Source: Clostridia bacterium (GTDB taxonomy: Bacteria > Bacillota > Clostridia > Oscillospirales > Acutalibacteraceae). From it: a stretch of 64,000 nucleotides of DNA. Positions 1 through 64,000 of this stretch are shown here, one piece after another (positions within the stretch are counted from its first letter, which is position 1; every line of letters starts with the position of its first letter). The notes beneath the pieces are model-generated. The model had not been told where the DNA came from. It did no database searches and worked only from the letters and a program-made list of their open reading frames with translations. The stretch lies in assembly GCA_017461625.1 (NCBI GenBank), contig JAFTXJ010000002.1, forward strand, positions 101,628 through 165,627, read 5' to 3'. The position numbers and the translations under genes are program-made.

Positions 1-711
1 ATCAAGGTTGATGACCCCAACTGGGAAGACAGAGACCGTTTCATTTTAAGTAAAGGTCACGCAGGCGTTGCCTATGCAGCAGTTCTTGTTGACAAAGGCT
101 TCAATGACCCCGAACAGCTTAAAACATTCAACCTTTCAAACTCAAAAATGGGTATTCACCTTGACTCGAACAAGGTTGTTGGTGTTGATGCTTCAACAGG
201 TTCACTCGGTCACGGTCTTTCAATCGCTCTCGGTACTGCTCTTGCAGCAAGAGTTTTAGGTAAGGATTACAAAACATACTGTATCCTTGGCGACGGTGAA
301 TGTGACGAAGGCTCAAACTGGGAAGCAGCAATGTCAATCGCTCACTTCAAGGCAACAAATGTTATTTCATTTGTTGACCGCAATAAGTGTATGATTGACG
401 GCCGCACAGAAGACGTTATGAACCTTGAACCCTTTGTTGACAAATGGAAGGCATTCGGCTTTATCGTTAAAGAAGTTGACGGTCATAACCTCAGCGAGCT
501 TTGTGATGCTATTGACTTCGCTCTTAATCAGAACGAAGCTCCCGTTATGATTGTTGCCAATACAATCAAGGGTGCAGGTATCGACTTTATGGCAGACGAT
601 TATCACTGGCATTACGGTGCTATTGATGAAGGCAAATATCAGCAGGCTAAAGAAAGCCTTGAAAAATATTACAAACAGCGTGTAGCTCGTGCAGAAAAGG
701 AGGGTGTATAA
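1..711 (+). CDS. Transketolase, N-terminal (TPP-binding) subunit, 5'-truncated by the window
   Basis: Thiamine-diphosphate-binding half of a split transketolase, which moves two-carbon ketol units between sugar phosphates in the non-oxidative pentose phosphate pathway. The reading frame is open from base 1, so the real start lies upstream; 236 residues are visible of the roughly 270-280 usual for this subunit. The TPP/Mg motif GDGECDEG starts near visible residue 97, with the later Asn in FVDRNK, and STGSLGHGLS is typical of the family. It ends 1 base before the C-terminal subunit gene, so the two are co-transcribed and should form one enzyme. Splitting transketolase in two is common in Clostridia and archaea. 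Identification is secure. Confidence 0.95.
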   Translation: MKVDDPNWEDRDRFILSKGHAGVAYAAVLVDKGFNDPEQLKTFNLSNSKMGIHLDSNKVVGVDASTGSLGHGLSIALGTALAARVLGKDYKTYCILGDGECDEGSNWEAAMSIAHFKATNVISFVDRNKCMIDGRTEDVMNLEPFVDKWKAFGFIVKEVDGHNLSELCDAIDFALNQNEAPVMIVANTIKGAGIDFMADDYHWHYGAIDEGKYQQAKESLEKYYKQRVARAEKEGV

Positions 712-712
712 T

Positions 713-1732
713 ATGGCAGGCGGACTTACATATACAGCTCTTGACTCAACTGAACTCTCAACAGCCGAAATTTACGGCCAGACACTCGTTGAATTAGGTA
801 AAGAACATCCCGAAATCGTAGGTCTTACAGCAGACCTTGCAGGTTCAACTAAAATCGGTGTATTCGGTAAGGCATACCCAGACCGTTTCTTCAATGTTGG
901 TATTGCTGAGCAGAATATGTTCGGTGTTGCCGCAGGTATGGCAAAGGCGGGTCTTGTACCTTTCCTTTCAACATTCTCTGTTTTCGCTTCCTTAAGAAGT
1001 GCTGACCAGCTTCACACAGATATTTGCTATCAGAATGTTAATGCAAAGATTATTGCAACTCATTCAGGCACATCCTTCGGTCAGGCAGGTTCAACTCACC
1101 ACGCTATCTGCGATCTTGCAGTTGTTCGCTCAATGCCTAACGTTACACTTATCTGCCCTGCAGACGGTGTTGAAACAGCCGAAGCTGTTGTTGCAGCATA
1201 TGAAAACAAAGGTCCTTACTACATCAGAATCAACCGTGGCTTTGACCGCGTGCTTTACGGTAAGGATTATCCCCGTGAATACAAATTTGAAGTAGGCAAG
1301 GCTGTTGAGGTTAACCCCGGAACAGACATCACTGTTATTGCTTGCGGTTCTTGTGTATTCCAGGCTTATCAGGCAGCAAAGTTCCTTGAAAATGCTGACG
1401 GACTTAAAGTTCGTGTTCTTGATATGCACACAATCAAACCCATCGACAAAGAAGCTATCCTTAAAGCTGTTCAGGATACTCGCCGTATCATCACAGTTGA
1501 AGACCACAACGTTATCGGCGGTCTCGGCTCAGCTGTTGCAGAGGTTATGGCTGAAGCAGGTAAGGGTTGTGCATTCACACGCCTTGGTATTCAGGATACA
1601 TTTGCTCCTATCGGACTTCACGAAGATATTATGTCAAACCTCGGTATTGACTGTAACGGTATCATCAACGCTATCCGTGAAGCTATGAACAAAGACTTTG
1701 AAGAGGACGACAACTGGGACGACGAAGTTTAA
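713..1732 (+). CDS. Transketolase, C-terminal (pyrimidine-binding) subunit
   Basis: Second half of the split transketolase, 339 residues. It carries the pyrimidine-binding domain with the catalytic glutamate in GIAEQNM (about residue 64) and a C-terminal transketolase domain from about residue 200. The start ATG at 713 is preceded by AAGGAGGGT, and the N-terminal subunit stops at 711. An upstream in-frame codon at 689 would lie inside the preceding gene and lacks a ribosome site, so it was not used. DXS-type enzymes share this domain order but are single, longer chains; the two-gene arrangement points to transketolase. The C-terminus is unusually acidic (EEDDNWDDE). Confidence 0.94.
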   Translation: MAGGLTYTALDSTELSTAEIYGQTLVELGKEHPEIVGLTADLAGSTKIGVFGKAYPDRFFNVGIAEQNMFGVAAGMAKAGLVPFLSTFSVFASLRSADQLHTDICYQNVNAKIIATHSGTSFGQAGSTHHAICDLAVVRSMPNVTLICPADGVETAEAVVAAYENKGPYYIRINRGFDRVLYGKDYPREYKFEVGKAVEVNPGTDITVIACGSCVFQAYQAAKFLENADGLKVRVLDMHTIKPIDKEAILKAVQDTRRIITVEDHNVIGGLGSAVAEVMAEAGKGCAFTRLGIQDTFAPIGLHEDIMSNLGIDCNGIINAIREAMNKDFEEDDNWDDEV

Positions 1733-1767
1733 TTTCTTCACTATCCTACAGAAAGGAATGATTTATT

Positions 1768-2574
1768 ATGGCAAACGAAACCGTATTGACCAACAAAATA
1801 TTTCTTAATGCCGTTTTGCCTCTTGTAAAGGTTATTGCAACAGACGTACCTTCTCTTGCTAAAAAGTTTGAGAATATGCACGCTGTTTTTCAGGTAAGTG
1901 CACTTGACCCCGATTCACCGGGCGGAAAGGTAGCAACTCATTTCACAGTTAATAACGGTGAATGGGTGGTTTGTGCCGATAAGGTTGCAACCAACGCTTT
2001 TGTTGACCTTGAGTTTAAAAATCTTGAAGCTATGAACAGCTTCTTCAAGGGCAAAATCGGCCCTGCAACCCTCCCCAAGATGAAGGGTGCTCTCAAGTAT
2101 CCCAAGGTTTTTGCAGCTTTATTGATGACTCTTCTCAAAATGTCATCTCTTTTGACTGCGAAAGCTGCCCCTGAAGCTGAAGAAGATAAGCTTCTTATGG
2201 TTAAGTGCTTCTTCTATCTTCTTTCATCGGGTATCAGCCAGCTTAACAAGCAGGGTCATGAGGCTGTTCACAATTGGACTAAAACAAGCCCCGACCGTGT
2301 TTATGCATGGGCTGTTGACGGTCACCCCGAGGTTTCTGCTTATCTGAGAATTAAAGCAGGTAAATCCCGTTCAGGCAGAGGCGTTTATAAAAGAGCAATG
2401 CCGTTCTTCACAATGCGTTTCGATTCTCTCGACAGTGCATTAGGTATTCTTCTTTCAACAGACGATATGCTTGACTCCACCAAAAAAGGTAAGCTCATTA
2501 TGGACGGTGCTCCCGAATTCGGTGCACAGATTGGTGAGTATATGCTCACCGTTGCAGCTTACGCACAAGGATAA
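1768..2574 (+). CDS. SCP2-like sterol-carrier-type domain protein (putative)
   Basis: 268-residue cytoplasmic protein with no signal peptide. Residues about 45-130 have the look of an SCP2-type lipid-binding fold: a strand segment (HFTVNNGEWVV), then a helix running into LKYPKVFAALLMTLLKMSSLL. No catalytic motif is visible. It follows the transketolase pair by 35 bases without a terminator between them, and its own ribosome site is AAAGGAATGAT before ATG 1768, so it may be read from the same message. A strong terminator follows at 2579. The family assignment rests on pattern resemblance only and could be wrong; the alternative is an uncharacterised Clostridia protein. Confidence 0.5.
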   Translation: MANETVLTNKIFLNAVLPLVKVIATDVPSLAKKFENMHAVFQVSALDPDSPGGKVATHFTVNNGEWVVCADKVATNAFVDLEFKNLEAMNSFFKGKIGPATLPKMKGALKYPKVFAALLMTLLKMSSLLTAKAAPEAEEDKLLMVKCFFYLLSSGISQLNKQGHEAVHNWTKTSPDRVYAWAVDGHPEVSAYLRIKAGKSRSGRGVYKRAMPFFTMRFDSLDSALGILLSTDDMLDSTKKGKLIMDGAPEFGAQIGEYMLTVAAYAQG

Positions 2575-2578
2575 AATT

Positions 2579-2608
2579 AATCGGCAGCCTTTCGGTTGCC
2601 GATTTTTT
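2579..2608 (+). terminator. Intrinsic terminator after the transketolase/SCP2-like unit
   Basis: Stem AATCGGCAGCC / GGTTGCCGATT with a TTTC loop, followed by six T. It sits directly after the stop at 2574. Confidence 0.9.
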
Positions 2609-2630
2609 ACATCAAATTTATTGATTATAT

Positions 2631-2750
2631 TTGGCTCCCCTTGTCCAGGGGAGCTGGGTCGAAGACCCTGAGGGGTAGTTAACTCGGTGTATCTCTCCCT
2701 CCGTCTTTTGCTTCGCAAAATCCACCTCCCTCGTCAGAGGGAGGCGAAGA
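2631..2750. repeat. Composite intergenic palindromic repeat
   Basis: About 120 bases made of successive short inverted repeats: GCTCCCC/GGGGAGC, GGGTC/GACCC, TTTTGC/GCAAAA and CCTCCCTC/GAGGGAGG (2725-2744). It contains no credible gene. The last unit, ending in GAGGGAGGCGA, recurs at 24526-24568. This resembles the dispersed palindromic, MITE- or REP-like repeats seen between convergent genes in Ruminococcaceae; family membership is inferred. Confidence 0.6.
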
Positions 2751-2763
2751 AAATTCACTAAAT

Positions 2764-3423
2764 TTACATCATATTCATAGCTTCAATAGGATTGACTGTT
2801 TTATCATTTACAGTGGTTTCAAGGTGAATATGAACACCCTCTGCTGTTTCAATGGGGAGTGTGCCGGCTACTCCGATAATATCACCTTTAGTTACAACAT
2901 CACCTTTTTTAACATTAACATTATCCTGAAGACCGCTGTATTTTACTTTCAGATTACCGGGGCAGGTGAGCTCAATGCTTACACCCCAAAGAGCATCTTT
3001 ATCAATGGCGGTAACGGTTCCGTTCTGAACGGCAAGTACCTGCTCGCCTTCGGTTGCACTGAAATCAACACCGTTGTGTACCCTCCAGTCGCTCATAGTT
3101 TCGCTTTTAACCATTTCACCGTTGCTGAAGTCTTTAATAACTTTGCCTGCGGTGGGAGTAATAAATTCACCCTTATAAGGCAAAAGCTCAGAGGGTGTGG
3201 TTGTGGTAACAGTTGTGGTTTCAGTGGTTTTTGGAATCCCTGTGGCGGTTACATTTGCCTGTTCATCTGAAACAGGCTGAGTCTGTGATGTTGTGGTTTG
3301 ATTTTCAACTTTACTGTTTTGGTGGGCAGTGTAATTATAAATTGCTGCACTCACACCGACCACCAGCAGAAGGCACACCGTAAGTACCGAATAATACACC
3401 TTTGTCTGTGACATTTTTTTCAT
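2764..3423 (-). CDS. SpoIIQ-like M23 (LytM) family peptidoglycan-binding protein
   Basis: 219 residues: one N-terminal transmembrane segment (about 9-29), a Thr/Gln-rich linker (about 40-80) and an M23/LytM domain (about 90-215). The sequence DWRVHNGVDFSA supplies the HxxxD zinc ligands and HIHLE the HxH, so all metal ligands of the peptidase appear intact. In forespore engulfment SpoIIQ sits in the forespore membrane and pairs with SpoIIIAH across the intermembrane space; clostridial versions can keep the active site that Bacillus subtilis SpoIIQ lost. The DWRxHxGVD context and membrane anchor favour SpoIIQ over a general LytM hydrolase. Ribosome site GAGGTG lies 7 bases before ATG 3423. No sporulation neighbours are visible. 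Confidence 0.75.
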   Translation of the reverse strand: MKKMSQTKVYYSVLTVCLLLVVGVSAAIYNYTAHQNSKVENQTTTSQTQPVSDEQANVTATGIPKTTETTTVTTTTPSELLPYKGEFITPTAGKVIKDFSNGEMVKSETMSDWRVHNGVDFSATEGEQVLAVQNGTVTAIDKDALWGVSIELTCPGNLKVKYSGLQDNVNVKKGDVVTKGDIIGVAGTLPIETAEGVHIHLETTVNDKTVNPIEAMNMM

Positions 3424-3749
3424 ATAAACACCTCGTTTTGTTTTTAGTTATTCTTGCCATAAAACAAGATGTTTATGCAAAGAAAAAACAGCCGGGGTTA
3501 CCGACTGCTTTTTCCAATAAATTGAGGGGTTTATTGAGGAGGGGTATGTGCCTTGGGGAGTTGCGGCTCTCTCCTTAGCACAGTTAAAGAATACCCCATA
3601 AATATGAATTTGGTGTGAACATTTTATGATGTTTTATTATAATTTTTATGAATTTATATAACAAAAAACTCATAACCACTTGAAAAATATTTTCAAAGGT
3701 GTAGAATACACATTGTAAACAAAAATTGTTTAACAAAGGAGATTTTGTT
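3424..3749. other. Gene-free interval with hairpins between divergent genes
   Basis: No protein gene is supported here. On the minus strand, a hairpin at about 3485-3513 (CAGTCGG/CCGGCTG) is followed by TTTTTTCTTT and looks like a terminator lying upstream of the SpoIIQ-like gene. A second, larger inverted pair GGGGTA/TACCCC encloses about 3543-3597. The right part holds the promoter of the gene at 3750. Confidence 0.4.
3680..3707 (+). promoter_or_regulatory. Candidate sigma-A promoter for the isomerase/dehydrogenase pair
   Basis: TTGAAA, 16-base spacer, TAGAAT, 42 bases before the ATG at 3750. Confidence 0.5.
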
Positions 3750-4715
3750 ATGAAATTAGGTGTATTTACCTGCCTTTTAGGTAATCTTCCTTTAGAGCAG
3801 GCACTTGAATATTTTAAGTCAAAGGGCATTGAAATGGTTGAAATCGGTTGCGGCGGATATCCCGGCAATAGCCACGCTGACCCCGAGACTCTTCTCGGTG
3901 ATAAAAACAAGTTTGAAGAGTTTAAGGCTACTATTGAAAAGTACGGTCTTGAAATCAGTGCGTTGAGCTGTCATGGCAACCCCGTTCATCCCAACAAGGA
4001 AATTGCCGCAGAATATGACAAAACAATCCGCAACACAATTCTTCTTGCTGAAAAATTGGGCATTCATCAGATTAACACATTCTCAGGCTGCCCCGGCGAC
4101 CACGACGGTGCAAAATATCCCAACTGGGTAACCTGCCCTTGGCCGAATGATTTCAGCGAGGTGCTTGAATATCAGTGGAACGATGTTCTTATTCCTTATT
4201 GGAAAGATTTGGTTGCATTTGCAAAGGCTCATGGCGTTAACAAAATTGCTCTTGAGCTTCATCCCGGTTTCTGTGTATACAATACAGAGAGCCTTCTTAA
4301 ACTTCGTGAAGCTGTGGGCCCTGAAATCGGTGCAAACCTTGACCCAAGCCACCTTATCTGGCAGGGTATGGAGCCGGTTGCAGTTATCCGTGCTTTGGGC
4401 GATGCGATTTTCCACTTCCACGCAAAGGATACAAAAATCGACAAATACAACACAGCCGTTAACGGTGTGCTTGATACAAAGCCTTATGGTGATGAAATCA
4501 ACCGTTCCTGGATTTTCAGAAGCGTAGGTTACGGCAATGATGCATCATATTGGAAAGATATTATCAGCAATCTTCGTCTTGTAGGCTATGATTATGCAAT
4601 CAGTATTGAGCACGAAGACAGCCTTATGAGCCAGAATGAGGGTCTTTTAAAGGCAGTAGATTTGCTTAAAGAAGTTTTAATTACAGAATCCACAGGAGAT
4701 ATGTGGTGGGTATAA
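3750..4715 (+). CDS. Sugar phosphate isomerase/epimerase (xylose-isomerase-like TIM barrel)
   Basis: 321-residue soluble protein of the AP-endonuclease-2/xylose isomerase-like barrel family. Metal-site segments are visible in order: ELHPGF (about 165), NLDPSHLIWQG (about 205), HFHAKDT (about 228) and a terminal SIEHED (about 290). Such proteins isomerise or epimerise keto sugars, inositols or their phosphates; the exact substrate cannot be read from sequence. The start at 3750 has an AAAGGAG site; the in-frame codon at 3726 has none. It is followed after 14 bases by a Gfo/Idh/MocA dehydrogenase, a pairing usual in inositol, hexuronate or keto-sugar catabolism, which suggests the two act on the same sugar. 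Confidence 0.88.
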   Translation: MKLGVFTCLLGNLPLEQALEYFKSKGIEMVEIGCGGYPGNSHADPETLLGDKNKFEEFKATIEKYGLEISALSCHGNPVHPNKEIAAEYDKTIRNTILLAEKLGIHQINTFSGCPGDHDGAKYPNWVTCPWPNDFSEVLEYQWNDVLIPYWKDLVAFAKAHGVNKIALELHPGFCVYNTESLLKLREAVGPEIGANLDPSHLIWQGMEPVAVIRALGDAIFHFHAKDTKIDKYNTAVNGVLDTKPYGDEINRSWIFRSVGYGNDASYWKDIISNLRLVGYDYAISIEHEDSLMSQNEGLLKAVDLLKEVLITESTGDMWWV

Positions 4716-4729
4716 GCGAGGTCTTTTAA

Positions 4730-5803
4730 ATGGTAAACGGAAAATTCGGCGGTGCAGTTATCGGTTACGGCGGTATGGGTAGCTGGCACACAAGAAAAAT
4801 TACTCAGCAGATGCAGGATGATATTGAATTTATCGGAATTTATGACATTAATCCTGAACGTGCTGAAAAAGCAAGAGAAAACGGACTTTTTGCCTTTGAA
4901 TCAAGAGAAGCACTTCTCAGCGATGAAAGAATTGACTTTGTGATTGTTGCTACTCCAAACGATGTTCACCGTGAAATTGCAGTGGATGCAATGGCTCACG
5001 GTAAGCACGTTATCAGCGAAAAGCCTGTTACAACATGCAGTGAAGAGCTTGAAAAAATGATTGCCGCTTCAAAGCAATACGGCAGAATTTTTACAACTCA
5101 TCAGAACAGACGTTGGGACCCTGATTATCTTGTTATTAAAAAGCTTTATGACGAGGGCACTCTCGGCAGAGTTTTCAACATTGAATCAAAGGTTCACGGC
5201 TCAAGGGGAATCCCGGGTGACTGGCGAAATCAGAAGGCTCACGGCGGCGGAATGCTGTTTGACTGGGGCATTCATATTATCGACCAGGCACTTATGCTTC
5301 TTGACGGTATTGAGATTGAGTCTCTATATGCAAGGCTTGATAATGTTACCAATGAAGAAGTTGACGACGGCTTTAAGCTTGAGTTGAGATTTAAAAACGG
5401 TGTTGATTATCACGTTGAGGTTGGCACAAGCAACTTTATTGAGCTTAACCGTTGGTACATACAGGGCGAAAACGGAACTGCGATTATTAAGGACTGGGAT
5501 CTTAACGGTGAAATTGTAATGGTTACAGACTGGGAAAATAAAGACGCTGTGCCAATTCAGGCAGGTGTTGGTCTTACCAAAACAATGGCACCCAGAACCG
5601 ATGAAACTATTGACAGATATCCGCTTCCTTTTGTTGAAAATAAAGGCTTTGATGACAGAAGCGAATTTTATCGCAACTTTGTTGCAACACTCCGTGGGGA
5701 AGAAACACAAACTGTTACCCACGACCAGCAACGCAGACTTATTAAATTGATTGAAGCGATTTTTGAATCTGCCGAAGATAATAAGGTTATATATTTTGAA
5801 TAA
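4730..5803 (+). CDS. Gfo/Idh/MocA family NAD(P)-dependent oxidoreductase
   Basis: 357 residues. The N-terminal Rossmann fold carries the dinucleotide motif GYGGMGSWH (about 13-21) and the family signature EKPV (about 93-96). The GFO_IDH_MocA C-terminal domain follows, with the DWGIHIIDQ segment (about 180), where the His is the usual catalytic residue. It should oxidise or epimerise a sugar or cyclitol hydroxyl through NAD(P). It lies in the same operon as the isomerase/epimerase upstream. The substrate is unknown; myo-inositol 2-dehydrogenase is one possibility among several. Confidence 0.9.
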   Translation: MVNGKFGGAVIGYGGMGSWHTRKITQQMQDDIEFIGIYDINPERAEKARENGLFAFESREALLSDERIDFVIVATPNDVHREIAVDAMAHGKHVISEKPVTTCSEELEKMIAASKQYGRIFTTHQNRRWDPDYLVIKKLYDEGTLGRVFNIESKVHGSRGIPGDWRNQKAHGGGMLFDWGIHIIDQALMLLDGIEIESLYARLDNVTNEEVDDGFKLELRFKNGVDYHVEVGTSNFIELNRWYIQGENGTAIIKDWDLNGEIVMVTDWENKDAVPIQAGVGLTKTMAPRTDETIDRYPLPFVENKGFDDRSEFYRNFVATLRGEETQTVTHDQQRRLIKLIEAIFESAEDNKVIYFE

Positions 5804-5805
5804 TC

Positions 5806-5841
5806 AAAACGGATTGCAGAATTTCCTGCAATCCGTTTTTT
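5806..5841. terminator. Bidirectional intrinsic terminator
   Basis: AAAACGGATTGCAG / CTGCAATCCGTTTT, A-rich on one side and T-rich on the other. It serves both the plus-strand oxidoreductase and the convergent minus-strand lipoprotein gene. Confidence 0.9.
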
Positions 5842-5842
5842 G

Positions 5843-7684
5843 CTATCTTTTGCCCATTGGTTTTTTACCACCCACCATACTTCCACCGGGCATTCCCGGA
5901 GCACCGTTCATATTGCCCATTGAGCCTGAGGATGAATAGAGAATATCCTTCATTTCAACTTCAGTTTTTTCGGAGCCTGTATTTAAAGTATAAACTTCGC
6001 CTTCCTTAATTTCGGGTGAGCTTATAATTACAGAGTTGAATTGTTTAGGTGAAGTCCATGAAACAATTGTTTTGTTATTTGAATCAGTGAGAGTGATTTT
6101 TGAATTTGCCTGCTGAGTGCTTACATTTACCATCATTGTTCCTTGCTCGGCAGAAGAAAAGTTTTGTGCCATACCTGATGAGCCTGAGCAAATAAAAATA
6201 CCACCTGTTATGCTCGCTGAAGAACCGTAATCAAGGGCTCCGTTGCCGCTGTTTGTCGGGCCTGAAAGGTAGGTTGTGCCACCAGAAATTTGAAGCGAGC
6301 CGTTAGAATCAATTCCGTCACCTGATGCGTCTATATTCAGCATTCCTCCGCTTATTTTAATATATGATGAATCAGAAGCTGTACCGAATTGGTCAGGGCG
6401 ACCCATCATTCCGCCAAAACCGCTTTCGTCGTTTCCGCCTGCTGCGTTCATTCCGTCGTCACTTGCAACAAGATAGATGCTTCCTCCTGTTACATCAATG
6501 CTCTGACCTTCAAGACCTTCATAGCTTTCGGTGATTTTTATTGTGCCGCCCGAAACCGTCAGATTATTGTCTGCGTGGAAACCGTCATCGCCTGTTGCAA
6601 TATTGAAAGTACCGCCTGCGATTTTAACACTGCCGTTAGCGTGAATGGCATCATCGGCACAGTTAAGATTAAATTTGCCGTTTTTGATTGTAAGATTGCC
6701 TGCCGTTTTTATGCCTTTGAGGCTCTCGGAATCTTCTGTGGTTATGTTTTGCAAATACCCCGGGTGTTGCATAAAGAAATCGTTCTTGTTTTTTAGTTCT
6801 GCATTTTCACTGCCACCGCCTGATTTAACCGTGAATGTTCCGTTGTCTATAAGAACATACGCTGCACCGCTGAATCCATCAAGGTCAGAGGTAACATTAA
6901 ATGTGCCGTCAGAAATGTAAAGAAAGCCCGAAGCTTCATCGTCAGCATTTTCAGCGTGAAAACCGTCTTTTCCGCTGGTGATGTTGAATGAACCGTTTTG
7001 GATACGGATACTGTCTTTACCTGTTACACCGTGGCTTGCAGATGTGATTGCGTAGTTTCCGTTGGTGAAAACAAGGTCATCTTTTGAAACAATTCCGTGA
7101 CCTGCCTTGGCATTGATAGCGAGGCTTCCTGTACCGTTTAAAGTAAGGTCGCATTTTGAAAAAATAACAGAGTCAATGTTGTTGTCATCAACAGCGGAGT
7201 ATGTTCCACCGTTGGTAAGGGTGTTTTTGCTGCCAGTGCCGGCTGTCACAAAAACCTTGTCAGCTTCTTTTGCATAAATTGCTGCCGAAGTTTTGCTTGT
7301 GATATTTGCATTTTTTAAAACAATTTGCACCTTTGCAGTTTCGGGGGCATCAACAATAACTGAGCCGTCAGACAGTGTGCCTGAAAAAGCATAGATTCCG
7401 TCAGCAGTGATTGTGATGTTACCGCCTGAAATTTTAACGGAAGAATCACTGCATTGAGCCGAAGCTCCGTTTAATATGACAGCGATGCTTTCATTTTCAC
7501 TATATGTGCCTTCGGAATCTCGGTCTGAAAACATATCATCGGTATCTGTCGGGATTTCTGCAACTGTTGTTGTTTCATTGGTTTTGTCGGCGGAGTTGCC
7601 GGTAACGCTGTTATCTGATTTTGAGCAAGAGCAAAACAGTATGGTTACACACATCAACAGAGCCGGAATTTTTATTTTTTTCAT
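5843..7684 (-). CDS. Carbohydrate-binding beta-helix lipoprotein (Cthe_2159-like)
   Basis: 613-residue exported lipoprotein. The N-terminus is basic, then hydrophobic, then a lipobox ending at Cys20 (LFCSC), followed by a Ser/Thr/Asp-rich linker to about residue 60. The body, about residues 65-560, is a long run of short repeats such as ISGGTFNI, TSGKDGFHA, ATGDDGFHAD and ASGDGIDSNG. This is the pattern of the parallel beta-helix carbohydrate-binding family typified by Cthe_2159. The C-terminus is Gly/Met-rich (GMPGGSMVGGKKP). It is the last gene of a three-gene unit with the DUF4956 and VTC genes, so it probably works at the cell surface with them. Binding to cellulose or acidic glycans is known for the family but not shown here. 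Confidence 0.85.
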   Translation of the reverse strand: MKKIKIPALLMCVTILFCSCSKSDNSVTGNSADKTNETTTVAEIPTDTDDMFSDRDSEGTYSENESIAVILNGASAQCSDSSVKISGGNITITADGIYAFSGTLSDGSVIVDAPETAKVQIVLKNANITSKTSAAIYAKEADKVFVTAGTGSKNTLTNGGTYSAVDDNNIDSVIFSKCDLTLNGTGSLAINAKAGHGIVSKDDLVFTNGNYAITSASHGVTGKDSIRIQNGSFNITSGKDGFHAENADDEASGFLYISDGTFNVTSDLDGFSGAAYVLIDNGTFTVKSGGGSENAELKNKNDFFMQHPGYLQNITTEDSESLKGIKTAGNLTIKNGKFNLNCADDAIHANGSVKIAGGTFNIATGDDGFHADNNLTVSGGTIKITESYEGLEGQSIDVTGGSIYLVASDDGMNAAGGNDESGFGGMMGRPDQFGTASDSSYIKISGGMLNIDASGDGIDSNGSLQISGGTTYLSGPTNSGNGALDYGSSASITGGIFICSGSSGMAQNFSSAEQGTMMVNVSTQQANSKITLTDSNNKTIVSWTSPKQFNSVIISSPEIKEGEVYTLNTGSEKTEVEMKDILYSSSGSMGNMNGAPGMPGGSMVGGKKPMGKR

Positions 7685-7694
7685 TTAAAGCACC

Positions 7695-8390
7695 TCATAA
7701 TTCAGCAATGCTGTTATCCTGTCTTGAAACAGTGATTTCAAGGTTACCGTTTCTGCAACGGAGTTTATTTATTAAATCTTTTTCTGTATTTTCATTTTTA
7801 AATGTAACGTTATAAGTGAGTCTGAAAAGGCTTCCCATATTTGTGGTTTTTACTTGAATGAGGTCACAGTTTGAAGTATATTCAGCTAAAAGAGGTTCAA
7901 TTACGTCGTTATAGTCCAAATCTTCAGGAATTGTTATACGTATTGTTTTATAAAGGGAAGAATTTTTCTTTTCACCAAAGTTAATAAGGCTGTAAATCAT
8001 GCTTGCGGCACTTAATATCACTGCAAACAAAACGGAATAGCCGAGATAGCCCATGCCTGCAATAAGACCTGCCCCCATAGCTAAAAAAAGAATGCCGATT
8101 TCTTTGGCTGTTCCGGGAACAGAACGGAAACGCACAAGGCTGAATGCACCTGCAACAGCCACACCGGTGCCGATGTTTCCGTTAACCATCATAATCACAA
8201 CACAAACAACAGCAGGTAGCAAAGCAAGTGTGATAACAAAGCTTTTGGTGTATCTGGTTTTATACATATATCCACATGCCAATAAAAGACCGGTGAGAAG
8301 AGAACATCCCACACATAAAAGAAAATCGGTAACAGTTATAACTGAAGCGGCTGAAGAATCAAACAGACCCTGAAAAAGATTATTAAGCAT
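7695..8390 (-). CDS. DUF4956 family membrane protein
   Basis: 231 residues with about four hydrophobic segments in the first 140 residues (about 20-42, 49-68, 72-90, 105-137), then a soluble C-terminal domain of about 85 residues. The segment VRFRSVPGTAKEIGILF between membrane segments is characteristic of DUF4956. Function is unknown; members are found recurrently beside VTC-type polyphosphate polymerases and CotH or carbohydrate-binding proteins in Firmicutes. The gene overlaps the end of the VTC gene by 8 bases and precedes the beta-helix lipoprotein by 10, so all three are one operon. A role as membrane partner of the polymerase is inference. Confidence 0.85.
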   Translation of the reverse strand: MLNNLFQGLFDSSAASVITVTDFLLCVGCSLLTGLLLACGYMYKTRYTKSFVITLALLPAVVCVVIMMVNGNIGTGVAVAGAFSLVRFRSVPGTAKEIGILFLAMGAGLIAGMGYLGYSVLFAVILSAASMIYSLINFGEKKNSSLYKTIRITIPEDLDYNDVIEPLLAEYTSNCDLIQVKTTNMGSLFRLTYNVTFKNENTEKDLINKLRCRNGNLEITVSRQDNSIAEL

Positions 8391-9120
8391 TTTTAGTGCC
8401 TCCTTTAATTTTTTTGAAAATGCTTTGCTGATACGCTGTTCCGTATTTTGAAAAGGATGTACGGAAAACCTTATTTGCCGTAAGCCAGTCGGTCATCCAC
8501 AGAGGGATTCCGCCGGCTGTTTTGATTTCCATAAGTACAAGATTGTCATGAAGAATCGGAGTGCCGTAAATTTCGCTGTTGAAAGAAAAATTTTCGCGTC
8601 TGAACAGAATGTTTTCATCAAAGGTTATTCTGAAATCATGCCTTTCAACAGAATAATATGCGTCACGCTCATAAGAAAGAAAAACAACAGGATGCAAATT
8701 GCCGTAATATGAGCAGAAATAGTTGATTTCATCAGCAACCTGAGTTGATACAGGCAAAGGAATGTTGTTGCTCAGGCAATTGATCGCCGTCGCTTGAGGC
8801 AAAGTGAGCCGCCGTTTGTAAACGATATGTTTGTATTTCTTTTTTAGCTCAACAAAAACCGGGTCGTCGGCACTTGCTTTTTTATAGCTTCTTATTCTGA
8901 GCTTTTCTTTGTAAACAGGTTTTTCAATTGAATGGCGGATAAGTCGGTAATTATCGGTATCAAAATATATGTTGCGAATGGTGGTGCGTCCGTATTTGTC
9001 GGGGTACATATAATTTTTCATTAAATCAAGCAGATTTTGTTGTTGTTCTTTAGTTAAAAAATATTTAAGCTCATATCTTTTAAATACAGTTTCAAATCCC
9101 ACTGTCTGCGCCTCCTTCAC
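8383..9120 (-). CDS. VTC-domain polyphosphate polymerase family protein
   Basis: 245 residues spanning a single VTC domain, the triphosphate-tunnel-type fold that in yeast Vtc4 makes polyphosphate from ATP. Basic and acidic tunnel residues are recognisable: KRYELKYFL (about 13-21), RIRSY (about 86-90), VFVELKKKYK (about 99), YKRRL (about 112), SYERDAYY (about 160) and LMEIKT (about 205). No membrane segment is present. First gene of the VTC-DUF4956-lipoprotein operon, transcribed away from a two-component system. The ribosome site is GAAGGAGG. Polymerase activity is inferred from the family, and bacterial members are little characterised. Confidence 0.85.
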   Translation of the reverse strand: MKEAQTVGFETVFKRYELKYFLTKEQQQNLLDLMKNYMYPDKYGRTTIRNIYFDTDNYRLIRHSIEKPVYKEKLRIRSYKKASADDPVFVELKKKYKHIVYKRRLTLPQATAINCLSNNIPLPVSTQVADEINYFCSYYGNLHPVVFLSYERDAYYSVERHDFRITFDENILFRRENFSFNSEIYGTPILHDNLVLMEIKTAGGIPLWMTDWLTANKVFRTSFSKYGTAYQQSIFKKIKGGTKNA

Positions 9121-9159
9121 CGATAATATAAAATTATAAAAACGTAACCCTAATTTAAC

Positions 9160-9190
9160 TTTAAAACATATGTTAACAAATTTAAAACAT
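9160..9190. promoter_or_regulatory. Direct repeat, possible response-regulator site in a divergent promoter region
   Basis: The 10-mer TTTAAAACAT occurs at 9160-9169 and 9181-9190, 21 bp apart (two helical turns). It lies just upstream of the -35 of the two-component promoter and in the upstream region of the VTC operon. This is the layout expected for an OmpR-type regulator dimer. Confidence 0.4.
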
Positions 9191-9218
9191 TGATGAAGAA
9201 GAAAAATTATGTTATATT
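9190..9218 (+). promoter_or_regulatory. Sigma-A promoter of the two-component system
   Basis: TTGATG, 17-base spacer, TATATT, about 48 bases before the ATG at 9267. Confidence 0.6.
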
Positions 9219-9266
9219 AAAGTAAGCTTAAAGTGGTTATGCAATAATTCAGGTGAGGTGATTAAA

Positions 9267-9944
9267 ATGAGGTTGCTTTTAGCTGAGGATGAAAAATCTC
9301 TTTCAAAGGCATTGAGTACGATTTTAGAAAAAAACAATTATTCCGTTGACACTGTTTTTGATGGTGAAGAGGCGATGGACTATTTGTTAACGGGCAAATA
9401 TGATGGTATCATCCTTGACATTATGATGCCTAAAATTGACGGAATTGAAGTACTTAAAGCTTTGAGGAAAAGCGGAAACACCGTTCCTGTTTTACTCCTT
9501 ACAGCTAAAGCAGAGGTTGATGATAAAGTTTTCGGTCTTGACAGTGGTGCGAACGACTATCTGACAAAGCCATTTAATGTTAAAGAGTTGTTGGCACGTA
9601 TAAGGGCTATGACACGCCAACAGACCTCACAGACAGATTCTCACTTGAAAGTGGGCAATATCACCCTCAATTGTGCAACCTTTGAGCTTTCTTCAGCCTC
9701 AGGTAAGTTTCGCCTTGCAAACAAAGAGTTTCAGATGATGGAGCTTTTGATGCGTAATCCGAGAAATCTTATTTCAACAGACAGCTTTATGGAAAGAATC
9801 TGGGGATACGACAGCAATGCTGAAATAAGTGTTGTATGGGTTTATATATCATATCTTCGTAAAAAGCTTACGGCTTTGAATGCAGATGTTGAAATAAAGG
9901 CCTCAAGAAATTCGGGATATTTTTTGGAGGTTTCAGATGATTAA
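9267..9944 (+). CDS. OmpR/PhoB family response regulator
   Basis: 225 residues. The receiver domain (1-115) has the acidic pocket E7-D8, phosphoacceptor D51 (ILDIMMPKIDG), the T79 position in LLTAK and K101 in DYLTKPF. The winged-helix DNA-binding domain occupies about 125-222 and ends in VVWVYISYLRKKL. ATG 9267 was chosen because AGGTGAGGTG precedes it; a GTG at 9258 lies inside that ribosome site. The gene overlaps its kinase by 8 bases. It is divergent from the VTC polyphosphate cassette, with candidate binding repeats in the shared upstream region, so regulation of that cassette is plausible. Confidence 0.93.
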   Translation: MRLLLAEDEKSLSKALSTILEKNNYSVDTVFDGEEAMDYLLTGKYDGIILDIMMPKIDGIEVLKALRKSGNTVPVLLLTAKAEVDDKVFGLDSGANDYLTKPFNVKELLARIRAMTRQQTSQTDSHLKVGNITLNCATFELSSASGKFRLANKEFQMMELLMRNPRNLISTDSFMERIWGYDSNAEISVVWVYISYLRKKLTALNADVEIKASRNSGYFLEVSDD

Positions 9945-11163
9945 AAAGCTTCGCGTAAAATTTGTCTGTGCTGCAATGCTTTCGTCTTTTATTGTTCTGT
10001 TTGGCATTATCGGAATTATAAATGCTCTGAATTTTGTGGAAGTAGTCAATCAGGCTGATATTACTATTTCGCTTTTGCAAGAGAATGACGGTGAATTCCC
10101 TAAAAAAGAAGAAATGATGCCAAAGCCTGACCGTGGACCATTAAGTGAACCGCTTATGAAAGAGCTGCCCTATGAGTCAAGATTTTTTACCGTAACAATA
10201 AAAGACGGTGAAGCAGTTTCAATAGAAACAGGCAGAATTGCTGCAGTTGATGAAAAAACTGCTGAAGACTTTGCTAAAAGGGTTATAGATGATGGAAACG
10301 GAAAAGGCTTTTTAAAAACATACAGATATCATTTGGATGAAACTGCTGACGGAACAAGGGTTATTTTTTTAGATTGCACAAGGAATTTGTCAACTTTTTT
10401 TTCTTTTTTGACTGCAAGTATCGGAATTTCTTCAATAGGGTTATTGTTGATCCTGATTATTTTGATTTTTGTTTCGGGCAGGGTAGTGCGTCCTGTATCA
10501 GAAAGTTTTGAAAAACAAAAGCAGTTTATTACCGATGCAGGTCACGAAATAAAAACACCGGTCACCATTATTGATGCCGATGCTGAAGTTATTAAAATGG
10601 AAACAGGAGAAAATGAATGGCTCAATGACATTCAGTTGCAATCAAAACGGTTGGCTTCGCTTACCAACGATTTGATTTATCTTTCACGCATGGAAGAGTG
10701 TGAGTCAGAGCTGCAACTTTTGGAATTTCCCTTATCCGATGTGGTGAGTGAAACAGCACAATCTTTTCAATCATTGGCAAAGCTTGGTCATAAAACCTTC
10801 AGTCAAGACATTCAGCCCATGATTGAAATGAAAGGTGACGAAAATGCAATTCGTCGATTGGTGTATATTTTGCTTGACAATGCAGTAAAATATTCTGATG
10901 AAAACGGAGAGATAAGTTTAAAGCTTGAACGTAACGGTAAAAACATCCGTCTGCAGATTGAAAATACAACGAGCAAACCGTTACCTGAAAATCTGATGAA
11001 GATGTTTGACAGATTTTATCGTGGAGATAAATCGCGAAACTCAAAAACAGGCGGTTACGGCTTAGGTCTTGCAATAGCTAAAGTGACGGCTGAAGCTCAT
11101 AAAGGAAGAATCAACCTGACAAAGTCATCAGAAAACCGTTTATGTGTTAAGGTGATTTTTTAA
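9937..11163 (+). CDS. Membrane sensor histidine kinase (HisKA/HATPase)
   Basis: 408 residues. TM1 (about 9-31) and TM2 (about 157-179) flank an extracytoplasmic sensor region of about 125 residues. HisKA contains DAGHEIKTP with phospho-His203. The ATPase domain has the N box LVYILLDNAVKYS, a short F box MFDRFYRGD and the G box GGYGLGLAI. It is the cognate partner of the preceding response regulator, with overlapping genes. The sensor region is acidic/proline-rich at first (KKEEMMPKPDRGP) and matches no named sensor fold that I can recognise, so the signal is unknown. Confidence 0.92.
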   Translation: MIKKLRVKFVCAAMLSSFIVLFGIIGIINALNFVEVVNQADITISLLQENDGEFPKKEEMMPKPDRGPLSEPLMKELPYESRFFTVTIKDGEAVSIETGRIAAVDEKTAEDFAKRVIDDGNGKGFLKTYRYHLDETADGTRVIFLDCTRNLSTFFSFLTASIGISSIGLLLILIILIFVSGRVVRPVSESFEKQKQFITDAGHEIKTPVTIIDADAEVIKMETGENEWLNDIQLQSKRLASLTNDLIYLSRMEECESELQLLEFPLSDVVSETAQSFQSLAKLGHKTFSQDIQPMIEMKGDENAIRRLVYILLDNAVKYSDENGEISLKLERNGKNIRLQIENTTSKPLPENLMKMFDRFYRGDKSRNSKTGGYGLGLAIAKVTAEAHKGRINLTKSSENRLCVKVIF

Positions 11164-11169
11164 AGCGAA

Positions 11170-11192
11170 TCGGCTGTGCACTGCACAGCCGA
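11170..11192. terminator. Hairpin between convergent genes
   Basis: TCGGCTGTGCA / TGCACAGCCGA, perfect stem, but only a weak T-run (AAATTGTTT) on the plus strand. Confidence 0.55.
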
Positions 11193-11198
11193 AATTGT

Positions 11199-12317
11199 TT
11201 ATGCTTTGCCTGAAATATAGTTTCTGACAGATGAAAATATTTTGGATAAGTATTTAATGATAAAATTATAAAGCTTATTGATGTGAATGATTGCAAAAAG
11301 CTTTTGTCTTAATATATCAATTATAGTGCATATTAAGTAAATAGCTATTGCGATACCCAAAACTGAAAAGATCAAAATATACCATGGTTTATCAGAAATG
11401 AAAACCAGAGAATCACTGAGTATATTAAAATAAAACAGCGGATTCGTATGGAGAATGTATACAAAAAATGCTGTTGCAGAAAGAGTTTGAATAAACTTAC
11501 TCTCTTTAACTTTAAGATTTATAAATATAAGGAACAATGTAACCGAAGAAACTACCATAGGTGGAGACGGGTATGAAACAATCATTCCTGAAAGTTTGTC
11601 GGTGAAGTCTGTACCTATAAAGACAAATATCATTTTTATTCCCCAGGCGAGAAGGTTGCAGGCAACAAAAATAATCAGCAGGGTAGATTGTTTTATTTTT
11701 TTTAGGTTTTCTCCGTGCAAGGATATATAAGAGCCAATAAAATACAAATATAATAACCACAAAGGGCTGTATCCGCTTTTTAAAACATAAATGTCAGTTT
11801 GCAAAATTCCGTAAGCAAAATAATGGCAACAAAAAAGCACAAATCCTATCAGAATTAGTGTTACGTGTTGTTTTTTACTAAGAGTGCACAACATTTTATT
11901 GATATACGGAATGAACAGCCATAGACAAACATATGCCGAAAAATACCAATGATTTTTATTGGTGACGGGCATAGAATTGTAAATTGCTTCTGCAAACACA
12001 ATTTTGCCGGATAAAAAGAAAACACCGGCAAAAATAACACTGTAAAAAAATACAGCACCCCACAGATTAAACAGTTTGTTCCATCGGTGGTTTTGTGTTT
12101 TTGCATAAACAAATCCGGTGGTTATGCAAAAAATGTTAACTGAGTTATAAGCGATGGTTTCCAAAAGCCACGTAATGTTATAATTGGCAGACAAAGGTTC
12201 AACGGAGGAAAGGATTCCTCCAGCACCTAACAGATGAAGAATAACAACCAGAAAAGTAGAGAAAATTTTCAAAAGATCAAGACCGGCATTACGCTTTGAT
12301 AAAGTGATATTGCTCAT
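11199..12317 (-). CDS. Acyltransferase 3 family integral membrane protein
   Basis: 372 residues with about ten transmembrane segments throughout. The N-terminus has the family signature: GLDLLKIFSTFLVVILHL, with the conserved basic/acid start and the putative catalytic His about residue 29. Family members O-acetylate or O-acylate cell-wall polymers, exopolysaccharides or lipids at the membrane. The start at 12317 has a GGGAAGGTG ribosome site; an upstream in-frame extension to 12371 lacks one. It stands alone between convergent and divergent neighbours, so the acceptor cannot be inferred. Confidence 0.85.
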   Translation of the reverse strand: MSNITLSKRNAGLDLLKIFSTFLVVILHLLGAGGILSSVEPLSANYNITWLLETIAYNSVNIFCITTGFVYAKTQNHRWNKLFNLWGAVFFYSVIFAGVFFLSGKIVFAEAIYNSMPVTNKNHWYFSAYVCLWLFIPYINKMLCTLSKKQHVTLILIGFVLFCCHYFAYGILQTDIYVLKSGYSPLWLLYLYFIGSYISLHGENLKKIKQSTLLIIFVACNLLAWGIKMIFVFIGTDFTDKLSGMIVSYPSPPMVVSSVTLFLIFINLKVKESKFIQTLSATAFFVYILHTNPLFYFNILSDSLVFISDKPWYILIFSVLGIAIAIYLICTIIDILRQKLFAIIHINKLYNFIIKYLSKIFSSVRNYISGKA

Positions 12318-12386
12318 TATATACACACCTTCCCTAAAGGCCATTATAACATAAAACAGAAACAAGAGCAATATTGTAAAAATCTC

Positions 12387-12415
12387 TTGACCTTTTGTGC
12401 TGTTTGTTGCATAAT
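12387..12415 (+). promoter_or_regulatory. Sigma-A-type promoter
   Basis: TTGACC, 17-base spacer, CATAAT, 25 bases before the ATG at 12441. Confidence 0.55.
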
Positions 12416-12440
12416 TAGAAAAAAGGATTGAGGTGATCTT

Positions 12441-13796
12441 ATGGCAAAAGCAGGTCAGAAAAACACGATGTTTAACATTTTGGCCGTCCTTGTGGGTGCA
12501 TTGCTCATGGGATTTTTGTGGCGAGTGAGAGGAACAACTGGGTGGGGTTCATCTTGGGGACTTCTCAATGCTGGGTTTGTTTTTACGATGTTTCTTATTC
12601 TTGTTAACGGTGCTCGTCAAAAGATGAACGCAGGTTGGCTCGGCCTTACTTCATTGTCTTTTATGCTCACAGTTCCTGCCTGGGGTACAATTATCGGGCA
12701 GATAACAGGTGTGCTTGAAGATTCCGAATTGATTGAAACTCAAAAATTTGTGTCTATTCCGTCGGCAGTTTTTCAAATGCTTTGTCTGGGATTTGGCGTT
12801 GCCGTTATTTTTGGCATTATGCTTGGCAGAGCATACAGTTCAAAACAGTGGAAAATTCTTGATTTTATAATTGTGATTGCAATTTTTTATGCTGTTGACT
12901 TGATTGCTAAAGCAACTGTTTCTCATTGGATTATTGATGCAATTCAGCCTCAGGCGGCAGAGCTTTTTGAAGAAGGACTTGCACTTGCAGGCAAAGACGA
13001 GGGTACGGCATATAAGGCATATATGAGCCATTTTGCCGATATTTCATGGGCAAAGAAAATTGCAGGCGGCAGAAACTATTTTTCTGCTGTTCAGACGATT
13101 TCTTCAGCATTCAGAGCAATCGCTGCAATTGTTGCCACAAGATTTATTGTAAAGGATAAGGTCGCCGCAAAAACAGGTTTGATTGTTTCAGCTGCGTTTG
13201 CATTTTCTATTACTGTTTCAGATTTATTCTTCTATTTCGGTAACGGTGGTTATCATGAGCTTGGTGCATCAGCGTTCCCTGAATCGGTTTATCCATGGTC
13301 CTGCTGGGAATATTTTACAGGCTTCATCGCAGGCGGTATTATCACTGCATTTGTTCTTTCTCTTAAAAAGGAAGATGATGTGCCTGAAATCACTTTTGCA
13401 AAAATTCCCGAAAAAGCAACAACAGTTCTCACTTTTATCATGGGTTATGTGTTCCTGATAGGCGTGAACCTTGTTCGCCCGATTCTTGAAAGATATGATG
13501 ATTCGGATTATCTTATTCTTTGCGTAATTCTTGCTGTTGTGGTGGCAGCGGTTATTGTTTTTGTTGTTGCCAAAAAGCTTGGTGTCAAAGCTCAGGATGC
13601 TGATATGACAGCATATTCAAAAATGCTCTTTCCCATACTTACCGTATCAATGATTGTTACATATATGTTCCTTGCGATTCCCGAAGATATGAACTATACA
13701 GGTATCGGAAGCGTTCACAATATTCTTGTTGTTGCTTCGGTTGTTGTTATACTTTTGTGGTGGGCAAAGTACGGTCTTAAAGCTAAAAGTAAATAA
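12441..13796 (+). CDS. Polytopic membrane protein of unknown function
   Basis: 451 residues with about 11-12 hydrophobic segments. The N-terminal part carries FLWRVRGTTGWGSSWGLLNAG, a conserved-looking Gly/Trp-rich re-entrant or loop motif. I do not recognise the family. A soluble insertion rich in Glu and Ala (about 165-205, IQPQAAELFEEGLALAG) lies between membrane segments. It has its own promoter and a GAGGTGAT ribosome site and is followed by a strong terminator, so it is a single-gene unit. It could be a transporter or a membrane enzyme; nothing in the context decides. Confidence 0.7.
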   Translation: MAKAGQKNTMFNILAVLVGALLMGFLWRVRGTTGWGSSWGLLNAGFVFTMFLILVNGARQKMNAGWLGLTSLSFMLTVPAWGTIIGQITGVLEDSELIETQKFVSIPSAVFQMLCLGFGVAVIFGIMLGRAYSSKQWKILDFIIVIAIFYAVDLIAKATVSHWIIDAIQPQAAELFEEGLALAGKDEGTAYKAYMSHFADISWAKKIAGGRNYFSAVQTISSAFRAIAAIVATRFIVKDKVAAKTGLIVSAAFAFSITVSDLFFYFGNGGYHELGASAFPESVYPWSCWEYFTGFIAGGIITAFVLSLKKEDDVPEITFAKIPEKATTVLTFIMGYVFLIGVNLVRPILERYDDSDYLILCVILAVVVAAVIVFVVAKKLGVKAQDADMTAYSKMLFPILTVSMIVTYMFLAIPEDMNYTGIGSVHNILVVASVVVILLWWAKYGLKAKSK

Positions 13797-13803
13797 AAAT
13801 TCA

Positions 13804-13837
13804 GGGCATCTTCCAAAACGGAAGATGCCCGATTTTT
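13804..13837. terminator. Bidirectional intrinsic terminator
   Basis: GGGCATCTTCC / GGAAGATGCCC with T-runs on both sides, shared by the membrane protein and the convergent ABC exporter genes. Confidence 0.9.
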
Positions 13838-15632
13838 ATGCTTCTTCTTTATATTTTTCTGCCTGAAGGTTAAACATATATGCGTATTTGCCGTTTTTTG
13901 CCATAAGCTCTTCATGAGTTCCGCTTTCAACGATTTCGCCATTTTCAAGCATATAAATTACGTCTGCCATAACAGTGGTGGAAAGCCTGTGAGAGATGAA
14001 GATAACCGTTTTATCCTTTGCGGCTCTGCTCATTGCTTCGTTGAGCGAATATTCCGAAACGGGGTCAAGGTTGGCACTTGGCTCGTCAAGAATAGCAAAA
14101 GGACAGTCTTTATAAAAGGCTCGTGCAACGGCAACCTTCTGAGCTTCACCGCCTGAAAGAGAAACACCATTGTCATCAAATTCTCTTAAAAGAATAGAGT
14201 CGGCACCGTTTGGCAAGTCTTTGCTAAAGCTGCTTTCTTTAAGGCTTGCCATAACCTTTTCAATGTCGGGGTTTTCTTTCATAGCAACATTTTCGCCAAG
14301 TGTTGCACCAAAAAGTGAAAAGTCCTGAAAAACAGCCGCATAATTTTCGTGATATGAACGGATGTTCCAATCTTTAATATTCATACCGTCAACGGTAATT
14401 TCACCCTCGGTTACGTCATAAAGACGAAGCAACAGATTGGTAAGTGTAGTTTTACCTGCACCGTTGTAGCCTACAAGGGCGATTTTTTGATAAGGTTTAA
14501 TTTCAAGGTTAATGTTTTTGAGGGTTGGTTTATCGTTACCTGGGTAGGTGAATGAAACATTGTTCAGCTTGATTGTTTCAGGTTTTTTAAATTTCTTGGT
14601 AATTTCACCGTCTTTGATTTTTTCTTCAGCTGCCATAAATTTTTTGAACTTTTCAACATAAAGTCCGTTTTCTCTGAAAGTCATTGCAAACCAGCTTGTC
14701 AATGCAAAAACGCTGTTGCTTACGGCACTTACTCCGTTAAATGTTGCGGCAAAGCTGCCAAGACCAATTTCCTTTGTTACAATGGTTTTATAACCCATAT
14801 AAAGAGTAACACCGAAGCAAATCAAAATTGTAAGAGGCAAACTTTCTTGACAAAAGTATAACTGCCATTGCCTTTTAAGATAAGGTGAAATTGTGAAAAG
14901 ACGGTCAATAATGTTTTTCTTGTATCTTCTTTCAATCATTTCACCGGCCGGGTTAAGTCTCAATTCTTTTGCATAATCCTGCAAATAAAAAACACGTGAA
15001 AAGTAAAGATTTTTTCTGTCAAGGGGCGTCATAGCCTCTTTTTTGTTTACATTAACTTTAGCTATCAGCCTGCCGATCGGCACCATAATTCCTACACATG
15101 CGGCAATAAAAACAAAGCATATCGGGTCAATGGTGAGAATAACTGCGGTTATTGAAATTATGGACACAAGCTCTGTCACAAGGTTTCGTGTGCTTGTAAG
15201 GACACTTTCGGCTCTGTCCCCCATAGTATTCATCGCAAGTACAAAGTCGTTGTAAAATTCGGGGTTGTCGTAGGATTCAAAGTCCATTCGTGATGCCTTG
15301 TCATAGATGAGAGTGTAGAGCCTGTAATGAAGCTTTTCTTTTTGAAGAGGCAAATAGATTTCATAGAAAAGAGTGTTCAAAAGGTTACCGATAACAACCA
15401 CCGATGCAAAAATGATACAGGCAACAGCTATTCTGTAAAGGTCGGTCCCTTCTGTGACAACATCAATTATGTATTTAAGCAGTACAACATTTGATAAAAT
15501 CCACGGCAACGTGGAAAGCAGGTCTGAAATAATCAACGAGGGGAGAATCCACGGAGAATGCTTTGAAATAAAGCGAATCATAAACCAGTAATTTCTTATG
15601 CTGTGAGAGCTTTCAGCTTTTTTATTCTTCAT
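13836..15632 (-). CDS. ABC exporter, fused permease/ATPase (second of a pair)
   Basis: 598 residues. Six-helix ABC membrane domain (about 20-330) followed by the nucleotide-binding domain. Walker A is GYNGAGKTT, the Q-loop is in VFQDFSLF, the signature is LSGGEAQKVAVARA, Walker B is FAILDEPSANLDP and the switch is ISHRLS. The start at 15632 is preceded by AGGAGG; codons upstream lie within the previous gene. It overlaps that gene by 11 bases, so the two half-transporters are made together and probably form a heterodimer. Substrate unknown; this subgroup includes peptide and lipid exporters. Confidence 0.9.
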   Translation of the reverse strand: MKNKKAESSHSIRNYWFMIRFISKHSPWILPSLIISDLLSTLPWILSNVVLLKYIIDVVTEGTDLYRIAVACIIFASVVVIGNLLNTLFYEIYLPLQKEKLHYRLYTLIYDKASRMDFESYDNPEFYNDFVLAMNTMGDRAESVLTSTRNLVTELVSIISITAVILTIDPICFVFIAACVGIMVPIGRLIAKVNVNKKEAMTPLDRKNLYFSRVFYLQDYAKELRLNPAGEMIERRYKKNIIDRLFTISPYLKRQWQLYFCQESLPLTILICFGVTLYMGYKTIVTKEIGLGSFAATFNGVSAVSNSVFALTSWFAMTFRENGLYVEKFKKFMAAEEKIKDGEITKKFKKPETIKLNNVSFTYPGNDKPTLKNINLEIKPYQKIALVGYNGAGKTTLTNLLLRLYDVTEGEITVDGMNIKDWNIRSYHENYAAVFQDFSLFGATLGENVAMKENPDIEKVMASLKESSFSKDLPNGADSILLREFDDNGVSLSGGEAQKVAVARAFYKDCPFAILDEPSANLDPVSEYSLNEAMSRAAKDKTVIFISHRLSTTVMADVIYMLENGEIVESGTHEELMAKNGKYAYMFNLQAEKYKEEA

Positions 15633-17445
15633 TGTCAGCATCCTCCTCTCTGTAGCCTGATGCCTGGAGGGTAAACATGTTGCAATATTCTCCTCCAAGG
15701 TTCATTAATTCTTCGTGAGTGCCAGATTCAATAAGTTGACCTTGTGAAAAAACAAGAATGTTGTCGCTTCTTGTTGCACTTGAAAGACGGTGAGAGATAT
15801 AAACGACCGTTTTGTCTTTTGTGCCTTCCATAAGATTGTCATACATTTTTGACTCTGCAACGGGGTCAAGGGCTGATGACGGCTCATCAAGAATGGCAAT
15901 ATCAAAGTTTTTGGCAAACATTCTGGCAATTGTAACCTTCTGACTTTCACCGCCTGAAAGGAGTGCACCTTCTTCGTCAAATTCTCTTGTGAGAATGGTG
16001 TTTTCTTTTTCGGGTAAGGTTTCAATTTTGGAATAAACTCCGCTTTGCTTAAGTGCCTTTGTTGCCCTTTTAATATTATTTTCGTCAGTTTCTTCAATAA
16101 GAACATTTTCTGCAACGGTCATTGCAAAAATTCTGTAATCCTGAAAAACGCTGGCAAAGCACTCACGGTATTTTAACAAATCGTATTCTTTGATGTTTAT
16201 TCCATTATAAAGGATTTCACCTTCATCAACATCATAAAGGCGCATCATCAACTTTGAAAGAGTAGTTTTACCTGCACCGTTATGACCTACCACAGCAATG
16301 CTTTCGCCACGGTTAATTTTAAATGATACATTTGAAAGAGAGTTCTTGTCATTTCCGCTGTAATGGAATGAAACATTTTTGAACTCAAGGCTTTCAAATT
16401 CGCCGGGTATTTTGTCACCGCCGACGATTTTGGGTTCATAGTCGAGGAATTCTCTTAAATTCTGAACCCACAGGCAATGCTTTTGCTGCATTGTGAAATA
16501 GTAGGCAAGCTGATTTAATTTGTTTCTGCAGTTTGTAATTGCTGAAATTAGCACCGAAAATGCAGAAATTTCAATGTTTTGCAAAACAATCAGTCGGTAG
16601 CAACCATATGCAAAGCCGCCTGCAATTGGAATAACTTCACCAAAAAAGTCGCTTGCAACTTCAAGTACGGCAATTTTAAGGCCGTATTTTTTTATCATTT
16701 TAATGTTATTTTTAATTGCTTCTTTAAAGCGACGCTTAACAACATCAAAAATATTTGTGGTTTTAATCTCTTTTGCAAAATCCTTTAAAAGAACGGTTCT
16801 TTTGGTATAATCTTTCTGCCTTTCAAATGGGGTCATCATTTTTTCTTTTTCAAACTCAACATTGTTTCTTTTAACCCTGAAAAACAAAACGATAACAGGG
16901 CAAAGGAGGACCAGAAGCAGCCATGGGTCAAGTTTATAAAGGTAAATCGCCAGGAAAATTATGCTCACAACCGAGCCTAAAGTCCATGCTGAGCCTTCAA
17001 TGATTCTTTTGAAGCCCTGCTTTTCAACTACCCATGTTGCACGGTTATAGTTATCAAAAAAGTCGGGGTTTTCATAACAACCAAGTTCAACCTGCTGAGC
17101 CTTTTGGAAAATGAGGTTGTTTATGTATCCCTCACATTTAATTTCAAATTTCTCACGTACAGGGTGAAATGCTATGTAAGAAAATAAGTCAACGGCAATC
17201 TTACCGAAAACAATCAGACCGATTTTGATTGCAAATTCTTTAAAACTTCTTCCGCCTTCAATTATTGAAAGTGCAGTTTCAAGGAACATAACATTGAAAA
17301 CAACTGCGTAATAAACATTTTCAGCAATGTAAGCAAGGTAAATGATAATCATAGCAACAGGTGCGCTTTTAAGACCGCACTTTAACATGAAGCCGGTATT
17401 TTTGATTATATGTGCCTTTGCTTTGAAGTCAACGGCTTGTTGCAT
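15622..17445 (-). CDS. ABC exporter, fused permease/ATPase (first of a pair)
   Basis: 607 residues with the same layout as its partner: membrane domain about 25-320, then Walker A GHNGAGKTT, signature LSGGESQKVTIAR, Walker B IAILDEPSSALDP and ISHRLS. Both subunits keep the catalytic Glu after Walker B, so neither site looks degenerate. Ribosome site AAGGAAGTG before ATG 17445. The flavoprotein gene upstream on the same strand ends 34 bases away, so the three may be one operon. The pair is related in organisation to the exporter at 55635-59313 on the mobile element. Confidence 0.9.
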   Translation of the reverse strand: MQQAVDFKAKAHIIKNTGFMLKCGLKSAPVAMIIIYLAYIAENVYYAVVFNVMFLETALSIIEGGRSFKEFAIKIGLIVFGKIAVDLFSYIAFHPVREKFEIKCEGYINNLIFQKAQQVELGCYENPDFFDNYNRATWVVEKQGFKRIIEGSAWTLGSVVSIIFLAIYLYKLDPWLLLVLLCPVIVLFFRVKRNNVEFEKEKMMTPFERQKDYTKRTVLLKDFAKEIKTTNIFDVVKRRFKEAIKNNIKMIKKYGLKIAVLEVASDFFGEVIPIAGGFAYGCYRLIVLQNIEISAFSVLISAITNCRNKLNQLAYYFTMQQKHCLWVQNLREFLDYEPKIVGGDKIPGEFESLEFKNVSFHYSGNDKNSLSNVSFKINRGESIAVVGHNGAGKTTLSKLMMRLYDVDEGEILYNGINIKEYDLLKYRECFASVFQDYRIFAMTVAENVLIEETDENNIKRATKALKQSGVYSKIETLPEKENTILTREFDEEGALLSGGESQKVTIARMFAKNFDIAILDEPSSALDPVAESKMYDNLMEGTKDKTVVYISHRLSSATRSDNILVFSQGQLIESGTHEELMNLGGEYCNMFTLQASGYREEDADNEE

Positions 17446-17479
17446 TGTTTCACTTCCTTTTTGGAGTTTATTTTATTAG

Positions 17480-18805
17480 CTACTGCTTGAATGCATTTGT
17501 ATAAGTCTTAGCCCAGGAGGCTACGTGCTGTGAATCCCACTTCTGGGGGATTGAAGCACAGGCTGTAACAACCTTTGCCATGCTTACGCCAACTTTACCG
17601 ATTTTCTTAAGCAATTCGGGCTTTTTGCAAAGATAAACGGCTTTGTTTGTAAGGTCTTTGATGTCTATTTTGAAAAGGTCGCTCATTTTGCCAAAGTCGG
17701 CAGACATTGTGATGTTTTCATCTGTGAGGATACCTGTTTCAAAGCAGTAGTCGACCTCTTCAGGCGTAAGATTGAATAAAAGATATTTAACACATTCAAG
17801 GGGAGCAAGGTTTGAGCCGAGAGCCTTGTAATATTTAACCTGATAGTTCCACAAAGACTCTGCACTGAATGAATCTGTTTCATCTGCAATAATGGTGTCT
17901 GCAAGGATTCTTGATGCTTTAAGAGCGTTTGCAATGCCTGAACCGATGAGGGGAACGGGCATAAATGCACTGTCACCGATAGCGGCATAGCCGTCAGCTA
18001 CCATAACAGCGAGGGTATGACGAACAGGGATTTCAACAAACTGACCGCCACGGATAACTTCTTTGCCAAGGCGGGGGTTTTTCTCTCTGAGATATTCGGC
18101 GAATTTTTCAACATCGTTGATGTCGAAATCTTCAAATCTGCCCATAAGCAGGTCTGTGTGTTCATCCTCGGAAGCAACCCAGCTTATGCCCATAACACCG
18201 CCTGCATAGAGCATAACCTTGAATTTGGCTGGGACTTCACAGTCACTTGCTTTATTGAAGAAAGCACGATAAATGGTGATTCGCTCTTTTCTGCCAACTT
18301 CTTTTTCAATGCCTAAGCTGTCAGGGAGGTTGAGGCGAACGGGTGAATTCATTCCGCAAGCATCAATAATTAGGTCACCGAAAAAATCACCTTCTGAGGT
18401 GTGGATGCCAACAACACGATTGCCGAGCATGATCGGACCTTTTACCTCACAATCATATTTGATTTTAACTCCGCTGTTAATGGCATTTTCTATAAAGTGA
18501 GCATAAATATCGCTGCGTTCCATTTTGATTTCACGTTTATCAAGAGGAACGTGTTGCTGAAGAGACTTCTTTTCACTTGGCGGGAAGAAGGTCATATCTT
18601 CTTTATATTCAAATTTATCTTTCGGAGGCATCCCCATGCCGGCAATACCCAAAGCTGACGGGTCAAAAATATCTGTCCAGTCATAACCGAGAGTACCTTC
18701 CTTTTTCTTTTCATAAACGGTTACGTCATATCCCTGCTGTGAAAGGAGTGCGGCAACAGCTATTCCGCCGTGACCGAGACCTGCAACGATAATCTTTTTG
18801 CTCAT
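17480..18805 (-). CDS. FAD-dependent oxidoreductase (geranylgeranyl-reductase/monooxygenase-like)
   Basis: 441 residues. The N-terminal FAD motif is GLGHGGIAVAALL followed by VYEKK (acidic ribose-binding end), and a second FAD motif AAIGDSAFMP lies about residue 280, with GSGIANALKAS after it. This is the arrangement of the FAD_binding_3/geranylgeranyl-reductase superfamily. The exact substrate (isoprenoid, quinone or secondary metabolite) is not clear. ATG 18805 with GGGAGGAAT was chosen over an upstream codon lacking a ribosome site. It is followed by the ABC exporter pair on the same strand. Confidence 0.78.
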   Translation of the reverse strand: MSKKIIVAGLGHGGIAVAALLSQQGYDVTVYEKKKEGTLGYDWTDIFDPSALGIAGMGMPPKDKFEYKEDMTFFPPSEKKSLQQHVPLDKREIKMERSDIYAHFIENAINSGVKIKYDCEVKGPIMLGNRVVGIHTSEGDFFGDLIIDACGMNSPVRLNLPDSLGIEKEVGRKERITIYRAFFNKASDCEVPAKFKVMLYAGGVMGISWVASEDEHTDLLMGRFEDFDINDVEKFAEYLREKNPRLGKEVIRGGQFVEIPVRHTLAVMVADGYAAIGDSAFMPVPLIGSGIANALKASRILADTIIADETDSFSAESLWNYQVKYYKALGSNLAPLECVKYLLFNLTPEEVDYCFETGILTDENITMSADFGKMSDLFKIDIKDLTNKAVYLCKKPELLKKIGKVGVSMAKVVTACASIPQKWDSQHVASWAKTYTNAFKQ

Positions 18806-18837
18806 AATAATTCCTCCCGAGAATATTTTACTAAGGA

Positions 18838-18867
18838 AGTATAACACAGAACATTTATCCAATTCAA
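18838..18867 (-). promoter_or_regulatory. Promoter of the flavoprotein/ABC unit
   Basis: On the minus strand TTGAAT, 18-base spacer, TATACT, about 33 bases before ATG 18805. Confidence 0.5.
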
Positions 18868-18870
18868 GAC

Positions 18871-18899
18871 TTGTGTGAAGAAATAATGTATGTTATAAT
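18871..18899 (+). promoter_or_regulatory. Promoter of the GH38 gene
   Basis: TTGTGT, 17-base spacer, TATAAT, placing the start of transcription about 18905, immediately ahead of the hairpin at 18910. Confidence 0.6.
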
Positions 18900-18909
18900 T
18901 ATTACATCA

Positions 18910-18935
18910 AGTCGGAGCATATGCTTCGACTTTTT
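18910..18935 (+). promoter_or_regulatory. Terminator-like hairpin in the GH38 leader (possible attenuator)
   Basis: AGTCGGAGCA / TGCTTCGACT with a 2-base apex and TTTTT, lying between the promoter and the AGGAG ribosome site of the GH38 gene. It has the features of an intrinsic terminator in a very short 5' leader. There is no room for a large aptamer. Confidence 0.55.
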
Positions 18936-18949
18936 CAGGAGTTGATGTT

Positions 18950-21370
18950 ATGAAAGAGTTACATATGATTTGTAATGCTCACCTTGACCCGGTGTGGCTT
19001 TGGCGACGTCCGGAGGGAATTGCCGAGGCTATTTCAACCTTCAGGGTTGCGGCAGATTTTTGTGAAGAATTTGAAGGGTTTATTTTTAACCATAATGAAT
19101 CCGTTTTATATGAATGGGTAGAGGAAAATGAGCCTGAACTTTTTGAGAGGATACAGCGTCTTGTTAAAGAGGGAAAGTGGCATATTATGGGTGGCTGGTA
19201 TCTTCAGCCCGATTGCACTATGCCGTCAGGTGAGTCTTTTATTCGCCAAATTGAAACAGGTAACCGTTATTTTAAAGAAAAATTTGGTGTTAAGCCGACT
19301 ACAGCCATAAACTTTGATCCGTTCGGTCACACAAGAGGATTAGTGCAGATACTCAAAAAATGCGGATACGATTCTTATGTTTTTATGCGCCCGGGCGGTC
19401 ATGAATGGGATGCTGATTTTATCTGGAAAGGCTTTGACGGCAGTGAAATCATCGGTCACAAAACCCAGGGTGGTTATAACTCTGCAAGGGGTAAAATTCT
19501 TGAAAAAATCGGTCGTGCCCTTGAATGGGAATACGGCAACGGAATCAACCTTATGCTTTGGGGTGTGGGTAACCACGGTGGCGGACCGTCAAGAGTTGAC
19601 CTTGAAACTATTGAAAAATATAAAAAAGAAAACCCCGGCTTTGAGGTTATCCATTCCACCTGTGAAGATTATTTTAAAAAGATTGACAAGTCCAATCTTC
19701 CTAAAATCAATAAATCCCTTGTTCATTGTATGGTTGGTTGCTACACCACAATGGTGAGAATCAAGCAGGCTAACCGCCACCTTGAAAACGACCTTGCTAT
19801 GTGTGAAAAAATGCTTTGCGTAAGCGGAGTTGATTATGACAAATCCGAGCTTGAAAAAGCAGAAAAGGCTCTTCTTTTCTGCCAGTTCCACGATGTTTTG
19901 CCGGGTACTCTTATAAAGGGCGCAGAGGATGATTGCCTTCGTCTGTTTTCTTTTGGTGAAGAGATTGTTGATAAATATAAAACCAAGGCGTTCCTTAAGC
20001 TTTGCGAGGGTCAGCCTAAGGCAAAAGACGGTGAGATTCCTGTCCTGGTGTTTAACCCTAATCCTTATCCTGTTAAAGAAAATATTGAGGTTGAGTTCCA
20101 GCTTGCTGACCAGAACTGGAATGATAACGAAACAACTGTTATTTCTGTCCGCGATGAAAACGGAAATTATCTGCCAACTCAGAACGAGAAAGAATCAAGC
20201 TCACTTAACCTTGACTGGCGTAAGCGAATCTGTTTCACAGCAGAGCTGAAGCCGATGAGCATCAACCGTTTTGACTGTGAGCTTGAGGTTAAAAATCTTC
20301 CAAAGCGTGAAATAAGGAATTGTGAAGAAACGGACACTCACTTTGTCTTTAAAAATGACAGCATTGAAGTGAAAATCAATAAATCAACAGGTCTTATTGA
20401 TACATACAAGTCAAAGGATATGGATTATCTTAAAGAGGGTAGTGCAAAAATCCGTGCTTATCGTGACAACGAAGACCCATGGGGAATGGAAACTGACGGC
20501 TTTTATGACTGCATTGGTGAGTTTACCCTTGCGAGTGACGATGAGGCGAATCGCTTTAACGGCTATCCCGATGAAAAAATCTCAAACATAAGAGTAATTG
20601 AATACGGTGATGTAAGGTGCAAAATCCAGGCAATTTTCAAATATTCAAATTCTTTTGCCGTTGTTACATATACTCTTCCAAATGAAGGCTCTTATGTTGA
20701 TATAAAAATCAAAATGCTTTCTGCTGACAGCAATGTATTTTATAAGCTCAGCTTTGATACTGAGTTTTGTTCACCTATTTTTGCAGGTCAGACAGCCTTT
20801 GGTAAAGAGGGACTTATGAAAGCAGAGCATGAGGTTACATATCAGAAATGGTGCGGAGCTTTTGAACACGGTTATGGTTTTGCAGTTATCAATAACGGTA
20901 CCTACGGTGGCTCTGCAACTGACGGAAAACTTAATATTTCGCTTATGAGAACACCTGTTTATTCGGCTCATCCGATTCGCGACAGGCAGCTTACCGACCA
21001 CGACCGTAATCACGACCACATTGATTTGGGAGAGAGAGAGTTTGAATACCGCATCACAACAAAAATTGACCACCTTGATAAAGATGCTGAAATCTTTAAT
21101 CAGAGACCAATGGCACTTTCTTTCTTCCCAAGTGGTGACAAAGAGAAAAAAGAAACAGAGGTTTCTGTTGATAACGAGGATATTATTCTCACTCGCCTTA
21201 GCAACAGAAACAACGGTGTAACCTTAAGACTTTATAACTCATCACAAAATGAAAATACCGCCAATGTTAAAATCAGCGGCACAGCAACAAAAATTGATTT
21301 TACACCTTTTGAGGTGAAAACATTCAAAATTAACGGTTCAGTTCTTAATGAATGTGGTATGTTGGATTAA
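18950..21370 (+). CDS. GH38 alpha-mannosidase
   Basis: 806 residues, no signal peptide, so probably cytoplasmic. The catalytic N-terminal domain has the zinc ligands H11 and D13 in AHLDPVW, the nucleophile D123 in FDPFGHT and the metal His of QFHDVLPGT near residue 320. The middle and C-terminal beta-sandwich domains of GH38 follow to the end. It releases alpha-linked mannose, as from N-glycan or mannan fragments taken up by the cell. It has its own promoter and stands between a divergent flavoprotein operon and a convergent esterase. Confidence 0.93.
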   Translation: MKELHMICNAHLDPVWLWRRPEGIAEAISTFRVAADFCEEFEGFIFNHNESVLYEWVEENEPELFERIQRLVKEGKWHIMGGWYLQPDCTMPSGESFIRQIETGNRYFKEKFGVKPTTAINFDPFGHTRGLVQILKKCGYDSYVFMRPGGHEWDADFIWKGFDGSEIIGHKTQGGYNSARGKILEKIGRALEWEYGNGINLMLWGVGNHGGGPSRVDLETIEKYKKENPGFEVIHSTCEDYFKKIDKSNLPKINKSLVHCMVGCYTTMVRIKQANRHLENDLAMCEKMLCVSGVDYDKSELEKAEKALLFCQFHDVLPGTLIKGAEDDCLRLFSFGEEIVDKYKTKAFLKLCEGQPKAKDGEIPVLVFNPNPYPVKENIEVEFQLADQNWNDNETTVISVRDENGNYLPTQNEKESSSLNLDWRKRICFTAELKPMSINRFDCELEVKNLPKREIRNCEETDTHFVFKNDSIEVKINKSTGLIDTYKSKDMDYLKEGSAKIRAYRDNEDPWGMETDGFYDCIGEFTLASDDEANRFNGYPDEKISNIRVIEYGDVRCKIQAIFKYSNSFAVVTYTLPNEGSYVDIKIKMLSADSNVFYKLSFDTEFCSPIFAGQTAFGKEGLMKAEHEVTYQKWCGAFEHGYGFAVINNGTYGGSATDGKLNISLMRTPVYSAHPIRDRQLTDHDRNHDHIDLGEREFEYRITTKIDHLDKDAEIFNQRPMALSFFPSGDKEKKETEVSVDNEDIILTRLSNRNNGVTLRLYNSSQNENTANVKISGTATKIDFTPFEVKTFKINGSVLNECGMLD

Positions 21371-21400
21371 AAAAATTGGGCTATCCGAAAGGATAGCCCA
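21370..21400 (-). terminator. Intrinsic terminator
   Basis: TGGGCTATCC / GGATAGCCCA with a four-base loop. The T-run (AATTTTTTT) lies on the minus-strand side, so it serves the esterase gene; the plus-strand side is weak. Confidence 0.8.
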
Positions 21401-21406
21401 TAATGT

Positions 21407-22306
21407 TTAATTGAGATAAGCTTCAACATATTGGTTAAACAATTCACTTGCAATGGTCATATTTTCCGCGTCATTATTAAGTCCGTGACCTGAATTTGGG
21501 TAAGAGTTAAAGTGGTGAGAAATACCGTACTGAGTCAGCTTGGCATCAAGAGCCACTGCATTTGAATAAGGAACAATGTCATCAACCATACCGTGGTTTA
21601 TAACTGTGGGCACGGTGTTTTCGTCAACATAATAAAGCGGAGAAACTTTTTTAAGTGCGGCTTCTGCTTCGTGGCGGGTTTCAAAGGTGAAAGTTTGACC
21701 GCAAGCCCATGAAAGAATCTTGGCTACATAATCAGAATCTCCCAAGGCGTTGCCGTTGCCTGTTCCGTAAAAATAGTTTACATCCGTAAGGTCGGTAGGA
21801 CCGCAATCACTCACAACTGCGGCAGGCTTAATTGCTGAAACCTCATCCCTTGAATAAGCATAAAGCAGTGAAAGATGACCGCCTGCAGAACCGCCTGTTA
21901 AAAGCATTTTGTTAATTTCAACACCCTTTTTGTCGGCTGTTTCTTTGATTTTTTCAACTGCAAGCTGAATGTCATCCATAATATCGTTAAGGTTAACATC
22001 TTCGCTTATATAACGGTAGTTAACAGCAGCACAGGCATAACCCTTCTCGTCTGCCATATATTCAAGGGTGCTTTTGTAGCCGTCTTTGTCGCCTTCAATC
22101 CACGCACCGCCGTGAATGTAAAGCACAAGACCGACCTCGCATTTTCCTTTGGGAATATAGAGGTCAAGTGTCTGCCGTTCATGTGATCCGTAGTTGAGAT
22201 TTTCATAAATATAATTGTTTATTCTGACCGATTCAATTCCGAAAATACTTCCGATAAAGGTGATAACGGTCATAAAAACAGATATTATTTTTGAAATGAT
22301 ACACAT
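21407..22306 (-). CDS. Alpha/beta hydrolase (BD-FAE/esterase-lipase type)
   Basis: 299 residues with an N-terminal hydrophobic segment (about 4-23) without a clear signal-peptidase site. The hydrolase core has the oxyanion motif YIHGGAW (about 65), the nucleophile elbow GGSAGGHLS (about 138), an acid in GMVDDIVP and the His in NSGHGLN. This fits a carbohydrate esterase or a general carboxylesterase that removes acyl groups from glycans. The neighbouring GH38 and phosphoesterase genes fit a surface or envelope glycan role, but the substrate is not shown. Confidence 0.85.
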   Translation of the reverse strand: MCIISKIISVFMTVITFIGSIFGIESVRINNYIYENLNYGSHERQTLDLYIPKGKCEVGLVLYIHGGAWIEGDKDGYKSTLEYMADEKGYACAAVNYRYISEDVNLNDIMDDIQLAVEKIKETADKKGVEINKMLLTGGSAGGHLSLLYAYSRDEVSAIKPAAVVSDCGPTDLTDVNYFYGTGNGNALGDSDYVAKILSWACGQTFTFETRHEAEAALKKVSPLYYVDENTVPTVINHGMVDDIVPYSNAVALDAKLTQYGISHHFNSYPNSGHGLNNDAENMTIASELFNQYVEAYLN

Positions 22307-22367
22307 AAAATCAACTCCTGCATTTTTTGAAAGTATATAACTTTTTTGTATTTATGTCAATTTAATG

Positions 22368-22396
22368 TTGAAAAGCACTTGATTTTCTGATAATAT
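22368..22396 (+). promoter_or_regulatory. Sigma-A promoter
   Basis: TTGAAA, 17-base spacer, TAATAT, 25 bases before ATG 22421. Confidence 0.5.
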
Positions 22397-22420
22397 AATC
22401 AGCAAAGGAAGGTGTATAAA

Positions 22421-23407
22421 ATGGTAGGATTTATTACTTTTATCAAAGGCTTGGTTGCCGTAATTATGTCGGTGCTCAACTTTTTCTTCTGGCCTGTTTT
22501 CGGTGATTTCACCGCCGCAACAACTCCGTTGAAAGAGGATTGCAGACTGAACTTTGCTGCAATTTCAGATATTCATATGACCGAAGAAACCGCACGCTGT
22601 GATATGCTTGCCTTCGGTCTTCAGGATATGGAAAACTCTCAGCGTTCACTTGATGCTCTTGTTTGTGCAGGTGATTTAACCGACCACGGCGAAAAAGAGG
22701 AGTGGGAAATGCTCGCTGAGGCTTTCAGCGGATACACCCCTGCTGAGAATATTATTCTCGCCGTAGGCAATCACGACACGTGGACAGATGCCGGTTGTGA
22801 CGTTGCACAAGAGTATTTTATTGAAGCAAACAAAGTTATTGCCGACAGAGATATTGACAAGGTGTATTATTCAACCAAAATAGATGGTTACACTTTTATT
22901 GTTATGGGCAGTGAGAGTGACCACACTTATGCTACCTTTAATCAGGAACAGATTGATTTGCTTGACAAAGAAATGGAAACAGCATCTGAAGACGGACTTC
23001 CCATTTTTGTCATCAGCCACTGGCCTATTAACGAAAGTCACGGACTCCCCGGCACATGGGGCGATGATGAGCCTGAGCTTGACGACGGCGGAATGGGTGA
23101 CCAGTCAGCACAGGTTGAAGCAATTCTAAAAAAATATGAAAATGTATTTTTGATTTCAGGCCATATTCATAACGGACTTACCAATGAAAGTCAGGAAGAT
23201 GTTTATGATTATGTCAGCGTTGAGAGTGACGGCTCATTCCACAGCGTAAATCTTCCCAGCTATATGTATCTGACCATGAGAGGAAGAATTGCCAACGGTA
23301 CAGGTCTTAACTTTGAAGTGTATGATGATGAAGTCGTTATCCGTGCAAGAAGTTATTCTGCAGGCGTGTGGTACACAGATTATAATTATACAATCGAATT
23401 GGTATAA
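22421..23407 (+). CDS. Metallophosphoesterase (calcineurin-like), membrane-anchored
   Basis: 328 residues. A hydrophobic, Phe-rich N-terminal segment (about 3-30) is followed by a calcineurin-like domain. Metal motifs are visible in order: ISDIHM (DxH), AGDLTDHG (GDxxD), AVGNHDTW (GNHD), a His in ISHWPI and SGHIHNG (GHxH). It should hydrolyse phosphomono- or diesters outside the membrane. ATG 22421 has AAAGGAAGG upstream; a GTG at 22412 is inside that site. A bidirectional-looking hairpin follows. No partner gene identifies the substrate. Confidence 0.88.
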   Translation: MVGFITFIKGLVAVIMSVLNFFFWPVFGDFTAATTPLKEDCRLNFAAISDIHMTEETARCDMLAFGLQDMENSQRSLDALVCAGDLTDHGEKEEWEMLAEAFSGYTPAENIILAVGNHDTWTDAGCDVAQEYFIEANKVIADRDIDKVYYSTKIDGYTFIVMGSESDHTYATFNQEQIDLLDKEMETASEDGLPIFVISHWPINESHGLPGTWGDDEPELDDGGMGDQSAQVEAILKKYENVFLISGHIHNGLTNESQEDVYDYVSVESDGSFHSVNLPSYMYLTMRGRIANGTGLNFEVYDDEVVIRARSYSAGVWYTDYNYTIELV

Positions 23408-23411
23408 CATC

Positions 23412-23450
23412 AATAATGGCTGTCGGTTTAACTGATAGCCATTATTTTTA
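23412..23450 (+). terminator. Intrinsic terminator
   Basis: AATAATGGCTGTC / GATAGCCATTATT followed by TTTTTA, just after the phosphoesterase stop. Confidence 0.85.
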
Positions 23451-23517
23451 GATTTCAATTTGACCTTTTCTATGCAAAATAGTATAATCTTTAAAAATGA
23501 AGTAAATGGTGATTGGT

Positions 23518-23970
23518 ATGTTTAGAAAACCCAATTTTTACTGCAGACAGATGATAGAAGAAGATATCAAAAATCTTATTCCATTGTATATAGAATATTA
23601 CAATGGCTATGAAAATGCAGAATGGACTGAAAAAACCACCTATAAAAGAGTTCATCAAGTATTAAGCCGTGAGGATTCGTATTGCGTAGTGTGGGAAGAT
23701 GATGATGGCATTGTTGCTTTCGCCATAGGTTATTTTGAGCAATATGATGATGGCTTTGCCTATGACTTGGTCGAAATTGTTGTTGTTACACATTTGCAAA
23801 ATAAGGGTTATGGTACCGTTTTTATGAGGCAGTTGGAATCATACGTAAAGAAAGAAGGAGCAATGCTTGTTCAGTTGCAAGCAGTTAATGATGATTTACA
23901 TAATCATTTTTACAGCAAGTTGGGTTACAAAGATGCTTCCAATTTAGTTCTAAAAACAAAGATACTTTAA
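23518..23970 (+). CDS. GNAT family N-acetyltransferase
   Basis: 150 residues over one GNAT fold. The acetyl-CoA region is VVVTHLQNKGYGTVFMRQLE (about 86-105), with the usual Q/R-x-x-G-x-G/A variant NKGYGT, and the C-terminus has HNHFYSKLGY. ATG 23518 was chosen since GGTGAT sits 4 bases ahead, as in other genes here; an ATG at 23506 is possible. It is followed after 25 bases by the broken NUDIX gene. Substrate unknown. Confidence 0.8.
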   Translation: MFRKPNFYCRQMIEEDIKNLIPLYIEYYNGYENAEWTEKTTYKRVHQVLSREDSYCVVWEDDDGIVAFAIGYFEQYDDGFAYDLVEIVVVTHLQNKGYGTVFMRQLESYVKKEGAMLVQLQAVNDDLHNHFYSKLGYKDASNLVLKTKIL

Positions 23971-23995
23971 CATCAAATAAAAGGCAGGAAATAAT

Positions 23996-24446
23996 ATGGG
24001 TTATATCGGTGAAATGCGAAAATTTGTTGGTCATGCGCCAATTATGGCTGTTGCCGCAATGGGTATTCTTTACAATAATGAAAAAGGATTGCTGTTAGAA
24101 AAGCGTACAGACACAGGTGAATGGGTGCACACCCGGAGGGGCGATTGAGCTCGGTGAATCTTTAGAAGATGCCCTTAAAAGAGAAATCAAGGAAGAAACC
24201 AATCTTGATTTTACAAATCCTCATTTGTTTGATATTAAAGCAAATGTCCACATGGTTTATCCTAATGGCGATGAAGTTTATTATACTGATGTGGTATATG
24301 AAATCAATGAATTCTGTGGAGAATTAAAGCCTGACGGTGAAAGCATAGAGTTGCAGTTTTTTGATTTAAACAATCTGCCTGAGAATATAATGCCAACACA
24401 AATTGGATATATTAAAAATTTTGTAAAAAAGAAACTATTGAAATAA
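23996..24446 (+). pseudogene. NUDIX hydrolase, frameshifted
   Basis: The reading frame from ATG 23996 (MGYIGEMRKF...) runs through KRTDTGEW and then hits a stop near 24147. The rest of the protein continues in the +1 frame as CTPGGAIELGESLE...LKREIKEETNL. That is a full NUDIX box (GX5EX7REUXEEXGU, with Asn at the late Gly position). Removing one G from the GGG at 24123-24125 restores a continuous 149-residue protein, GEW-CTPGGAIE. NUDIX enzymes cleave nucleoside diphosphates linked to other groups. Either a recent loss-of-function change or a sequencing or assembly error explains this; the rest of the gene is undecayed. An intact terminator follows. Confidence 0.85.
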
Positions 24447-24452
24447 AAAGTA

Positions 24453-24490
24453 GTGAGTGTTCATTTTGTTTGAACACTCACTTTTCTTTT
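24453..24490 (+). terminator. Intrinsic terminator
   Basis: GTGAGTGTTCA / TGAACACTCAC with a 7-base loop and TTTTCTTTT. Confidence 0.88.
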
Positions 24491-24525
24491 GGTTATCAAA
24501 CTGTCTGTCGGGGATGTCGGACCCT

Positions 24526-24568
24526 ACACACTGCATATTAGGCTCCACCTATTAGGTGAGGGAGGCGA
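24526..24568. repeat. Short copy of the palindromic intergenic repeat
   Basis: ACTGCATATTAGGCTCCACC followed by TATTAGGTGAGGGAGGCGA forms a small inverted repeat and ends with the same GAGGGAGGCGA as the repeat at 2631-2750. Like that copy, it lies between convergent genes. Confidence 0.45.
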
Positions 24569-24573
24569 AATAC

Positions 24574-25827
24574 TCAGATAAAATCCTTTACATTCCTGTC
24601 AAAATGACCACTGTCCTGGAATCCGTTTTCTGTGCGGATGCATTCGCCCCACTTACGGGCAATTTCTTCGTAAGAGTCGTTGTAGACATTCACTCTTTCA
24701 AAGCCGTCTTTACTTCCTCTCAGGCACCAGTCGGAGCCCCACATTCCGTGGCCTGTGGCTTTGTATGTCCACAAGAACCAGCTGTAATTGAAGCTGTCCA
24801 TTGTTTTGAAGCAGTTGTCCCAGGTTGTGTTGCCGTGGGGGAAGAATTCACCCATCATAATCGGCACATTGCAGAAAAACAGCTTCATAAGAAAAGCCAT
24901 AAAGTTAAATGAGCTGTTGGAATCATTATAGAAATGAACCTGATAAACAACGTTGTCCCAGCCTTTGAAAATTTTATTGGGCAATGCAAGAACTGACCAG
25001 ATGCTTTCCATTGTGATGATGTGGTCTTTGTCAACGGATCTTACCGTGTCGTAAAGTCGGGTGTAAATAGATTCATTGTTTTTTCTGCGTTTAAACTCAC
25101 CGCATTCAACGTCGCACATCGGCTCGTTAAGAAGGTCATACATTGCAACTGCAGGCTCATCCTTAAAGCGTGTTGCAATTTCTATCCACAGCTCGTCAGT
25201 AAGCTCTCTGTATCTCTCGCCTTGCTCTGTGTCTTCGTAAAGTCCGCAGGATTTACCCTTACCGCTGTGAGGTGCATCACTCTGGTAGCCTACTGCACCG
25301 TGCATATCAAGCACAACATAAAGCTCCCTTTCAGAGCATTCTTTAACTACCCACTCAAGGCGTGAAAAATCCCATTCACCGTTTTCATCAAGAATTTTTG
25401 TGCCGTTATCGTCATAATAAAAGTTACGGAACCAGAAGGGAACACGAACGCAGTTGAAGCCCATCTTTTTGATTTCATCAAGGTCGTATTCGGTAATCCA
25501 ATTGTCCATATAGGTGTTAAAAAGCTCATATGCTTTTTCTCTGCCGAAGCGTTCTTCAAGAACGGAAAGAACAGTGTAATGGTCAAGGTCATCTTCATAG
25601 GGGCAAAGCCAACCTTCCCAAATCATCCACGCACCAAGGTTAACACCCTTAAGGCGAACTTCTTCACCGTTACGGTTTACAAGCTTTTGCCTTTTGGTCT
25701 GAAGAAAATCTTCCTGAGTGAAGCCTGTTGCTTCGGTTTCAGTCGTTTCTGCATTTGCAAATAATGTGCAAGAAAGCATGGTGGCAACAACCAAAAGCAA
25801 CGCTAAAGCTTTTTTGAATGTTTTCAT
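24574..25827 (-). CDS. Secreted GH5 family glycoside hydrolase
   Basis: 417 residues. A classical signal peptide ends at about residue 26 (ANA). The GH5 barrel carries the acid/base E235 in LLNEP and the nucleophile E327 in MMGEFF; a conserved VQVHFY (about 296-301) and DMHG (about 174) fit the family. The LKGVNLGAW start of the domain resembles exo-beta-1,3-glucanase or glucosylceramidase-like GH5 subfamilies, so specificity is open among beta-glucans and mannans. It is the last gene of an operon with GH30 and GH38-like genes, separated from GH30 by 12 bases. Only this member of the operon has a standard Sec signal peptide. Confidence 0.9.
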   Translation of the reverse strand: MKTFKKALALLLVVATMLSCTLFANAETTETEATGFTQEDFLQTKRQKLVNRNGEEVRLKGVNLGAWMIWEGWLCPYEDDLDHYTVLSVLEERFGREKAYELFNTYMDNWITEYDLDEIKKMGFNCVRVPFWFRNFYYDDNGTKILDENGEWDFSRLEWVVKECSERELYVVLDMHGAVGYQSDAPHSGKGKSCGLYEDTEQGERYRELTDELWIEIATRFKDEPAVAMYDLLNEPMCDVECGEFKRRKNNESIYTRLYDTVRSVDKDHIITMESIWSVLALPNKIFKGWDNVVYQVHFYNDSNSSFNFMAFLMKLFFCNVPIMMGEFFPHGNTTWDNCFKTMDSFNYSWFLWTYKATGHGMWGSDWCLRGSKDGFERVNVYNDSYEEIARKWGECIRTENGFQDSGHFDRNVKDFI

Positions 25828-25839
25828 TTAAATTTCTCC

Positions 25840-27255
25840 TTACATCTCAACCTTAACAGTCATAATACTTTTTGCAGGAACTGTGATTTTTTTATCGAAT
25901 CTGCCGTCATAAATCTTTTCACAGTTGTGATTTTCATCGGTGAGATAAATTTCAGTGTCGCCTAAAAGTCCGCAGATTTTAAGCTCTTCTGATTTTTCTT
26001 CGGGGTTAACAATAACTACAACTGCAGTTTCATCATTTATAAATGCTGTTGTTTTAAGAGCAGAATCTTCTTCAAAATTATCAAAAATTCTTACTCTTTT
26101 CATACCCGGTTCAATGAAAGATGTGAAATGCTTAAAGGCATAATAGCGGTTATATTTTATAAGTTCGCCGTCAGTGTTTCTGTCCATAAGTCCGTCGCCG
26201 TTAACGGCTGTCCAGCTTTGCCACGAAACAGCGTTCATATGATTAAGGTCATCAACAATTACCTTTGCCATATAAAGCCCACTGTCAATGGTATTACTGT
26301 TGATAGTGAGGGGCAATTCGCACCATTCACTCATTTCATATTTTTTATCGGGATAATTTTCTTTTAACGCGTCACCGATCTGATGCTTTTCTTGCGTTGC
26401 GTTATCCATCCAATATGAATGACCGCTGAAGGTGTCGCAATATTCGTTTAAGATTTCGCTTGCAAAAAACTTTTCAACAATACCGTAATATCCCCAACTC
26501 ATCTGACCGCTTTCAGGTCCGTTGAGCTTGTATGGAGAATTTCTTTTTTGCATTTCAACAGCAAACATTTCTAAAAGCTCAATTGCTTCTTCATCTGTGT
26601 AATGGCAACCCTCCTGACCAACCCAATCGGGGCTGCCCCAGGACCATTGAGGCTCATTGATAGGGGATATGGCGTAAATGGGATAACCTTGTGAAACAAA
26701 CCAATCAGCAATAGTCAAAACATAATCAATAAATGCCTGATAGTTTTCTTTTGGCAGGTTGGATGAATATTCTTCTAATCCCCCTGAAGCGTGACCGCTT
26801 TTAGTCATTGAAAAATGAGGACTGTTGCAAAAGAGAATGATTTTTTCTGCACCGTATTCCACGGCGTAATCCATCACTCTGCGGGCATTTGCATCACGGG
26901 TGAAGTCATAAACATATTCACCCTTTTCTTCACTCCATACATAAAAGCTTTCGGTTCTGCGTGAAGTATCCCAGATTCGGCAGTCGGGGTTGTCAGCCTC
27001 ACCGCCACCGATGTTATATCTGAAAATTTTGAGTCCGAGCCCATCTTCTTTGCTGTAAAGCTCCTTTGCAATCTGACGGGCCATAGCATCGTCTTCTATT
27101 GTCTGTGCCCACCAGCAAGAGCTTGTGCCGAATTCTTCAAATGTCTGATAAGTTTTGGTTTTGTCAATCAAAATCTGATGCCTCCCCAAAAGCCCGTTGC
27201 AGGGCATAAACACAAACTGAATAATCGCTAATAAAAACGAAATTACTTTCAGCAT
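25840..27255 (-). CDS. GH30 family glycoside hydrolase
   Basis: 471 residues. An N-terminal hydrophobic stretch (about 3-23, without a clear cleavage site) leads into a GH30 barrel with acid/base E201 in SPINEPQW and nucleophile E310 in MSEWCE. A small beta-sandwich occupies the last 90 residues, as usual in GH30. FEEFGTSSCWWA near residue 40 replaces the common EGFGGS motif and is typical of the endo-beta-1,6-galactanase-like branch. Likely substrates are beta-1,6-galactan or glucan or beta-xylan side chains; not decidable here. Middle gene of a three-gene glycan operon. Confidence 0.88.
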   Translation of the reverse strand: MLKVISFLLAIIQFVFMPCNGLLGRHQILIDKTKTYQTFEEFGTSSCWWAQTIEDDAMARQIAKELYSKEDGLGLKIFRYNIGGGEADNPDCRIWDTSRRTESFYVWSEEKGEYVYDFTRDANARRVMDYAVEYGAEKIILFCNSPHFSMTKSGHASGGLEEYSSNLPKENYQAFIDYVLTIADWFVSQGYPIYAISPINEPQWSWGSPDWVGQEGCHYTDEEAIELLEMFAVEMQKRNSPYKLNGPESGQMSWGYYGIVEKFFASEILNEYCDTFSGHSYWMDNATQEKHQIGDALKENYPDKKYEMSEWCELPLTINSNTIDSGLYMAKVIVDDLNHMNAVSWQSWTAVNGDGLMDRNTDGELIKYNRYYAFKHFTSFIEPGMKRVRIFDNFEEDSALKTTAFINDETAVVVIVNPEEKSEELKICGLLGDTEIYLTDENHNCEKIYDGRFDKKITVPAKSIMTVKVEM

Positions 27256-27264
27256 AATATCACC

Positions 27265-29697
27265 TTAAAGTTCAATTTTAACTGTTTTAACTTCCCAAGG
27301 ACGGAAAGAAAGCTTGTTATCGTTTACAGGTGCAGTGTTGTTGCCGAGCAAATCTGTTTCGTGAGTGAGGGTGCCTGTGGTAGGTTTAAATTCAGCAACG
27401 GCCTTTTCATCTGAGAAGTTGCAGAAACGGGCAAGGATTGCGCCGTCTTCGGGGTAGATGGTGGTGAGAATAACCTCGCCGCCCTGTGAATCAAAGTCTG
27501 CGATTTTATATGCAGTCATATCGCCGTTGCCTTTTTCGGCAATAGTGGCTGTCGGAGTGTATTCATAATTCATAGCTTTTCTGTGAAGCTCTGCATCAGA
27601 AATATCGGCAGTGAACGGAACAACGGAAAATTCATCGTCATAAATTCCGTCAAGAATTCTTGTTCCGCAAAGGTATGGGTTAGAATAAATCAAAGGTATT
27701 GCAACCTCGTTGCCTTTGATTGCACTGCCCATACAACCACGGTTGAAAACAGAGATGCCTTTTTCACTGTCACGCAAAGCAACCCAATAAATTCCCTGCA
27801 TATATGTATAATTGTTGAAAGCTTCCTCTGCTGAAACAACTTCATCAAGAATGATTTTGTCGCCGGGGTACCAGTATTCTTCAGTTTTTCTAAGCTGGCT
27901 GTCCCATTCTGAAATTGAATAAGGTAAATCTCTTACGAGCTTGCGATTATTTTCAAGGCAAGCATTCATCACGAAGCAGAGCTTGTCTTCATGGTGATGT
28001 CCGTTTACGGTGAGGGGAGCAGGCTTGCCTTCTGTAATATCAGTTCTGCCAACGTGCTCACCGTGCATTTCAAACTTTGTTTTGCAATCAATTCTGTCAC
28101 AGCCGTCTGCAAATTTCATCTCAATGCTGAAAGGAATTCCGCCGATGTCACCCCTTTGAACAGCAATTGCACTGTGAGCATTAACAGTAACTTCCCATTC
28201 ACCCTTTGAGTAACATTCTTTTTCTTCAACCCACGCGCGAAGAAGATTGCCTTCGCCGTTGTCAACAATTCTGCCGTTTTCAGCGTCAATATAAACAATG
28301 CCTTTTTCGTTGAGTTTTAATGTATATTTTGGAGTTTTGAGCAAGCCTGTTTCTTTATTCCAACAAAAATCAGATTTGCTTTCGGGCTTAACTTCTTTAA
28401 GAATAAAGCTCTTTGCTGAAAAAGCAGGAACATCAGCAAAAGCTCTTAATATAAGTGAGCCATCGTTGTTAACAATTTCACATTTAATGGCAGTGTCACC
28501 GTCAAAAGCACACACTTCTTTAGTAACAGTAACTTCAACCCATTCGCTAATAGCAAATGAGTGAGGATTGATAACCACAAGTGAGTCACCGTCTTTGTGA
28601 GCAAAGCGAGAAGAAATAACCTTAAGGGATTCTTTCTTTACAAAATCAGAATTGCTCAATGATTCGGGAATAAATCTTCTTGACAGGTCTAAAAGTCCGC
28701 AGATTGTAACATCGTGATGTTCTGCTGCGAGAATGTATTTCCAGGCATCTTCATTTTCTTTTTGTAAAGATTTGCCACCGAGCAAAACTGAGAGAGTGTT
28801 GAGCTTCTCAGCCTGAACGGCTTCAACCTCACCCTGACGGCAGCCGTTGAAAATTTCATTGCCGCAATAACCCCAGGGCATCTGCACGTGGAAATCGTTA
28901 TCGGTTGTTTTGAGTTCGTCTTTTGCTTCGCCGTAAAGAGTGGGTATATCTTCAAGCAAAACATATTCATAATTATCTTTTGTTTCAATATATTCTGTAA
29001 GCCTTTCAATGGGCTGGGTAAGGTCATCATATCTTGAAGCGAGAAGAGGGGAGTATTTTCTGAATTTTTTTTCAAAATCTTCAAGGTCATATCCTGCGTG
29101 ATCTTCTGACCAACGTGAAATAATCCAGTTGTCAAGGGTGGTGCAGTTAAATCCGCGGCCTTGCTCGTCATAAGTGGGAACAGCAGGGATTTCTGTTAAA
29201 TCCTTGCCAATCCAACGGCCCCAGGCAGAATCAAATGTGCGTGGATAGCCGTAACCCATAACGTGTGAACGCAAAAGTGCACCCTTGTAACCGCATTGAG
29301 CAATCAACTGCGGTGTCTGGTTGTGAAGTGCAAACTCTGAAATTGCATAAACTGATGGAGTAACACCGTAATAATCGAGGTTTGTTTTAACGGCATAGCT
29401 GAGCTGCCTTGCATTTGATTCTTCTGAAATTGTTAAAGCAAGGGGCTGACCGTATGTGGTTGCTCCGAGACCAACTCTGTCAGGATATTTTTTGAGCAGG
29501 TCACCTATCATTTCAACAACTTCGGGATCACACCTTGAAAATTCATCAAAAGCAAATGATTCATAATCAAGACCGATGCGAAGCTTAGGATACTTTTCTA
29601 ACCATTCGTTAATTTTCTTAAGCCTTGGTTTAACTTCCTTTTCCCAAAGGACATATCCTCCGTGCTCATATGTTAAAATGTACATTTTTTCTTTCAT
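27265..29697 (-). CDS. GH38-like protein with altered active site
   Basis: 810 residues, same length and domain order as the GH38 at 18950. Aligning by eye, the zinc motif HLDPVW becomes HGGYVLW (H12 kept, Asp replaced by Gly14), and the nucleophile segment DPFGHT becomes SEFALH, with Ser120 in place of Asp, gap-free up to the shared CGY. The HD of QFHDV is kept (EHHDV). A sandwich C-terminal region is present. ATG 29697 with AAGGGTGA was preferred over a GTG at 29706. First gene of the GH38-like/GH30/GH5 operon. It may be a catalytically dead binding protein or an enzyme with another mechanism. Confidence 0.75.
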   Translation of the reverse strand: MKEKMYILTYEHGGYVLWEKEVKPRLKKINEWLEKYPKLRIGLDYESFAFDEFSRCDPEVVEMIGDLLKKYPDRVGLGATTYGQPLALTISEESNARQLSYAVKTNLDYYGVTPSVYAISEFALHNQTPQLIAQCGYKGALLRSHVMGYGYPRTFDSAWGRWIGKDLTEIPAVPTYDEQGRGFNCTTLDNWIISRWSEDHAGYDLEDFEKKFRKYSPLLASRYDDLTQPIERLTEYIETKDNYEYVLLEDIPTLYGEAKDELKTTDNDFHVQMPWGYCGNEIFNGCRQGEVEAVQAEKLNTLSVLLGGKSLQKENEDAWKYILAAEHHDVTICGLLDLSRRFIPESLSNSDFVKKESLKVISSRFAHKDGDSLVVINPHSFAISEWVEVTVTKEVCAFDGDTAIKCEIVNNDGSLILRAFADVPAFSAKSFILKEVKPESKSDFCWNKETGLLKTPKYTLKLNEKGIVYIDAENGRIVDNGEGNLLRAWVEEKECYSKGEWEVTVNAHSAIAVQRGDIGGIPFSIEMKFADGCDRIDCKTKFEMHGEHVGRTDITEGKPAPLTVNGHHHEDKLCFVMNACLENNRKLVRDLPYSISEWDSQLRKTEEYWYPGDKIILDEVVSAEEAFNNYTYMQGIYWVALRDSEKGISVFNRGCMGSAIKGNEVAIPLIYSNPYLCGTRILDGIYDDEFSVVPFTADISDAELHRKAMNYEYTPTATIAEKGNGDMTAYKIADFDSQGGEVILTTIYPEDGAILARFCNFSDEKAVAEFKPTTGTLTHETDLLGNNTAPVNDNKLSFRPWEVKTVKIEL

Positions 29698-29731
29698 TTC
29701 AGTCACCCTTTCGGCGAATTTTAGTTATTTA

Positions 29732-29761
29732 AGTATATCATTATAATAAATATATTGTCAA
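29732..29761 (-). promoter_or_regulatory. Promoter of the GH38-like/GH30/GH5 operon
   Basis: On the minus strand TTGACA, 18-base spacer, TATACT, about 35 bases before the start. Confidence 0.55.
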
Positions 29762-29773
29762 TTAAAGTAAATG

Positions 29774-29802
29774 TTGAAATTATGGGCAATTTGTTGTATA
29801 AT
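29774..29802 (+). promoter_or_regulatory. Promoter of the acyltransferase-domain gene
   Basis: TTGAAA, 17-base spacer, TATAAT, 29 bases before ATG 29832. It is divergent from the glycosidase operon promoter. Confidence 0.65.
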
Positions 29803-29831
29803 GTGCTCATTAAGTTTCAGAGGTGAAATCA

Positions 29832-30785
29832 ATGAAAAATTATAAACATACATTAAAGGTTATGGATAAGCTTGAATTTCCTGCCGACGCTAAAGAGGCA
29901 ATTATCAAAGTTGAGGAGAAAATTCTTGCCAACGAAAAAGCAAATAAGATTTATGAGTCAATGTACAGAGCATATTGGCTCAAGAAAAAGAACTTTGGCG
30001 AGTTTGAAGATAAGGTTAAAGCCCTTGCTGAATTGATTGAAGAAAATCGATACACAGTTAATCTTGTTCTTCTTCTTAACTGCACAAAGCCCTTGCTTGC
30101 CGAGTATAAAAAAGAAGGCATCAGCGAGGATATTTATTGGAATTCTATTGTTGACCTTAAGGTTAAAATGCTTGAATGCAAAGAGAATTATGATGTATAC
30201 GGTACTTTTGTTGAAGGCTGGTTCCACGGCTTCTTCAAGCTTGAGCGTTTCGGCATCGGCAGATTCCAGTATGACCTCAGTGATTTTGGTGAAGAGAGCT
30301 ATTATGAACACGGCATCAAGCTTCTTGACAGTGAGTTTTGTCTCGGAATGCACATTCCCTCACATCTCGGACCGCTTACTTATGATGTAAGACTTGATTC
30401 TTATAAAAAAGCTTATGCTTTCTTTAAAGAGAAATATTTCAAAGATATGCCTATGGTTGTTTGCTGCAACTCATGGCTTCTTTACCCCGATAATCTCAAC
30501 CTTCTTCCCGAAAACTCAAATGTAAGCGATTTCTTGCTTGACTATGAACCTCTCGATATTACCAGAACTTATGATTTTGGTGATGCTTGGAGAATTTTTG
30601 GTGTTCAGAATAACGGAAAACCTGTTTCAGAGCTTCCTCGCAAAACAAGTATGCAGCGTGCATATGCCGAGTGGTTTGAGCAGGGCAAAAAAGCAGGTCA
30701 CGCTTATTGTATTCTTATTTTTGACGGTGAAAAAGTGCTCACCAGAAATACAAGAGAAGAATATAAAGAAAAATACGGCTATTAA
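29832..30785 (+). CDS. Acyltransferase-domain protein (DUF5596-like)
   Basis: 317-residue soluble protein. The N-terminal half is helical and charged (MDKLEFPADAKEAI...). The C-terminal half has a GNAT-like segment LGMHIPSHLGPLT and later RTYDFGDAWRIFG. This is the layout of Clostridia proteins annotated as acyltransferases with a DUF5596 N-terminal domain; I assign it on resemblance. No metal or nucleophile motif is clear. It is a single gene with its own promoter, ribosome site AGAGGTGA and terminator. Confidence 0.65.
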   Translation: MKNYKHTLKVMDKLEFPADAKEAIIKVEEKILANEKANKIYESMYRAYWLKKKNFGEFEDKVKALAELIEENRYTVNLVLLLNCTKPLLAEYKKEGISEDIYWNSIVDLKVKMLECKENYDVYGTFVEGWFHGFFKLERFGIGRFQYDLSDFGEESYYEHGIKLLDSEFCLGMHIPSHLGPLTYDVRLDSYKKAYAFFKEKYFKDMPMVVCCNSWLLYPDNLNLLPENSNVSDFLLDYEPLDITRTYDFGDAWRIFGVQNNGKPVSELPRKTSMQRAYAEWFEQGKKAGHAYCILIFDGEKVLTRNTREEYKEKYGY

Positions 30786-30798
30786 TAAAATAAAAAAT

Positions 30799-30836
30799 CG
30801 CTCGATATGCTTCGGCATCATCGGGCGTTATTTTTG
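30799..30836 (+). terminator. Intrinsic terminator
   Basis: CGCTCGAT-ATGC, TTCG loop, GCAT-C-ATCGGGCG, then TTATTTTTG. Confidence 0.8.
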
Positions 30837-30914
30837 AAGTATCACAAAATGTCGATAAAATTGAAATGACCCTTGACTGAGATGTTTCTTTACACATCTT
30901 ACTTCAGTCAAGGG

Positions 30915-30947
30915 TCATTTCTGTTCGTTCTTGTTATCTAACATCAT
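30915..30947 (-). CDS. Possible 10-residue leader peptide (MMLDNKNEQK)
   Basis: ATG 30947 is preceded by AGAGGTACACAAA. The stop codon TGA is the first part of the strong hairpin, so a ribosome finishing this ORF would sit on the stem. This coupling is the main reason to regard it as a regulatory peptide. Confidence 0.35.
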   Translation of the reverse strand: MMLDNKNEQK

Positions 30948-31114
30948 TTTGTGTACCTCTCTTTCTTAATTTGGAAGGGTAACTTTAATAACTCTGAACC
31001 TTTTTGATTTCAAATGTTTTTTACAGCCTTAAATATTTGCCATTTACATCTGAAGTCTATTCATAATTATTAAAGCTTTTTTCGGCTCTTGTTAACTTAA
31101 AATTCTTTTTGACT

Positions 31115-31189
31115 TTACTTAAACTCTTTCTCTCTGCTCTCGCTTTGAGCAACGGTTAAACAACTGTGGGTTTCAAGTGTAATAATCAT
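31115..31189 (-). CDS. Possible 24-codon leader ORF
   Basis: Encodes a 24-residue peptide beginning MIITLETHSC and ending REKEFK. It lies inside the orphan leader-like transcript. No ribosome site is evident, so translation is uncertain; its length and position are what suggest a leader peptide. Confidence 0.25.
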   Translation of the reverse strand: MIITLETHSCLTVAQSESREKEFK

Positions 31190-31258
31190 TTTTGATTTTA
31201 AGTTGAGCCTTTGGTTTTTACCTTTTCATTGGTATCACCGGTTCCTTTCTGTGTCTAT

Positions 31259-31287
31259 AATATAACACACTTCAACCCCATTTTCAA
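31259..31287 (-). promoter_or_regulatory. Promoter of the orphan leader
   Basis: Minus strand: TTGAAA, 17-base spacer, TATATT. Confidence 0.5.
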
Positions 31288-31362
31288 TACGCAAAAATTC
31301 ATAAACTTAAAGCCCCTGAATTATGCAAAACACAGAAATATATCAAGGTAGCTAAATTTTTA

Positions 31363-31391
31363 TTGACTATTGATTTTTCTTGTGGTATAGT
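31363..31391 (+). promoter_or_regulatory. Strong promoter aimed at an immediate terminator
   Basis: TTGACT, 17-base spacer, TATAGT. The terminator at 31406-31436 begins about 8 bases after the expected start of transcription, so the product would be an RNA of about 40 nt. Confidence 0.5.
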
Positions 31392-31403
31392 TGAAGTGTT
31401 GGG

Positions 31404-31436
31404 GCAGTCTTACAGGTTGGTAAGGCTGCCGTTTTT
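31404..31436 (+). terminator. Intrinsic terminator 3' of the XRE gene, plus-strand orientation
   Basis: GGCAGTCTTAC / GTAAGGCTGCC followed by GTTTTT. The T-run faces the plus strand, toward the 3' end of the opposite-strand regulator gene; it would shield that gene from antisense reading. Confidence 0.75.
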
Positions 31437-31439
31437 ACG

Positions 31440-32351
31440 TTAAAAAAGTTTTTTACATCTCTCGGCATTTCTGCGTGGCTCTTCGGCTTCTACTTCATAT
31501 CCTTTTTCTTCGTACCATGTTACAATTTCACACCAAACGTCATATGCCTTCTGATATTCACCAAGCTCCTCATAACAGCTTGCCTTGGAATGAAGGGGAG
31601 CAGAAAATGTTATGCCGTTTTCAATAGATTTGTCCCAACATTCAAATGCGCGCTCAAAGTTGCCCAGCCTTCTGTGAATATCACCCTCGTAGATATACAG
31701 AATAGGGTCATTGCCGAATTTTTGCTTTGCTGTTTTAATCCATCTGAGTGCGTCTTCATTTTTATCTGCCAAGAAATAAGCAACTGTCAGATTGATATAG
31801 CAATGCAAGTTTTCTGGATTTTTTGCAAGTGCTTCTTTTTGAGTCTTAATGTTTTCTTCATCACCACCTATTTCTGAAAGAAAGTGCATACGCTGACGCT
31901 CAATCCAATGGTAAGTGTCGGGGTCGGTGGATTCACCCATATTAAGCCCCTTTTGAAATAGTTCCAAAGCCTTGTCACGACAGTAGAAAGTGTGAAAGTG
32001 GTAAAGTATTCCATAAAGGCAGATGTCTTTCATAGTATAATTTCCGCTTCTGATAAGCTTTTTAAATTCACGATCAGCTTCAATAAAATCATTTTGGTTG
32101 TGGCTCTGCTCATAAACCGACATAAGCCTTTGAGCATAATTTTCATAAGCAATTGATTTTTCTTTGAACAAATCGTCAACGGTTACGCAATAAAGTTTTG
32201 CTATTTCAGGTAAGAGCATCACATCGGGCATGGTTGTTCCGCATTCCCAGCGTGAAACAGCCTTTGCTGAAACATTAAGTGCATTCGCAACCTGTTCCTG
32301 TGTGTATCCTTTTGAAATGCGGAGTCTTTTTAAATTGCTTCCAAAGTTCAT
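31440..32351 (-). CDS. XRE-family regulator with TPR-like C-terminal region
   Basis: 303 residues. The N-terminal helix-turn-helix (about 6-60) reads GYTQEQVANALNVSAKAVSRWECG. A DDLF linker is followed by tetratricopeptide-like helical repeats (about 75-300), with A/Y/L-rich pairs such as NLHCYINLTVAYFLADKNEDALRW and LGNFERAFECWDKSI. Such proteins resemble peptide-sensing regulators of the RRNPPA kind, though this type is also common as orphan Clostridia regulators. Divergent from the peptidase/nucleotidyltransferase pair, with a perfect palindrome between the two promoters. Confidence 0.85.
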   Translation of the reverse strand: MNFGSNLKRLRISKGYTQEQVANALNVSAKAVSRWECGTTMPDVMLLPEIAKLYCVTVDDLFKEKSIAYENYAQRLMSVYEQSHNQNDFIEADREFKKLIRSGNYTMKDICLYGILYHFHTFYCRDKALELFQKGLNMGESTDPDTYHWIERQRMHFLSEIGGDEENIKTQKEALAKNPENLHCYINLTVAYFLADKNEDALRWIKTAKQKFGNDPILYIYEGDIHRRLGNFERAFECWDKSIENGITFSAPLHSKASCYEELGEYQKAYDVWCEIVTWYEEKGYEVEAEEPRRNAERCKKLF

Positions 32352-32387
32352 TTTATCACCTCAATTTAATTATCAGCTGATGTAAAT

Positions 32388-32416
32388 ATTATATCTTCGT
32401 TATGTTATGATGTCTA
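32388..32416 (-). promoter_or_regulatory. Promoter of the XRE regulator
   Basis: Minus strand: TAGACA, 17-base spacer, TATAAT. Confidence 0.5.
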
Positions 32417-32424
32417 CCTCTCGG

Positions 32425-32444
32425 TTTGAGAGTGAACTCTCAAA
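32425..32444. promoter_or_regulatory. Palindromic operator candidate
   Basis: TTTGAGAG TGAA CTCTCAAA, a perfect 8-bp inverted repeat between the divergent promoters of the XRE regulator and the peptidase pair. It is a likely binding site of the XRE protein. Confidence 0.5.
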
Positions 32445-32470
32445 AAAACGGGAGTGGATTATTTTAACAG

Positions 32471-32499
32471 TTGATAAAAAAACTTTACCGTGCTATACT
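32471..32499 (+). promoter_or_regulatory. Promoter of the peptidase/nucleotidyltransferase pair
   Basis: TTGATA, 17-base spacer, TATACT, 32 bases before ATG 32531. Confidence 0.6.
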
Positions 32500-32530
32500 C
32501 AAACTAACAAATTATTTAAAGGTGATTTTT

Positions 32531-32980
32531 ATGGAAAAGATGATATTTTCATCTTATGAAATTACCAATTCAATAAAAGAAACCATAGCTGACGGCGGAC
32601 ACTTCCCCCTTGAAGTTACAGGCACAAGCATGCAACCTTTTTTGATTCAGGGCAGAGATGTTGTGTGGCTTTGTAAATGTGATGTGTCAGAGATTAAAAA
32701 GGGTGCAATTCTGCTTTTTGAACGCAAAGACAGAAGCCTTGTGCTTCACAGAGTCAGGGAAGTTTTGCCAAACGGTGAATTGCTGATGAACGGTGATGCA
32801 CAAACTTGGTGCGAAAAAATATCATGTGATCAGGTGATTGCCGTTGTTAACGAGATTGAAAGAAACGGCAAAAAGATTAAGTGCGGTACACCTGCAGATG
32901 ATTTTAAAATTTTGTTGTGGCGGGGTACTAAGCCCGTTCGCTATTATATTTTAAGAATATGGAAAATGTTCAGGAGATAA
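32531..32980 (+). CDS. S24/S26-fold peptidase, signal-peptidase-like
   Basis: 149 residues over one LexA/signal-peptidase fold. Catalytic Ser33 is in GTSMQPFL. A His-Arg pair at 73-74 (VLHRV) stands where bacterial signal peptidase I has its Lys, as in the S26B (SipW/Sec11-type) branch. NGDA (about 87-90) completes the usual box. Unlike secretory signal peptidases it has no obvious N-terminal membrane helix. It precedes a nucleotidyltransferase by 1 base; the same pair occurs in RiPP and capsule-like clusters. Target unknown. Confidence 0.8.
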   Translation: MEKMIFSSYEITNSIKETIADGGHFPLEVTGTSMQPFLIQGRDVVWLCKCDVSEIKKGAILLFERKDRSLVLHRVREVLPNGELLMNGDAQTWCEKISCDQVIAVVNEIERNGKKIKCGTPADDFKILLWRGTKPVRYYILRIWKMFRR

Positions 32981-32981
32981 A

Positions 32982-34136
32982 ATGAAGCAGTGTGAAGAAA
33001 TTTTAATGAGGCTTGTGGGCAGTGAGGTGTTCGGAACACCTTTGTCAATGCCTGCCGGCACTGTTATAACAGATGAGCTTTTGTCCCGGATTTTTGATCT
33101 GGCAAGGGCTCATGATGTTGCACCTATTGTTTCTTCTTCGCTGATAAATAATAATCTTGTTTTCGGCAGTGCTTTTGAAAGTGCATTCAGAGAGCAGGTT
33201 TATAACGCCGTTTTAAAAAGTGAAAAGCAAAGCTTTGTTTTTGAAAAAATCTGCTCTGCCTTTGAAAAAGAAAAAATACCGTACATCCCCCTTAAAGGGA
33301 CTGTGATAAAAGAGCTTTATCCTGAACCTTGGATGAGAACAAGCTGTGATATAGATATTCTGATTCATAAAGAAGACTTGGTGAGGGCTTCAAAGCTGTT
33401 GTGTGATGAGCTTGATTTTGTTAATCAGAAAGACAGCAGTTATGACGTTGCCTTTGTCAGCAAAGAAAATGTATATCTTGAGCTTCATTATACCCTTGTG
33501 GGTAGAAGAAAAGCAGAGCAGTATGGCAAAATTCTTGACCGTGTGTGGGAATATGCCGAGCCTGAAAACGCAGGATACAGACATAAACTGAAAGACGAAA
33601 TGTTTTATTTTTATCACGTTGCTCATATGGTGAAGCATTTTATAAACGGCGGATGCGGAATCAGAACATTTGTTGACTTGTGGCTTATTGAACTCAGCAA
33701 AAATTATCATACACCTGAGTTGATGTCCCTTTTAAAGGATGGGGGTCTTCTTGAGTTTGCTGAACAGTCGAGGAATCTTTGCAAGGTCTGGTTTTTGCAA
33801 ACAGAGCACAACAACACAACTCGCCTGATGGAAAGCTATGTTTTAAACGGCGGAACCTTTGGCTCAGAGCAGACAAAAACGGCAGTGAACAAAACAAAAG
33901 GGGAGCTGGGCTTTGCCTTTTCAAGGCTGTTTGCACCATATAACTATTTGAAAGAGGCATATCCTGTTTTAAAAAAATACAGGTTTTTATTGCCTGTTTT
34001 TCAGATTGTCAGGATTTTTTCACTTCTTTTTGGCAAGAGAAAAAAGATTCGCCAAAAGTATATCGGCGACATCAGAAATATGCCTGACAACAAAGCCGCT
34101 GAAATTAAAACGATGTTTGAAAATTTAAAACTGTAA
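32982..34136 (+). CDS. Nucleotidyltransferase family protein (NTP_transf_5 type)
   Basis: 384 residues. The core resembles the NTP_transf_5 uncharacterised nucleotidyltransferases: LKGTVIKELYPEPWMRTSCDIDILI, about residues 105-130. There the Asp pair DID supplies metal ligands after the GTxx substrate loop, and a third acidic position follows in ELHYTLVG (about 168). Members sit in operons with PqqD-like, S24/S26-like and exporter genes of peptide clusters, and their acceptor is not known. The ribosome site AGGAGAT lies across the end of the preceding gene, so they are translated together. Basic C-terminus. Confidence 0.78.
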   Translation: MKQCEEILMRLVGSEVFGTPLSMPAGTVITDELLSRIFDLARAHDVAPIVSSSLINNNLVFGSAFESAFREQVYNAVLKSEKQSFVFEKICSAFEKEKIPYIPLKGTVIKELYPEPWMRTSCDIDILIHKEDLVRASKLLCDELDFVNQKDSSYDVAFVSKENVYLELHYTLVGRRKAEQYGKILDRVWEYAEPENAGYRHKLKDEMFYFYHVAHMVKHFINGGCGIRTFVDLWLIELSKNYHTPELMSLLKDGGLLEFAEQSRNLCKVWFLQTEHNNTTRLMESYVLNGGTFGSEQTKTAVNKTKGELGFAFSRLFAPYNYLKEAYPVLKKYRFLLPVFQIVRIFSLLFGKRKKIRQKYIGDIRNMPDNKAAEIKTMFENLKL

Positions 34137-34166
34137 AAACAGCAGGACAACGCTTCCTGCTGTTTT
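34137..34166. terminator. Intrinsic terminator
   Basis: AAACAGCAGGA / TCCTGCTGTTTTT, after the nucleotidyltransferase and before a convergent operon. Confidence 0.88.
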
Positions 34167-34192
34167 TGTGTTTTTGTTATAATTTGAAACTT

Positions 34193-34753
34193 CTATTCCA
34201 AATGCATTTTATAAAATTTTGCTTTAAAGGTTTGCGTACCGTCAAATGTGCTGTATTCCCCATAATGGTCGAACACTAAACCGCACTTTTCCATAACCTT
34301 GCCCGAAGCAGGGTTATCAACAGCGTGGCTTGCAACAAAGCTTTTTATGCCGTATTTTTTATTGGCAAATTCAATCATCTTTTTTGTAGCTTCTGTGGTT
34401 ATACCTTTGTTCCAATATTCAGAACGGATATTGTAGCCGAAGCCCCAAGCATCAGGCTGTTTCTTATCGGGACCAATGCTACAGCTACCAATTAAAAGGT
34501 TGTTTTCTTTGACCACAATTCCCCAGTGGCAGTTCTTGTCCTTGGGGATTATTGCATTTATCCAATGCAATACCTCATTTGTGTTTTTATAAAGGTTATA
34601 CGGCATAAACTTATTAACCTTTTCGTCACTCAACCATACGAAAGCTGCGTCTGCATCCTTTGATGTAATAGGACGAAGAATCAGTCTTTCTGTTTCAAGA
34701 ACAGGTGTGGTTTTTATGTATTTTATCTGTTTTATTTTTTGTATTATATTCAT
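34193..34753 (-). CDS. GNAT acetyltransferase, RimJ/RimL type
   Basis: 186 residues. TERLILRPITSKDADAAFVWL at about 19-40 is the typical RimJ/RimL start. An acetyl-CoA loop lies in YWNKGITTEA (about 130), and the His/Asn-rich end has NPASGKVMEKCG. It overlaps the upstream alkaline-phosphatase-like gene by 4 bases and is last in a three-gene operon. It acetylates an amine of a protein N-terminus or small molecule; the target is not identifiable. Confidence 0.88.
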   Translation of the reverse strand: MNIIQKIKQIKYIKTTPVLETERLILRPITSKDADAAFVWLSDEKVNKFMPYNLYKNTNEVLHWINAIIPKDKNCHWGIVVKENNLLIGSCSIGPDKKQPDAWGFGYNIRSEYWNKGITTEATKKMIEFANKKYGIKSFVASHAVDNPASGKVMEKCGLVFDHYGEYSTFDGTQTFKAKFYKMHLE

Positions 34754-35874
34754 CGTCGTTTCCTCTTTTCTGTCTCTATTGCTATAAAGGGAACAGTCAT
34801 TTCTTCCTCAGTAAGTCCTGCGTGAACACCGATGGGTTCGTGTTTAGCCTTTGCTGTGAACAATGATTTTTCTGTTGTTGCCACAGCAAGAAAATCACCG
34901 ACAAAATCATAGGTTCTCGGGTGGGGTTTGCCATAGCCTAAAATGTTTTCTGAGAACACATCTTCCTTTGTCATAAGTCTGAAAGAATCACCGAAAAGTT
35001 TATTGAACTCCTTTTTGAATTCTTCCTGTAAACCATCTTTTACAAATAAGCTCATAGCTCTGCCCGGCTCAATTGATGGTGGGATTTTCAGCATATCGTA
35101 AAGCTGGGGATAATCTTCAAGAAACAGACTCACACTGTCACAAAGTCCGTGGTCAGCAGTTATAATTATAAGCGAATCCTTTAACTTATCGCAAAGCTTT
35201 TCTACTTCGCTGTTGATATGCAGAATCTCTTTGTGTGCTTCAGAACTCGTTACTCCGTGACCGTGCATTGCGCTGTCAGGCTGATTCCAGTATGCATAGA
35301 TATATTTTTTCTTTCTCTTTTTGGAAAGCTTATACACAGTTTTACAAATATCTTCAACGCTTCTGATGCGGAATTTTGAAAAGAAAGCTACACAGTAAGC
35401 AGTTTTTCTGCCTTTGACTTCTTCAATCCTTTGCATAACATTCTTAACAGGTATGTATTTGCCTGCAACATTATAATCTGCGGCGGGCTCACCATTTTTT
35501 TGTAAAGTGTTTCTGAAAACCGCAACATTTTCGCCAATTTCTTCAAAGTATAAGTCCCAACCGAGCCAACCGCATTCCAAAGGGGAGTAGCCACTTAAAA
35601 TAGATGTGGTTGCCGCAACTGTTGTTGAGGGAAAAACGGAAGAAATATCAGTTACATAATGATTTCTCAAAAAGTCATTTTCTTTGAGATGGTAATTCAA
35701 GGTTGATGTTCCCAATCCGTCAAAAAGCATTACGATTATATTTTTGTAGTCGTTTTCAAGCAATTTATCAAATTCGGGCAAGGTTTTATGCTGGCAATCA
35801 TTAACACCGAAGTGATTTAAAACGGACGAAGCAATTGAAAGTATGCTTCTGTCATAGTTTGGATATTTAATCAT
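34750..35874 (-). CDS. Alkaline phosphatase superfamily protein (nucleotide pyrophosphatase-like)
   Basis: 374 residues without a signal peptide. The family core is clear: metal Asp in VMLFDGLGTS (about 50), nucleophilic Thr in SSVFPSTTVAATTS (about 83), AYWNQPDSAMHGHG (about 205) with metal Asp and His, TADHGLCD (about 245) and a final His near the C-terminus (IGVHAG). This fits nucleotide pyrophosphatase/phosphodiesterase or phosphonate-type hydrolases acting in the cytoplasm. It is the middle gene between a methyltransferase and an acetyltransferase. Confidence 0.85.
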   Translation of the reverse strand: MIKYPNYDRSILSIASSVLNHFGVNDCQHKTLPEFDKLLENDYKNIIVMLFDGLGTSTLNYHLKENDFLRNHYVTDISSVFPSTTVAATTSILSGYSPLECGWLGWDLYFEEIGENVAVFRNTLQKNGEPAADYNVAGKYIPVKNVMQRIEEVKGRKTAYCVAFFSKFRIRSVEDICKTVYKLSKKRKKKYIYAYWNQPDSAMHGHGVTSSEAHKEILHINSEVEKLCDKLKDSLIIITADHGLCDSVSLFLEDYPQLYDMLKIPPSIEPGRAMSLFVKDGLQEEFKKEFNKLFGDSFRLMTKEDVFSENILGYGKPHPRTYDFVGDFLAVATTEKSLFTAKAKHEPIGVHAGLTEEEMTVPFIAIETEKRKRR

Positions 35875-35879
35875 AGTGT

Positions 35880-36713
35880 TTACTCCTTTCTCAGCACATC
35901 AAGAGTGTGGTGTGACAGACCGATTAAATCCTGCCCTTCGCAAGTTTTTAAATGGTATTTTAGATATAGTGAATAGGTTTCTTTATCCATTTTATCTATT
36001 GTTTCACGCATATGAAGGGCATAACCGTCGGTTGCAAGAAAATGCAGTCTTTTCGCATTCAGTTTTTTCGTCAATTCAAAGATTTCATCTCTCGTATATA
36101 GCTTGAAAACACCGTGGGGAGGGAAATATGTTTCAAATGTTTCCGTAGTAATCAGACCGTCCTCTATGCTTTGCTGAACCTTGTTGTTTTTGAAAATTCC
36201 TGTTAAAACAGAAGGGTCAACCATACAGTATGCAACAAAAACGAAGCCACCATTTTTAGTGATTCTCATTGCTTCCGACAGTGCTTTTTTCTGCTCATCA
36301 ACCGTATAGAGATGATACATCGGACCTAACAAAAGTGTTACATCATAACTGTCATCGGGGTACTCAGACAAGTCAATGACATTTCCTTGTCTAATGCTCA
36401 CATTTTCACCCGGCAGTGTTTTTGATTTAAAAAGCTCAATGTTGTGTTCAATCAGTTCAACAGCATCAACTTCAAAGCCTTTTCGTGCAAAGTAGTGTGA
36501 ATATCTGCCCGTAGCGGCTCCGATTTCCATTATCCTCATACCGTCTTTAAGATATTTCTCAACATATTTTACCGTGGTCAGAAATTCAATTCTGCCATGC
36601 TTTGTAGTCAGGCGTGAATCTTCATCAATTCTGTTATAGAAATCCACAAGGTGGTTACCTGTTTTTGCAGGTTGCTTTTTAAATATCTTTTTGATTAGGT
36701 TAAATAATTTCAT
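35880..36713 (-). CDS. Class I SAM-dependent methyltransferase
   Basis: 277 residues. Basic N-terminus (MKLFNLIKKIFKKQP), then a Rossmann methyltransferase: motif I is MEIGAATGRYSHYFA (about 63-77), the acidic end is VDAVELIE and motif IV is VTLLLGPMYHLYT. Acceptor unknown. The ribosome site AAAGGAG is set just 3' of a strong terminator hairpin. The long 5' leader contains a promoter, a 26-codon ORF and the terminator, so expression is probably controlled by attenuation. It is first in the operon with the phosphatase-like and GNAT genes. Confidence 0.88.
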   Translation of the reverse strand: MKLFNLIKKIFKKQPAKTGNHLVDFYNRIDEDSRLTTKHGRIEFLTTVKYVEKYLKDGMRIMEIGAATGRYSHYFARKGFEVDAVELIEHNIELFKSKTLPGENVSIRQGNVIDLSEYPDDSYDVTLLLGPMYHLYTVDEQKKALSEAMRITKNGGFVFVAYCMVDPSVLTGIFKNNKVQQSIEDGLITTETFETYFPPHGVFKLYTRDEIFELTKKLNAKRLHFLATDGYALHMRETIDKMDKETYSLYLKYHLKTCEGQDLIGLSHHTLDVLRKE

Positions 36714-36728
36714 AATAATTCTCCTTTA

Positions 36729-36774
36729 TATAAAAAATAAAACGGTGTAAGTTTCTGCAGCAACTTACACCGTT
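36729..36774 (-). promoter_or_regulatory. Leader terminator (attenuator) of the methyltransferase operon
   Basis: On the minus strand, AACGGTGTAAGTT and AACTTACACCGTT form a perfect 13-bp stem followed by TTATTTTTTAT, ending 10 bases before the AAAGGAG ribosome site. It lies after the leader ORF and inside the transcript. Confidence 0.75.
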
Positions 36775-36798
36775 ATAAACATATATGGAAATTGAGTC

Positions 36799-36879
36799 TT
36801 ATCTTTTCCAAAATGAGTATAGAGGTATAAGCCTGCAAGATGACTGATAATCATACTGTGCAAGCCAATTCATATCCAT
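36799..36879 (-). CDS. Leader peptide ORF of the methyltransferase operon (26 residues)
   Basis: Starts MDMNWLAQYDY and ends LYSFWKR. It lies about 50 bases after the predicted transcription start and ends 25 bases before the attenuator stem. No strong ribosome site directly precedes the ATG (an AAAGAGGTAA lies about 40 bases upstream), though another in-frame ATG follows two codons later. Leader ORFs ahead of a terminator often sense ribosome stalling by antibiotics or amino acid shortage. A stretch early in the leader (ATCTTTTC) can pair with GAAAAGAT at the ORF's end, offering an alternative fold. Confidence 0.5.
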   Translation of the reverse strand: MDMNWLAQYDYQSSCRLIPLYSFWKR

Positions 36880-36938
36880 ATCATGTTTTGTGAAAAGATA
36901 TGTGTTCAAATCTTGTTACCTCTTTTTGATTTTGTGGT

Positions 36939-36967
36939 AATATAACACTTTGGATTTGTTTTGTCAA
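36939..36967 (-). promoter_or_regulatory. Strong promoter of the methyltransferase leader
   Basis: Minus strand: consensus TTGACA, 17-base spacer, TATATT, giving a leader of about 220 nt before ATG 36713. Confidence 0.75.
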
Positions 36968-36970
36968 GGT

Positions 36971-38062
36971 TTATTTTAAAAGATTCATAATCAATGCGAT
37001 TATTGCAACCACTGCAGGAATTGCAAGGATTTTAATTGCTCTGTAAAATGCCTCATATACATTGGTTGGCATAAGCTGATAAAAAGCAAACCAAAATTTT
37101 TCTTTAACCTTTTTGCCAACCAAATCTCTGTATCGCAAATCGTAGGTTTCAAATGTGCCGTCAGAGTTCAGATTAATCATACGCACTCCGCGGTCAAGTC
37201 CGGGGCCGTAAACGTGAAAGCCTGCGCCCTGAGTGTAGCCCACATCAATGCCACGTACCTTGCCGTTAAAGGAGTTTATATGGTCGTGGCCAAAGTAAAT
37301 GCCCACAACATCGCCTTTTTCAGCCATAGCGTCAAACTGACCGCCGTTTTCCATAGGGTCAGCAGGGGATTCTTTCATAAAGCCTTCTGCATTGACTTTG
37401 TTTTTGTCAAGCACATACCATTTGCCTGCGTGATTTCTGAAGCCCTGTACCGCACCCTTTGTGCCACGCTTTACTTCAGTTAACAGTTCAAGCACTTCGG
37501 GAACAGGGATATGCTGAATTACAATTGACGGAATTACTTTGCCATATTTCTTTTCATATTCATCACGGACTTTTCTGTACCAATCAAGCTGACTCTGATG
37601 AACGTGGTCGTAGCCGATAGTAAGGCTTGTGTGGCTATCAATGCAATAAAGCAAAAATTTGATTTCGCCATTCTGTGCGATTTCAATCACGTGGTTGCCG
37701 CAGCCGTCAACGCCCTCGGCACTGTCACCGACAAAGCAGGGAATTGTTTTGTAAATTTCAAGCTGACCTTCATTTGAGACACCGACCTGCCTGTCGTGAT
37801 TACCAAAGCAGATTGTAAAAGGAATCCCTCTTGAATGGGCAGGCTCAGTGAGTTTGCATAAAACATCTCTCACTGTTTTTTTATTGCCCTTGAAACTTGC
37901 AATGTTCCATATCTGGTCGCCTGAATACACAACCAAATCCGGCTTTTCTTTTTCTATGGCAGCGTTAAGAAGGGCAAGGGTATCGGGGCTTACGTTTTTA
38001 CCCTCCTGAGTGTCTGCTACTTGCATAATTTTAAATTGAGAATTTTTAAATTTTAACTGCAT
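36971..38062 (-). CDS. Metallophosphoesterase with C-terminal membrane anchor
   Basis: 363 residues. The calcineurin-like domain has QVADTQEG (DxH variant, with Gln at the His position), YSGDQIW, CFGNHDRQ, a His in VIQHIP and YFGHDHINS. A single hydrophobic segment closes the protein (about 343-361, ILAIPAVVAIIALIMNLL). There is no N-terminal signal peptide, so the catalytic part is probably cytoplasmic, tethered by its tail. It resembles purple-acid-phosphatase-like phosphoesterases of the SbcD/Icc fold. It follows the GPH transporter gene by 15 bases in the same operon. Confidence 0.83.
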   Translation of the reverse strand: MQLKFKNSQFKIMQVADTQEGKNVSPDTLALLNAAIEKEKPDLVVYSGDQIWNIASFKGNKKTVRDVLCKLTEPAHSRGIPFTICFGNHDRQVGVSNEGQLEIYKTIPCFVGDSAEGVDGCGNHVIEIAQNGEIKFLLYCIDSHTSLTIGYDHVHQSQLDWYRKVRDEYEKKYGKVIPSIVIQHIPVPEVLELLTEVKRGTKGAVQGFRNHAGKWYVLDKNKVNAEGFMKESPADPMENGGQFDAMAEKGDVVGIYFGHDHINSFNGKVRGIDVGYTQGAGFHVYGPGLDRGVRMINLNSDGTFETYDLRYRDLVGKKVKEKFWFAFYQLMPTNVYEAFYRAIKILAIPAVVAIIALIMNLLK

Positions 38063-38077
38063 TGTAAGACCGCCTTA

Positions 38078-39466
38078 TTATTCAGCTGTTGCTCTTTTTT
38101 CTGAAATATAGTCGTGAACTTCGTCACGAAGCTTGCCGTGAATTTTGAATTTAGCTTTAAAAATAATAAGTGAAATTACCATAAGAACAGGAGGAACGGC
38201 GAAGCAGATGATACCGATTGCAGATTTTGTTGAGCTGTTGATAACTCCGCTGAGAATCTGCTCGTTATAGTTCATCATACCAAGACCGCCGAAGAGGAAA
38301 ATGGTCTGAATAGTGTAAGCCATTTTTTGCAAAAAGCCTTTCATTGAGAAGGTGATGCTTTCGTTACGTGTGCCGTTTTTGTATTCACCGTAGTCAACAA
38401 TGTCTGCAAGGAAAATTGTCTGACCAACAAACATTGAACCGATGCCGATGCTGGCGATTGTGTAGCTCAGATCAAGAGCGATTGTAATGCCAAGCACGGG
38501 TCCGAAAATAAACATCAAAATGTAGCCTACTATGGCGATGGATAGTGAAATCTGATAAATGGTGCGGTTTGAAAACTTTTTGCTGAGAATGGGGATAACC
38601 ACAAGTCCGAGTGCCGAGCCGACAGCACCGATGGTTGAAAACAGACTTTGCGCAGTCGGTTCACCTAAAACGTCGGTGAAATAATAAACGGCGGTTCCGC
38701 TTGTGAGGTACCAACCTGCGTTTGAAATCATAGCAAAAATCATAAACACAACAAGCTGATCGTTGCCTTTGATAACTTTAAAAATCTTTTTAAAACTGAA
38801 TTTATCGTTGTTATAAACAACATGCCTCTCTTTGGTGGAGAAAACACAGATTGATGAAAACAAAATGAGTGCAATTCCGCAGATGATTGCCCATTTTGAA
38901 AAGCCTGAGGCACTGTAACCCTTGTCTGTTGTTTCCATTCCGCTTGAAAGGATGGGGAGAATAATAGGGGTAAGAATGCTGATTAATCCCTGACCGATGC
39001 CACTGAAGGTGCGGGCGACGGTTGCAACAAGGTTTCTGTCTTTAGGGTCATTGGTGAAGCTTGGAACCATTGACCAGTAGGGGATGTCTGCCATTGTGTT
39101 TGTCATACCCCAGAGCACATACATTACAGCTATGTAAATATAAAGCTTTGTTCCGCTCATACCAAATGAGGTGAATAATAGTGAAAGCACAATTGCGTTT
39201 GACATTGCACCGATTAAAATCCACGGACGGTATTTGCCCATTTTTGTTTTTGTTGAGTCAACAATTGACCCCATCATCGGGTCGTTGATGCCGTCCCAGA
39301 TTCTTGCAAGGGGTGTGATGAGAAGCAAAAATCCCTCAGTCAGACCAAGAACACTTGAAAGATAATAAGAAAGGTATGAGTAAAACATACCATAGGAAAG
39401 GTCAAGACCTATTGCACCCACACCGTAGCCGATTTTTTCACGCCACGTTGTTTTATAATCATTCAT
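38078..39466 (-). CDS. GPH-family sugar:cation symporter (MFS)
   Basis: 462 residues with about 12 transmembrane segments. The family signature is near the N-terminus: YGVGAIGLDLSYGMF, and RIWDGINDPMMGSIVDSTKTKMGKYRPW (about 47-75), where the Asp and the DPMMG loop are diagnostic of the glycoside-pentoside-hexuronide group. It imports glycosides or uronides with Na+ or H+. It is upstream of a phosphoesterase and divergent from a GHL6-type glycosidase, which suggests uptake of that enzyme's substrate or product. Confidence 0.9.
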   Translation of the reverse strand: MNDYKTTWREKIGYGVGAIGLDLSYGMFYSYLSYYLSSVLGLTEGFLLLITPLARIWDGINDPMMGSIVDSTKTKMGKYRPWILIGAMSNAIVLSLLFTSFGMSGTKLYIYIAVMYVLWGMTNTMADIPYWSMVPSFTNDPKDRNLVATVARTFSGIGQGLISILTPIILPILSSGMETTDKGYSASGFSKWAIICGIALILFSSICVFSTKERHVVYNNDKFSFKKIFKVIKGNDQLVVFMIFAMISNAGWYLTSGTAVYYFTDVLGEPTAQSLFSTIGAVGSALGLVVIPILSKKFSNRTIYQISLSIAIVGYILMFIFGPVLGITIALDLSYTIASIGIGSMFVGQTIFLADIVDYGEYKNGTRNESITFSMKGFLQKMAYTIQTIFLFGGLGMMNYNEQILSGVINSSTKSAIGIICFAVPPVLMVISLIIFKAKFKIHGKLRDEVHDYISEKRATAE

Positions 39467-39546
39467 AAAATTTCCTCCTCAAAGGTGATTGTTTATAATA
39501 TATCATAACTAATTAAAAAACGCAAAATATTTTAAAAGTTTTTTGG

Positions 39547-39575
39547 TTGACTTTTATGGAGTAAAACGATATATT
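39547..39575 (+). promoter_or_regulatory. Promoter of the GHL6-type glycosidase
   Basis: TTGACT, 17-base spacer, TATATT, about 30 bases before ATG 39605. Confidence 0.6.
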
Positions 39576-39604
39576 TAAAAAGTAAAATGATTGGAGGTTA
39601 TCAT

Positions 39605-41551
39605 ATGCTCAGAAAAAGACAAGTGCATCTTGATTTTCATACAAGTGAGTTTGTGCCGGTTGGCAACGACTTTTCAAAAGAGCAGTTTCAGCAGGCTCTG
39701 AAAGCAGGTCATGTTGACTCAATAACAGTTTTTTCAAAATGCCATCACGGTTGGTCATATCATCCCACTGAGGCTAACGAAATGCATCCCACACTCTCTT
39801 TTGACCTTTTGGGTGCGCAGCTTGAGGCTTGTAAAGAAATCGGTGTAAATGCCCCCGTTTATATTTCGGCAGGATTTGATGAAAAAGACTATGTCCGTCA
39901 CCCCGAATGGCGTCACAGATGGTCAACTGATGCAGAAGCCGAAAAAGAATATGAAAACGAAGTTCATTTTCACCTTCTCTGCTTCAATACTGATTATCTT
40001 GACCGACTCTGTGCTCAGATTGAAGAGGTTATGCAGAAGTATAATCCTTGCGGAATTTTTCTTGACATTATTTCTGAAAGGGTTTGCTATTGCGAAAAAT
40101 GCCTTGCAGATATGAAAGTTCAGGGGCTTGATGTTGGCAGCGAAGCTGACCGAAAAAAGTTTGCTCACCAAAAGTTTAATAAATATCTTAAAGCAACCAA
40201 TGAGGCTGTTAGGAAATACAGCGATACGGCCACTATTTTTCACAATATGGGTCATATTCCGAAGGGTGATTACAACTTTATTGAAAGCAATTCTCATCTT
40301 GAGCTTGAAAGCTTGCCCACAGGCGGATGGGGATACGATCATTTTCCGCTTTCAGCTGCATACACACGTTCGTTGAAAAACACCGAATTTTTGGGTATGA
40401 CAGGTAAGTTCCACCACAGTTGGGGTGAATTTGGCGGATTCAAGCACCCCAATGCTTTGATTTATGAAACAGCTTTAAGCGTTGCCAACGGAGCAGGTTG
40501 CTCAATCGGTGACCAGATGCATCCCCTTGGTGAAATGAATATGGCAACCTATAATCTCATTGGTAAAGCATATTCTTTAGTTGAAGAAAAAGAGCCCTGG
40601 CTCAACGGTGCGATTAATGTTGCCGATATTGCGGTGCTCAGCGTGGAATCTCTTACGGGAATCGGCACACACAAAGCTGACGTTGGTGCTAACAGAATGC
40701 TTCTTGAAAACAACTGCCTTTATAATTTTATTGACGGCACAATGGATTTTTCAAAATATAAGCTGCTTGTTCTTCCTGATGTTTCAATTACAGACGAAGC
40801 AATCATCGCCAAAATCAAAGCCTTTGTTGAAAACGGCGGAAAGATAATTGCAAGCGGTGAAGCTTTAACAAAAGACGGGAAGTTTATAATTGATACAGGT
40901 GCTGAGTTTAAAGGTAAAAACGAGTTTGAGCCAACATATTTTGTGCCATGCTTTGAAACTGTCAATGGCGAAACTGCATATGTAATGCGTTGCAACTCTT
41001 TCTTGTTTGATAATAAAGACGGTGAAGTCGTTGCTTGTGTGCAGAATCCATATTTTAACAGAACAGCTGAACATTTCTGCTCTCACGCTCATACACCGAA
41101 TAATCCTGATGTTAATTTACCGGGTGCAATAATTAAAAATAATGTGGCTTATATCGGTTGGGATATTTTCTCTGCATATGCAAATCACGGCCACCTTTGC
41201 TTTAAAGAGCTGTTTACTTATGTTCTCAAAAAGCTTATGGGTGATGACTTTACTGTTACTGCAACAATTCCAGATAAAGGTGTTGTAACTTACACAAGGC
41301 AGGAAGCCGAAAAGAGAAATATTCTTCATCTTCTTTTTGCCCACACAACAGTAAGAGGTGAAAGAACAGAAGTTATTGAAGACACTGTTCCGCTTTATAA
41401 TGTAAAATGCACAGTTAAATATGATTTGAAACCATCAAAGGTTTCTCTTGCTCCGTCAGGTAGAGAGCTTGATTTTGTGTATGATGACGGAAAAGTTGAG
41501 TTCACAGTGCCCGAAGTTAATATTCATCAAATGGTAGTTATTGAGGAATAA
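39605..41551 (+). CDS. Putative glycoside hydrolase (GHL6-type barrel with beta-galactosidase trimerisation-like domain)
   Basis: 648 residues, no signal peptide. It begins LRKRQVHLDFHTSEF, the typical start of hypothetical glycosyl hydrolase family 6 barrels. CGIFLDIISERVCYCEKCLADM (about 160-180) and WGEFGGFKHPN (about 280) supply candidate acidic residues. Residues about 345-540 fit a beta-galactosidase trimerisation (class-I glutamine amidotransferase-like) fold with KLLVLPDVSITDEAI. Substrate unknown; fucosidase- and galactosidase-like annotations are common. ATG 39605 has GGAGGT upstream. Divergent from the GPH symporter. Confidence 0.8.
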   Translation: MLRKRQVHLDFHTSEFVPVGNDFSKEQFQQALKAGHVDSITVFSKCHHGWSYHPTEANEMHPTLSFDLLGAQLEACKEIGVNAPVYISAGFDEKDYVRHPEWRHRWSTDAEAEKEYENEVHFHLLCFNTDYLDRLCAQIEEVMQKYNPCGIFLDIISERVCYCEKCLADMKVQGLDVGSEADRKKFAHQKFNKYLKATNEAVRKYSDTATIFHNMGHIPKGDYNFIESNSHLELESLPTGGWGYDHFPLSAAYTRSLKNTEFLGMTGKFHHSWGEFGGFKHPNALIYETALSVANGAGCSIGDQMHPLGEMNMATYNLIGKAYSLVEEKEPWLNGAINVADIAVLSVESLTGIGTHKADVGANRMLLENNCLYNFIDGTMDFSKYKLLVLPDVSITDEAIIAKIKAFVENGGKIIASGEALTKDGKFIIDTGAEFKGKNEFEPTYFVPCFETVNGETAYVMRCNSFLFDNKDGEVVACVQNPYFNRTAEHFCSHAHTPNNPDVNLPGAIIKNNVAYIGWDIFSAYANHGHLCFKELFTYVLKKLMGDDFTVTATIPDKGVVTYTRQEAEKRNILHLLFAHTTVRGERTEVIEDTVPLYNVKCTVKYDLKPSKVSLAPSGRELDFVYDDGKVEFTVPEVNIHQMVVIEE

Positions 41552-41628
41552 TGACAATTTAGAAATAAAACAAACATATTTTGTGAATATGTCTATTTTC
41601 TGAACAAATTTTTTGTCGAAATGCTAAT

Positions 41629-41658
41629 TGTTAATGATGATTGATTTATGTTATTATT
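41629..41658 (+). promoter_or_regulatory. Candidate promoter of the small peptide gene
   Basis: TTGTTA, 18-base spacer, TATTAT, in the region about 40-70 bases before ATG 41701. The palindrome CGGAGTATTCCG follows in the leader. Confidence 0.4.
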
Positions 41659-41700
41659 TCCTTGCGGAGTATTCCGACAATAATTGAGGAGGTAAAAATA

Positions 41701-41820
41701 ATGGATTTCGTATCAGAAATTTTAGCATTGGTTGAAAAAATTCTTGCTTATTTTGGTGAGGTTGACGCAGCAGGCGTTCTTGATATCATCAAAGAATTTT
41801 TTGCAGGTTTTGCAGCATAA
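41701..41820 (+). CDS. 39-residue amphipathic peptide gene
   Basis: Start at ATG 41701 after GAGGAGGT, the strongest ribosome site in this part of the window, and a stop followed at once by a perfect terminator. The product begins MDFVSEILALVEKILAYFG and ends IIKEFFAGFAA: two predicted amphipathic helices joined by EVDAAG, net acidic, without Cys and without a signal peptide. No leader-type GG processing site appears. It has its own promoter region and is not part of a neighbour's operon. It could be a membrane-active or signalling peptide or a small membrane-surface regulator. I do not recognise a family. Confidence 0.75.
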   Translation: MDFVSEILALVEKILAYFGEVDAAGVLDIIKEFFAGFAA

Positions 41821-41833
41821 TTGATTAAAGCAA

Positions 41834-41875
41834 AAAGACTGCGTCTCCACTTGTGGGGATGCAGTCTTTGTCTTT
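41834..41875 (+). terminator. Terminator of the small peptide gene
   Basis: AAAGACTGCGTCTCCAC / GTGGGGATGCAGTCTTT followed by GTCTTTG. Confidence 0.88.
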
Positions 41876-41887
41876 GCATATTCAAGA

Positions 41888-41916
41888 TTGAAAAAAGTGT
41901 ATGCCTATGATATAAT
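41888..41916 (+). promoter_or_regulatory. Promoter of the tandem flavoprotein gene
   Basis: TTGAAA, 17-base spacer, TATAAT, 35 bases before ATG 41952. Confidence 0.6.
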
Positions 41917-41951
41917 TATTGTTGAAAACAGTATGTTAAAGGAAGTTTATT

Positions 41952-43310
41952 ATGAAGATTGCAGTTATCAACGGAAGCCCAAAGGGTAAATACAGTGTTA
42001 CCTTGCAAACGGTGCTTTATCTTGAAAAGAAATATCCTCAGCACGAGTTTAGTGTTCTTCACGCAGGGCAAAAAATCAAATCCATTGAAAAAGATTTTAC
42101 CCAGGCAAAGGATTTGCTTGAATCCTCTGATGCAGTGTTTTTTTCTTACCCTGTTTATACATTTCTTGCTCCATCTCAGCTTCACCGATTTATTGAGCTT
42201 GTAAAGCTAAACGGTGTTGATCTTAAAGATAAGTATGCAACGCAGATTTCTACATCAAAGCACTTTTATGATGTAACTGCACATAAATATATTGAAGAAA
42301 ATTCTCTTGATATGGGTATGCGTTATATCCGTGGACTTTCAGCCGATATGGAAGATTTGCTCAGTGAAAAAGGCAGGGAAGATGCCGAAAAATTCTTTGA
42401 GCGTTTCCTATGGTCCGTTAAAGAAGAGATTTATACATCTGCTCCGGAAAAGGTGATTTCGTATTCACAGGTTTCTGCAACGCCTGCAACACAAGGCGGA
42501 AATAAAAAGAGTGACAAGGATGTTATCATCCTTACAGATGAAACTGACAATACCTCAAATTTAAGCATGATGATTGAGCGTTTTTGCAACGTGTTTGGTT
42601 ATGATACCAGAGTTGTAAATATTTCTGAATATCCTCTTGCAGGCGGTTGCCTTGGCTGCTTCCGTTGTGCCGTTAGTGAAAAGTGTGTTTATAAAGACGG
42701 ATTTGACACATTCCTTCGTGAAAATATTCAAAAAGCAGATGCCATTGTTTATGCTTTTAAAATTTCAGATCATTCAATGGGTTCACGCTTTAAGATGTAT
42801 GATGACAGAAACTTCTGCAACGGTCACAGAACGGTGACTGTAGGTATGCCTGTAGGTTACCTTGTTTCAGGCAATTATTCAGCTGAAAACAACCTTCGCT
42901 CGGTAATTGAAGCCAGAAGCGAAACAGGCGGCAACTTCCTCTGCGGCGTTGCAACTGATGAAAATAACTCAGACACTCAAATTGATGACCTTGCCAAAAC
43001 TCTCGCCTTTGCTCTTGAAACAAAGCACACTGCTCCGCAGAATTTCTGGGGTGTGGGTGGTATGAAAATTTTCCGTGACCTTATTTATCAGATGCGCGGT
43101 ATGATGAAAGCTGACCACAAGTTTTATAAAAAGCAGGGTATTTATGACTTCCCGCAAAAAAACAAAGGCAAATCAATGCTGATGTATGCCGTTGGTGCCC
43201 TTCTTTCAAGCGAAAAAATTCTTTCGAAAATGGGCAACAAAATGAATGAAGGTATGCTTATGCCTTATGAGCAGATTCTCAAAAAAATGGACTCAAAATA
43301 TAATAATTAA
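41952..43310 (+). CDS. Tandem flavodoxin-like/NADPH-dependent FMN reductase protein
   Basis: 452 residues made of two related flavodoxin-fold halves. The first (1-160) begins KIAVINGSPKGKYSVTLQT, a complete FMN-phosphate loop. The second (about 190-370) has VIILTDETDNTSNLSMM and the Cys-rich CLGCFRCAVSEKC, as in iron-sulfur flavoproteins, although the FMN loop is weak there. A basic helical tail follows. Likely an electron carrier or quinone/nitro-type reductase; the fusion of two domains is less usual than the 180-250 residue single-domain form. It has its own promoter and a terminator. Confidence 0.82.
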   Translation: MKIAVINGSPKGKYSVTLQTVLYLEKKYPQHEFSVLHAGQKIKSIEKDFTQAKDLLESSDAVFFSYPVYTFLAPSQLHRFIELVKLNGVDLKDKYATQISTSKHFYDVTAHKYIEENSLDMGMRYIRGLSADMEDLLSEKGREDAEKFFERFLWSVKEEIYTSAPEKVISYSQVSATPATQGGNKKSDKDVIILTDETDNTSNLSMMIERFCNVFGYDTRVVNISEYPLAGGCLGCFRCAVSEKCVYKDGFDTFLRENIQKADAIVYAFKISDHSMGSRFKMYDDRNFCNGHRTVTVGMPVGYLVSGNYSAENNLRSVIEARSETGGNFLCGVATDENNSDTQIDDLAKTLAFALETKHTAPQNFWGVGGMKIFRDLIYQMRGMMKADHKFYKKQGIYDFPQKNKGKSMLMYAVGALLSSEKILSKMGNKMNEGMLMPYEQILKKMDSKYNN

Positions 43311-43317
43311 AGAAAGA

Positions 43318-43353
43318 GAGCTGACCGGAAAACAGTCAGCTCTTGGTCGTTTT
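43318..43353. terminator. Intrinsic terminator between convergent genes
   Basis: GAGCTGAC / GTCAGCTC with T-rich flanks on both sides. Confidence 0.78.
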
Positions 43354-44224
43354 AAAATCCTCCGTTTACTGTGAGGGTGTTTATCATAAGAATTGAAGTT
43401 GAATCAACCGCCTGACCAAATGCCTTGTAATTATTGAGTCTGATTTCAACAGTATATTCCCATGTGCCTTTGATGATCTTACCGTCTTCATTTATAACCG
43501 CTTTAACAGTAGCATCGGTATAATAAATCTTTGTTTCTTTATCATTTAATTCTAGGGGAAGGTTAAGGTCTGTTAATTGTTTGGTAACAGATGAAATGTC
43601 ACCGACAACGGTGATGGCATGGCCAACGCTGCCGCTTTTATCACTTTCGTGAGGTCCGGAAACCTGGTCTTTCATGTTCATTTCGATAACGGTATTATTG
43701 CCGGATTTATATGCTGTTGCCTTTTTAACGTCCTTGGTCGAAAGGCTTTGATAACCGCCTGTGATTCCGTCTTTGTCTTCAGAATTGTTGGCAAGAAGTT
43801 TATCCATAATTTTGGTAACTCCGTCAAAATTTTTGCCGTTAACCTTGATTTCTTCTATTTTAATTTTGTGTTGAGATTTTGTGCCTGCGTGAGATTTGAG
43901 TGCCGCTTTTTTGTATTCTTCAACAATTCTCTCCGTTGACCAATCAGTAGGGTCATTTGAAACCCTAGCAGTTGTGGTTGTGGTGGTTGTTACTGCTGAT
44001 GTTGAGTTTTCTTCACTCTCTGTTGAAACAGACGTTTCAGAAACATCGGCAGAGGTAGTTGAAGTCACATCCGTTTCATCTGAAACAGTGTCGGTAACAC
44101 TCTGATTAGCGTCGCTTGTTGTGCTCTCTGCAGGAATACCTGTTTCACTGTTATTATTGCAAGCAGCCAGTGAAAAAATCATCAATAAAGACGAAACAAG
44201 AGCAATCACCTTTTTAAAATTCAT
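43352..44224 (-). CDS. Lipoprotein of unknown function
   Basis: 290 residues. Signal peptide with lipobox SLAAC at about residue 21, then a Thr/Ser/Glu-rich linker to about residue 95 (TTTTTTTARVSNDP). A folded part follows with YKSGNNTVIEMNMKDQ and a strand-rich end. No enzyme motif. The DLNLPLELNDKETKIYYTDATVKAVI segment suggests a ligand-binding or assembly domain of the kind seen in Clostridia lipoproteins of unknown role. Single gene. Confidence 0.75.
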   Translation of the reverse strand: MNFKKVIALVSSLLMIFSLAACNNNSETGIPAESTTSDANQSVTDTVSDETDVTSTTSADVSETSVSTESEENSTSAVTTTTTTTARVSNDPTDWSTERIVEEYKKAALKSHAGTKSQHKIKIEEIKVNGKNFDGVTKIMDKLLANNSEDKDGITGGYQSLSTKDVKKATAYKSGNNTVIEMNMKDQVSGPHESDKSGSVGHAITVVGDISSVTKQLTDLNLPLELNDKETKIYYTDATVKAVINEDGKIIKGTWEYTVEIRLNNYKAFGQAVDSTSILMINTLTVNGGF

Positions 44225-44342
44225 ATATCATCACCCAATATCATTACTTTTTTAAAATAATATCAATGCAAATAAGTTTTGTCAAGAACATCAAAGATTT
44301 ACTTTGGCTGAAAATTGTAAATTTGCCGTTGAAATAATATGG

Positions 44343-44371
44343 TTGCGGTTTTGATGCGCTTATGATAAAAT
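44343..44371 (+). promoter_or_regulatory. Promoter of the GH36/GH28-like pair
   Basis: TTGCGG, 17-base spacer, TAAAAT, 55 bases before ATG 44426. Confidence 0.5.
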
Positions 44372-44425
44372 AAAACATAAGTTTATAAAAATATTTGTTA
44401 AGTTATATTTAACGGAGGTTTTCAT

Positions 44426-46495
44426 ATGCTTAATTTTGTAATGGCTGTTATAGTGTTTTTTCAGGGATGTTTCGGAGCGTTTATTACAGAATTGGAAAGA
44501 TTACCTGAAAATAAATATAACGCTGATATTACTTTTGAAAGCATAACAGCTGAAGAAACCAAAATCAGTGAAAATGAAAAACAGCAGTGCCGTCAATGGT
44601 TTAATAAAAATATAAGACTTACCGCCGGCGTAAAAGAGTTACCTTATGATTTTAAAGTCAAAGGCAAGTCGCTTAATAAAAATCTTTCAGATTGGGGTAT
44701 TTCAGTCGGCAATGAAAGTGATATTGGCGAAGTGCATAACGGCGGAAAAACAACTTATGTAACTCTCTCTCATAAATTAAGCTCGCTTGAAGCCACTGTT
44801 GAAGCTACGATTTATGAAGAGAATGCCACTTGTGAATGGACTGTTTTTATTAAAAATCAAGGTGATGACAATTCACCGGTTATCAAAGATTTTTACGCAG
44901 CGAATACTGACTTGAATATAGAAAAAGCAGAGCTTTATTATTCTAAGGGCAGCAAAGATGAACCTTATGATTTTGCTATGATGACGAAAAATCTTACAGC
45001 TTTTTCATCAAAGTTTAATAGTGAAGACGGCAGATCAACCGATAGCTATCTTTCATATTTTAACATAAGCGGCAAAAGAAATGGTGTGATTTTGGGCATC
45101 GGTTGGACAGGATTATGGGAAACGAAAATCAGCGAAGCATTTGGCAATGTTACAATAAAAGCCAAGCAGGAAAAATTTAAAGCATATCTCCTTCCCGGAG
45201 AGGAGGTTCGCTCACCACTCGTGTCACTGAGTTTTTATGACGGCGAAAATCCACTGAAAGGATTCAATGTATTCCGAGAATGGGTAAGTAACTGCGTATA
45301 TCCTGAAAACATACCTGATACAATGACAATGCTTGAATTTTCGGGTCCTGCACATACTCAAACTGCTGAGGAACTTTTCGCTGCGGCAAACGGGTATGAT
45401 CAAAGCACTTATAGTAAGATTGACTATTTCTGGATGGATGCAGGCTGGTATGAGTATAAAGAGGGGTGGCACGATTCTGTTGGCTCGTGGACTCCGAATC
45501 TTAATCGCTTTCCTAACGGAATAGGAGAGGTTTCACAGTTTGCTGCCTCAAAGGGATGCGGTCTTGTGCTTTGGTTTGAGCCTGAACGTGTTCGCAAAGA
45601 TTCGTTGTTTTACATCAAAGGTAAAGAAAATCCGAATTGGCTCATTGAGGTTAAAGATGACGACAACTTTATGTGGAACCTTGCAGAAGATGATGCAGCA
45701 GAATATCTGACAGATTATATTGCGGATTTTCTTATTGAAAACGGAATTTCAATTTACAGGCAGGATTTCAATTTTTCACCTGATTTTTTCTGGAAACAGG
45801 CAGACAAAGAATTTTATGACGGCAGAACGGGAATAACCGAAAACAGATATGTTACAAATCTTTATAAGTATCTTGACGGTCTTTGTGAAAAGGTAGACGG
45901 TTTAATTATTGACAACTGTGCCGCAGGCGGCAGACGCCTTGACCTTGAAATGGTACGCAGAAGTGTACCTGTATGGCGAAGCGACTACAACTGTAACCCT
46001 CACGATAATATTCTTGAAGCAACTCAGGCACAGACTTACGGTATTTCTTTCTGGTTACCTCTTACGGGTACGGTTGTTTACAGTGAAACGGAATATGCAG
46101 CACGAAGCAGCATTATGCCCCTGTGCCTTGAAACTTTCGGCACTGTTCATGGCGAGTATTACGGCGAATATATCAACCAGCGAGCTATGATGAATGAATA
46201 TTATTATCCGCTTTCTTCGGGTAGTTATTATTCTGACAGAATGCTTGCAATGCAGTATTCTGATTATTCTGCTCAAAGCGGAATGGCCCTTGTTTATAAA
46301 CGGGCAGACGTTAAACAGAGTGAATATACTGTTCGGTTCAACGGACTTTCTGTCGATACGGTATATACGGTATATGATTACGATTCACCTGAAACGACGT
46401 TTGAACTAACCGGTAGGACCTTGATGTCTGACGGAATTAAGCTTAGTCTCCCTGACGGAGAAAAAGCATTTATTATTATATTTGAAGCGAAATAG
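44426..46495 (+). CDS. GH36-like alpha-galactosidase
   Basis: 689 residues. Hydrophobic N-terminus (about 3-20) without a clear cleavage site, a beta-sandwich domain to about 290, then the barrel. Catalytic residues are nucleophile D447 in YRQDFN and acid/base D520 in WRSDY; WMDAGW (about 337) and WFEPERV (about 385) are family hallmarks. It removes alpha-linked galactose, or in some relatives N-acetylgalactosamine, from the non-reducing end. It is followed by the GH28-like gene after 12 bases, so both probably attack one glycan. Confidence 0.9.
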   Translation: MLNFVMAVIVFFQGCFGAFITELERLPENKYNADITFESITAEETKISENEKQQCRQWFNKNIRLTAGVKELPYDFKVKGKSLNKNLSDWGISVGNESDIGEVHNGGKTTYVTLSHKLSSLEATVEATIYEENATCEWTVFIKNQGDDNSPVIKDFYAANTDLNIEKAELYYSKGSKDEPYDFAMMTKNLTAFSSKFNSEDGRSTDSYLSYFNISGKRNGVILGIGWTGLWETKISEAFGNVTIKAKQEKFKAYLLPGEEVRSPLVSLSFYDGENPLKGFNVFREWVSNCVYPENIPDTMTMLEFSGPAHTQTAEELFAAANGYDQSTYSKIDYFWMDAGWYEYKEGWHDSVGSWTPNLNRFPNGIGEVSQFAASKGCGLVLWFEPERVRKDSLFYIKGKENPNWLIEVKDDDNFMWNLAEDDAAEYLTDYIADFLIENGISIYRQDFNFSPDFFWKQADKEFYDGRTGITENRYVTNLYKYLDGLCEKVDGLIIDNCAAGGRRLDLEMVRRSVPVWRSDYNCNPHDNILEATQAQTYGISFWLPLTGTVVYSETEYAARSSIMPLCLETFGTVHGEYYGEYINQRAMMNEYYYPLSSGSYYSDRMLAMQYSDYSAQSGMALVYKRADVKQSEYTVRFNGLSVDTVYTVYDYDSPETTFELTGRTLMSDGIKLSLPDGEKAFIIIFEAK

Positions 46496-46507
46496 GAGTA
46501 GATATAT

Positions 46508-48175
46508 ATGAATACTTTATTAAAACCGTTATACACAGTTTTTACTGCGATCTCAATTTTTTTCTCATCTTTGTTTTGCCCTGCAACAATCTACCCTGAA
46601 ACTGCAGGATTAGATTTGGACTATCTTGAGTATCCTCAAGAGGCTATAATCACATTGGAAGAAGCAGGATTAACCGTTGATGAATTTACTTACCGAGCCA
46701 GTGCCGACCATGCGGAATATGTTCAGTCAGGCGGATATGATGACATAAACGGTGTTATTGTTTCACCTTATTACACAGCAAAAATCGGGCAGAAAGATAT
46801 TCCTGTTTATGCTTCAATGGTATTTTTGCGTGCTGATGACACAGGAACACTCCATTCTTTTTCTGAGGTTTATGTTGAGCCTGACAGTGAGTTTTCATTC
46901 AATATTGTACTCACTGGAACCGGAGTAAAGCTCAAAGATGCTCTTGTTTTGCCTGAATCCTTAGGTGTTGAGGCAGAGTGCAAAGATAACGTGGTACGTG
47001 CATCAATCAACAAACCGGGTATTTACACTTTCGTTTTTAACGGTGCTCAGCAGTATTACGGTTATACGCTTTTTGTCAGAGAAAAGGTTGACGAAGAAGC
47101 AGAAATTGCCGAATATATTGAGCAATACGGTGAAGAAAATGTACTTATTGTTGAATCCGGTGTTCACGAAATGGATTATGCCAATTTTGTGGGCTTGGAG
47201 AATATGGTAATCTACCTTAAACAAGGTGCTTATCTTATTGCCAACCATCTTTATGATATTCAGAGCTTTGAGGATGAATCGTTGTATGTTGAATACAGTG
47301 CTTTAACAGAAAATTCAATCGGACTTACAAGATACCCGTTTGTGAATTTTTATAAATGCAAAAACATTATTCTTACAGGTCGCGGTGTGCTTGATATGAC
47401 TCGCCTTGACAGAAGAGAACGCAGAGGTCTTGTGTTTACCGATTGTGAAAGTATTTCTGTTTCAGACCTCAAAATTGTGAACTCGCCTGAGTGGTCATTT
47501 ATCACATATTGTTGCAAAAATGTGGAAATTGACAATGTTGATATTTTAGGTTACAGAGGTAATGCGGACGGATACGCAATCTGCAACACAGAAAATGCTA
47601 CCATTACCAACAGCTTTGTAAGAACTGCTGATGACGAGTTTGATGTAAAAGCTCTTGGCGGAAGAATGGACAGCAATAATATCACTTTTGAAAATTGCAT
47701 TGCCTGGGGAGGCTATGCAAGGTGCTTCGGAATTTGCGGTGAAGTGTATAATAACATTTCAAATGTAACCTTCCGCAACTGCGCTGTTGTTTATCGTGAC
47801 GGTGTGTGGGATAATGACCGTATTGGCTCCCTTGTTATTACAGCCGAAAATTGCTACGGAACAATCGATAACATAGTGTTTGAAAACATCGAAATTTTCC
47901 GTGATGAAGGCAGAGCAATTCTTGTGAAGGTGTATGATGATGAGGCTGAAGATTTTGAAATTAAAAATGTTCAGTTCAAAAACATTACTTATACTTCGTA
48001 TCTGCCTTCAAAAATAGACGGCAATGGTAACAAGTCAAACACTGTAGGTGTCAAGGTTGAAAATGTAATCGGTAACGGCAAAAAAATCAAACGACCGGGA
48101 ATAATGTTTTACACAGGCAGATACTGTGATGTTGAGTTTCAATATGATTCGATTTTTGATTTTTTGAAAGATTGA
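46508..48175 (+). CDS. GH28-like right-handed beta-helix hydrolase, possibly exported
   Basis: 555 residues. Hydrophobic N-terminus (about 5-25), an N-terminal region of about 200 residues (all-beta), then beta-helix rungs with the GH28-type pair NADGYAI and TADDEFD (about 360-385). The later GHG box of polygalacturonases appears as CFGICGEV without the His, and the RIK box as DRIGS. It could therefore cut a substrate other than polygalacturonate. It is coupled to the GH36 gene. A GH49- or lyase-like function is a real alternative. Confidence 0.7.
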   Translation: MNTLLKPLYTVFTAISIFFSSLFCPATIYPETAGLDLDYLEYPQEAIITLEEAGLTVDEFTYRASADHAEYVQSGGYDDINGVIVSPYYTAKIGQKDIPVYASMVFLRADDTGTLHSFSEVYVEPDSEFSFNIVLTGTGVKLKDALVLPESLGVEAECKDNVVRASINKPGIYTFVFNGAQQYYGYTLFVREKVDEEAEIAEYIEQYGEENVLIVESGVHEMDYANFVGLENMVIYLKQGAYLIANHLYDIQSFEDESLYVEYSALTENSIGLTRYPFVNFYKCKNIILTGRGVLDMTRLDRRERRGLVFTDCESISVSDLKIVNSPEWSFITYCCKNVEIDNVDILGYRGNADGYAICNTENATITNSFVRTADDEFDVKALGGRMDSNNITFENCIAWGGYARCFGICGEVYNNISNVTFRNCAVVYRDGVWDNDRIGSLVITAENCYGTIDNIVFENIEIFRDEGRAILVKVYDDEAEDFEIKNVQFKNITYTSYLPSKIDGNGNKSNTVGVKVENVIGNGKKIKRPGIMFYTGRYCDVEFQYDSIFDFLKD

Positions 48176-48191
48176 TTACATCATAAAAAAG

Positions 48192-48228
48192 AAGAGTGCT
48201 CATGAGCGATTTCATGGGCACTCTTTTG
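48192..48228 (+). terminator. Intrinsic terminator
   Basis: AAGAGTGCTCATGA / TCATGGGCACTCTT followed by TTGTAT. Confidence 0.8.
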
Positions 48229-48266
48229 TATATGCAAACTTATATTAATTAATCTGATATGCAGTT

Positions 48267-49388
48267 TCAGTATAAATACCATTGTTTGGATTGATCTTGC
48301 CATTCTTTTACTTTTTTTGCTTCGTGTGCAATAAAGGCTTCTGCATCAAATTCAGCAGAGAAAATTTCATCTGTGCCTAACAGCTCGGCCATAAACGGTG
48401 TCATCTCAAATTTACTGTGAGTTTTGCGTATTGTGTCCAAGAGCCTTATTCCTGTTGCAAAGGGTGAAAAGGTATCTCTGTTTGTAACATGAAGCTGGAT
48501 ACCGCAGCAAAGTTCACCTTCGTAATCTGAAAAAGTTGGTGTGAAGCAACATTCACGAAGAATAATGCCCTCATGCTGACCTACGGCTTTAAGAACTGCA
48601 TCTGTATTGAGCCATGGTGCACCGATCATTTCAAAAGGTTTGGTTGTTCCTCTTCCTTCCGACAGATTCGTTCCCTCAAAAATGCAGGTTCCGATATAGG
48701 CAAACGCAGTATCTGTGGTGGGTATATTCGGTGACGGCTGAATAAAAACGAGGTCGGTATCATCAAAAGTCAAATCTCTTGACCAACCCTCCATAGGAAT
48801 TACGGTAAGATCACATCCTATTTTTTCTGTATCATTCATCATTTTTGCAAACTCGCCAATTGTCAGCCCGGGTCTGGTGGGGGTAGGGAATCTCCCGACA
48901 AAAGAGGAAAATTTTCGGTCAAGCACAGTTCCTTCGGCCTTTATTCCTCCTAGTGGATTCGGACGGTCAAAAACAACAAAACGTATACCGTGTTCGGCAC
49001 ACAGCTTCATACTGTCTGTCATGGTATAAGCATAAGTGTAAAATCTTGCCCCTACATCCTGAATATCAAAAATCACAGTATCCAAGGCAGTGAGTGCCTC
49101 TTCACTAACAGCACTTGAGTCGCCGTAAAGGCTGAACACGGGGAGCCCTGTTCTTTTGTCTGTGTGTGAGTCAACGTTTTCTCCGGCTTGAATATCACCA
49201 CGCACACCATGTTCCGGACCAAAAAGAGCTGTCAGATTACAGCGACTTTTCAGCATATCTATAGTTGGTGTCAAATCACGCAGAACACCTGTCGGGTTGG
49301 TTATCAGTCCGCATTTTCCGTAGAAATCAATGTTATTTTTTGCAACAATATCTGCTCCGCAGAGAACAGTATGTTTTTTTGTTTTCAT
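48267..49388 (-). CDS. namZ: DUF1343 exo-beta-N-acetylmuramidase (NamZ-like, GH171)
   Basis: 373 residues without a signal peptide. Family signatures are CGLITNPTGV (about 26-35), FGPEHGVRGD (about 55), DIQDVGARFYTYAYTM (about 105), FDRPNPLGG (about 135), EGTNLSEGRGTTKPFE (about 242) and the C-terminal HVTNRDTFSP. NamZ releases N-acetylmuramic acid from the non-reducing end of peptidoglycan chains. The lack of a signal peptide suggests recycling of imported muropeptides. It stands alone on the minus strand. Confidence 0.88.
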   Translation of the reverse strand: MKTKKHTVLCGADIVAKNNIDFYGKCGLITNPTGVLRDLTPTIDMLKSRCNLTALFGPEHGVRGDIQAGENVDSHTDKRTGLPVFSLYGDSSAVSEEALTALDTVIFDIQDVGARFYTYAYTMTDSMKLCAEHGIRFVVFDRPNPLGGIKAEGTVLDRKFSSFVGRFPTPTRPGLTIGEFAKMMNDTEKIGCDLTVIPMEGWSRDLTFDDTDLVFIQPSPNIPTTDTAFAYIGTCIFEGTNLSEGRGTTKPFEMIGAPWLNTDAVLKAVGQHEGIILRECCFTPTFSDYEGELCCGIQLHVTNRDTFSPFATGIRLLDTIRKTHSKFEMTPFMAELLGTDEIFSAEFDAEAFIAHEAKKVKEWQDQSKQWYLY

Positions 49389-49494
49389 AATTTACCTTCT
49401 TGCCTCAACTTTTTGAATGACGTTGTTATTGCATCATATTTATATATTATATCAAGCTCGGGCTGCAGGTCAAGCGGAATCAAGACTTTGCCGT

Positions 49495-49530
49495 AAAACA
49501 AAAAACGGACAGCACAAAAGCACTGCCCGT
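49495..49530 (-). terminator. Terminator of the MFS/GH106-like operon
   Basis: Minus strand: ACGGGCAGTGC / GCACTGTCCGT-type stem followed by TTTTTTGTTTT. Nearly identical to the hairpin at 53214-53251. Confidence 0.82.
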
Positions 49531-49542
49531 TTATATATAGCG

Positions 49543-51993
49543 TCAGGTATACAGCGTAACTGGTCCGTACAACCCTCCTGAAACAAGATCTTTAGCATAA
49601 TTCAGTTCGTCCTCAAAATATGGAGATAACTCCTTGATGCTCCGATTGCTGAAGTAATCTGTGTGAATATACCAATTTGCAGATGTGTTAGTTACCGTTA
49701 TTTTTAGTTCATTCTTTTTATCAAGCACGTCTGCAGGTATTTTTATTCTATATGGTGGCATGAAAACTGATCCTAAAGGCTGCCCGTTAAGAATAACCTC
49801 GGCTGCAAAATGCACATCGCCCAGATCAAGCTCACCTTCTTTTTCGGTTTCTTCATCAGGAAGCGTAAACGTTGTTTCATAAACACCGCTTCCGGAATAA
49901 TCGCTACCGATAAAGTCTGCCCAATCACCGAGGTTAACGGAAATCGGATTGTCAGTATGCTTTATAATTTCAAATCCGTTTTTGTTACAGATAAGTTCAA
50001 CATCTTTACAGAAAAAGAAGTCACCTGAAATATTTAAACTTTTACTGAAATTTTTTTTGATTTCGGTATTCGGGATTTCATCTGTAATCAAAATCACAGC
50101 CGTTTCACCTATTTCCGGTGAAAGCTTCAAAATGCCGTTTTCTGCTTCAAAGCGTTGCGGTTTGCCTGTTAATAAATCAAGCAGATAACCGTTAGGAGAA
50201 GGCAGATGAACAACATATTCTTTGCATTCGCCCTTTTCTCGGAAGAAAAAGAATAAATCTGCATTTTCAGCCTTTCTGTGCATTGCCCGCAGACCTTCTC
50301 CATCAATCTGAATTACTGATGTGAGCGAAGAAAGGTTGTGTGTAACTTTTCCGCCGCCTTCGATAAAGCGGTTAAGCACCTTTTTGGTTTCTTCGGGAAT
50401 AAATGCACCTTCAGGGATAACAATGTGTTTATAAACGGCATTGCCCATACATATGCAGCCGTTATCAATTCCGGTTGCGGCTTGTATAACATCATCGTCA
50501 ACAATATCGAAATCTACCACCATATCTTCAAGGGCTCTGCCAAGGGTGTTGAATTTTTTTGATATGGTTTCTGCGTGAATACCGCCCTGAAAATCATAAA
50601 CGGGATAGTAGAGCCCTGTTTCACACACACGCTTACCCACGGTTGAAAGATACGAAATTCGTTCGACGTAGCGATTGAACTGACCGAGATATTGATAATA
50701 TGGTTGATTTTTTGTGAAAACCGGAAGTTCCTGTGCAAGCAGATGATCTTTTCGCCCAAGAGGAAAATTGAACGGATTGAACACATTTATTCCTCGCACA
50801 GCCTGATAACCTATTGTATATCGCATAATATCGTAAGTTACGGCGGCTCCTGCCACTCCGAAAATTTCGCTCATTGCAAGCTTTGTTCCGTTGTGTGCTG
50901 CGGCTGACGATGCGTACCTCGGAAAGAATCCGTTGTATGCATTAAAATCATCTATGTTTGTTATTTTATTTTCAGGGTACAACTGTCGACGGATAATATC
51001 CACACCGGGAATATCCAGGCAACGAAGTGCACGCATAAGGTTAAAATTCCCTCCGCCACGGATACAACCGAGCGGACTGTGATCCATATCCATATGTCCG
51101 GTGAAAGCAATTCCGTGCTCGTTTGCCCATTTTTTGCAAGGTAAAAGAAAATTGTCACAGAATACGCGGCTGCACAAATCGTACCATCGGTGCAGAATAT
51201 TGACATTCTCTTCTGTCGGAGCTTCCTTATGAGCAATTAACGGAAGATGCGGTAATATGGATTCACCGTACAAGGATTCATATTTCTGAGCTAACTCTTT
51301 ATTAAAGGCGGGCGATGGTGCTTTGGGTTCATCTGTGAATACAGCCTTGATAGTTTTGCCAAAAAGACGTTGCATCGATGAAGCATATCTTTCGTGAGTG
51401 ATTTTTATAAAGTAATCCGTTGCATTTTTATTTAATAAATCAGGATAATCTGAATTGCCGCAAATCACTTTTTCTGCGGTATATTCGGTTACAACGGTAT
51501 CTTCAGAGAACACATGCCCTTCTTCAATCATTTCATTGTTATTAAAAAAAGCTGCAAGAATATCAGAATTTGTTTTTTTATAAATGTCACTTGTAAAAAA
51601 GGTTTTTTCATAAGTTTTCAGTGTCTGTCTTGCATATTCAGGGTGATCCTGTAAAACCTTTCCGCAGGCACCTCCTGAAGGCCAGCCTCCTTCGTCATAA
51701 ATCCAGCACAGCATACCGAGAGATTCAGCTTTTTTAACAGCATATGCACAAAGCTCAAAATATTCGGATGAAAGATAGTCAGGAGTAAGGTTGGTTGGCA
51801 TATTATCAGGTCGAAATTCTTTTGGCTCAGGGAGAATATAAAATGCCCGTATTCCGAGATCTTTCATCTCATCAAGCTGTCTGTCAATAATATCGCAGTT
51901 GCAGATGTCATTCCAAACCCATACATATACAGGCGCAAAGGAAACATCAGGTAAACTAAAGCTGTTTATATCAAAATTGTCATTGCTTTTCAT
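49543..51993 (-). CDS. GH106-like alpha-L-rhamnosidase family protein
   Basis: 816 residues, no signal peptide. The N-terminal barrel begins DVSFAPVYVWVWNDICNCDIIDRQLDEM, with YDEGGWPSGGACG (about 98) and KAVFTDEPKAP (about 215) carrying acidic candidates. The C-terminal jelly-roll GVYETTFTLP... NGQPLGSVFMPPYRIKIP (about 705-775) is the galactose-binding-like sandwich of GH106-type proteins. It likely removes rhamnose or a related sugar. It follows an MFS transporter by 20 bases in one operon. Confidence 0.78.
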   Translation of the reverse strand: MKSNDNFDINSFSLPDVSFAPVYVWVWNDICNCDIIDRQLDEMKDLGIRAFYILPEPKEFRPDNMPTNLTPDYLSSEYFELCAYAVKKAESLGMLCWIYDEGGWPSGGACGKVLQDHPEYARQTLKTYEKTFFTSDIYKKTNSDILAAFFNNNEMIEEGHVFSEDTVVTEYTAEKVICGNSDYPDLLNKNATDYFIKITHERYASSMQRLFGKTIKAVFTDEPKAPSPAFNKELAQKYESLYGESILPHLPLIAHKEAPTEENVNILHRWYDLCSRVFCDNFLLPCKKWANEHGIAFTGHMDMDHSPLGCIRGGGNFNLMRALRCLDIPGVDIIRRQLYPENKITNIDDFNAYNGFFPRYASSAAAHNGTKLAMSEIFGVAGAAVTYDIMRYTIGYQAVRGINVFNPFNFPLGRKDHLLAQELPVFTKNQPYYQYLGQFNRYVERISYLSTVGKRVCETGLYYPVYDFQGGIHAETISKKFNTLGRALEDMVVDFDIVDDDVIQAATGIDNGCICMGNAVYKHIVIPEGAFIPEETKKVLNRFIEGGGKVTHNLSSLTSVIQIDGEGLRAMHRKAENADLFFFFREKGECKEYVVHLPSPNGYLLDLLTGKPQRFEAENGILKLSPEIGETAVILITDEIPNTEIKKNFSKSLNISGDFFFCKDVELICNKNGFEIIKHTDNPISVNLGDWADFIGSDYSGSGVYETTFTLPDEETEKEGELDLGDVHFAAEVILNGQPLGSVFMPPYRIKIPADVLDKKNELKITVTNTSANWYIHTDYFSNRSIKELSPYFEDELNYAKDLVSGGLYGPVTLYT

Positions 51994-52013
51994 TTTTGAA
52001 CATCCTTTTGAAA

Positions 52014-53192
52014 TCAGATATTTGCATTATATCTGCCCTGCTTTTTCAATCGGTTTACAAATAACTTCAGAGTGATAACCATTATCAAATAAAGAGCAGC
52101 AAGCAAAACAGGATATACTTTTATGCCAAATATGCTGCTTATAAGGCTTACCGTTGGCGGAGCCAGCATAACACCGATATAAGCAAAAGCTATTTGTGAG
52201 CCCATAATTGATTGTGACACTTCTTTGCCGAAATTATGGGGTGTAAGGTGTATCATATTAGGATAAATTGAACCGTTGCCCAAGCCTATAAGGAACAAGC
52301 CGACCACAGAAGCCTCACCGGGCAGGGGGAGTAGCATAATTACAATTGCAGGGGCAAGGATGGCAGAGCCAATGCTGATGCGTTTCCATGTGCTGATTTT
52401 ATCAGAAAGCAAACCTGACACAAAACGGCCCACAGACATTCCTACATAATATATTGTTAAAGCTAATGCACCGTGATCTGTTTCAAATCCTTTCTCTGTT
52501 ACAAGATATGTACTTCCCCAAACTCCGCAGGCGTATTCAATCGCATTTGTTGCAAGCATAATAATCCATACCAGTCGAATTTCAGATGTTTTTGCCATTT
52601 GTAAAATGGTAAGGTTTACTCCCCGCTCTTCTTCTGCCTGTTCAGCTGAGGTGGTCTTTTTCCACATAGGAAGGGATAAAATCAGCAGCAAAGTAATAGC
52701 CGCCTGAACATAAAAGGCATAACGGTAACCGCTGCGCCAGCCCACATCACCCAATGCGTATGACATAAGATAGGGGCTGAGACTTACTCCTACACCGTAA
52801 AAACAGTGTAAAAAATTCATATGGCTTGCTTTGCAGTGCAAGGCAACGTAGTTGTTAAGCCCGGAGTCAATAGCACCTGCACCAAGTCCGAGGATGATGG
52901 CTAAAGGTATCATACCCCAAAAAGACGGGATGACAGAAAAGCCAAACAAAGCTGCTGCAGTCATTGCTGTGCTGAATGCTGTAACTTTAGCGGTACCCAA
53001 TTTATTCAGAATCCCAGAACTGAACATGCTCGACAAAACGGTGCAACCTGAAATGATAAATGTGAGAACACTAACCATTTCAACGGGAATGTTCATTTCT
53101 GCGTGTATTGCAGGCCAGGCAGAGCCAATAAGAGAATCGGGAACCCCGAGACCTATAAATGCAATGTAAATTACAATCAATAAAAAAACCAT
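52014..53192 (-). CDS. MFS transporter
   Basis: 392 residues, about 12 transmembrane segments. The N-terminus GVPDSLIGSAWPAIHAEMNIP and GLGAGAIDSGLNNYVA (about 115-130) resemble FucP/GlpT-like sugar permeases of the MFS-1 family. SVGRFVSGLLSDKISTWKR is a loop 2/8-type MFS motif. Start at 53192 with GGGAGGT. Upstream reading to 53357 would need a start without a ribosome site and would cross the terminator-like hairpin. It probably imports the glycoside released or cut by the GH106-like enzyme. Confidence 0.85.
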   Translation of the reverse strand: MVFLLIVIYIAFIGLGVPDSLIGSAWPAIHAEMNIPVEMVSVLTFIISGCTVLSSMFSSGILNKLGTAKVTAFSTAMTAAALFGFSVIPSFWGMIPLAIILGLGAGAIDSGLNNYVALHCKASHMNFLHCFYGVGVSLSPYLMSYALGDVGWRSGYRYAFYVQAAITLLLILSLPMWKKTTSAEQAEEERGVNLTILQMAKTSEIRLVWIIMLATNAIEYACGVWGSTYLVTEKGFETDHGALALTIYYVGMSVGRFVSGLLSDKISTWKRISIGSAILAPAIVIMLLPLPGEASVVGLFLIGLGNGSIYPNMIHLTPHNFGKEVSQSIMGSQIAFAYIGVMLAPPTVSLISSIFGIKVYPVLLAALYLIMVITLKLFVNRLKKQGRYNANI

Positions 53193-53213
53193 AAAAACCT
53201 CCCAAAAACTCCT

Positions 53214-53251
53214 TAAAAAAACAAAACGGACAGCACTTAAGCACTGCCCGT
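53214..53251 (-). promoter_or_regulatory. Terminator-like hairpin in the leader of the MFS gene
   Basis: Minus strand ACGGGCAGTGC TTAA GTGCTGTCCGT then TTTTGTTTTTTT, ending about 22 bases before ATG 53192. It matches the terminator at 49495-49530 almost base for base. It may be an attenuator, or the terminator of a lost upstream gene. Confidence 0.6.
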
Positions 53252-53350
53252 CTGAGTGGTGCGGATGTTCATAACACAAGTAGTTCTCCGGCAATACATA
53301 TTCTATACTTCGTACTCTAATATATTTCCTCAGATATGGAGGAATACATA

Positions 53351-53629
53351 ATGTCAAATATCATTGAAGATTTCTATTATGGCAATATTGAGCCACAAGA
53401 AGTCAATTCAGAATTAACACCTAAACTCAAGAAGAAATTAAGTAGCCTTGCAGAGAAAGAAGAACAGCTTGCTGCAAGATTGAACGGTGAAAACAAGGAG
53501 CTGTTTCAAAGCTATGTAAGTGCCTATGTTGAATTTTCAACAACGAGTAACGCAGACAGCTTTATATCAGGCTTCAGACTTGGAGCAAAATTTATATACG
53601 ACACATTTGTTAAGAATATGAAAGGATGA
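53351..53629 (+). CDS. DUF6809-like small protein
   Basis: 92 residues, charged and helical, starting SNIIEDFYYGNIEP. This start is typical of a small protein family carried by Clostridia integrative elements. The middle is KKKLSSLAEKEEQLAARL, a helix with a coiled-coil tendency. ATG 53351 follows ATGGAGG; an upstream ATG at 53336 lies before this site. It precedes TnpV by 7 bases. Function unknown. Confidence 0.7.
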   Translation: MSNIIEDFYYGNIEPQEVNSELTPKLKKKLSSLAEKEEQLAARLNGENKELFQSYVSAYVEFSTTSNADSFISGFRLGAKFIYDTFVKNMKG

Positions 53630-53636
53630 ATGTACT

Positions 53637-54002
53637 ATGAAAAACAATACAAATATTCAATACAGACAAGTTGGAGATTTCAACATTCCTAACCTTACAA
53701 TACCACCCGAAGAAGCAAATATCAGACTCGGCAAATGGGGCATGTTACACAAGGACTATCTTCTTAAACACAAAAAAGTGGTGTTTACAACATTGCTTAC
53801 CCAAGGAAAACTTTATCAGCACTGTGCCGAAATAGAAAATCAGGCACGAGATATGTTTGATACTCTTGTTGAACAGATGAAAGAGGCTGTAGGTGTAACC
53901 AAAAAACTTAAAGAAGAAAATCAAATGGAATGGGTATGCCGTATGCAAAATATTGAAGCAATAGCAAGAGAAATCGTTAATAGCGAAATAATATTCAATT
54001 AG
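53637..54002 (+). CDS. tnpV: TnpV-type transposon-encoded protein
   Basis: 121 residues. LGKWGMLHKDYLLKHKKVVFTTLLTQGKL (about 31-60) and ENQMEWVCRMQNIEAIAREIV near the C-terminus are the marks of TnpV, a small protein of unknown role found on Tn-type and conjugative elements of Clostridia. Co-transcribed with the DUF6809-like gene and ended by a strong terminator. Identification is by pattern memory, moderately secure. Confidence 0.78.
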   Translation: MKNNTNIQYRQVGDFNIPNLTIPPEEANIRLGKWGMLHKDYLLKHKKVVFTTLLTQGKLYQHCAEIENQARDMFDTLVEQMKEAVGVTKKLKEENQMEWVCRMQNIEAIAREIVNSEIIFN

Positions 54003-54009
54003 TAAAATC

Positions 54010-54047
54010 GGCGACAGGGTGAAAATTCCCTGTCGCCAATCATTTTT
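54010..54047 (+). terminator. Intrinsic terminator after tnpV
   Basis: GGCGACAGGG / CCCTGTCGCC with an 8-base loop, then AATCATTTTT. Confidence 0.9.
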
Positions 54048-54054
54048 GTTCGGA

Positions 54055-54083
54055 TTGATTTTTTATGTAGAAAATAGTATAAT
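54055..54083 (+). promoter_or_regulatory. Promoter of the LytTR/GHKL system
   Basis: TTGATT, 17-base spacer, TATAAT, 31 bases before ATG 54115. No LytTR repeat is seen next to it. Confidence 0.65.
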
Positions 54084-54114
54084 TATCTATAACTTGCTGA
54101 AAGGAACGATTACT

Positions 54115-54828
54115 ATGCTCAATATTGCCATTTGCGATGATGAACCTGTTGAAATTGAATATCTGACATCGCTTGTGCAGGAATGGGTAAAAGCAACTAA
54201 AACATCCGTAAATATTTCGGATTTTGCGAGTGCGGAAGCGTTTCTTTTCAAGTATGAGGAAGATAAAAACTTCGATATTCTTCTGCTCGATATTCAGATG
54301 AAAGCTATGGACGGCATTGAGCTTGCCGAGAAAATCCGTGAAACCAACAGCGGTATGCAGATTGTTTTCATAACCGGTTTCCCCGACTATATCTCCCGTG
54401 GATATGATGTTTCGGCACTTCACTATCTGATTAAACCCGTTGAGAAAGAAAAGCTTTCTGAGGTTCTTTCAAGGGCTTGCGATAATCTGAAGAAAGAAGA
54501 GAAATTCATTCTGCTTTCGATTGATAATGAAAGCTGTAAAATCAATCTGAAAGATATAATTTATGTTGAAGCCTTCGGACATTCAAGCTGTGTTGTTTGT
54601 GAAAACGGTGAGCATAATGTTAAGCTCCCGATTTCGGATATTTCTAAAATGCTTGATAAGAGTTTCATTCAATGCCACCGTTCATACATAGCAAATATTC
54701 AGCATATTTCAAGAATTACCAAAACAGATGTAGTCTTTGACAACGGCAAAAGCGTTCCTGTTTCAAGGCGAATGTATAATGATGTCAATATGGCATTCAT
54801 CAATTTTTACAGAGGTATCAGTCAATGA
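54115..54828 (+). CDS. LytTR-family response regulator (AgrA/VirR type)
   Basis: 237 residues. Receiver: acidic pair CDDEP (about 7-11), phospho-Asp in ILLLDIQMKAMDG (about 60), Thr in VFITG and Lys in HYLIKPVEK. The LytTR DNA-binding domain (about 140-235) has VEAFGHSSCVV, FIQCHRSYIANI and VPVSRRMY. Such regulators bind pairs of 9-bp direct repeats with a 12-bp gap. ATG 54115 has AAAGGAACG. It overlaps the kinase start by 4 bases. A repeat pair matching this rule lies at 55547-55576. Confidence 0.93.
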   Translation: MLNIAICDDEPVEIEYLTSLVQEWVKATKTSVNISDFASAEAFLFKYEEDKNFDILLLDIQMKAMDGIELAEKIRETNSGMQIVFITGFPDYISRGYDVSALHYLIKPVEKEKLSEVLSRACDNLKKEEKFILLSIDNESCKINLKDIIYVEAFGHSSCVVCENGEHNVKLPISDISKMLDKSFIQCHRSYIANIQHISRITKTDVVFDNGKSVPVSRRMYNDVNMAFINFYRGISQ

Positions 54829-55568
54829 ATTATTGGATTATTGCCGCAGCAGTTGCAGTTGTTTTAATTGCAATAGTTCTGGCGGTTATTTTCACAAGGA
54901 GATATATCCGCAATTTTACAGACAAGCGTATTGCCGAATATCAGAATGACCTCATCACAAAGCATTGCGAGGAAGTTCAGAACATTTATAAAACAATGCG
55001 TGGTTGGCGTCACGACTATAAAAATCACATTCAGGTTATGCGTGCATCCCTTGAAATGGGCAACCTTACCGAACTTGGCAACTATCTCGGTGAACTCTCG
55101 GTTGACCTGAACACTGTTGATACGGTTGTCAAAACCGGCAACGTAATGGCGGATGCCATTCTCAACAGTAAGCTTGCACTCTGCAAAGCAAGAAATATTC
55201 CTTATGAGGTTACTGCAACCATACCCGAAGAATGTAGTGTCAACGATGTTGAACTTTGCGTTATCATCGGTAATCTGCTTGACAATGCAATGGAAGCCTG
55301 CGAAAAGATCGAGGACAAAACAAAGAGATTTATCCGTGTTTATATCGGACTTTTCAAACAGCAGCTTTACATAAACGTTACCAACTCAATGATTGGAACT
55401 CCCGTTAAAAGAGGTAAGGCATATAAATCTTCAAAGGGTGAAAATCACGGCTTTGGACTTATGAGAGTTGACAGAATTGCCGATAAATACAACGGCTTTG
55501 TCAACCGTCAGTTTGAAGACGGAGTGTTTGGAACGGAGATTATGTTACCGTTCGTGCAAAGCAAATAA
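54825..55568 (+). CDS. GHKL sensor histidine kinase with a single membrane helix
   Basis: 247 residues. One transmembrane helix (about 4-23), then a coil (about 28-60) and a GHKL kinase: phospho-His in WRHDYKNHIQVM (about 65), N box IIGNLLDNAMEACE, G box HGFGLMRVDRIADKY. The usual AgrC-type kinase has 6-7 membrane helices; here almost no extracellular part remains, so it is unlikely to sense a peptide alone. It might respond to the adjacent ABC exporter or through its membrane helix. Cognate partner of the LytTR protein. Confidence 0.9.
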   Translation: MNYWIIAAAVAVVLIAIVLAVIFTRRYIRNFTDKRIAEYQNDLITKHCEEVQNIYKTMRGWRHDYKNHIQVMRASLEMGNLTELGNYLGELSVDLNTVDTVVKTGNVMADAILNSKLALCKARNIPYEVTATIPEECSVNDVELCVIIGNLLDNAMEACEKIEDKTKRFIRVYIGLFKQQLYINVTNSMIGTPVKRGKAYKSSKGENHGFGLMRVDRIADKYNGFVNRQFEDGVFGTEIMLPFVQSK

Positions 55569-55576
55569 CCGTTCGT
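55547..55576 (+). promoter_or_regulatory. LytTR-type direct-repeat binding site
   Basis: ACCGTTCGT at 55547-55555 and again at 55568-55576, start-to-start 21 bp and 12 bp apart. This matches the published LytTR half-site rule [TA][AC][CA]GTTN[AG][TG]. The identity runs on through TGCAAA. The repeats lie at about -74 to -45 from the promoter below, the usual activator position. The first copy is inside the end of the kinase gene. Local duplication of the gene end is an alternative reading. Confidence 0.65.
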
Positions 55577-55582
55577 GCAAAA

Positions 55583-55606
55583 GCAACCCGCTGAGGTTGC
55601 TTTTTT
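55583..55606 (+). terminator. Terminator between the kinase and exporter genes
   Basis: GCAACC CGCTGA GGTTGC then TTTTTT. It ends the two-component transcript and overlaps the core promoter of the exporter. Confidence 0.8.
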
Positions 55607-55608
55607 GG

Positions 55609-55614
55609 TATAGT
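55609..55614 (+). promoter_or_regulatory. -10 element of the exporter promoter
   Basis: TATAGT with no good -35 at the proper distance (the position falls in the terminator stem), as expected for an activator-dependent promoter. Confidence 0.45.
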
Positions 55615-55634
55615 CATACTGTGAGGTGAAACGG

Positions 55635-57482
55635 ATGAAAAAAGCCAAAACAAAAAAATATTCGGCATTCAATAATTTAAAATTTATAGCAAAGCTGTTT
55701 TACGGATGGGATAAAGGCTTTATCTTTATGCATCTTATCAACGTACCGCTGAAGGTTTTTTCGGAAATGGTAACCGTACTGTTAGCCCCGCTTTTAGTGT
55801 GGTTTATAGAACAAAAAACAAGTTTTGGAATTATTGCTGCTGCCGTAATTGGAATACAGCTTACCTATATTGCCATAGGTGTGCTTCGTCAATATTACTA
55901 TAAAGAAGACTTTAAAAGACGCCCTCAGATTATCAAGCACCTTGATTTGATGCTTAGCAACAAAATTATGAATATGGATTTTGAGCTTCTGGAGTCCCCC
56001 GATGGAAAGGCAAAATATCAGAAAGCAAAAAATTCGCTCTCATATTACGGAATATATACGGTGTTTGAGCAGTTTTACAATTTCTTTGTTGTTCTGCTGA
56101 GTGTCGGAAGCTTCGGTGCCATTATTATGACACTAAACCCGTTAATTCTGATTTGTGTTATAGGTATGAGGTTGCTGTCTTTACTTGTTGCATTTCTGGA
56201 AGAAAAACTGACGGACACAACCAAAGATCCAGAAGCAATGGCAGACAGACATTTGAATTATCTTACAAAGGCTTCAATGGACTTTGCCGTTGCAAAGGAT
56301 GTTCGTATTTATGGCTTGCGTTCATTTTTACAGAGTTTAAGCGAGCATTATATTTTTGAAAAATTTAAATGGGTAAAAAAGAAATACAAGTATTATCTTA
56401 TAACCGACAGCATCGGTCTTGTTATTTCAACGGCTACAGAAATCGGTGTTTATATTTTCCTGATTTACAAGATGTACAAAAGCGGTATGAGCGGTGCGGA
56501 TTTTGTGCTTTATTCTTCTGCTTTGATTGCCTTCGGAGTATGGTGCCGTGACATAGGCTATAATTTTGAATGCGTCAACAGGTGCACCCATTATATCAAC
56601 GATTTACGGGAATTTCTTGACATTGAAAACCGGTTAAAAAACAAAGACGGTAAAACTTTGCCTGACAAAAAGCCTTATTCAATAGAACTGAAAAATGTTT
56701 CGTTCATCTATCCCGAAGCCGAAAATAAAATTCTTGATAACATTAATCTGAAAATCAATGCAGGTGAAAACATAGCTTTTGTCGGTGTAAACGGTGCAGG
56801 TAAAACAACTCTCGTAAAGCTCATTTGCGGACTTTATAGACCTACAAGCGGTCAGATTCTTGTAAACGGTGTTGATATTGCCGAATTTAATCGTGATGAA
56901 TACTACGCTGCAATTTCCGCCGTTTTTCAGGATGTCCGCGTTATGCCCTGCTCAATTCTTTCCAATATTTCAATGCTTCCCGAAGAAGAGACCGACATAG
57001 AAAGAGTTTTGAATTGTATTGAGCTTGCGGGACTTTCCGAAAAAATAGGCAGTTTACCTGATGGAATACATACACTTCTCGGTAAAAACATCAATGATGA
57101 TGCGGTTGAACTTTCGGGCGGTCAGCTTCAAAGGTTGCTTCTGGCAAGAGCAATTTACAAGGATGTTCCGATTCTGATTCTTGATGAGCCGACTGCTGCA
57201 CTGGACCCAATTGCAGAAAATGATATGTACCTAAAATACAATGAATTTTCCAGGGGTAAAACCTCAATTTATATTTCACACAGACTTTCATCAACCCGTT
57301 TTTGTGACAGAATTGTGCTTATTAACAATACTGTTATTGCCGAAACAGGCACTCATGAGGAGTTGATGAAAAAAGACGGCAAATATGCTGAAATGTTCCG
57401 TGTGCAGAGCAAATATTACGAAAAGGAGGTACAGGCAGATGAAGTCTTCGGAAAAAAGCAGAACATTGAATCAGGAAATTAA
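55635..57482 (+). CDS. ABC exporter half-transporter 1 on the mobile element
   Basis: 615 residues. Six-helix membrane domain (about 25-330) and nucleotide-binding domain with Walker A GVNGAGKTT, Q-loop VFQDVRV, signature LSGGQLQRLLLARA, Walker B ILILDEPTAALDP and ISHRLS. No peptidase C39 domain, so it does not cut leader peptides. ATG 55635 has GAGGTGA. It overlaps the next gene by 44 bases, implying a heterodimer. The location behind LytTR repeats suggests induction by the adjoining two-component system. Candidates for cargo are peptides, lipids or drugs. Confidence 0.92.
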   Translation: MKKAKTKKYSAFNNLKFIAKLFYGWDKGFIFMHLINVPLKVFSEMVTVLLAPLLVWFIEQKTSFGIIAAAVIGIQLTYIAIGVLRQYYYKEDFKRRPQIIKHLDLMLSNKIMNMDFELLESPDGKAKYQKAKNSLSYYGIYTVFEQFYNFFVVLLSVGSFGAIIMTLNPLILICVIGMRLLSLLVAFLEEKLTDTTKDPEAMADRHLNYLTKASMDFAVAKDVRIYGLRSFLQSLSEHYIFEKFKWVKKKYKYYLITDSIGLVISTATEIGVYIFLIYKMYKSGMSGADFVLYSSALIAFGVWCRDIGYNFECVNRCTHYINDLREFLDIENRLKNKDGKTLPDKKPYSIELKNVSFIYPEAENKILDNINLKINAGENIAFVGVNGAGKTTLVKLICGLYRPTSGQILVNGVDIAEFNRDEYYAAISAVFQDVRVMPCSILSNISMLPEEETDIERVLNCIELAGLSEKIGSLPDGIHTLLGKNINDDAVELSGGQLQRLLLARAIYKDVPILILDEPTAALDPIAENDMYLKYNEFSRGKTSIYISHRLSSTRFCDRIVLINNTVIAETGTHEELMKKDGKYAEMFRVQSKYYEKEVQADEVFGKKQNIESGN

Positions 57483-59313
57483 CCTGATTATCCGTGGATT
57501 AAAACTGTTTTCAACTTTTACACCTCATTTTATTTCGTATTCAATAGGTTACAGCTTTTTCGAAAGCCTGAGTTGGTTCTTAAATATTTTTCTTGCTGCA
57601 GAATTGGTGGATGAAGTCACAGGTGAACGCAGTCTTCAGCGATTGATTATTCTTCTCTGTCTTCTTGCTTTTTCGCAGGTTGTGTTAATGGTTCTCTGTA
57701 AGTTTTGCTATAATAAAGCGAGAGTTGGAGATTTGATTTCAAAACAATGGACGGAGGTCTATCTTAATAACAAATCTTTTTCAATGGATTATAAGAATAT
57801 GGAGGACCCGAAAATCCGTCTTGAACGGCAGTCTATCACAAAAAATGCCGATGTTGGCGGACTGAATATTCTGGTCAATACTTTTATAGAACTGTTTTAC
57901 GATATATTTCAGATTATAGGCGGATTAATACTTCTTTCCGATTTTCTTGTTAAGCGTTCACCAAAAATATTAACGGGCATTTCTGCTTTTGCTGATTCAT
58001 CTCTCTGTGCAGTATGCTTTTTCATTTTGATGGTTGCGGCGGCTGTCGGTTCTTATTTCATAAGCGAAAAATACGGCAAAAAAATCTACACGGTTCAAAG
58101 AAGAATACCGGTAGTTGAAAGAATGATGAGATATTACACGGATGATTATCTCGATGACAGCAAATCCTGCAAAGATGTTCACATTTTTAATCAGAAAAAT
58201 CTGATACTTAAAAGTTTTGAGAATGCCTTTGTGAATTGGCGTGAACTCAACAAACAGACTGCTGAAATCGGCTTAAAAAAGGGCGCAACTAACAGAATAA
58301 TTACCGGTTCCCTTGTTACAATAATTTATCTTTTTGTTGCTTTCAAAGCATACGTGGGTGCATTCGGATTAGGCGGATTTATTAAGTACGTTGAGCCTCT
58401 TGAAAGACTGATGTACTGTGTAACACACTTTGCCGAAAGCACAGCTTCACTCAAAAGTAATAATCTTTATCTTGAAAAGGTTTTTGAGTATATTGACATT
58501 CCCACCGATATGCATTACGGTACTATTCCCACCGAAAAACGAATGGATAATAAATATGACATTGAATTTCACAATGTCAGCTTCAGATATCCGGGTACCG
58601 ATAAATATGCGATTAAAAACCTCAACCTTAAATTCAAGGTCGGTGACAGGATTGCGGTTGTTGGCATGAACGGAAGCGGTAAAACAACAATGATAAAACT
58701 GCTTTGTCGTCTATACGACCCGACAGAGGGATACATCACACTTAACGGCATAGATATTCAGAAATACGATTATGAAGATTATCTGAAACTGTTCTCTGTA
58801 GTATTCCAAGATTTCAAGCTATTCTCATTCTCTGTCGGAGAGAACGTTGCGGCAAGCATTGACTATGATGAAGAAAAAGTATGGTCATCGCTTGAAAAAG
58901 CAGGTATGCTTGAACGAGTAAAAGCTATGCCTAAAGGTCTCAAAACTCCTGTTTACAAGGATTTTGAAGAAGACGGCGTTGAAATCTCCGGCGGTGAAGC
59001 ACAGAAACTCGCAATCGCAAGAGCACTCTATAAAGATGCTGCGTTTGTAATTCTCGACGAACCCACCGCATCACTCGACCCTATCGCCGAACACGAAATC
59101 TATTCCCGCTTCAATGATATGGTTAAGGATAAAACAGCGGTTTATATCTCCCACCGTCTGTCATCCTGCCGCTTCTGTGACAGAATCCTTGTATTCAATA
59201 ACGGTCAGTTAATTCAGGACGGCTCACACGAAAATCTCCTCGAAAATTCTGACGGTAAATACAGTGAACTTTGGAACGCTCAGGCGCAGTATTACGCTGA
59301 AACCAAAGTGTAA
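57439..59313 (+). CDS. ABC exporter half-transporter 2 on the mobile element
   Basis: 624 residues with the same domain order as its partner: Walker A GMNGSGKTT, Q-loop VFQDFKLFS, signature ISGGEAQKLAIARA, Walker B FVILDEPTASLDP and ISHRLSS. ATG 57439 was chosen because AAAGGAGGT precedes it; an in-frame start at 57385 is deep within the previous gene. Both ATP sites appear intact. The extracellular loops are short. Compare the chromosomal pair at 13836-17445, which has the same architecture without a regulatory gene beside it. Confidence 0.92.
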   Translation: MKSSEKSRTLNQEINLIIRGLKLFSTFTPHFISYSIGYSFFESLSWFLNIFLAAELVDEVTGERSLQRLIILLCLLAFSQVVLMVLCKFCYNKARVGDLISKQWTEVYLNNKSFSMDYKNMEDPKIRLERQSITKNADVGGLNILVNTFIELFYDIFQIIGGLILLSDFLVKRSPKILTGISAFADSSLCAVCFFILMVAAAVGSYFISEKYGKKIYTVQRRIPVVERMMRYYTDDYLDDSKSCKDVHIFNQKNLILKSFENAFVNWRELNKQTAEIGLKKGATNRIITGSLVTIIYLFVAFKAYVGAFGLGGFIKYVEPLERLMYCVTHFAESTASLKSNNLYLEKVFEYIDIPTDMHYGTIPTEKRMDNKYDIEFHNVSFRYPGTDKYAIKNLNLKFKVGDRIAVVGMNGSGKTTMIKLLCRLYDPTEGYITLNGIDIQKYDYEDYLKLFSVVFQDFKLFSFSVGENVAASIDYDEEKVWSSLEKAGMLERVKAMPKGLKTPVYKDFEEDGVEISGGEAQKLAIARALYKDAAFVILDEPTASLDPIAEHEIYSRFNDMVKDKTAVYISHRLSSCRFCDRILVFNNGQLIQDGSHENLLENSDGKYSELWNAQAQYYAETKV

Positions 59314-59373
59314 AGCAAAAAGCCAGCTTGTGTTAAATGCGAGTTAACTTGAATTGTATAATAATTATCTATG

Positions 59374-59409
59374 TGGTGTCGGCAAAAACCGACACCATCT
59401 TTTCTTTTT
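59374..59409 (+). terminator. Terminator of the exporter operon
   Basis: TGGTGTCGG CAAAAA CCGACACCA then TCTTTTCTTTTT. Confidence 0.9.
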
Positions 59410-59420
59410 AGAAAAAGTTC

Positions 59421-59449
59421 TTGACAAATGAACAAGTGTTCTGTATAAT
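59421..59449 (+). promoter_or_regulatory. Perfect sigma-A promoter with internal palindrome
   Basis: TTGACA, 17-base spacer, TATAAT: full consensus. The spacer holds the palindrome GAACA-AG-TGTTC (59430-59441), a likely repressor site. Confidence 0.85.
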
Positions 59450-59455
59450 AATAAA

Positions 59456-59691
59456 ATGGTAAATAATGTATTTGCCCTACAACTGAATACAATCTGAAAC
59501 ACATATTTTTTACTTATTGGCTTTATGCCACACATATTATCTGACCGAAGAAAGTATAGTCCGATACCCGGTCAGTAACATACGGACAGTCAGAGCTTAA
59601 AGTTTAAGCCGTTACATAGTTTCAGTGCAAACTGTGCGAGAGGATGAAATGTCCTCCCGCTATTTGTGCTGTCTATGTGACGGCTTTTTTT
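59456..59691 (+). ncRNA. Structured non-coding RNA candidate on the mobile element
   Basis: A transcript of about 235 nt is predicted from the perfect promoter to a terminator. Nested stems: CTGACC/GGTCAG (59541-59575), GCTTAAA/TTTAAGC (59595-59609), GAGGA/TCCTC (about 59639-59655) and the closing stem AGCCGTTACATAG / CTATGTGACGGCT (59607-59685) with T7. The only ORF at its 5' end is 13 codons and leaderless, ATG at about +1 (MVNNVFALQLNTI). It is more compact and stem-rich than a leader and is followed by no gene for 600 bases. It does not match an RNA class that I can name. It could regulate copy number or replication as an antisense or decoy RNA, or be cargo. Confidence 0.5.
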
Positions 59692-60285
59692 GTTGTGCAA
59701 TTTAAACGAAAATAAAAAAGTTTCAGAAAAAGTCGTTTTTTCCGCCTTGCTAAATGCCTACCAATTAGAAGGGTGTGTTTTTGTGCAACGATACAAAATT
59801 ACAAATTTTTGAAAAAAGTTTTGAAAAAACGTACAAAAATCGGCGTTTTAAAAGTCACCCCTTGAGGGATGTTTTTCTCTCGTGCACCTTGACAACTGAA
59901 TGACCGTCCGAAAGTGATACGACGCCAAGACCTCTAAGGAGCGAGCGTGAAGACGTTGCGGTGAGATTCCGGGGCAGGAACTATTTCGGGTGAAACGGCA
60001 AAAGCCTGTATAAAGGATACTACAGCCACCTTGAAAAATTCTCTGATATATCAGGAACATTTTCAGACACTCAATTCCCATTTATATATAGATTAAGTTT
60101 GTTCATTTTCCTGCGTACATACGTACACTTGTACGCACGTACGCAGAGAAAACGCTTAAATCTCATATATATTTTCTTCATTAAGGTGAGCAAGACATCA
60201 AAATTTGTGCGGTATATAAGTGGAACTACATACACTGACCTACCTAACGGCAAGGAGGTTAAATAAAACGAAAGGAGTAAAACAT
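59692..60285. other. Gene-free region ahead of the replication gene
   Basis: No credible protein gene in about 590 bases. The left part is A/T-rich. A GC-richer block at about 59885-60035 begins CACCTTGACAACTGAATGA and contains GGTGAGATTCCGGGG; it looks conserved or structured, with small stems such as CTGTA/TACAG, and resembles the leader or origin blocks found upstream of replication genes on Clostridia elements. An inverted repeat at 60111-60146 follows. Three Shine-Dalgarno-like segments occur after 60250. Confidence 0.4.
60111..60146. repeat. 36-bp inverted repeat of GTAC units
   Basis: CTGCGTACATACGTAC / GTACGCACGTACGCAG: two 16-base arms with two mismatches and a short centre. It is 140 bases upstream of the coupled mini-ORF and primase/helicase gene. 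It could be a replication-origin element or operator for that gene. Confidence 0.5.
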
Positions 60286-60321
60286 ATGAAGCCGAAGATA
60301 GGAGGAATAAGAAATGAGTAA
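60286..60321 (+). CDS. 11-residue ORF coupled to the primase gene
   Basis: MKPKIGGIRNE, with AAAGGAG before ATG 60286. Its stop overlaps the ATG of the primase/helicase by 8 bases, and the primase ribosome site GGAGG lies inside it. It may be a translational-coupling peptide or the residue of a truncated gene. Confidence 0.4.
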   Translation: MKPKIGGIRNE

Positions 60322-61669
60322 AAATTCAGATGACAAATTTTCAAATGACGAGTTTGGTGTTGAGGGTCCTGCGTGGGCAGACGGAAAAATAATCAACGAG
60401 GCAATATTCTGTGAGGAGTTTCTGAATAAGCATAAGATTATCTTCTCGGGCGGTTCGTTCTTTACTACCGAAGGCAGGGTTGTTGATGAAACACCTCTTA
60501 AGAGAATGGTGTTCGATGACCTTAAAATCTGTGCGGTAGCAAATGTACCTCAGAAAATTTCCAATATCGTTGAGCTTCTGAAAATAGAAGCACTTGATGA
60601 AACCTTTGCACCCGAAACAGACAGAATACACCTTGAAGACGGCACACTTTATTTTAACGGTTGCTTTGTCGATATCAAAGAAAGTGTTGTACGAACAAGG
60701 CTTCCTGTAAGGTACAATCCTTATGCACCGAAGCCTGAACGATGGCTGTCTTTTCTCGACGAACTGCTTTATCCGGAGGATATACCGACACTTCAGGAGT
60801 TTATCGGTTACTGCCTGATACCGAGCAATAAAGGTCAGCGAATGATGGTTATCAAAGGTAACGGTGGTGAAGGTAAATCGCAGATAGGTGCTGTTATGAC
60901 AACACTTTTCGGCAGCAATATGAAAGACGGAAGTATTGGTAAAATCTCCGAGAACAGATTTGCAAGAGCAGACCTTGAGCATATCTTACTGTGCATTGAT
61001 GATGACCTTCGTATGGAGGGACTCAAGCATACAAACTATGTCAAATCCATTGTAACCGCACAAGGAAAGATGGACCTTGAAAAGAAGAACAAGCAAAGCT
61101 ATCAGGGATATATGTACGCAAGACTTCTTGCTTTCAGCAACGGTGACCTGCAGGCTATGTTTGATAAAAGTGACGGCTTTTTCAGACGTCAGCTTGTACT
61201 GACAACCAAGGACAAAAACGCTGAAAGAATTGATGACCCTCATATAGCAGATAAAATGCGTGAGGAAATCGAAGGTATATTCCTTTGGGCATTTGAAGGC
61301 TTGCAGAGATTACTCTCAAACAACTTTCAGTTTACAGAAAGTGAACGGGCAATAAGCAACCGTGAGACCGTCAAGCGTAATAATGTCAATGCAGTTGAGT
61401 TTATGGAGTCAGACGGCTACTTCGCATTTGCAGAAGATAAATCAATAACCTCAAAGGATTTGTATGTGATTTACAAGCTGTGGTGCGAAGAAAATGCCTT
61501 GTCGCCTATGAGTTCAAGAAGCCTGAGCGACTTTCTGATTGCCAATGAAAATAAGTACGGTATTAAAAGCAGTAACAATGTTTACAACAGAGAACACCGC
61601 AGAGTAAGAGGCTTTATTGGCATAGAGGCGACGGCATCACTGTTTATGAATAATCTGCAAGGTTCATAA
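60314..61669 (+). CDS. Phage/plasmid-type primase-helicase (D5/SF3 family)
   Basis: 451 residues. Superfamily-3 helicase core: Walker A GNGGEGKS (about 183-190), Walker B-like LLCIDDDL, motif C LLAFSNGD (about 275), and sensor FFRRQLVL. The D5 N-terminal-like helicase domain precedes it, and a C-terminal primase-associated winged helix (DLYVIYKLWCEENALSPMS) follows. The full-length relatives often have a primase domain at the N-terminus; here only 130 residues precede the helicase. It should start replication of the element after excision or transfer. Ribosome site AGGAGGAAT. Confidence 0.88.
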   Translation: MSKNSDDKFSNDEFGVEGPAWADGKIINEAIFCEEFLNKHKIIFSGGSFFTTEGRVVDETPLKRMVFDDLKICAVANVPQKISNIVELLKIEALDETFAPETDRIHLEDGTLYFNGCFVDIKESVVRTRLPVRYNPYAPKPERWLSFLDELLYPEDIPTLQEFIGYCLIPSNKGQRMMVIKGNGGEGKSQIGAVMTTLFGSNMKDGSIGKISENRFARADLEHILLCIDDDLRMEGLKHTNYVKSIVTAQGKMDLEKKNKQSYQGYMYARLLAFSNGDLQAMFDKSDGFFRRQLVLTTKDKNAERIDDPHIADKMREEIEGIFLWAFEGLQRLLSNNFQFTESERAISNRETVKRNNVNAVEFMESDGYFAFAEDKSITSKDLYVIYKLWCEENALSPMSSRSLSDFLIANENKYGIKSSNNVYNREHRRVRGFIGIEATASLFMNNLQGS

Positions 61670-61718
61670 ATGGTGAGTATAAAGTTTTACGGGGTACAGG
61701 GTGGTTTTACAAAAACAG

Positions 61719-61750
61719 CCCTGTTGGGTGCAATTCGCAAATTGCAGGGC
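61719..61750. repeat. Hairpin upstream of the relaxase
   Basis: GCCCTG / CAGGGC enclosing GCAATT-CGC-AAATTGC, followed by AACGCCCTATAACCCCC. Possible part of the transfer origin. Confidence 0.45.
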
Positions 61751-61774
61751 AACGCCCTATAACCCCCTCGGAGA

Positions 61775-61842
61775 GCGCAACAGCATCTTTTGATAGCCTT
61801 ATGGATGTCAAAAGTGCTTTTGCGTTACTTTTGACAAAAGTA
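61775..61842. other. Candidate origin of transfer (oriT)
   Basis: Long imperfect inverted repeat GCGCAACAGCATCTTTTGAT (61775-61794) against GTCAAAAGTGCTTTTGCG (61807-61824), then the palindrome ACTTTTG-A-CAAAAGT (61828-61842). It lies directly ahead of the relaxase reading frame, where MOBV elements keep oriT. The nick site is not determined. Confidence 0.5.
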
Positions 61843-63042
61843 ACAAAACTTGAGACGAAATATATTTTATATAAGGATGTGATAAGTATAAGAAAAACAA
61901 TATCGTTCAGCGTAGGCAAAGGCTCTCTTACTCATAATCGCAGAGATTTCATTGCACAGAATGTTGACTCTGACAGAACACAGATGAACATTGAATACTG
62001 TAATGAAAATCTTGAGCAGGTGTATCATCAGATGTTTGATGATGCTCTTCAAAGATTCAATGATAAGCAAAAACGAGCCGACAGAAAGATAGAAAGCTAT
62101 TATGATAAAATCCGCACCGGCAAACAAGAAAAGCTCTTTCACGAGGTTATTGTTCAGATTGGTAACAGAGAGGATACAAACTCAAAATCAGCCGACAGCG
62201 AAATAGCTGTCAGGATTCTTGATGAATATATGAAACATTTTCAGGAACGTAACCCGAACCTGAGAATCTTCTCTGCTCACCTTCATCTTGATGAAGAAAC
62301 GCCGCATCTGCACATTGACTTTGTTCCCTTTGTAACAAACAGTAAAAGAGGTCTTGATACCCGTGTTTCACTTAAGCAAGCACTTTTATCTCAGGGTTTC
62401 AAGGGAGAGAGTAAATTTGAAAGTGAGTGGAGCAAATGGGCATTATCCGAAAAACAGCAATTAGCTTCCGTTATGGAAAAGCACGGTGTTGAATGGGAGC
62501 AGCTCGGCACTCATAATGAGCATTTGAGTGTTTATGATTACAAGAAAAAAATGCGTGCCGAAGAGGTGCAGGAGCTTGAAGAAAAGGCGGAAAGCCTAAC
62601 AGAAAAAATTAACGATATGCTCGATTTCGAGGTTCAGGTGGAAAGCTTTACTAATATGTTTTATGACGAAGAAGAGTACAAGCTCCCCGAACCGAGTTCC
62701 TTAATGTCGGCAAAGACCTATAAAACCAAAATTGTTGAGCCTCTATTTAACCGTATTATTGCTCTTGCAAAAACGGCAGTTAAGATGTGCTTTGAGCTTA
62801 AAGCTCAGGTTGAGAACTTAAAGCTGTGGGGCACCCGTGATAAGAATATGGTTAAACATCTCACGAAAGAAAATGATGCTCTATATACCGAAAATCAAAA
62901 GCTGCATAAAGAGGTTAAAGAGTATAAACTCCTTAAACGAATTTTCGGTGAAGAAAAAATATCAGAACTTGTTAAAACAGCAAAAGAAACAGAACAGGCT
63001 CAAAGAAAATCAAAATCTAAGAAATATGAAAGGAATAGATAA
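61801..63042 (+). CDS. MOBV-family relaxase (Mob/Pre plasmid recombination enzyme)
   Basis: 413 residues as read from ATG 61801, but the first 25-30 codons overlap the candidate oriT and have no ribosome site. The conserved part begins RKTISFSVGKGSLTHNRRDF. An almost perfect Shine-Dalgarno (AAGGATGTGAT, 61873-61883) is followed at the right distance by ATA 61888, not ATG; a GTG at 61879 lies within the site. The nickase motif HLHLDEETPHLHIDF (about 165) has the three-His metal site of MOBV. The C-terminal third is coiled coil (about 245-400). It cuts one strand at oriT and pilots it for mobilization. Confidence 0.9.
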   Translation: MDVKSAFALLLTKVTKLETKYILYKDVISIRKTISFSVGKGSLTHNRRDFIAQNVDSDRTQMNIEYCNENLEQVYHQMFDDALQRFNDKQKRADRKIESYYDKIRTGKQEKLFHEVIVQIGNREDTNSKSADSEIAVRILDEYMKHFQERNPNLRIFSAHLHLDEETPHLHIDFVPFVTNSKRGLDTRVSLKQALLSQGFKGESKFESEWSKWALSEKQQLASVMEKHGVEWEQLGTHNEHLSVYDYKKKMRAEEVQELEEKAESLTEKINDMLDFEVQVESFTNMFYDEEEYKLPEPSSLMSAKTYKTKIVEPLFNRIIALAKTAVKMCFELKAQVENLKLWGTRDKNMVKHLTKENDALYTENQKLHKEVKEYKLLKRIFGEEKISELVKTAKETEQAQRKSKSKKYERNR

Positions 63043-63969
63043 ATGAATAAAGAAGAAAATTTTATTAACACACTGTTTGAGAAAACAGAAGAATCCAAAG
63101 AAACAGAGGTGGTAGAGCCTCGTACAACCGAAATCGTAAATATGTCAGTCGGAAGCATTGTCCCCAATCTCAAAAATCCGTATAAATACCGTGAGGAAGA
63201 TATGAAGCCGTTGGAAGATAGCATCCGTGAAAACGGTATAATACAGCCTCTAATGGTGCGAAAAGACGGTAAGGCTGATGTGTATGAAATCATATCAGGA
63301 CACAGACGTTTCCTTGCAGCAACAAGGCTTGAAATGACAGAGGTTCCCGTTGTTGTATTGGATATCACAAAGGAAGAATCGGATATTATCCTCGTTGACA
63401 GTAATCTGCACCGAGAGCACATTCTCCATTCAGAAAAAGCCTTCGCTTACAAGATGAAAATGGATGCCCTTAAAAAGCAAGGTAAACGCACGGATTTAAC
63501 TTCGGACCAAGTCGGACCGAAGTTATCTGCGGGTGAGATTTCTGATACTGACAGTGCTTCTCAGGTAAAAAGATATATCCGTCTGACAAAGCTTATCCCC
63601 AAACTTCTTGCAATGGTGGATGAGAATAAAATCTCTTTCTCTGTAGGTGTTGAGCTTTCGTATCTCACAAAAACAGAACAAACAAACCTATTTGATTTTA
63701 TTCAGAAAGAGCTTTGTACTCCTTCACTCTCACAAGCACAGAAGCTGAAAAAGTTATCTCAGGAGGGTAAACTGAATGTTGAGGAAATATCTTCCATTAT
63801 GAAACAGCCGAAAGCAAATCAGGTTGTTACAGTTAAAATCCCCGATGATAAAATCAGTAAATATCTCAAGCCTACTGCTACTGTAAAGGAAAAAGAGGAT
63901 TTCCTTGCGAAGGCTGTTGAGTATTACGGAAAGCATCTTATGCGACAGAAAGACAGAGGTGCGAGATAA
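63043..63969 (+). CDS. ParB/RepB/Spo0J-type partition protein
   Basis: 308 residues. ParB nuclease-like domain with NPYKYREEDMKPLEDSIRENGIIQPLMVR and the signature EIISGHRRFLAA (about 85-97), then NLHREHI. The helix-turn-helix centre (about 160-200) includes SASQVKRYIRLTKLIPKLL. In the element it probably supports maintenance or gene regulation after excision. AAAGGAATAGATA precedes ATG; it abuts the relaxase gene and overlaps the next by one base. Confidence 0.92.
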   Translation: MNKEENFINTLFEKTEESKETEVVEPRTTEIVNMSVGSIVPNLKNPYKYREEDMKPLEDSIRENGIIQPLMVRKDGKADVYEIISGHRRFLAATRLEMTEVPVVVLDITKEESDIILVDSNLHREHILHSEKAFAYKMKMDALKKQGKRTDLTSDQVGPKLSAGEISDTDSASQVKRYIRLTKLIPKLLAMVDENKISFSVGVELSYLTKTEQTNLFDFIQKELCTPSLSQAQKLKKLSQEGKLNVEEISSIMKQPKANQVVTVKIPDDKISKYLKPTATVKEKEDFLAKAVEYYGKHLMRQKDRGAR

Positions 63970-64000
63970 TGACAGAAAAGATTGTATCCTTTTGGGAGTA
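63969..64000 (+). CDS. Start of a gene cut by the window end
   Basis: ATG 63969 overlaps the parB-like stop by one base (TAATG), and the frame is open to the end (MTEKIVSFWE). Product not identifiable from 10 residues. Confidence 0.6.
   Translation, partial: MTEKIVSFWE

Follow-up and report, generated by a model that had tools for sequence, protein, structure and literature searches.

Genes at the locus

In the window, the whole 64,000-nucleotide stretch of gut-bacterial DNA analyzed here, we detected a regulator, kinase, and exporter module on the plus strand. Its first gene (54115..54828) encodes a response regulator that joins a receiver to a LytTR DNA-binding domain (PF00072, 4.6e-18, and PF04397, 8.7e-23, both above cut-off), the combination that defines LytTR response regulators. 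The next (54825..55568) encodes a 247-aa GHKL histidine kinase (PF14501, 6.9e-23; PF14689, 2.3e-10; PF02518, 2.9e-07) with, by eye, one N-terminal hydrophobic segment; its Pfam matches are to GHKL/HATPase and SpoB-type domains only, with no sensor domain among them. Two adjacent ABC exporter halves follow (half 1, 55635..57482; half 2, 57439..59313), each with an ABC ATPase domain (PF00005), which is the arrangement of an MsbA-like heterodimeric exporter, and we infer that they pair. The best NCBIfam match of the halves is MsbA-like at a score below cut-off, half 1 matches P-glycoprotein and MsbA chains, and no peptidase domain was found in either half in Pfam. The exporter may secrete, or protect the cell against, a toxic peptide or drug-like compound. 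Another ABC half-exporter pair, about 31% identical to half 1, lies on the minus strand at window positions 13821-17220.

The regulator gene is preceded by a promoter-like TTGATT-17-TATAAT (54055..54083, plus strand) with 10 of 12 consensus matches, in a region where promoter-like sites overall are no commoner than in shuffles. Only two plus-strand open reading frames (ORFs) of at least 20 aa overlap positions 53950-54150, the regulator frame and TnpV, and neither is a peptide gene.

Repeat pair and promoter at the kinase–exporter junction

Two exact copies of ACCGTTCGT lie at the end of the kinase gene (55547-55555 and 55568-55576), 12 bp apart as the initial annotation had it, and they are the only exact copies in the 64-kb window. 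The window has a single such pair with a gap of 9-15 bp, and none of 100 shuffles has one. A lone half-site carries little meaning, since single half-sites with at most one mismatch numbered 12 in the window against 6.7 expected. We take ACCGTTCGT to match the published LytTR half-site rule, [TA][AC][CA]GTTN[AG][TG]. The full repeat is longer than first noted, two copies of ACCGTTCGTGC with a period of 21: the upstream half-site (55547..55557, plus strand) lies within the last kinase codons, and the downstream half-site (55568..55578, plus strand), 12 bp past the first 9-mer, begins in the kinase stop codon. With up to three mismatches allowed, this extended 11-mer pair has a single occurrence in the 1.85-Mb draft genome (87% complete).

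Downstream lies an extended -10 element, TGGTATAGT (55606..55614, plus strand), whose hexamer TATAGT (55609-55614) is separated from the second 9-mer by 32 bp. Paired 9-bp direct repeats with a gap of about 12 bp, placed ahead of a promoter, are the hallmark of a LytTR direct-repeat operator, and the locus has them. The TATAGT -10 proposed after the repeats is in place, with the correction that it is an extended -10 lacking a recognizable -35; a two-hexamer promoter scan listed nothing at this position. Between the site and the -10, a hairpin followed by a T-run (55579..55606, plus strand; stem 55579-55588 with 55595-55604) is a probable terminator of the regulator–kinase mRNA. Its predicted stability is -12.4 kcal/mol (z -2.1; 3 of 200 shuffles were equally stable), and a terminator scan did not include it among its listed terminators. 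The hairpin at 55579-55604 runs into the extended -10, bearing out the suggestion that the -10 overlaps the terminator of the two-component genes. Similar hairpins occur between site and -10 in many relatives, not all.

Conservation among relatives

We gathered relatives without using the site in three ways: the exporter protein against 60 related genomes (30 loci taken), the exporter protein against genome contigs (36 loci), and the regulator–kinase DNA against 250 family genomes, of which 28 matched and supplied 20 loci. The short-kinase loci, with the window and near-duplicates included, made up a set of 34. Dropped from it were L110 (kinase cut by a contig end), L114 (the same place as L012), L102 (identical with the window), L034 (kinase not detected), L041 and L043 (members of the sister family described below, kinase not detected), and the long-kinase loci L005, L006, L039, L042, L044, L046, L047, L060, L119, and L121. 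Each locus was scored with a position-weight model built without its own site and compared with 100 shuffles.

Looking for the repeat pair in front of homologous exporters had been named as a check, and the pair is there, mostly with the 12-bp and 32-bp spacings. A period-21 pair scored above all 100 shuffles near the kinase–exporter junction in 31 of 34 loci, a count that overstates independence (true n below 34) because near-duplicates such as L037, L038, and L105 were retained. An extended -10 (TGnTAnnnT) lies exactly 32 bp after the second half-site in 28 of the 34; L011 has it at 33 bp, and L056, L062, L112, L115, and L120 have none by the rule used. Three loci miss the pair: L053 has a degenerate pair with its -10 still at 32 bp, L112 is a lone kinase with no regulator or exporter found beside it, and L115 has, by eye, a spacing of 11. 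The pair is kept while the regulator diverges to about 35-50% identity, and the distance to the -10 stays mostly fixed. Model-free autocorrelation at the kinase end in 20 loci also singled out offset 21 from offsets 12-60 (mean identity 9.0 vs 6.34, sd 0.26), with at least 8 of 10 bases identical in 17 loci; with four near-copies dropped, 14 of 16 still pass.

We also scanned as much as 400 bp upstream of the regulator gene for repeats like those of the window family, the only kind sought there; L002, L011, and L015 were too short and L112 lacks a regulator. No pair was found in 30 of the 31 loci tested, window included, where the best score was -15.3 compared with 33.7 at the exporter promoter; the exception, L115, has a weak pair above shuffles. 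The circuit consequently looks feed-forward. Of the closed circuit first envisaged, the site pair before the exporter is supported, with no sign in these 30 loci of a loop back to the regulator genes.

Searching by pattern alone (RCMRTTCRTSC-N10-RCMRTTCRTSC) across 394 genomes of the order gave 23 matches, one of them the window, spread over 21 genomes, and the reversed-pattern control gave 0 among the matches listed for the same genomes. An exporter-like frame follows 18 of the 23 (that of L083 is weakly similar), and regulator and kinase lie directly upstream in 16, one of which, L082, ends before any exporter; four (L076, L084, L087, and L090) have neither regulator–kinase nor exporter. A class-wide search of 391 genomes yielded eight matches in seven genomes, four of them new. 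The fetched loci contain 47 distinct relaxed pairs, 46 with a -10 candidate, and the gap is exactly 32 bp in 34 of these, 31 in three, and 33 in three. At about 1501-1580, L076 and L084 contain short arrays made up of GCAATTCATG-like repeats, and we found no exporter in their vicinity.

Site classes and a sister family

Two main half-site classes were detected, ending in TTCGTGC (the window) and TTCGTCC; those of L051 and L054 end in TTCGCGC, and ACACTTTTG is a further operator named beside the window and TTCGTCC operators. Site class tracks the clade of the adjacent regulator. LytTR position 156 is H in 17/17 TTCGTGC loci and N in 20/20 TTCGTCC loci, and position 188 is H in 17/17 of the former compared with G in 20/20 of the latter; these 37 loci include three classed by eye and leave out eight duplicate rows and the unclassed L053, L108, L110, and L115. 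From the spacing of the residues, the window regulator's H156 and H188 would correspond to H169 and H200 of AgrA. Published work reports sequence-specific contacts by AgrA H169 and R233 and a minor-groove contact by N201 (PMC12482169) and describes base contacts by H200 as possible (PMC4227749). We rejected this covariation of residue and site as independent proof of recognition: the TTCGTCC class is a single clade in the tree, which shows one evolutionary change, and many other residues differ between the classes too.

A sister family keeps the 12-bp gap with a different repeat, ACACT(A/T)TTG-N12-ACACT(A/T)TTG, and has a kinase of about 440 aa where one was detected. Its sites are at L039:1753-1930, L041:1617-1800, L042:1455, L043:3573, L044:2323, L046:492, L060:1829, and L047:1805. 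One site copy precedes the exporter, with a -10-like hexamer at 32 bp in 9/9 loci, which are close relatives of each other, eight of the nine having another -10 candidate nearby. In seven loci a second site copy precedes an ORF of 22-24 aa with a strong ribosome site, e.g., MTNLKVYVMDCNLNRSVVLSALIC, and such an ORF is present in eight. Three of these peptides were tried in Pfam and NCBIfam and gave no match; the ORF is a candidate for a signal peptide or export substrate.

Probable control of the exporter

The pair at 55547-55578 is very probably an operator at which the adjacent LytTR regulator activates the exporter, given its conservation (31/34), the 32-bp spacing to the -10 (28/34), and the results of the pattern-only search. 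The putative operator holds by all computable tests and is conserved in a wide family. Computation gives the position, spacing, and conservation of the pair and finds no second such pair in the draft genome; we infer binding, its dependence on phosphorylation, and activation rather than repression. The adjacent kinase would phosphorylate the regulator (54115-54828), which could then bind both half-sites, set on the same face of the DNA at a distance of two helical turns, and recruit RNA polymerase to an extended -10 promoter with no recognizable -35, switching on both ABC half-exporters. The hairpin and T-run between operator and -10 could terminate the regulator–kinase transcript. The exporter appears to be a separate unit, because the regulator–kinase genes are preceded by their own promoter-like sequence, and the hairpin and T-run come after the operator. 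Taken as a whole, this explanation, in which the adjacent regulator binds the pair and activates the exporter, has a high probability.

A tandem duplication confined to the end of the kinase gene and carrying no regulatory meaning was the refuting alternative named at the outset, and the window itself lends it some color: the kinase frame of this lineage covers the upstream half-site, so that copy 1 encodes the last kinase residues and copy 2 lies directly after, as is likewise seen in L032, L033, L036, and L103. As a general cause it is rejected, and we give it hardly any weight, for 20 of the 31 pairs lie clear of the kinase codons, 17 beginning past the stop and 3 at its last base, and the pair outlasts the divergence of the regulator with its -10 distance mostly fixed. 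The draft genome has four LytTR genes, and a non-adjacent LytTR regulator, or several, could instead bind the site; with the regulator–kinase genes directly upstream of most pattern matches (16/23) and site class following the clade of the adjacent regulator, we regard this as improbable.

The regulator might also repress the exporter from the site, or act on readthrough at the terminator hairpin that separates the site from the -10 here and in many relatives. This seems slightly less probable still than binding by another regulator: the predicted hairpin is weak in some relatives, L048, L050, and L111 among them (-1.5 to -2.9 kcal/mol), and the missing -35, the upstream position of the site, and the 32-bp spacing fit an activated promoter.

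A possibly exchangeable exporter core

The window, L032, L033, and L096 are alike in regulator (89-93% aa identity), kinase (94-97%), and the ATPase part of half 2 (92-97%). Their DNA, about 90% identical at first, drops to about 45-75% just past the -10, where the differing part begins at about 55610-55685 depending on the relative, and regains about 90% near 58480-58520; the transmembrane part of half 2 differs, and its ATPase part is conserved from about 58480. The core enclosed in this way is 96-99% identical in aa between L032 and L033, whereas other pairs of the four share 36-42% in the transmembrane parts. At fourfold sites L032 and L033 differ by 24% in the regulator, 36% in the kinase, and 19% in the half-2 ATPase part compared with 1-7% in the core, while the window and L032 differ by 19-36% in the arms and 57-77% in the core. 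Slow change would not easily produce both patterns; recombination of the core, which the L032–L033 pair shows, can. In L036, whose arm is more distant (72-80% aa), the core is of a fourth kind. Out of 17 other full loci, L035 has the core most like that of L096 (52-55% aa); its regulator and kinase match their L096 counterparts at only 48% and 62%. The titles of L032, L033, and L036 mark them as metagenome assemblies, so chimeric contigs might still be a source of the mosaic.

We tentatively suggest, as an idea with rather less than an even chance of being right, that recombination between a constant arm of regulator, kinase, operator, and promoter and a second arm, the half-2 ATPase part, swaps the substrate-determining core, and that the kinase reads the state of the exporter or membrane and not a specific ligand. 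The latter is suggested by the lack of a sensor domain and by kinase identity of 94-97% across cores sharing 36-42% of transmembrane residues. If so, each new core would come immediately under the same LytTR control. Different cores behind a constant control arm amount to a naturally occurring set of pumps governed by a single switch, so that one can test which substrates the pumps carry and what cue the sensor responds to.

Comparison with known systems

LytTR activation from direct repeats is a kind of control already known, as at the AgrA, ComE, and VirR promoters, which carry direct repeats spaced by 12 bp. An agr/com-type assignment, which calls for a polytopic kinase that senses a peptide and for a peptide gene, does not fit, with a 247-aa kinase of one hydrophobic segment (by eye) and no peptide ORF at 53950-54150 on the plus strand. 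Bce-type modules place a kinase without an extracellular sensor domain beside a winged-helix regulator, which activates the transporter, and a MacB-type permease. The window likewise has a kinase without an extracellular sensor domain, a regulator, and a transporter side by side, but the regulator is of the LytTR type, the kinase is of the GHKL/SpoB type, and the transporter consists of two MsbA-like half-exporters with C-terminal ATPase domains instead of a MacB/FtsX-type permease with a separate ATPase.

The closest promoter likeness is to hdrRM of Streptococcus mutans, which is described as 9-bp repeats 12 bp apart, 8 bp, TGGTCA, 15 bp, and TGCTATAGT (PMC6193735); mobility shifts there required the repeats, and repeat mutations cut reporter activity. 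Summed from that table entry, hdrRM shares with the window the 12-bp spacer and the 32 bp to the extended -10 hexamer. It differs in having a -35-like hexamer, at the spot where the window has AACCCG and no recognizable -35. The window also differs in its true two-component regulator with a receiver, its ABC exporter pair as target, and its lack of an autoregulation site. The LytTR regulatory systems (LRS) that PMC6193735 links to ABC transporter genes resemble the window in LytTR regulator, membrane partner, transporter, and operator geometry. Their partner is a membrane inhibitor and they are autoregulated, whereas the partner in the window is a GHKL kinase and the separate promoter-like sequence lacks the repeats (-15.3 vs 33.7), placing it outside the LRS definition.

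New to the searches made are the kinase without a sensor domain, the lack of an autoregulation site, and the apparently exchangeable exporter core; in open-licence PMC literature, no title or abstract start described the operator family or the exchange of ABC exporter cores. Widespread sensor–exporter loci of Clostridia, without description in the literature searched, are thereby tied to a specific operator, and regulator targets become predictable because the operator is readable from sequence.

Mobile element and neighborhood

A mobilizable element backbone with a P4-type primase, a MobV-like relaxase, and a ParB-like gene (59354..64000, plus strand) follows the module and is cut by the contig end. 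The relaxase is under the NCBIfam cut-off and over the Pfam cut-off for Mob_Pre. In a congener, a relaxase 98% identical to this one lies ahead of a large serine recombinase, and a recombinase is present in element copies L138 and L140. L140, on contig C18 of the same genome, is a sister copy of the element with the whole backbone and a 558-aa large serine recombinase and adjoins what by eye looks like a tRNA gene; its homology to the window begins at 59354, just after the exporter stop. To the left of the module, a TnpV/DUF6809 unit (about 53213-54008) recurs in L139, where a serine-recombinase frame at 2928-5447 seems to continue into a chromosomal gene, perhaps across the element end.

The module had been placed on the mobile element, and what is seen is adjacency only; lying between two mobile units, it may be cargo. 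Its closest relatives occupy other neighborhoods. The sole full-length match to the regulator–kinase DNA among the 250 family genomes is in a different genus, which suggests horizontal spread. Against plasmids, the exporter protein gave distant relatives only, all below 60% identity among the best 5000 records, and the regulator–kinase DNA had no match in a plasmid collection. The locus matched four records of a phage collection over at most about 510 bases, and no kinase relatives were confirmed in viral contigs. Genes matching anti-phage defence models adjoin the module in three relatives: ThsA in L032 (8990-10915), PDC-S73 and OLD/AriA in L033 (605-2920 and 8962-10935), and IetA and IetS in L096 (8353-11820).
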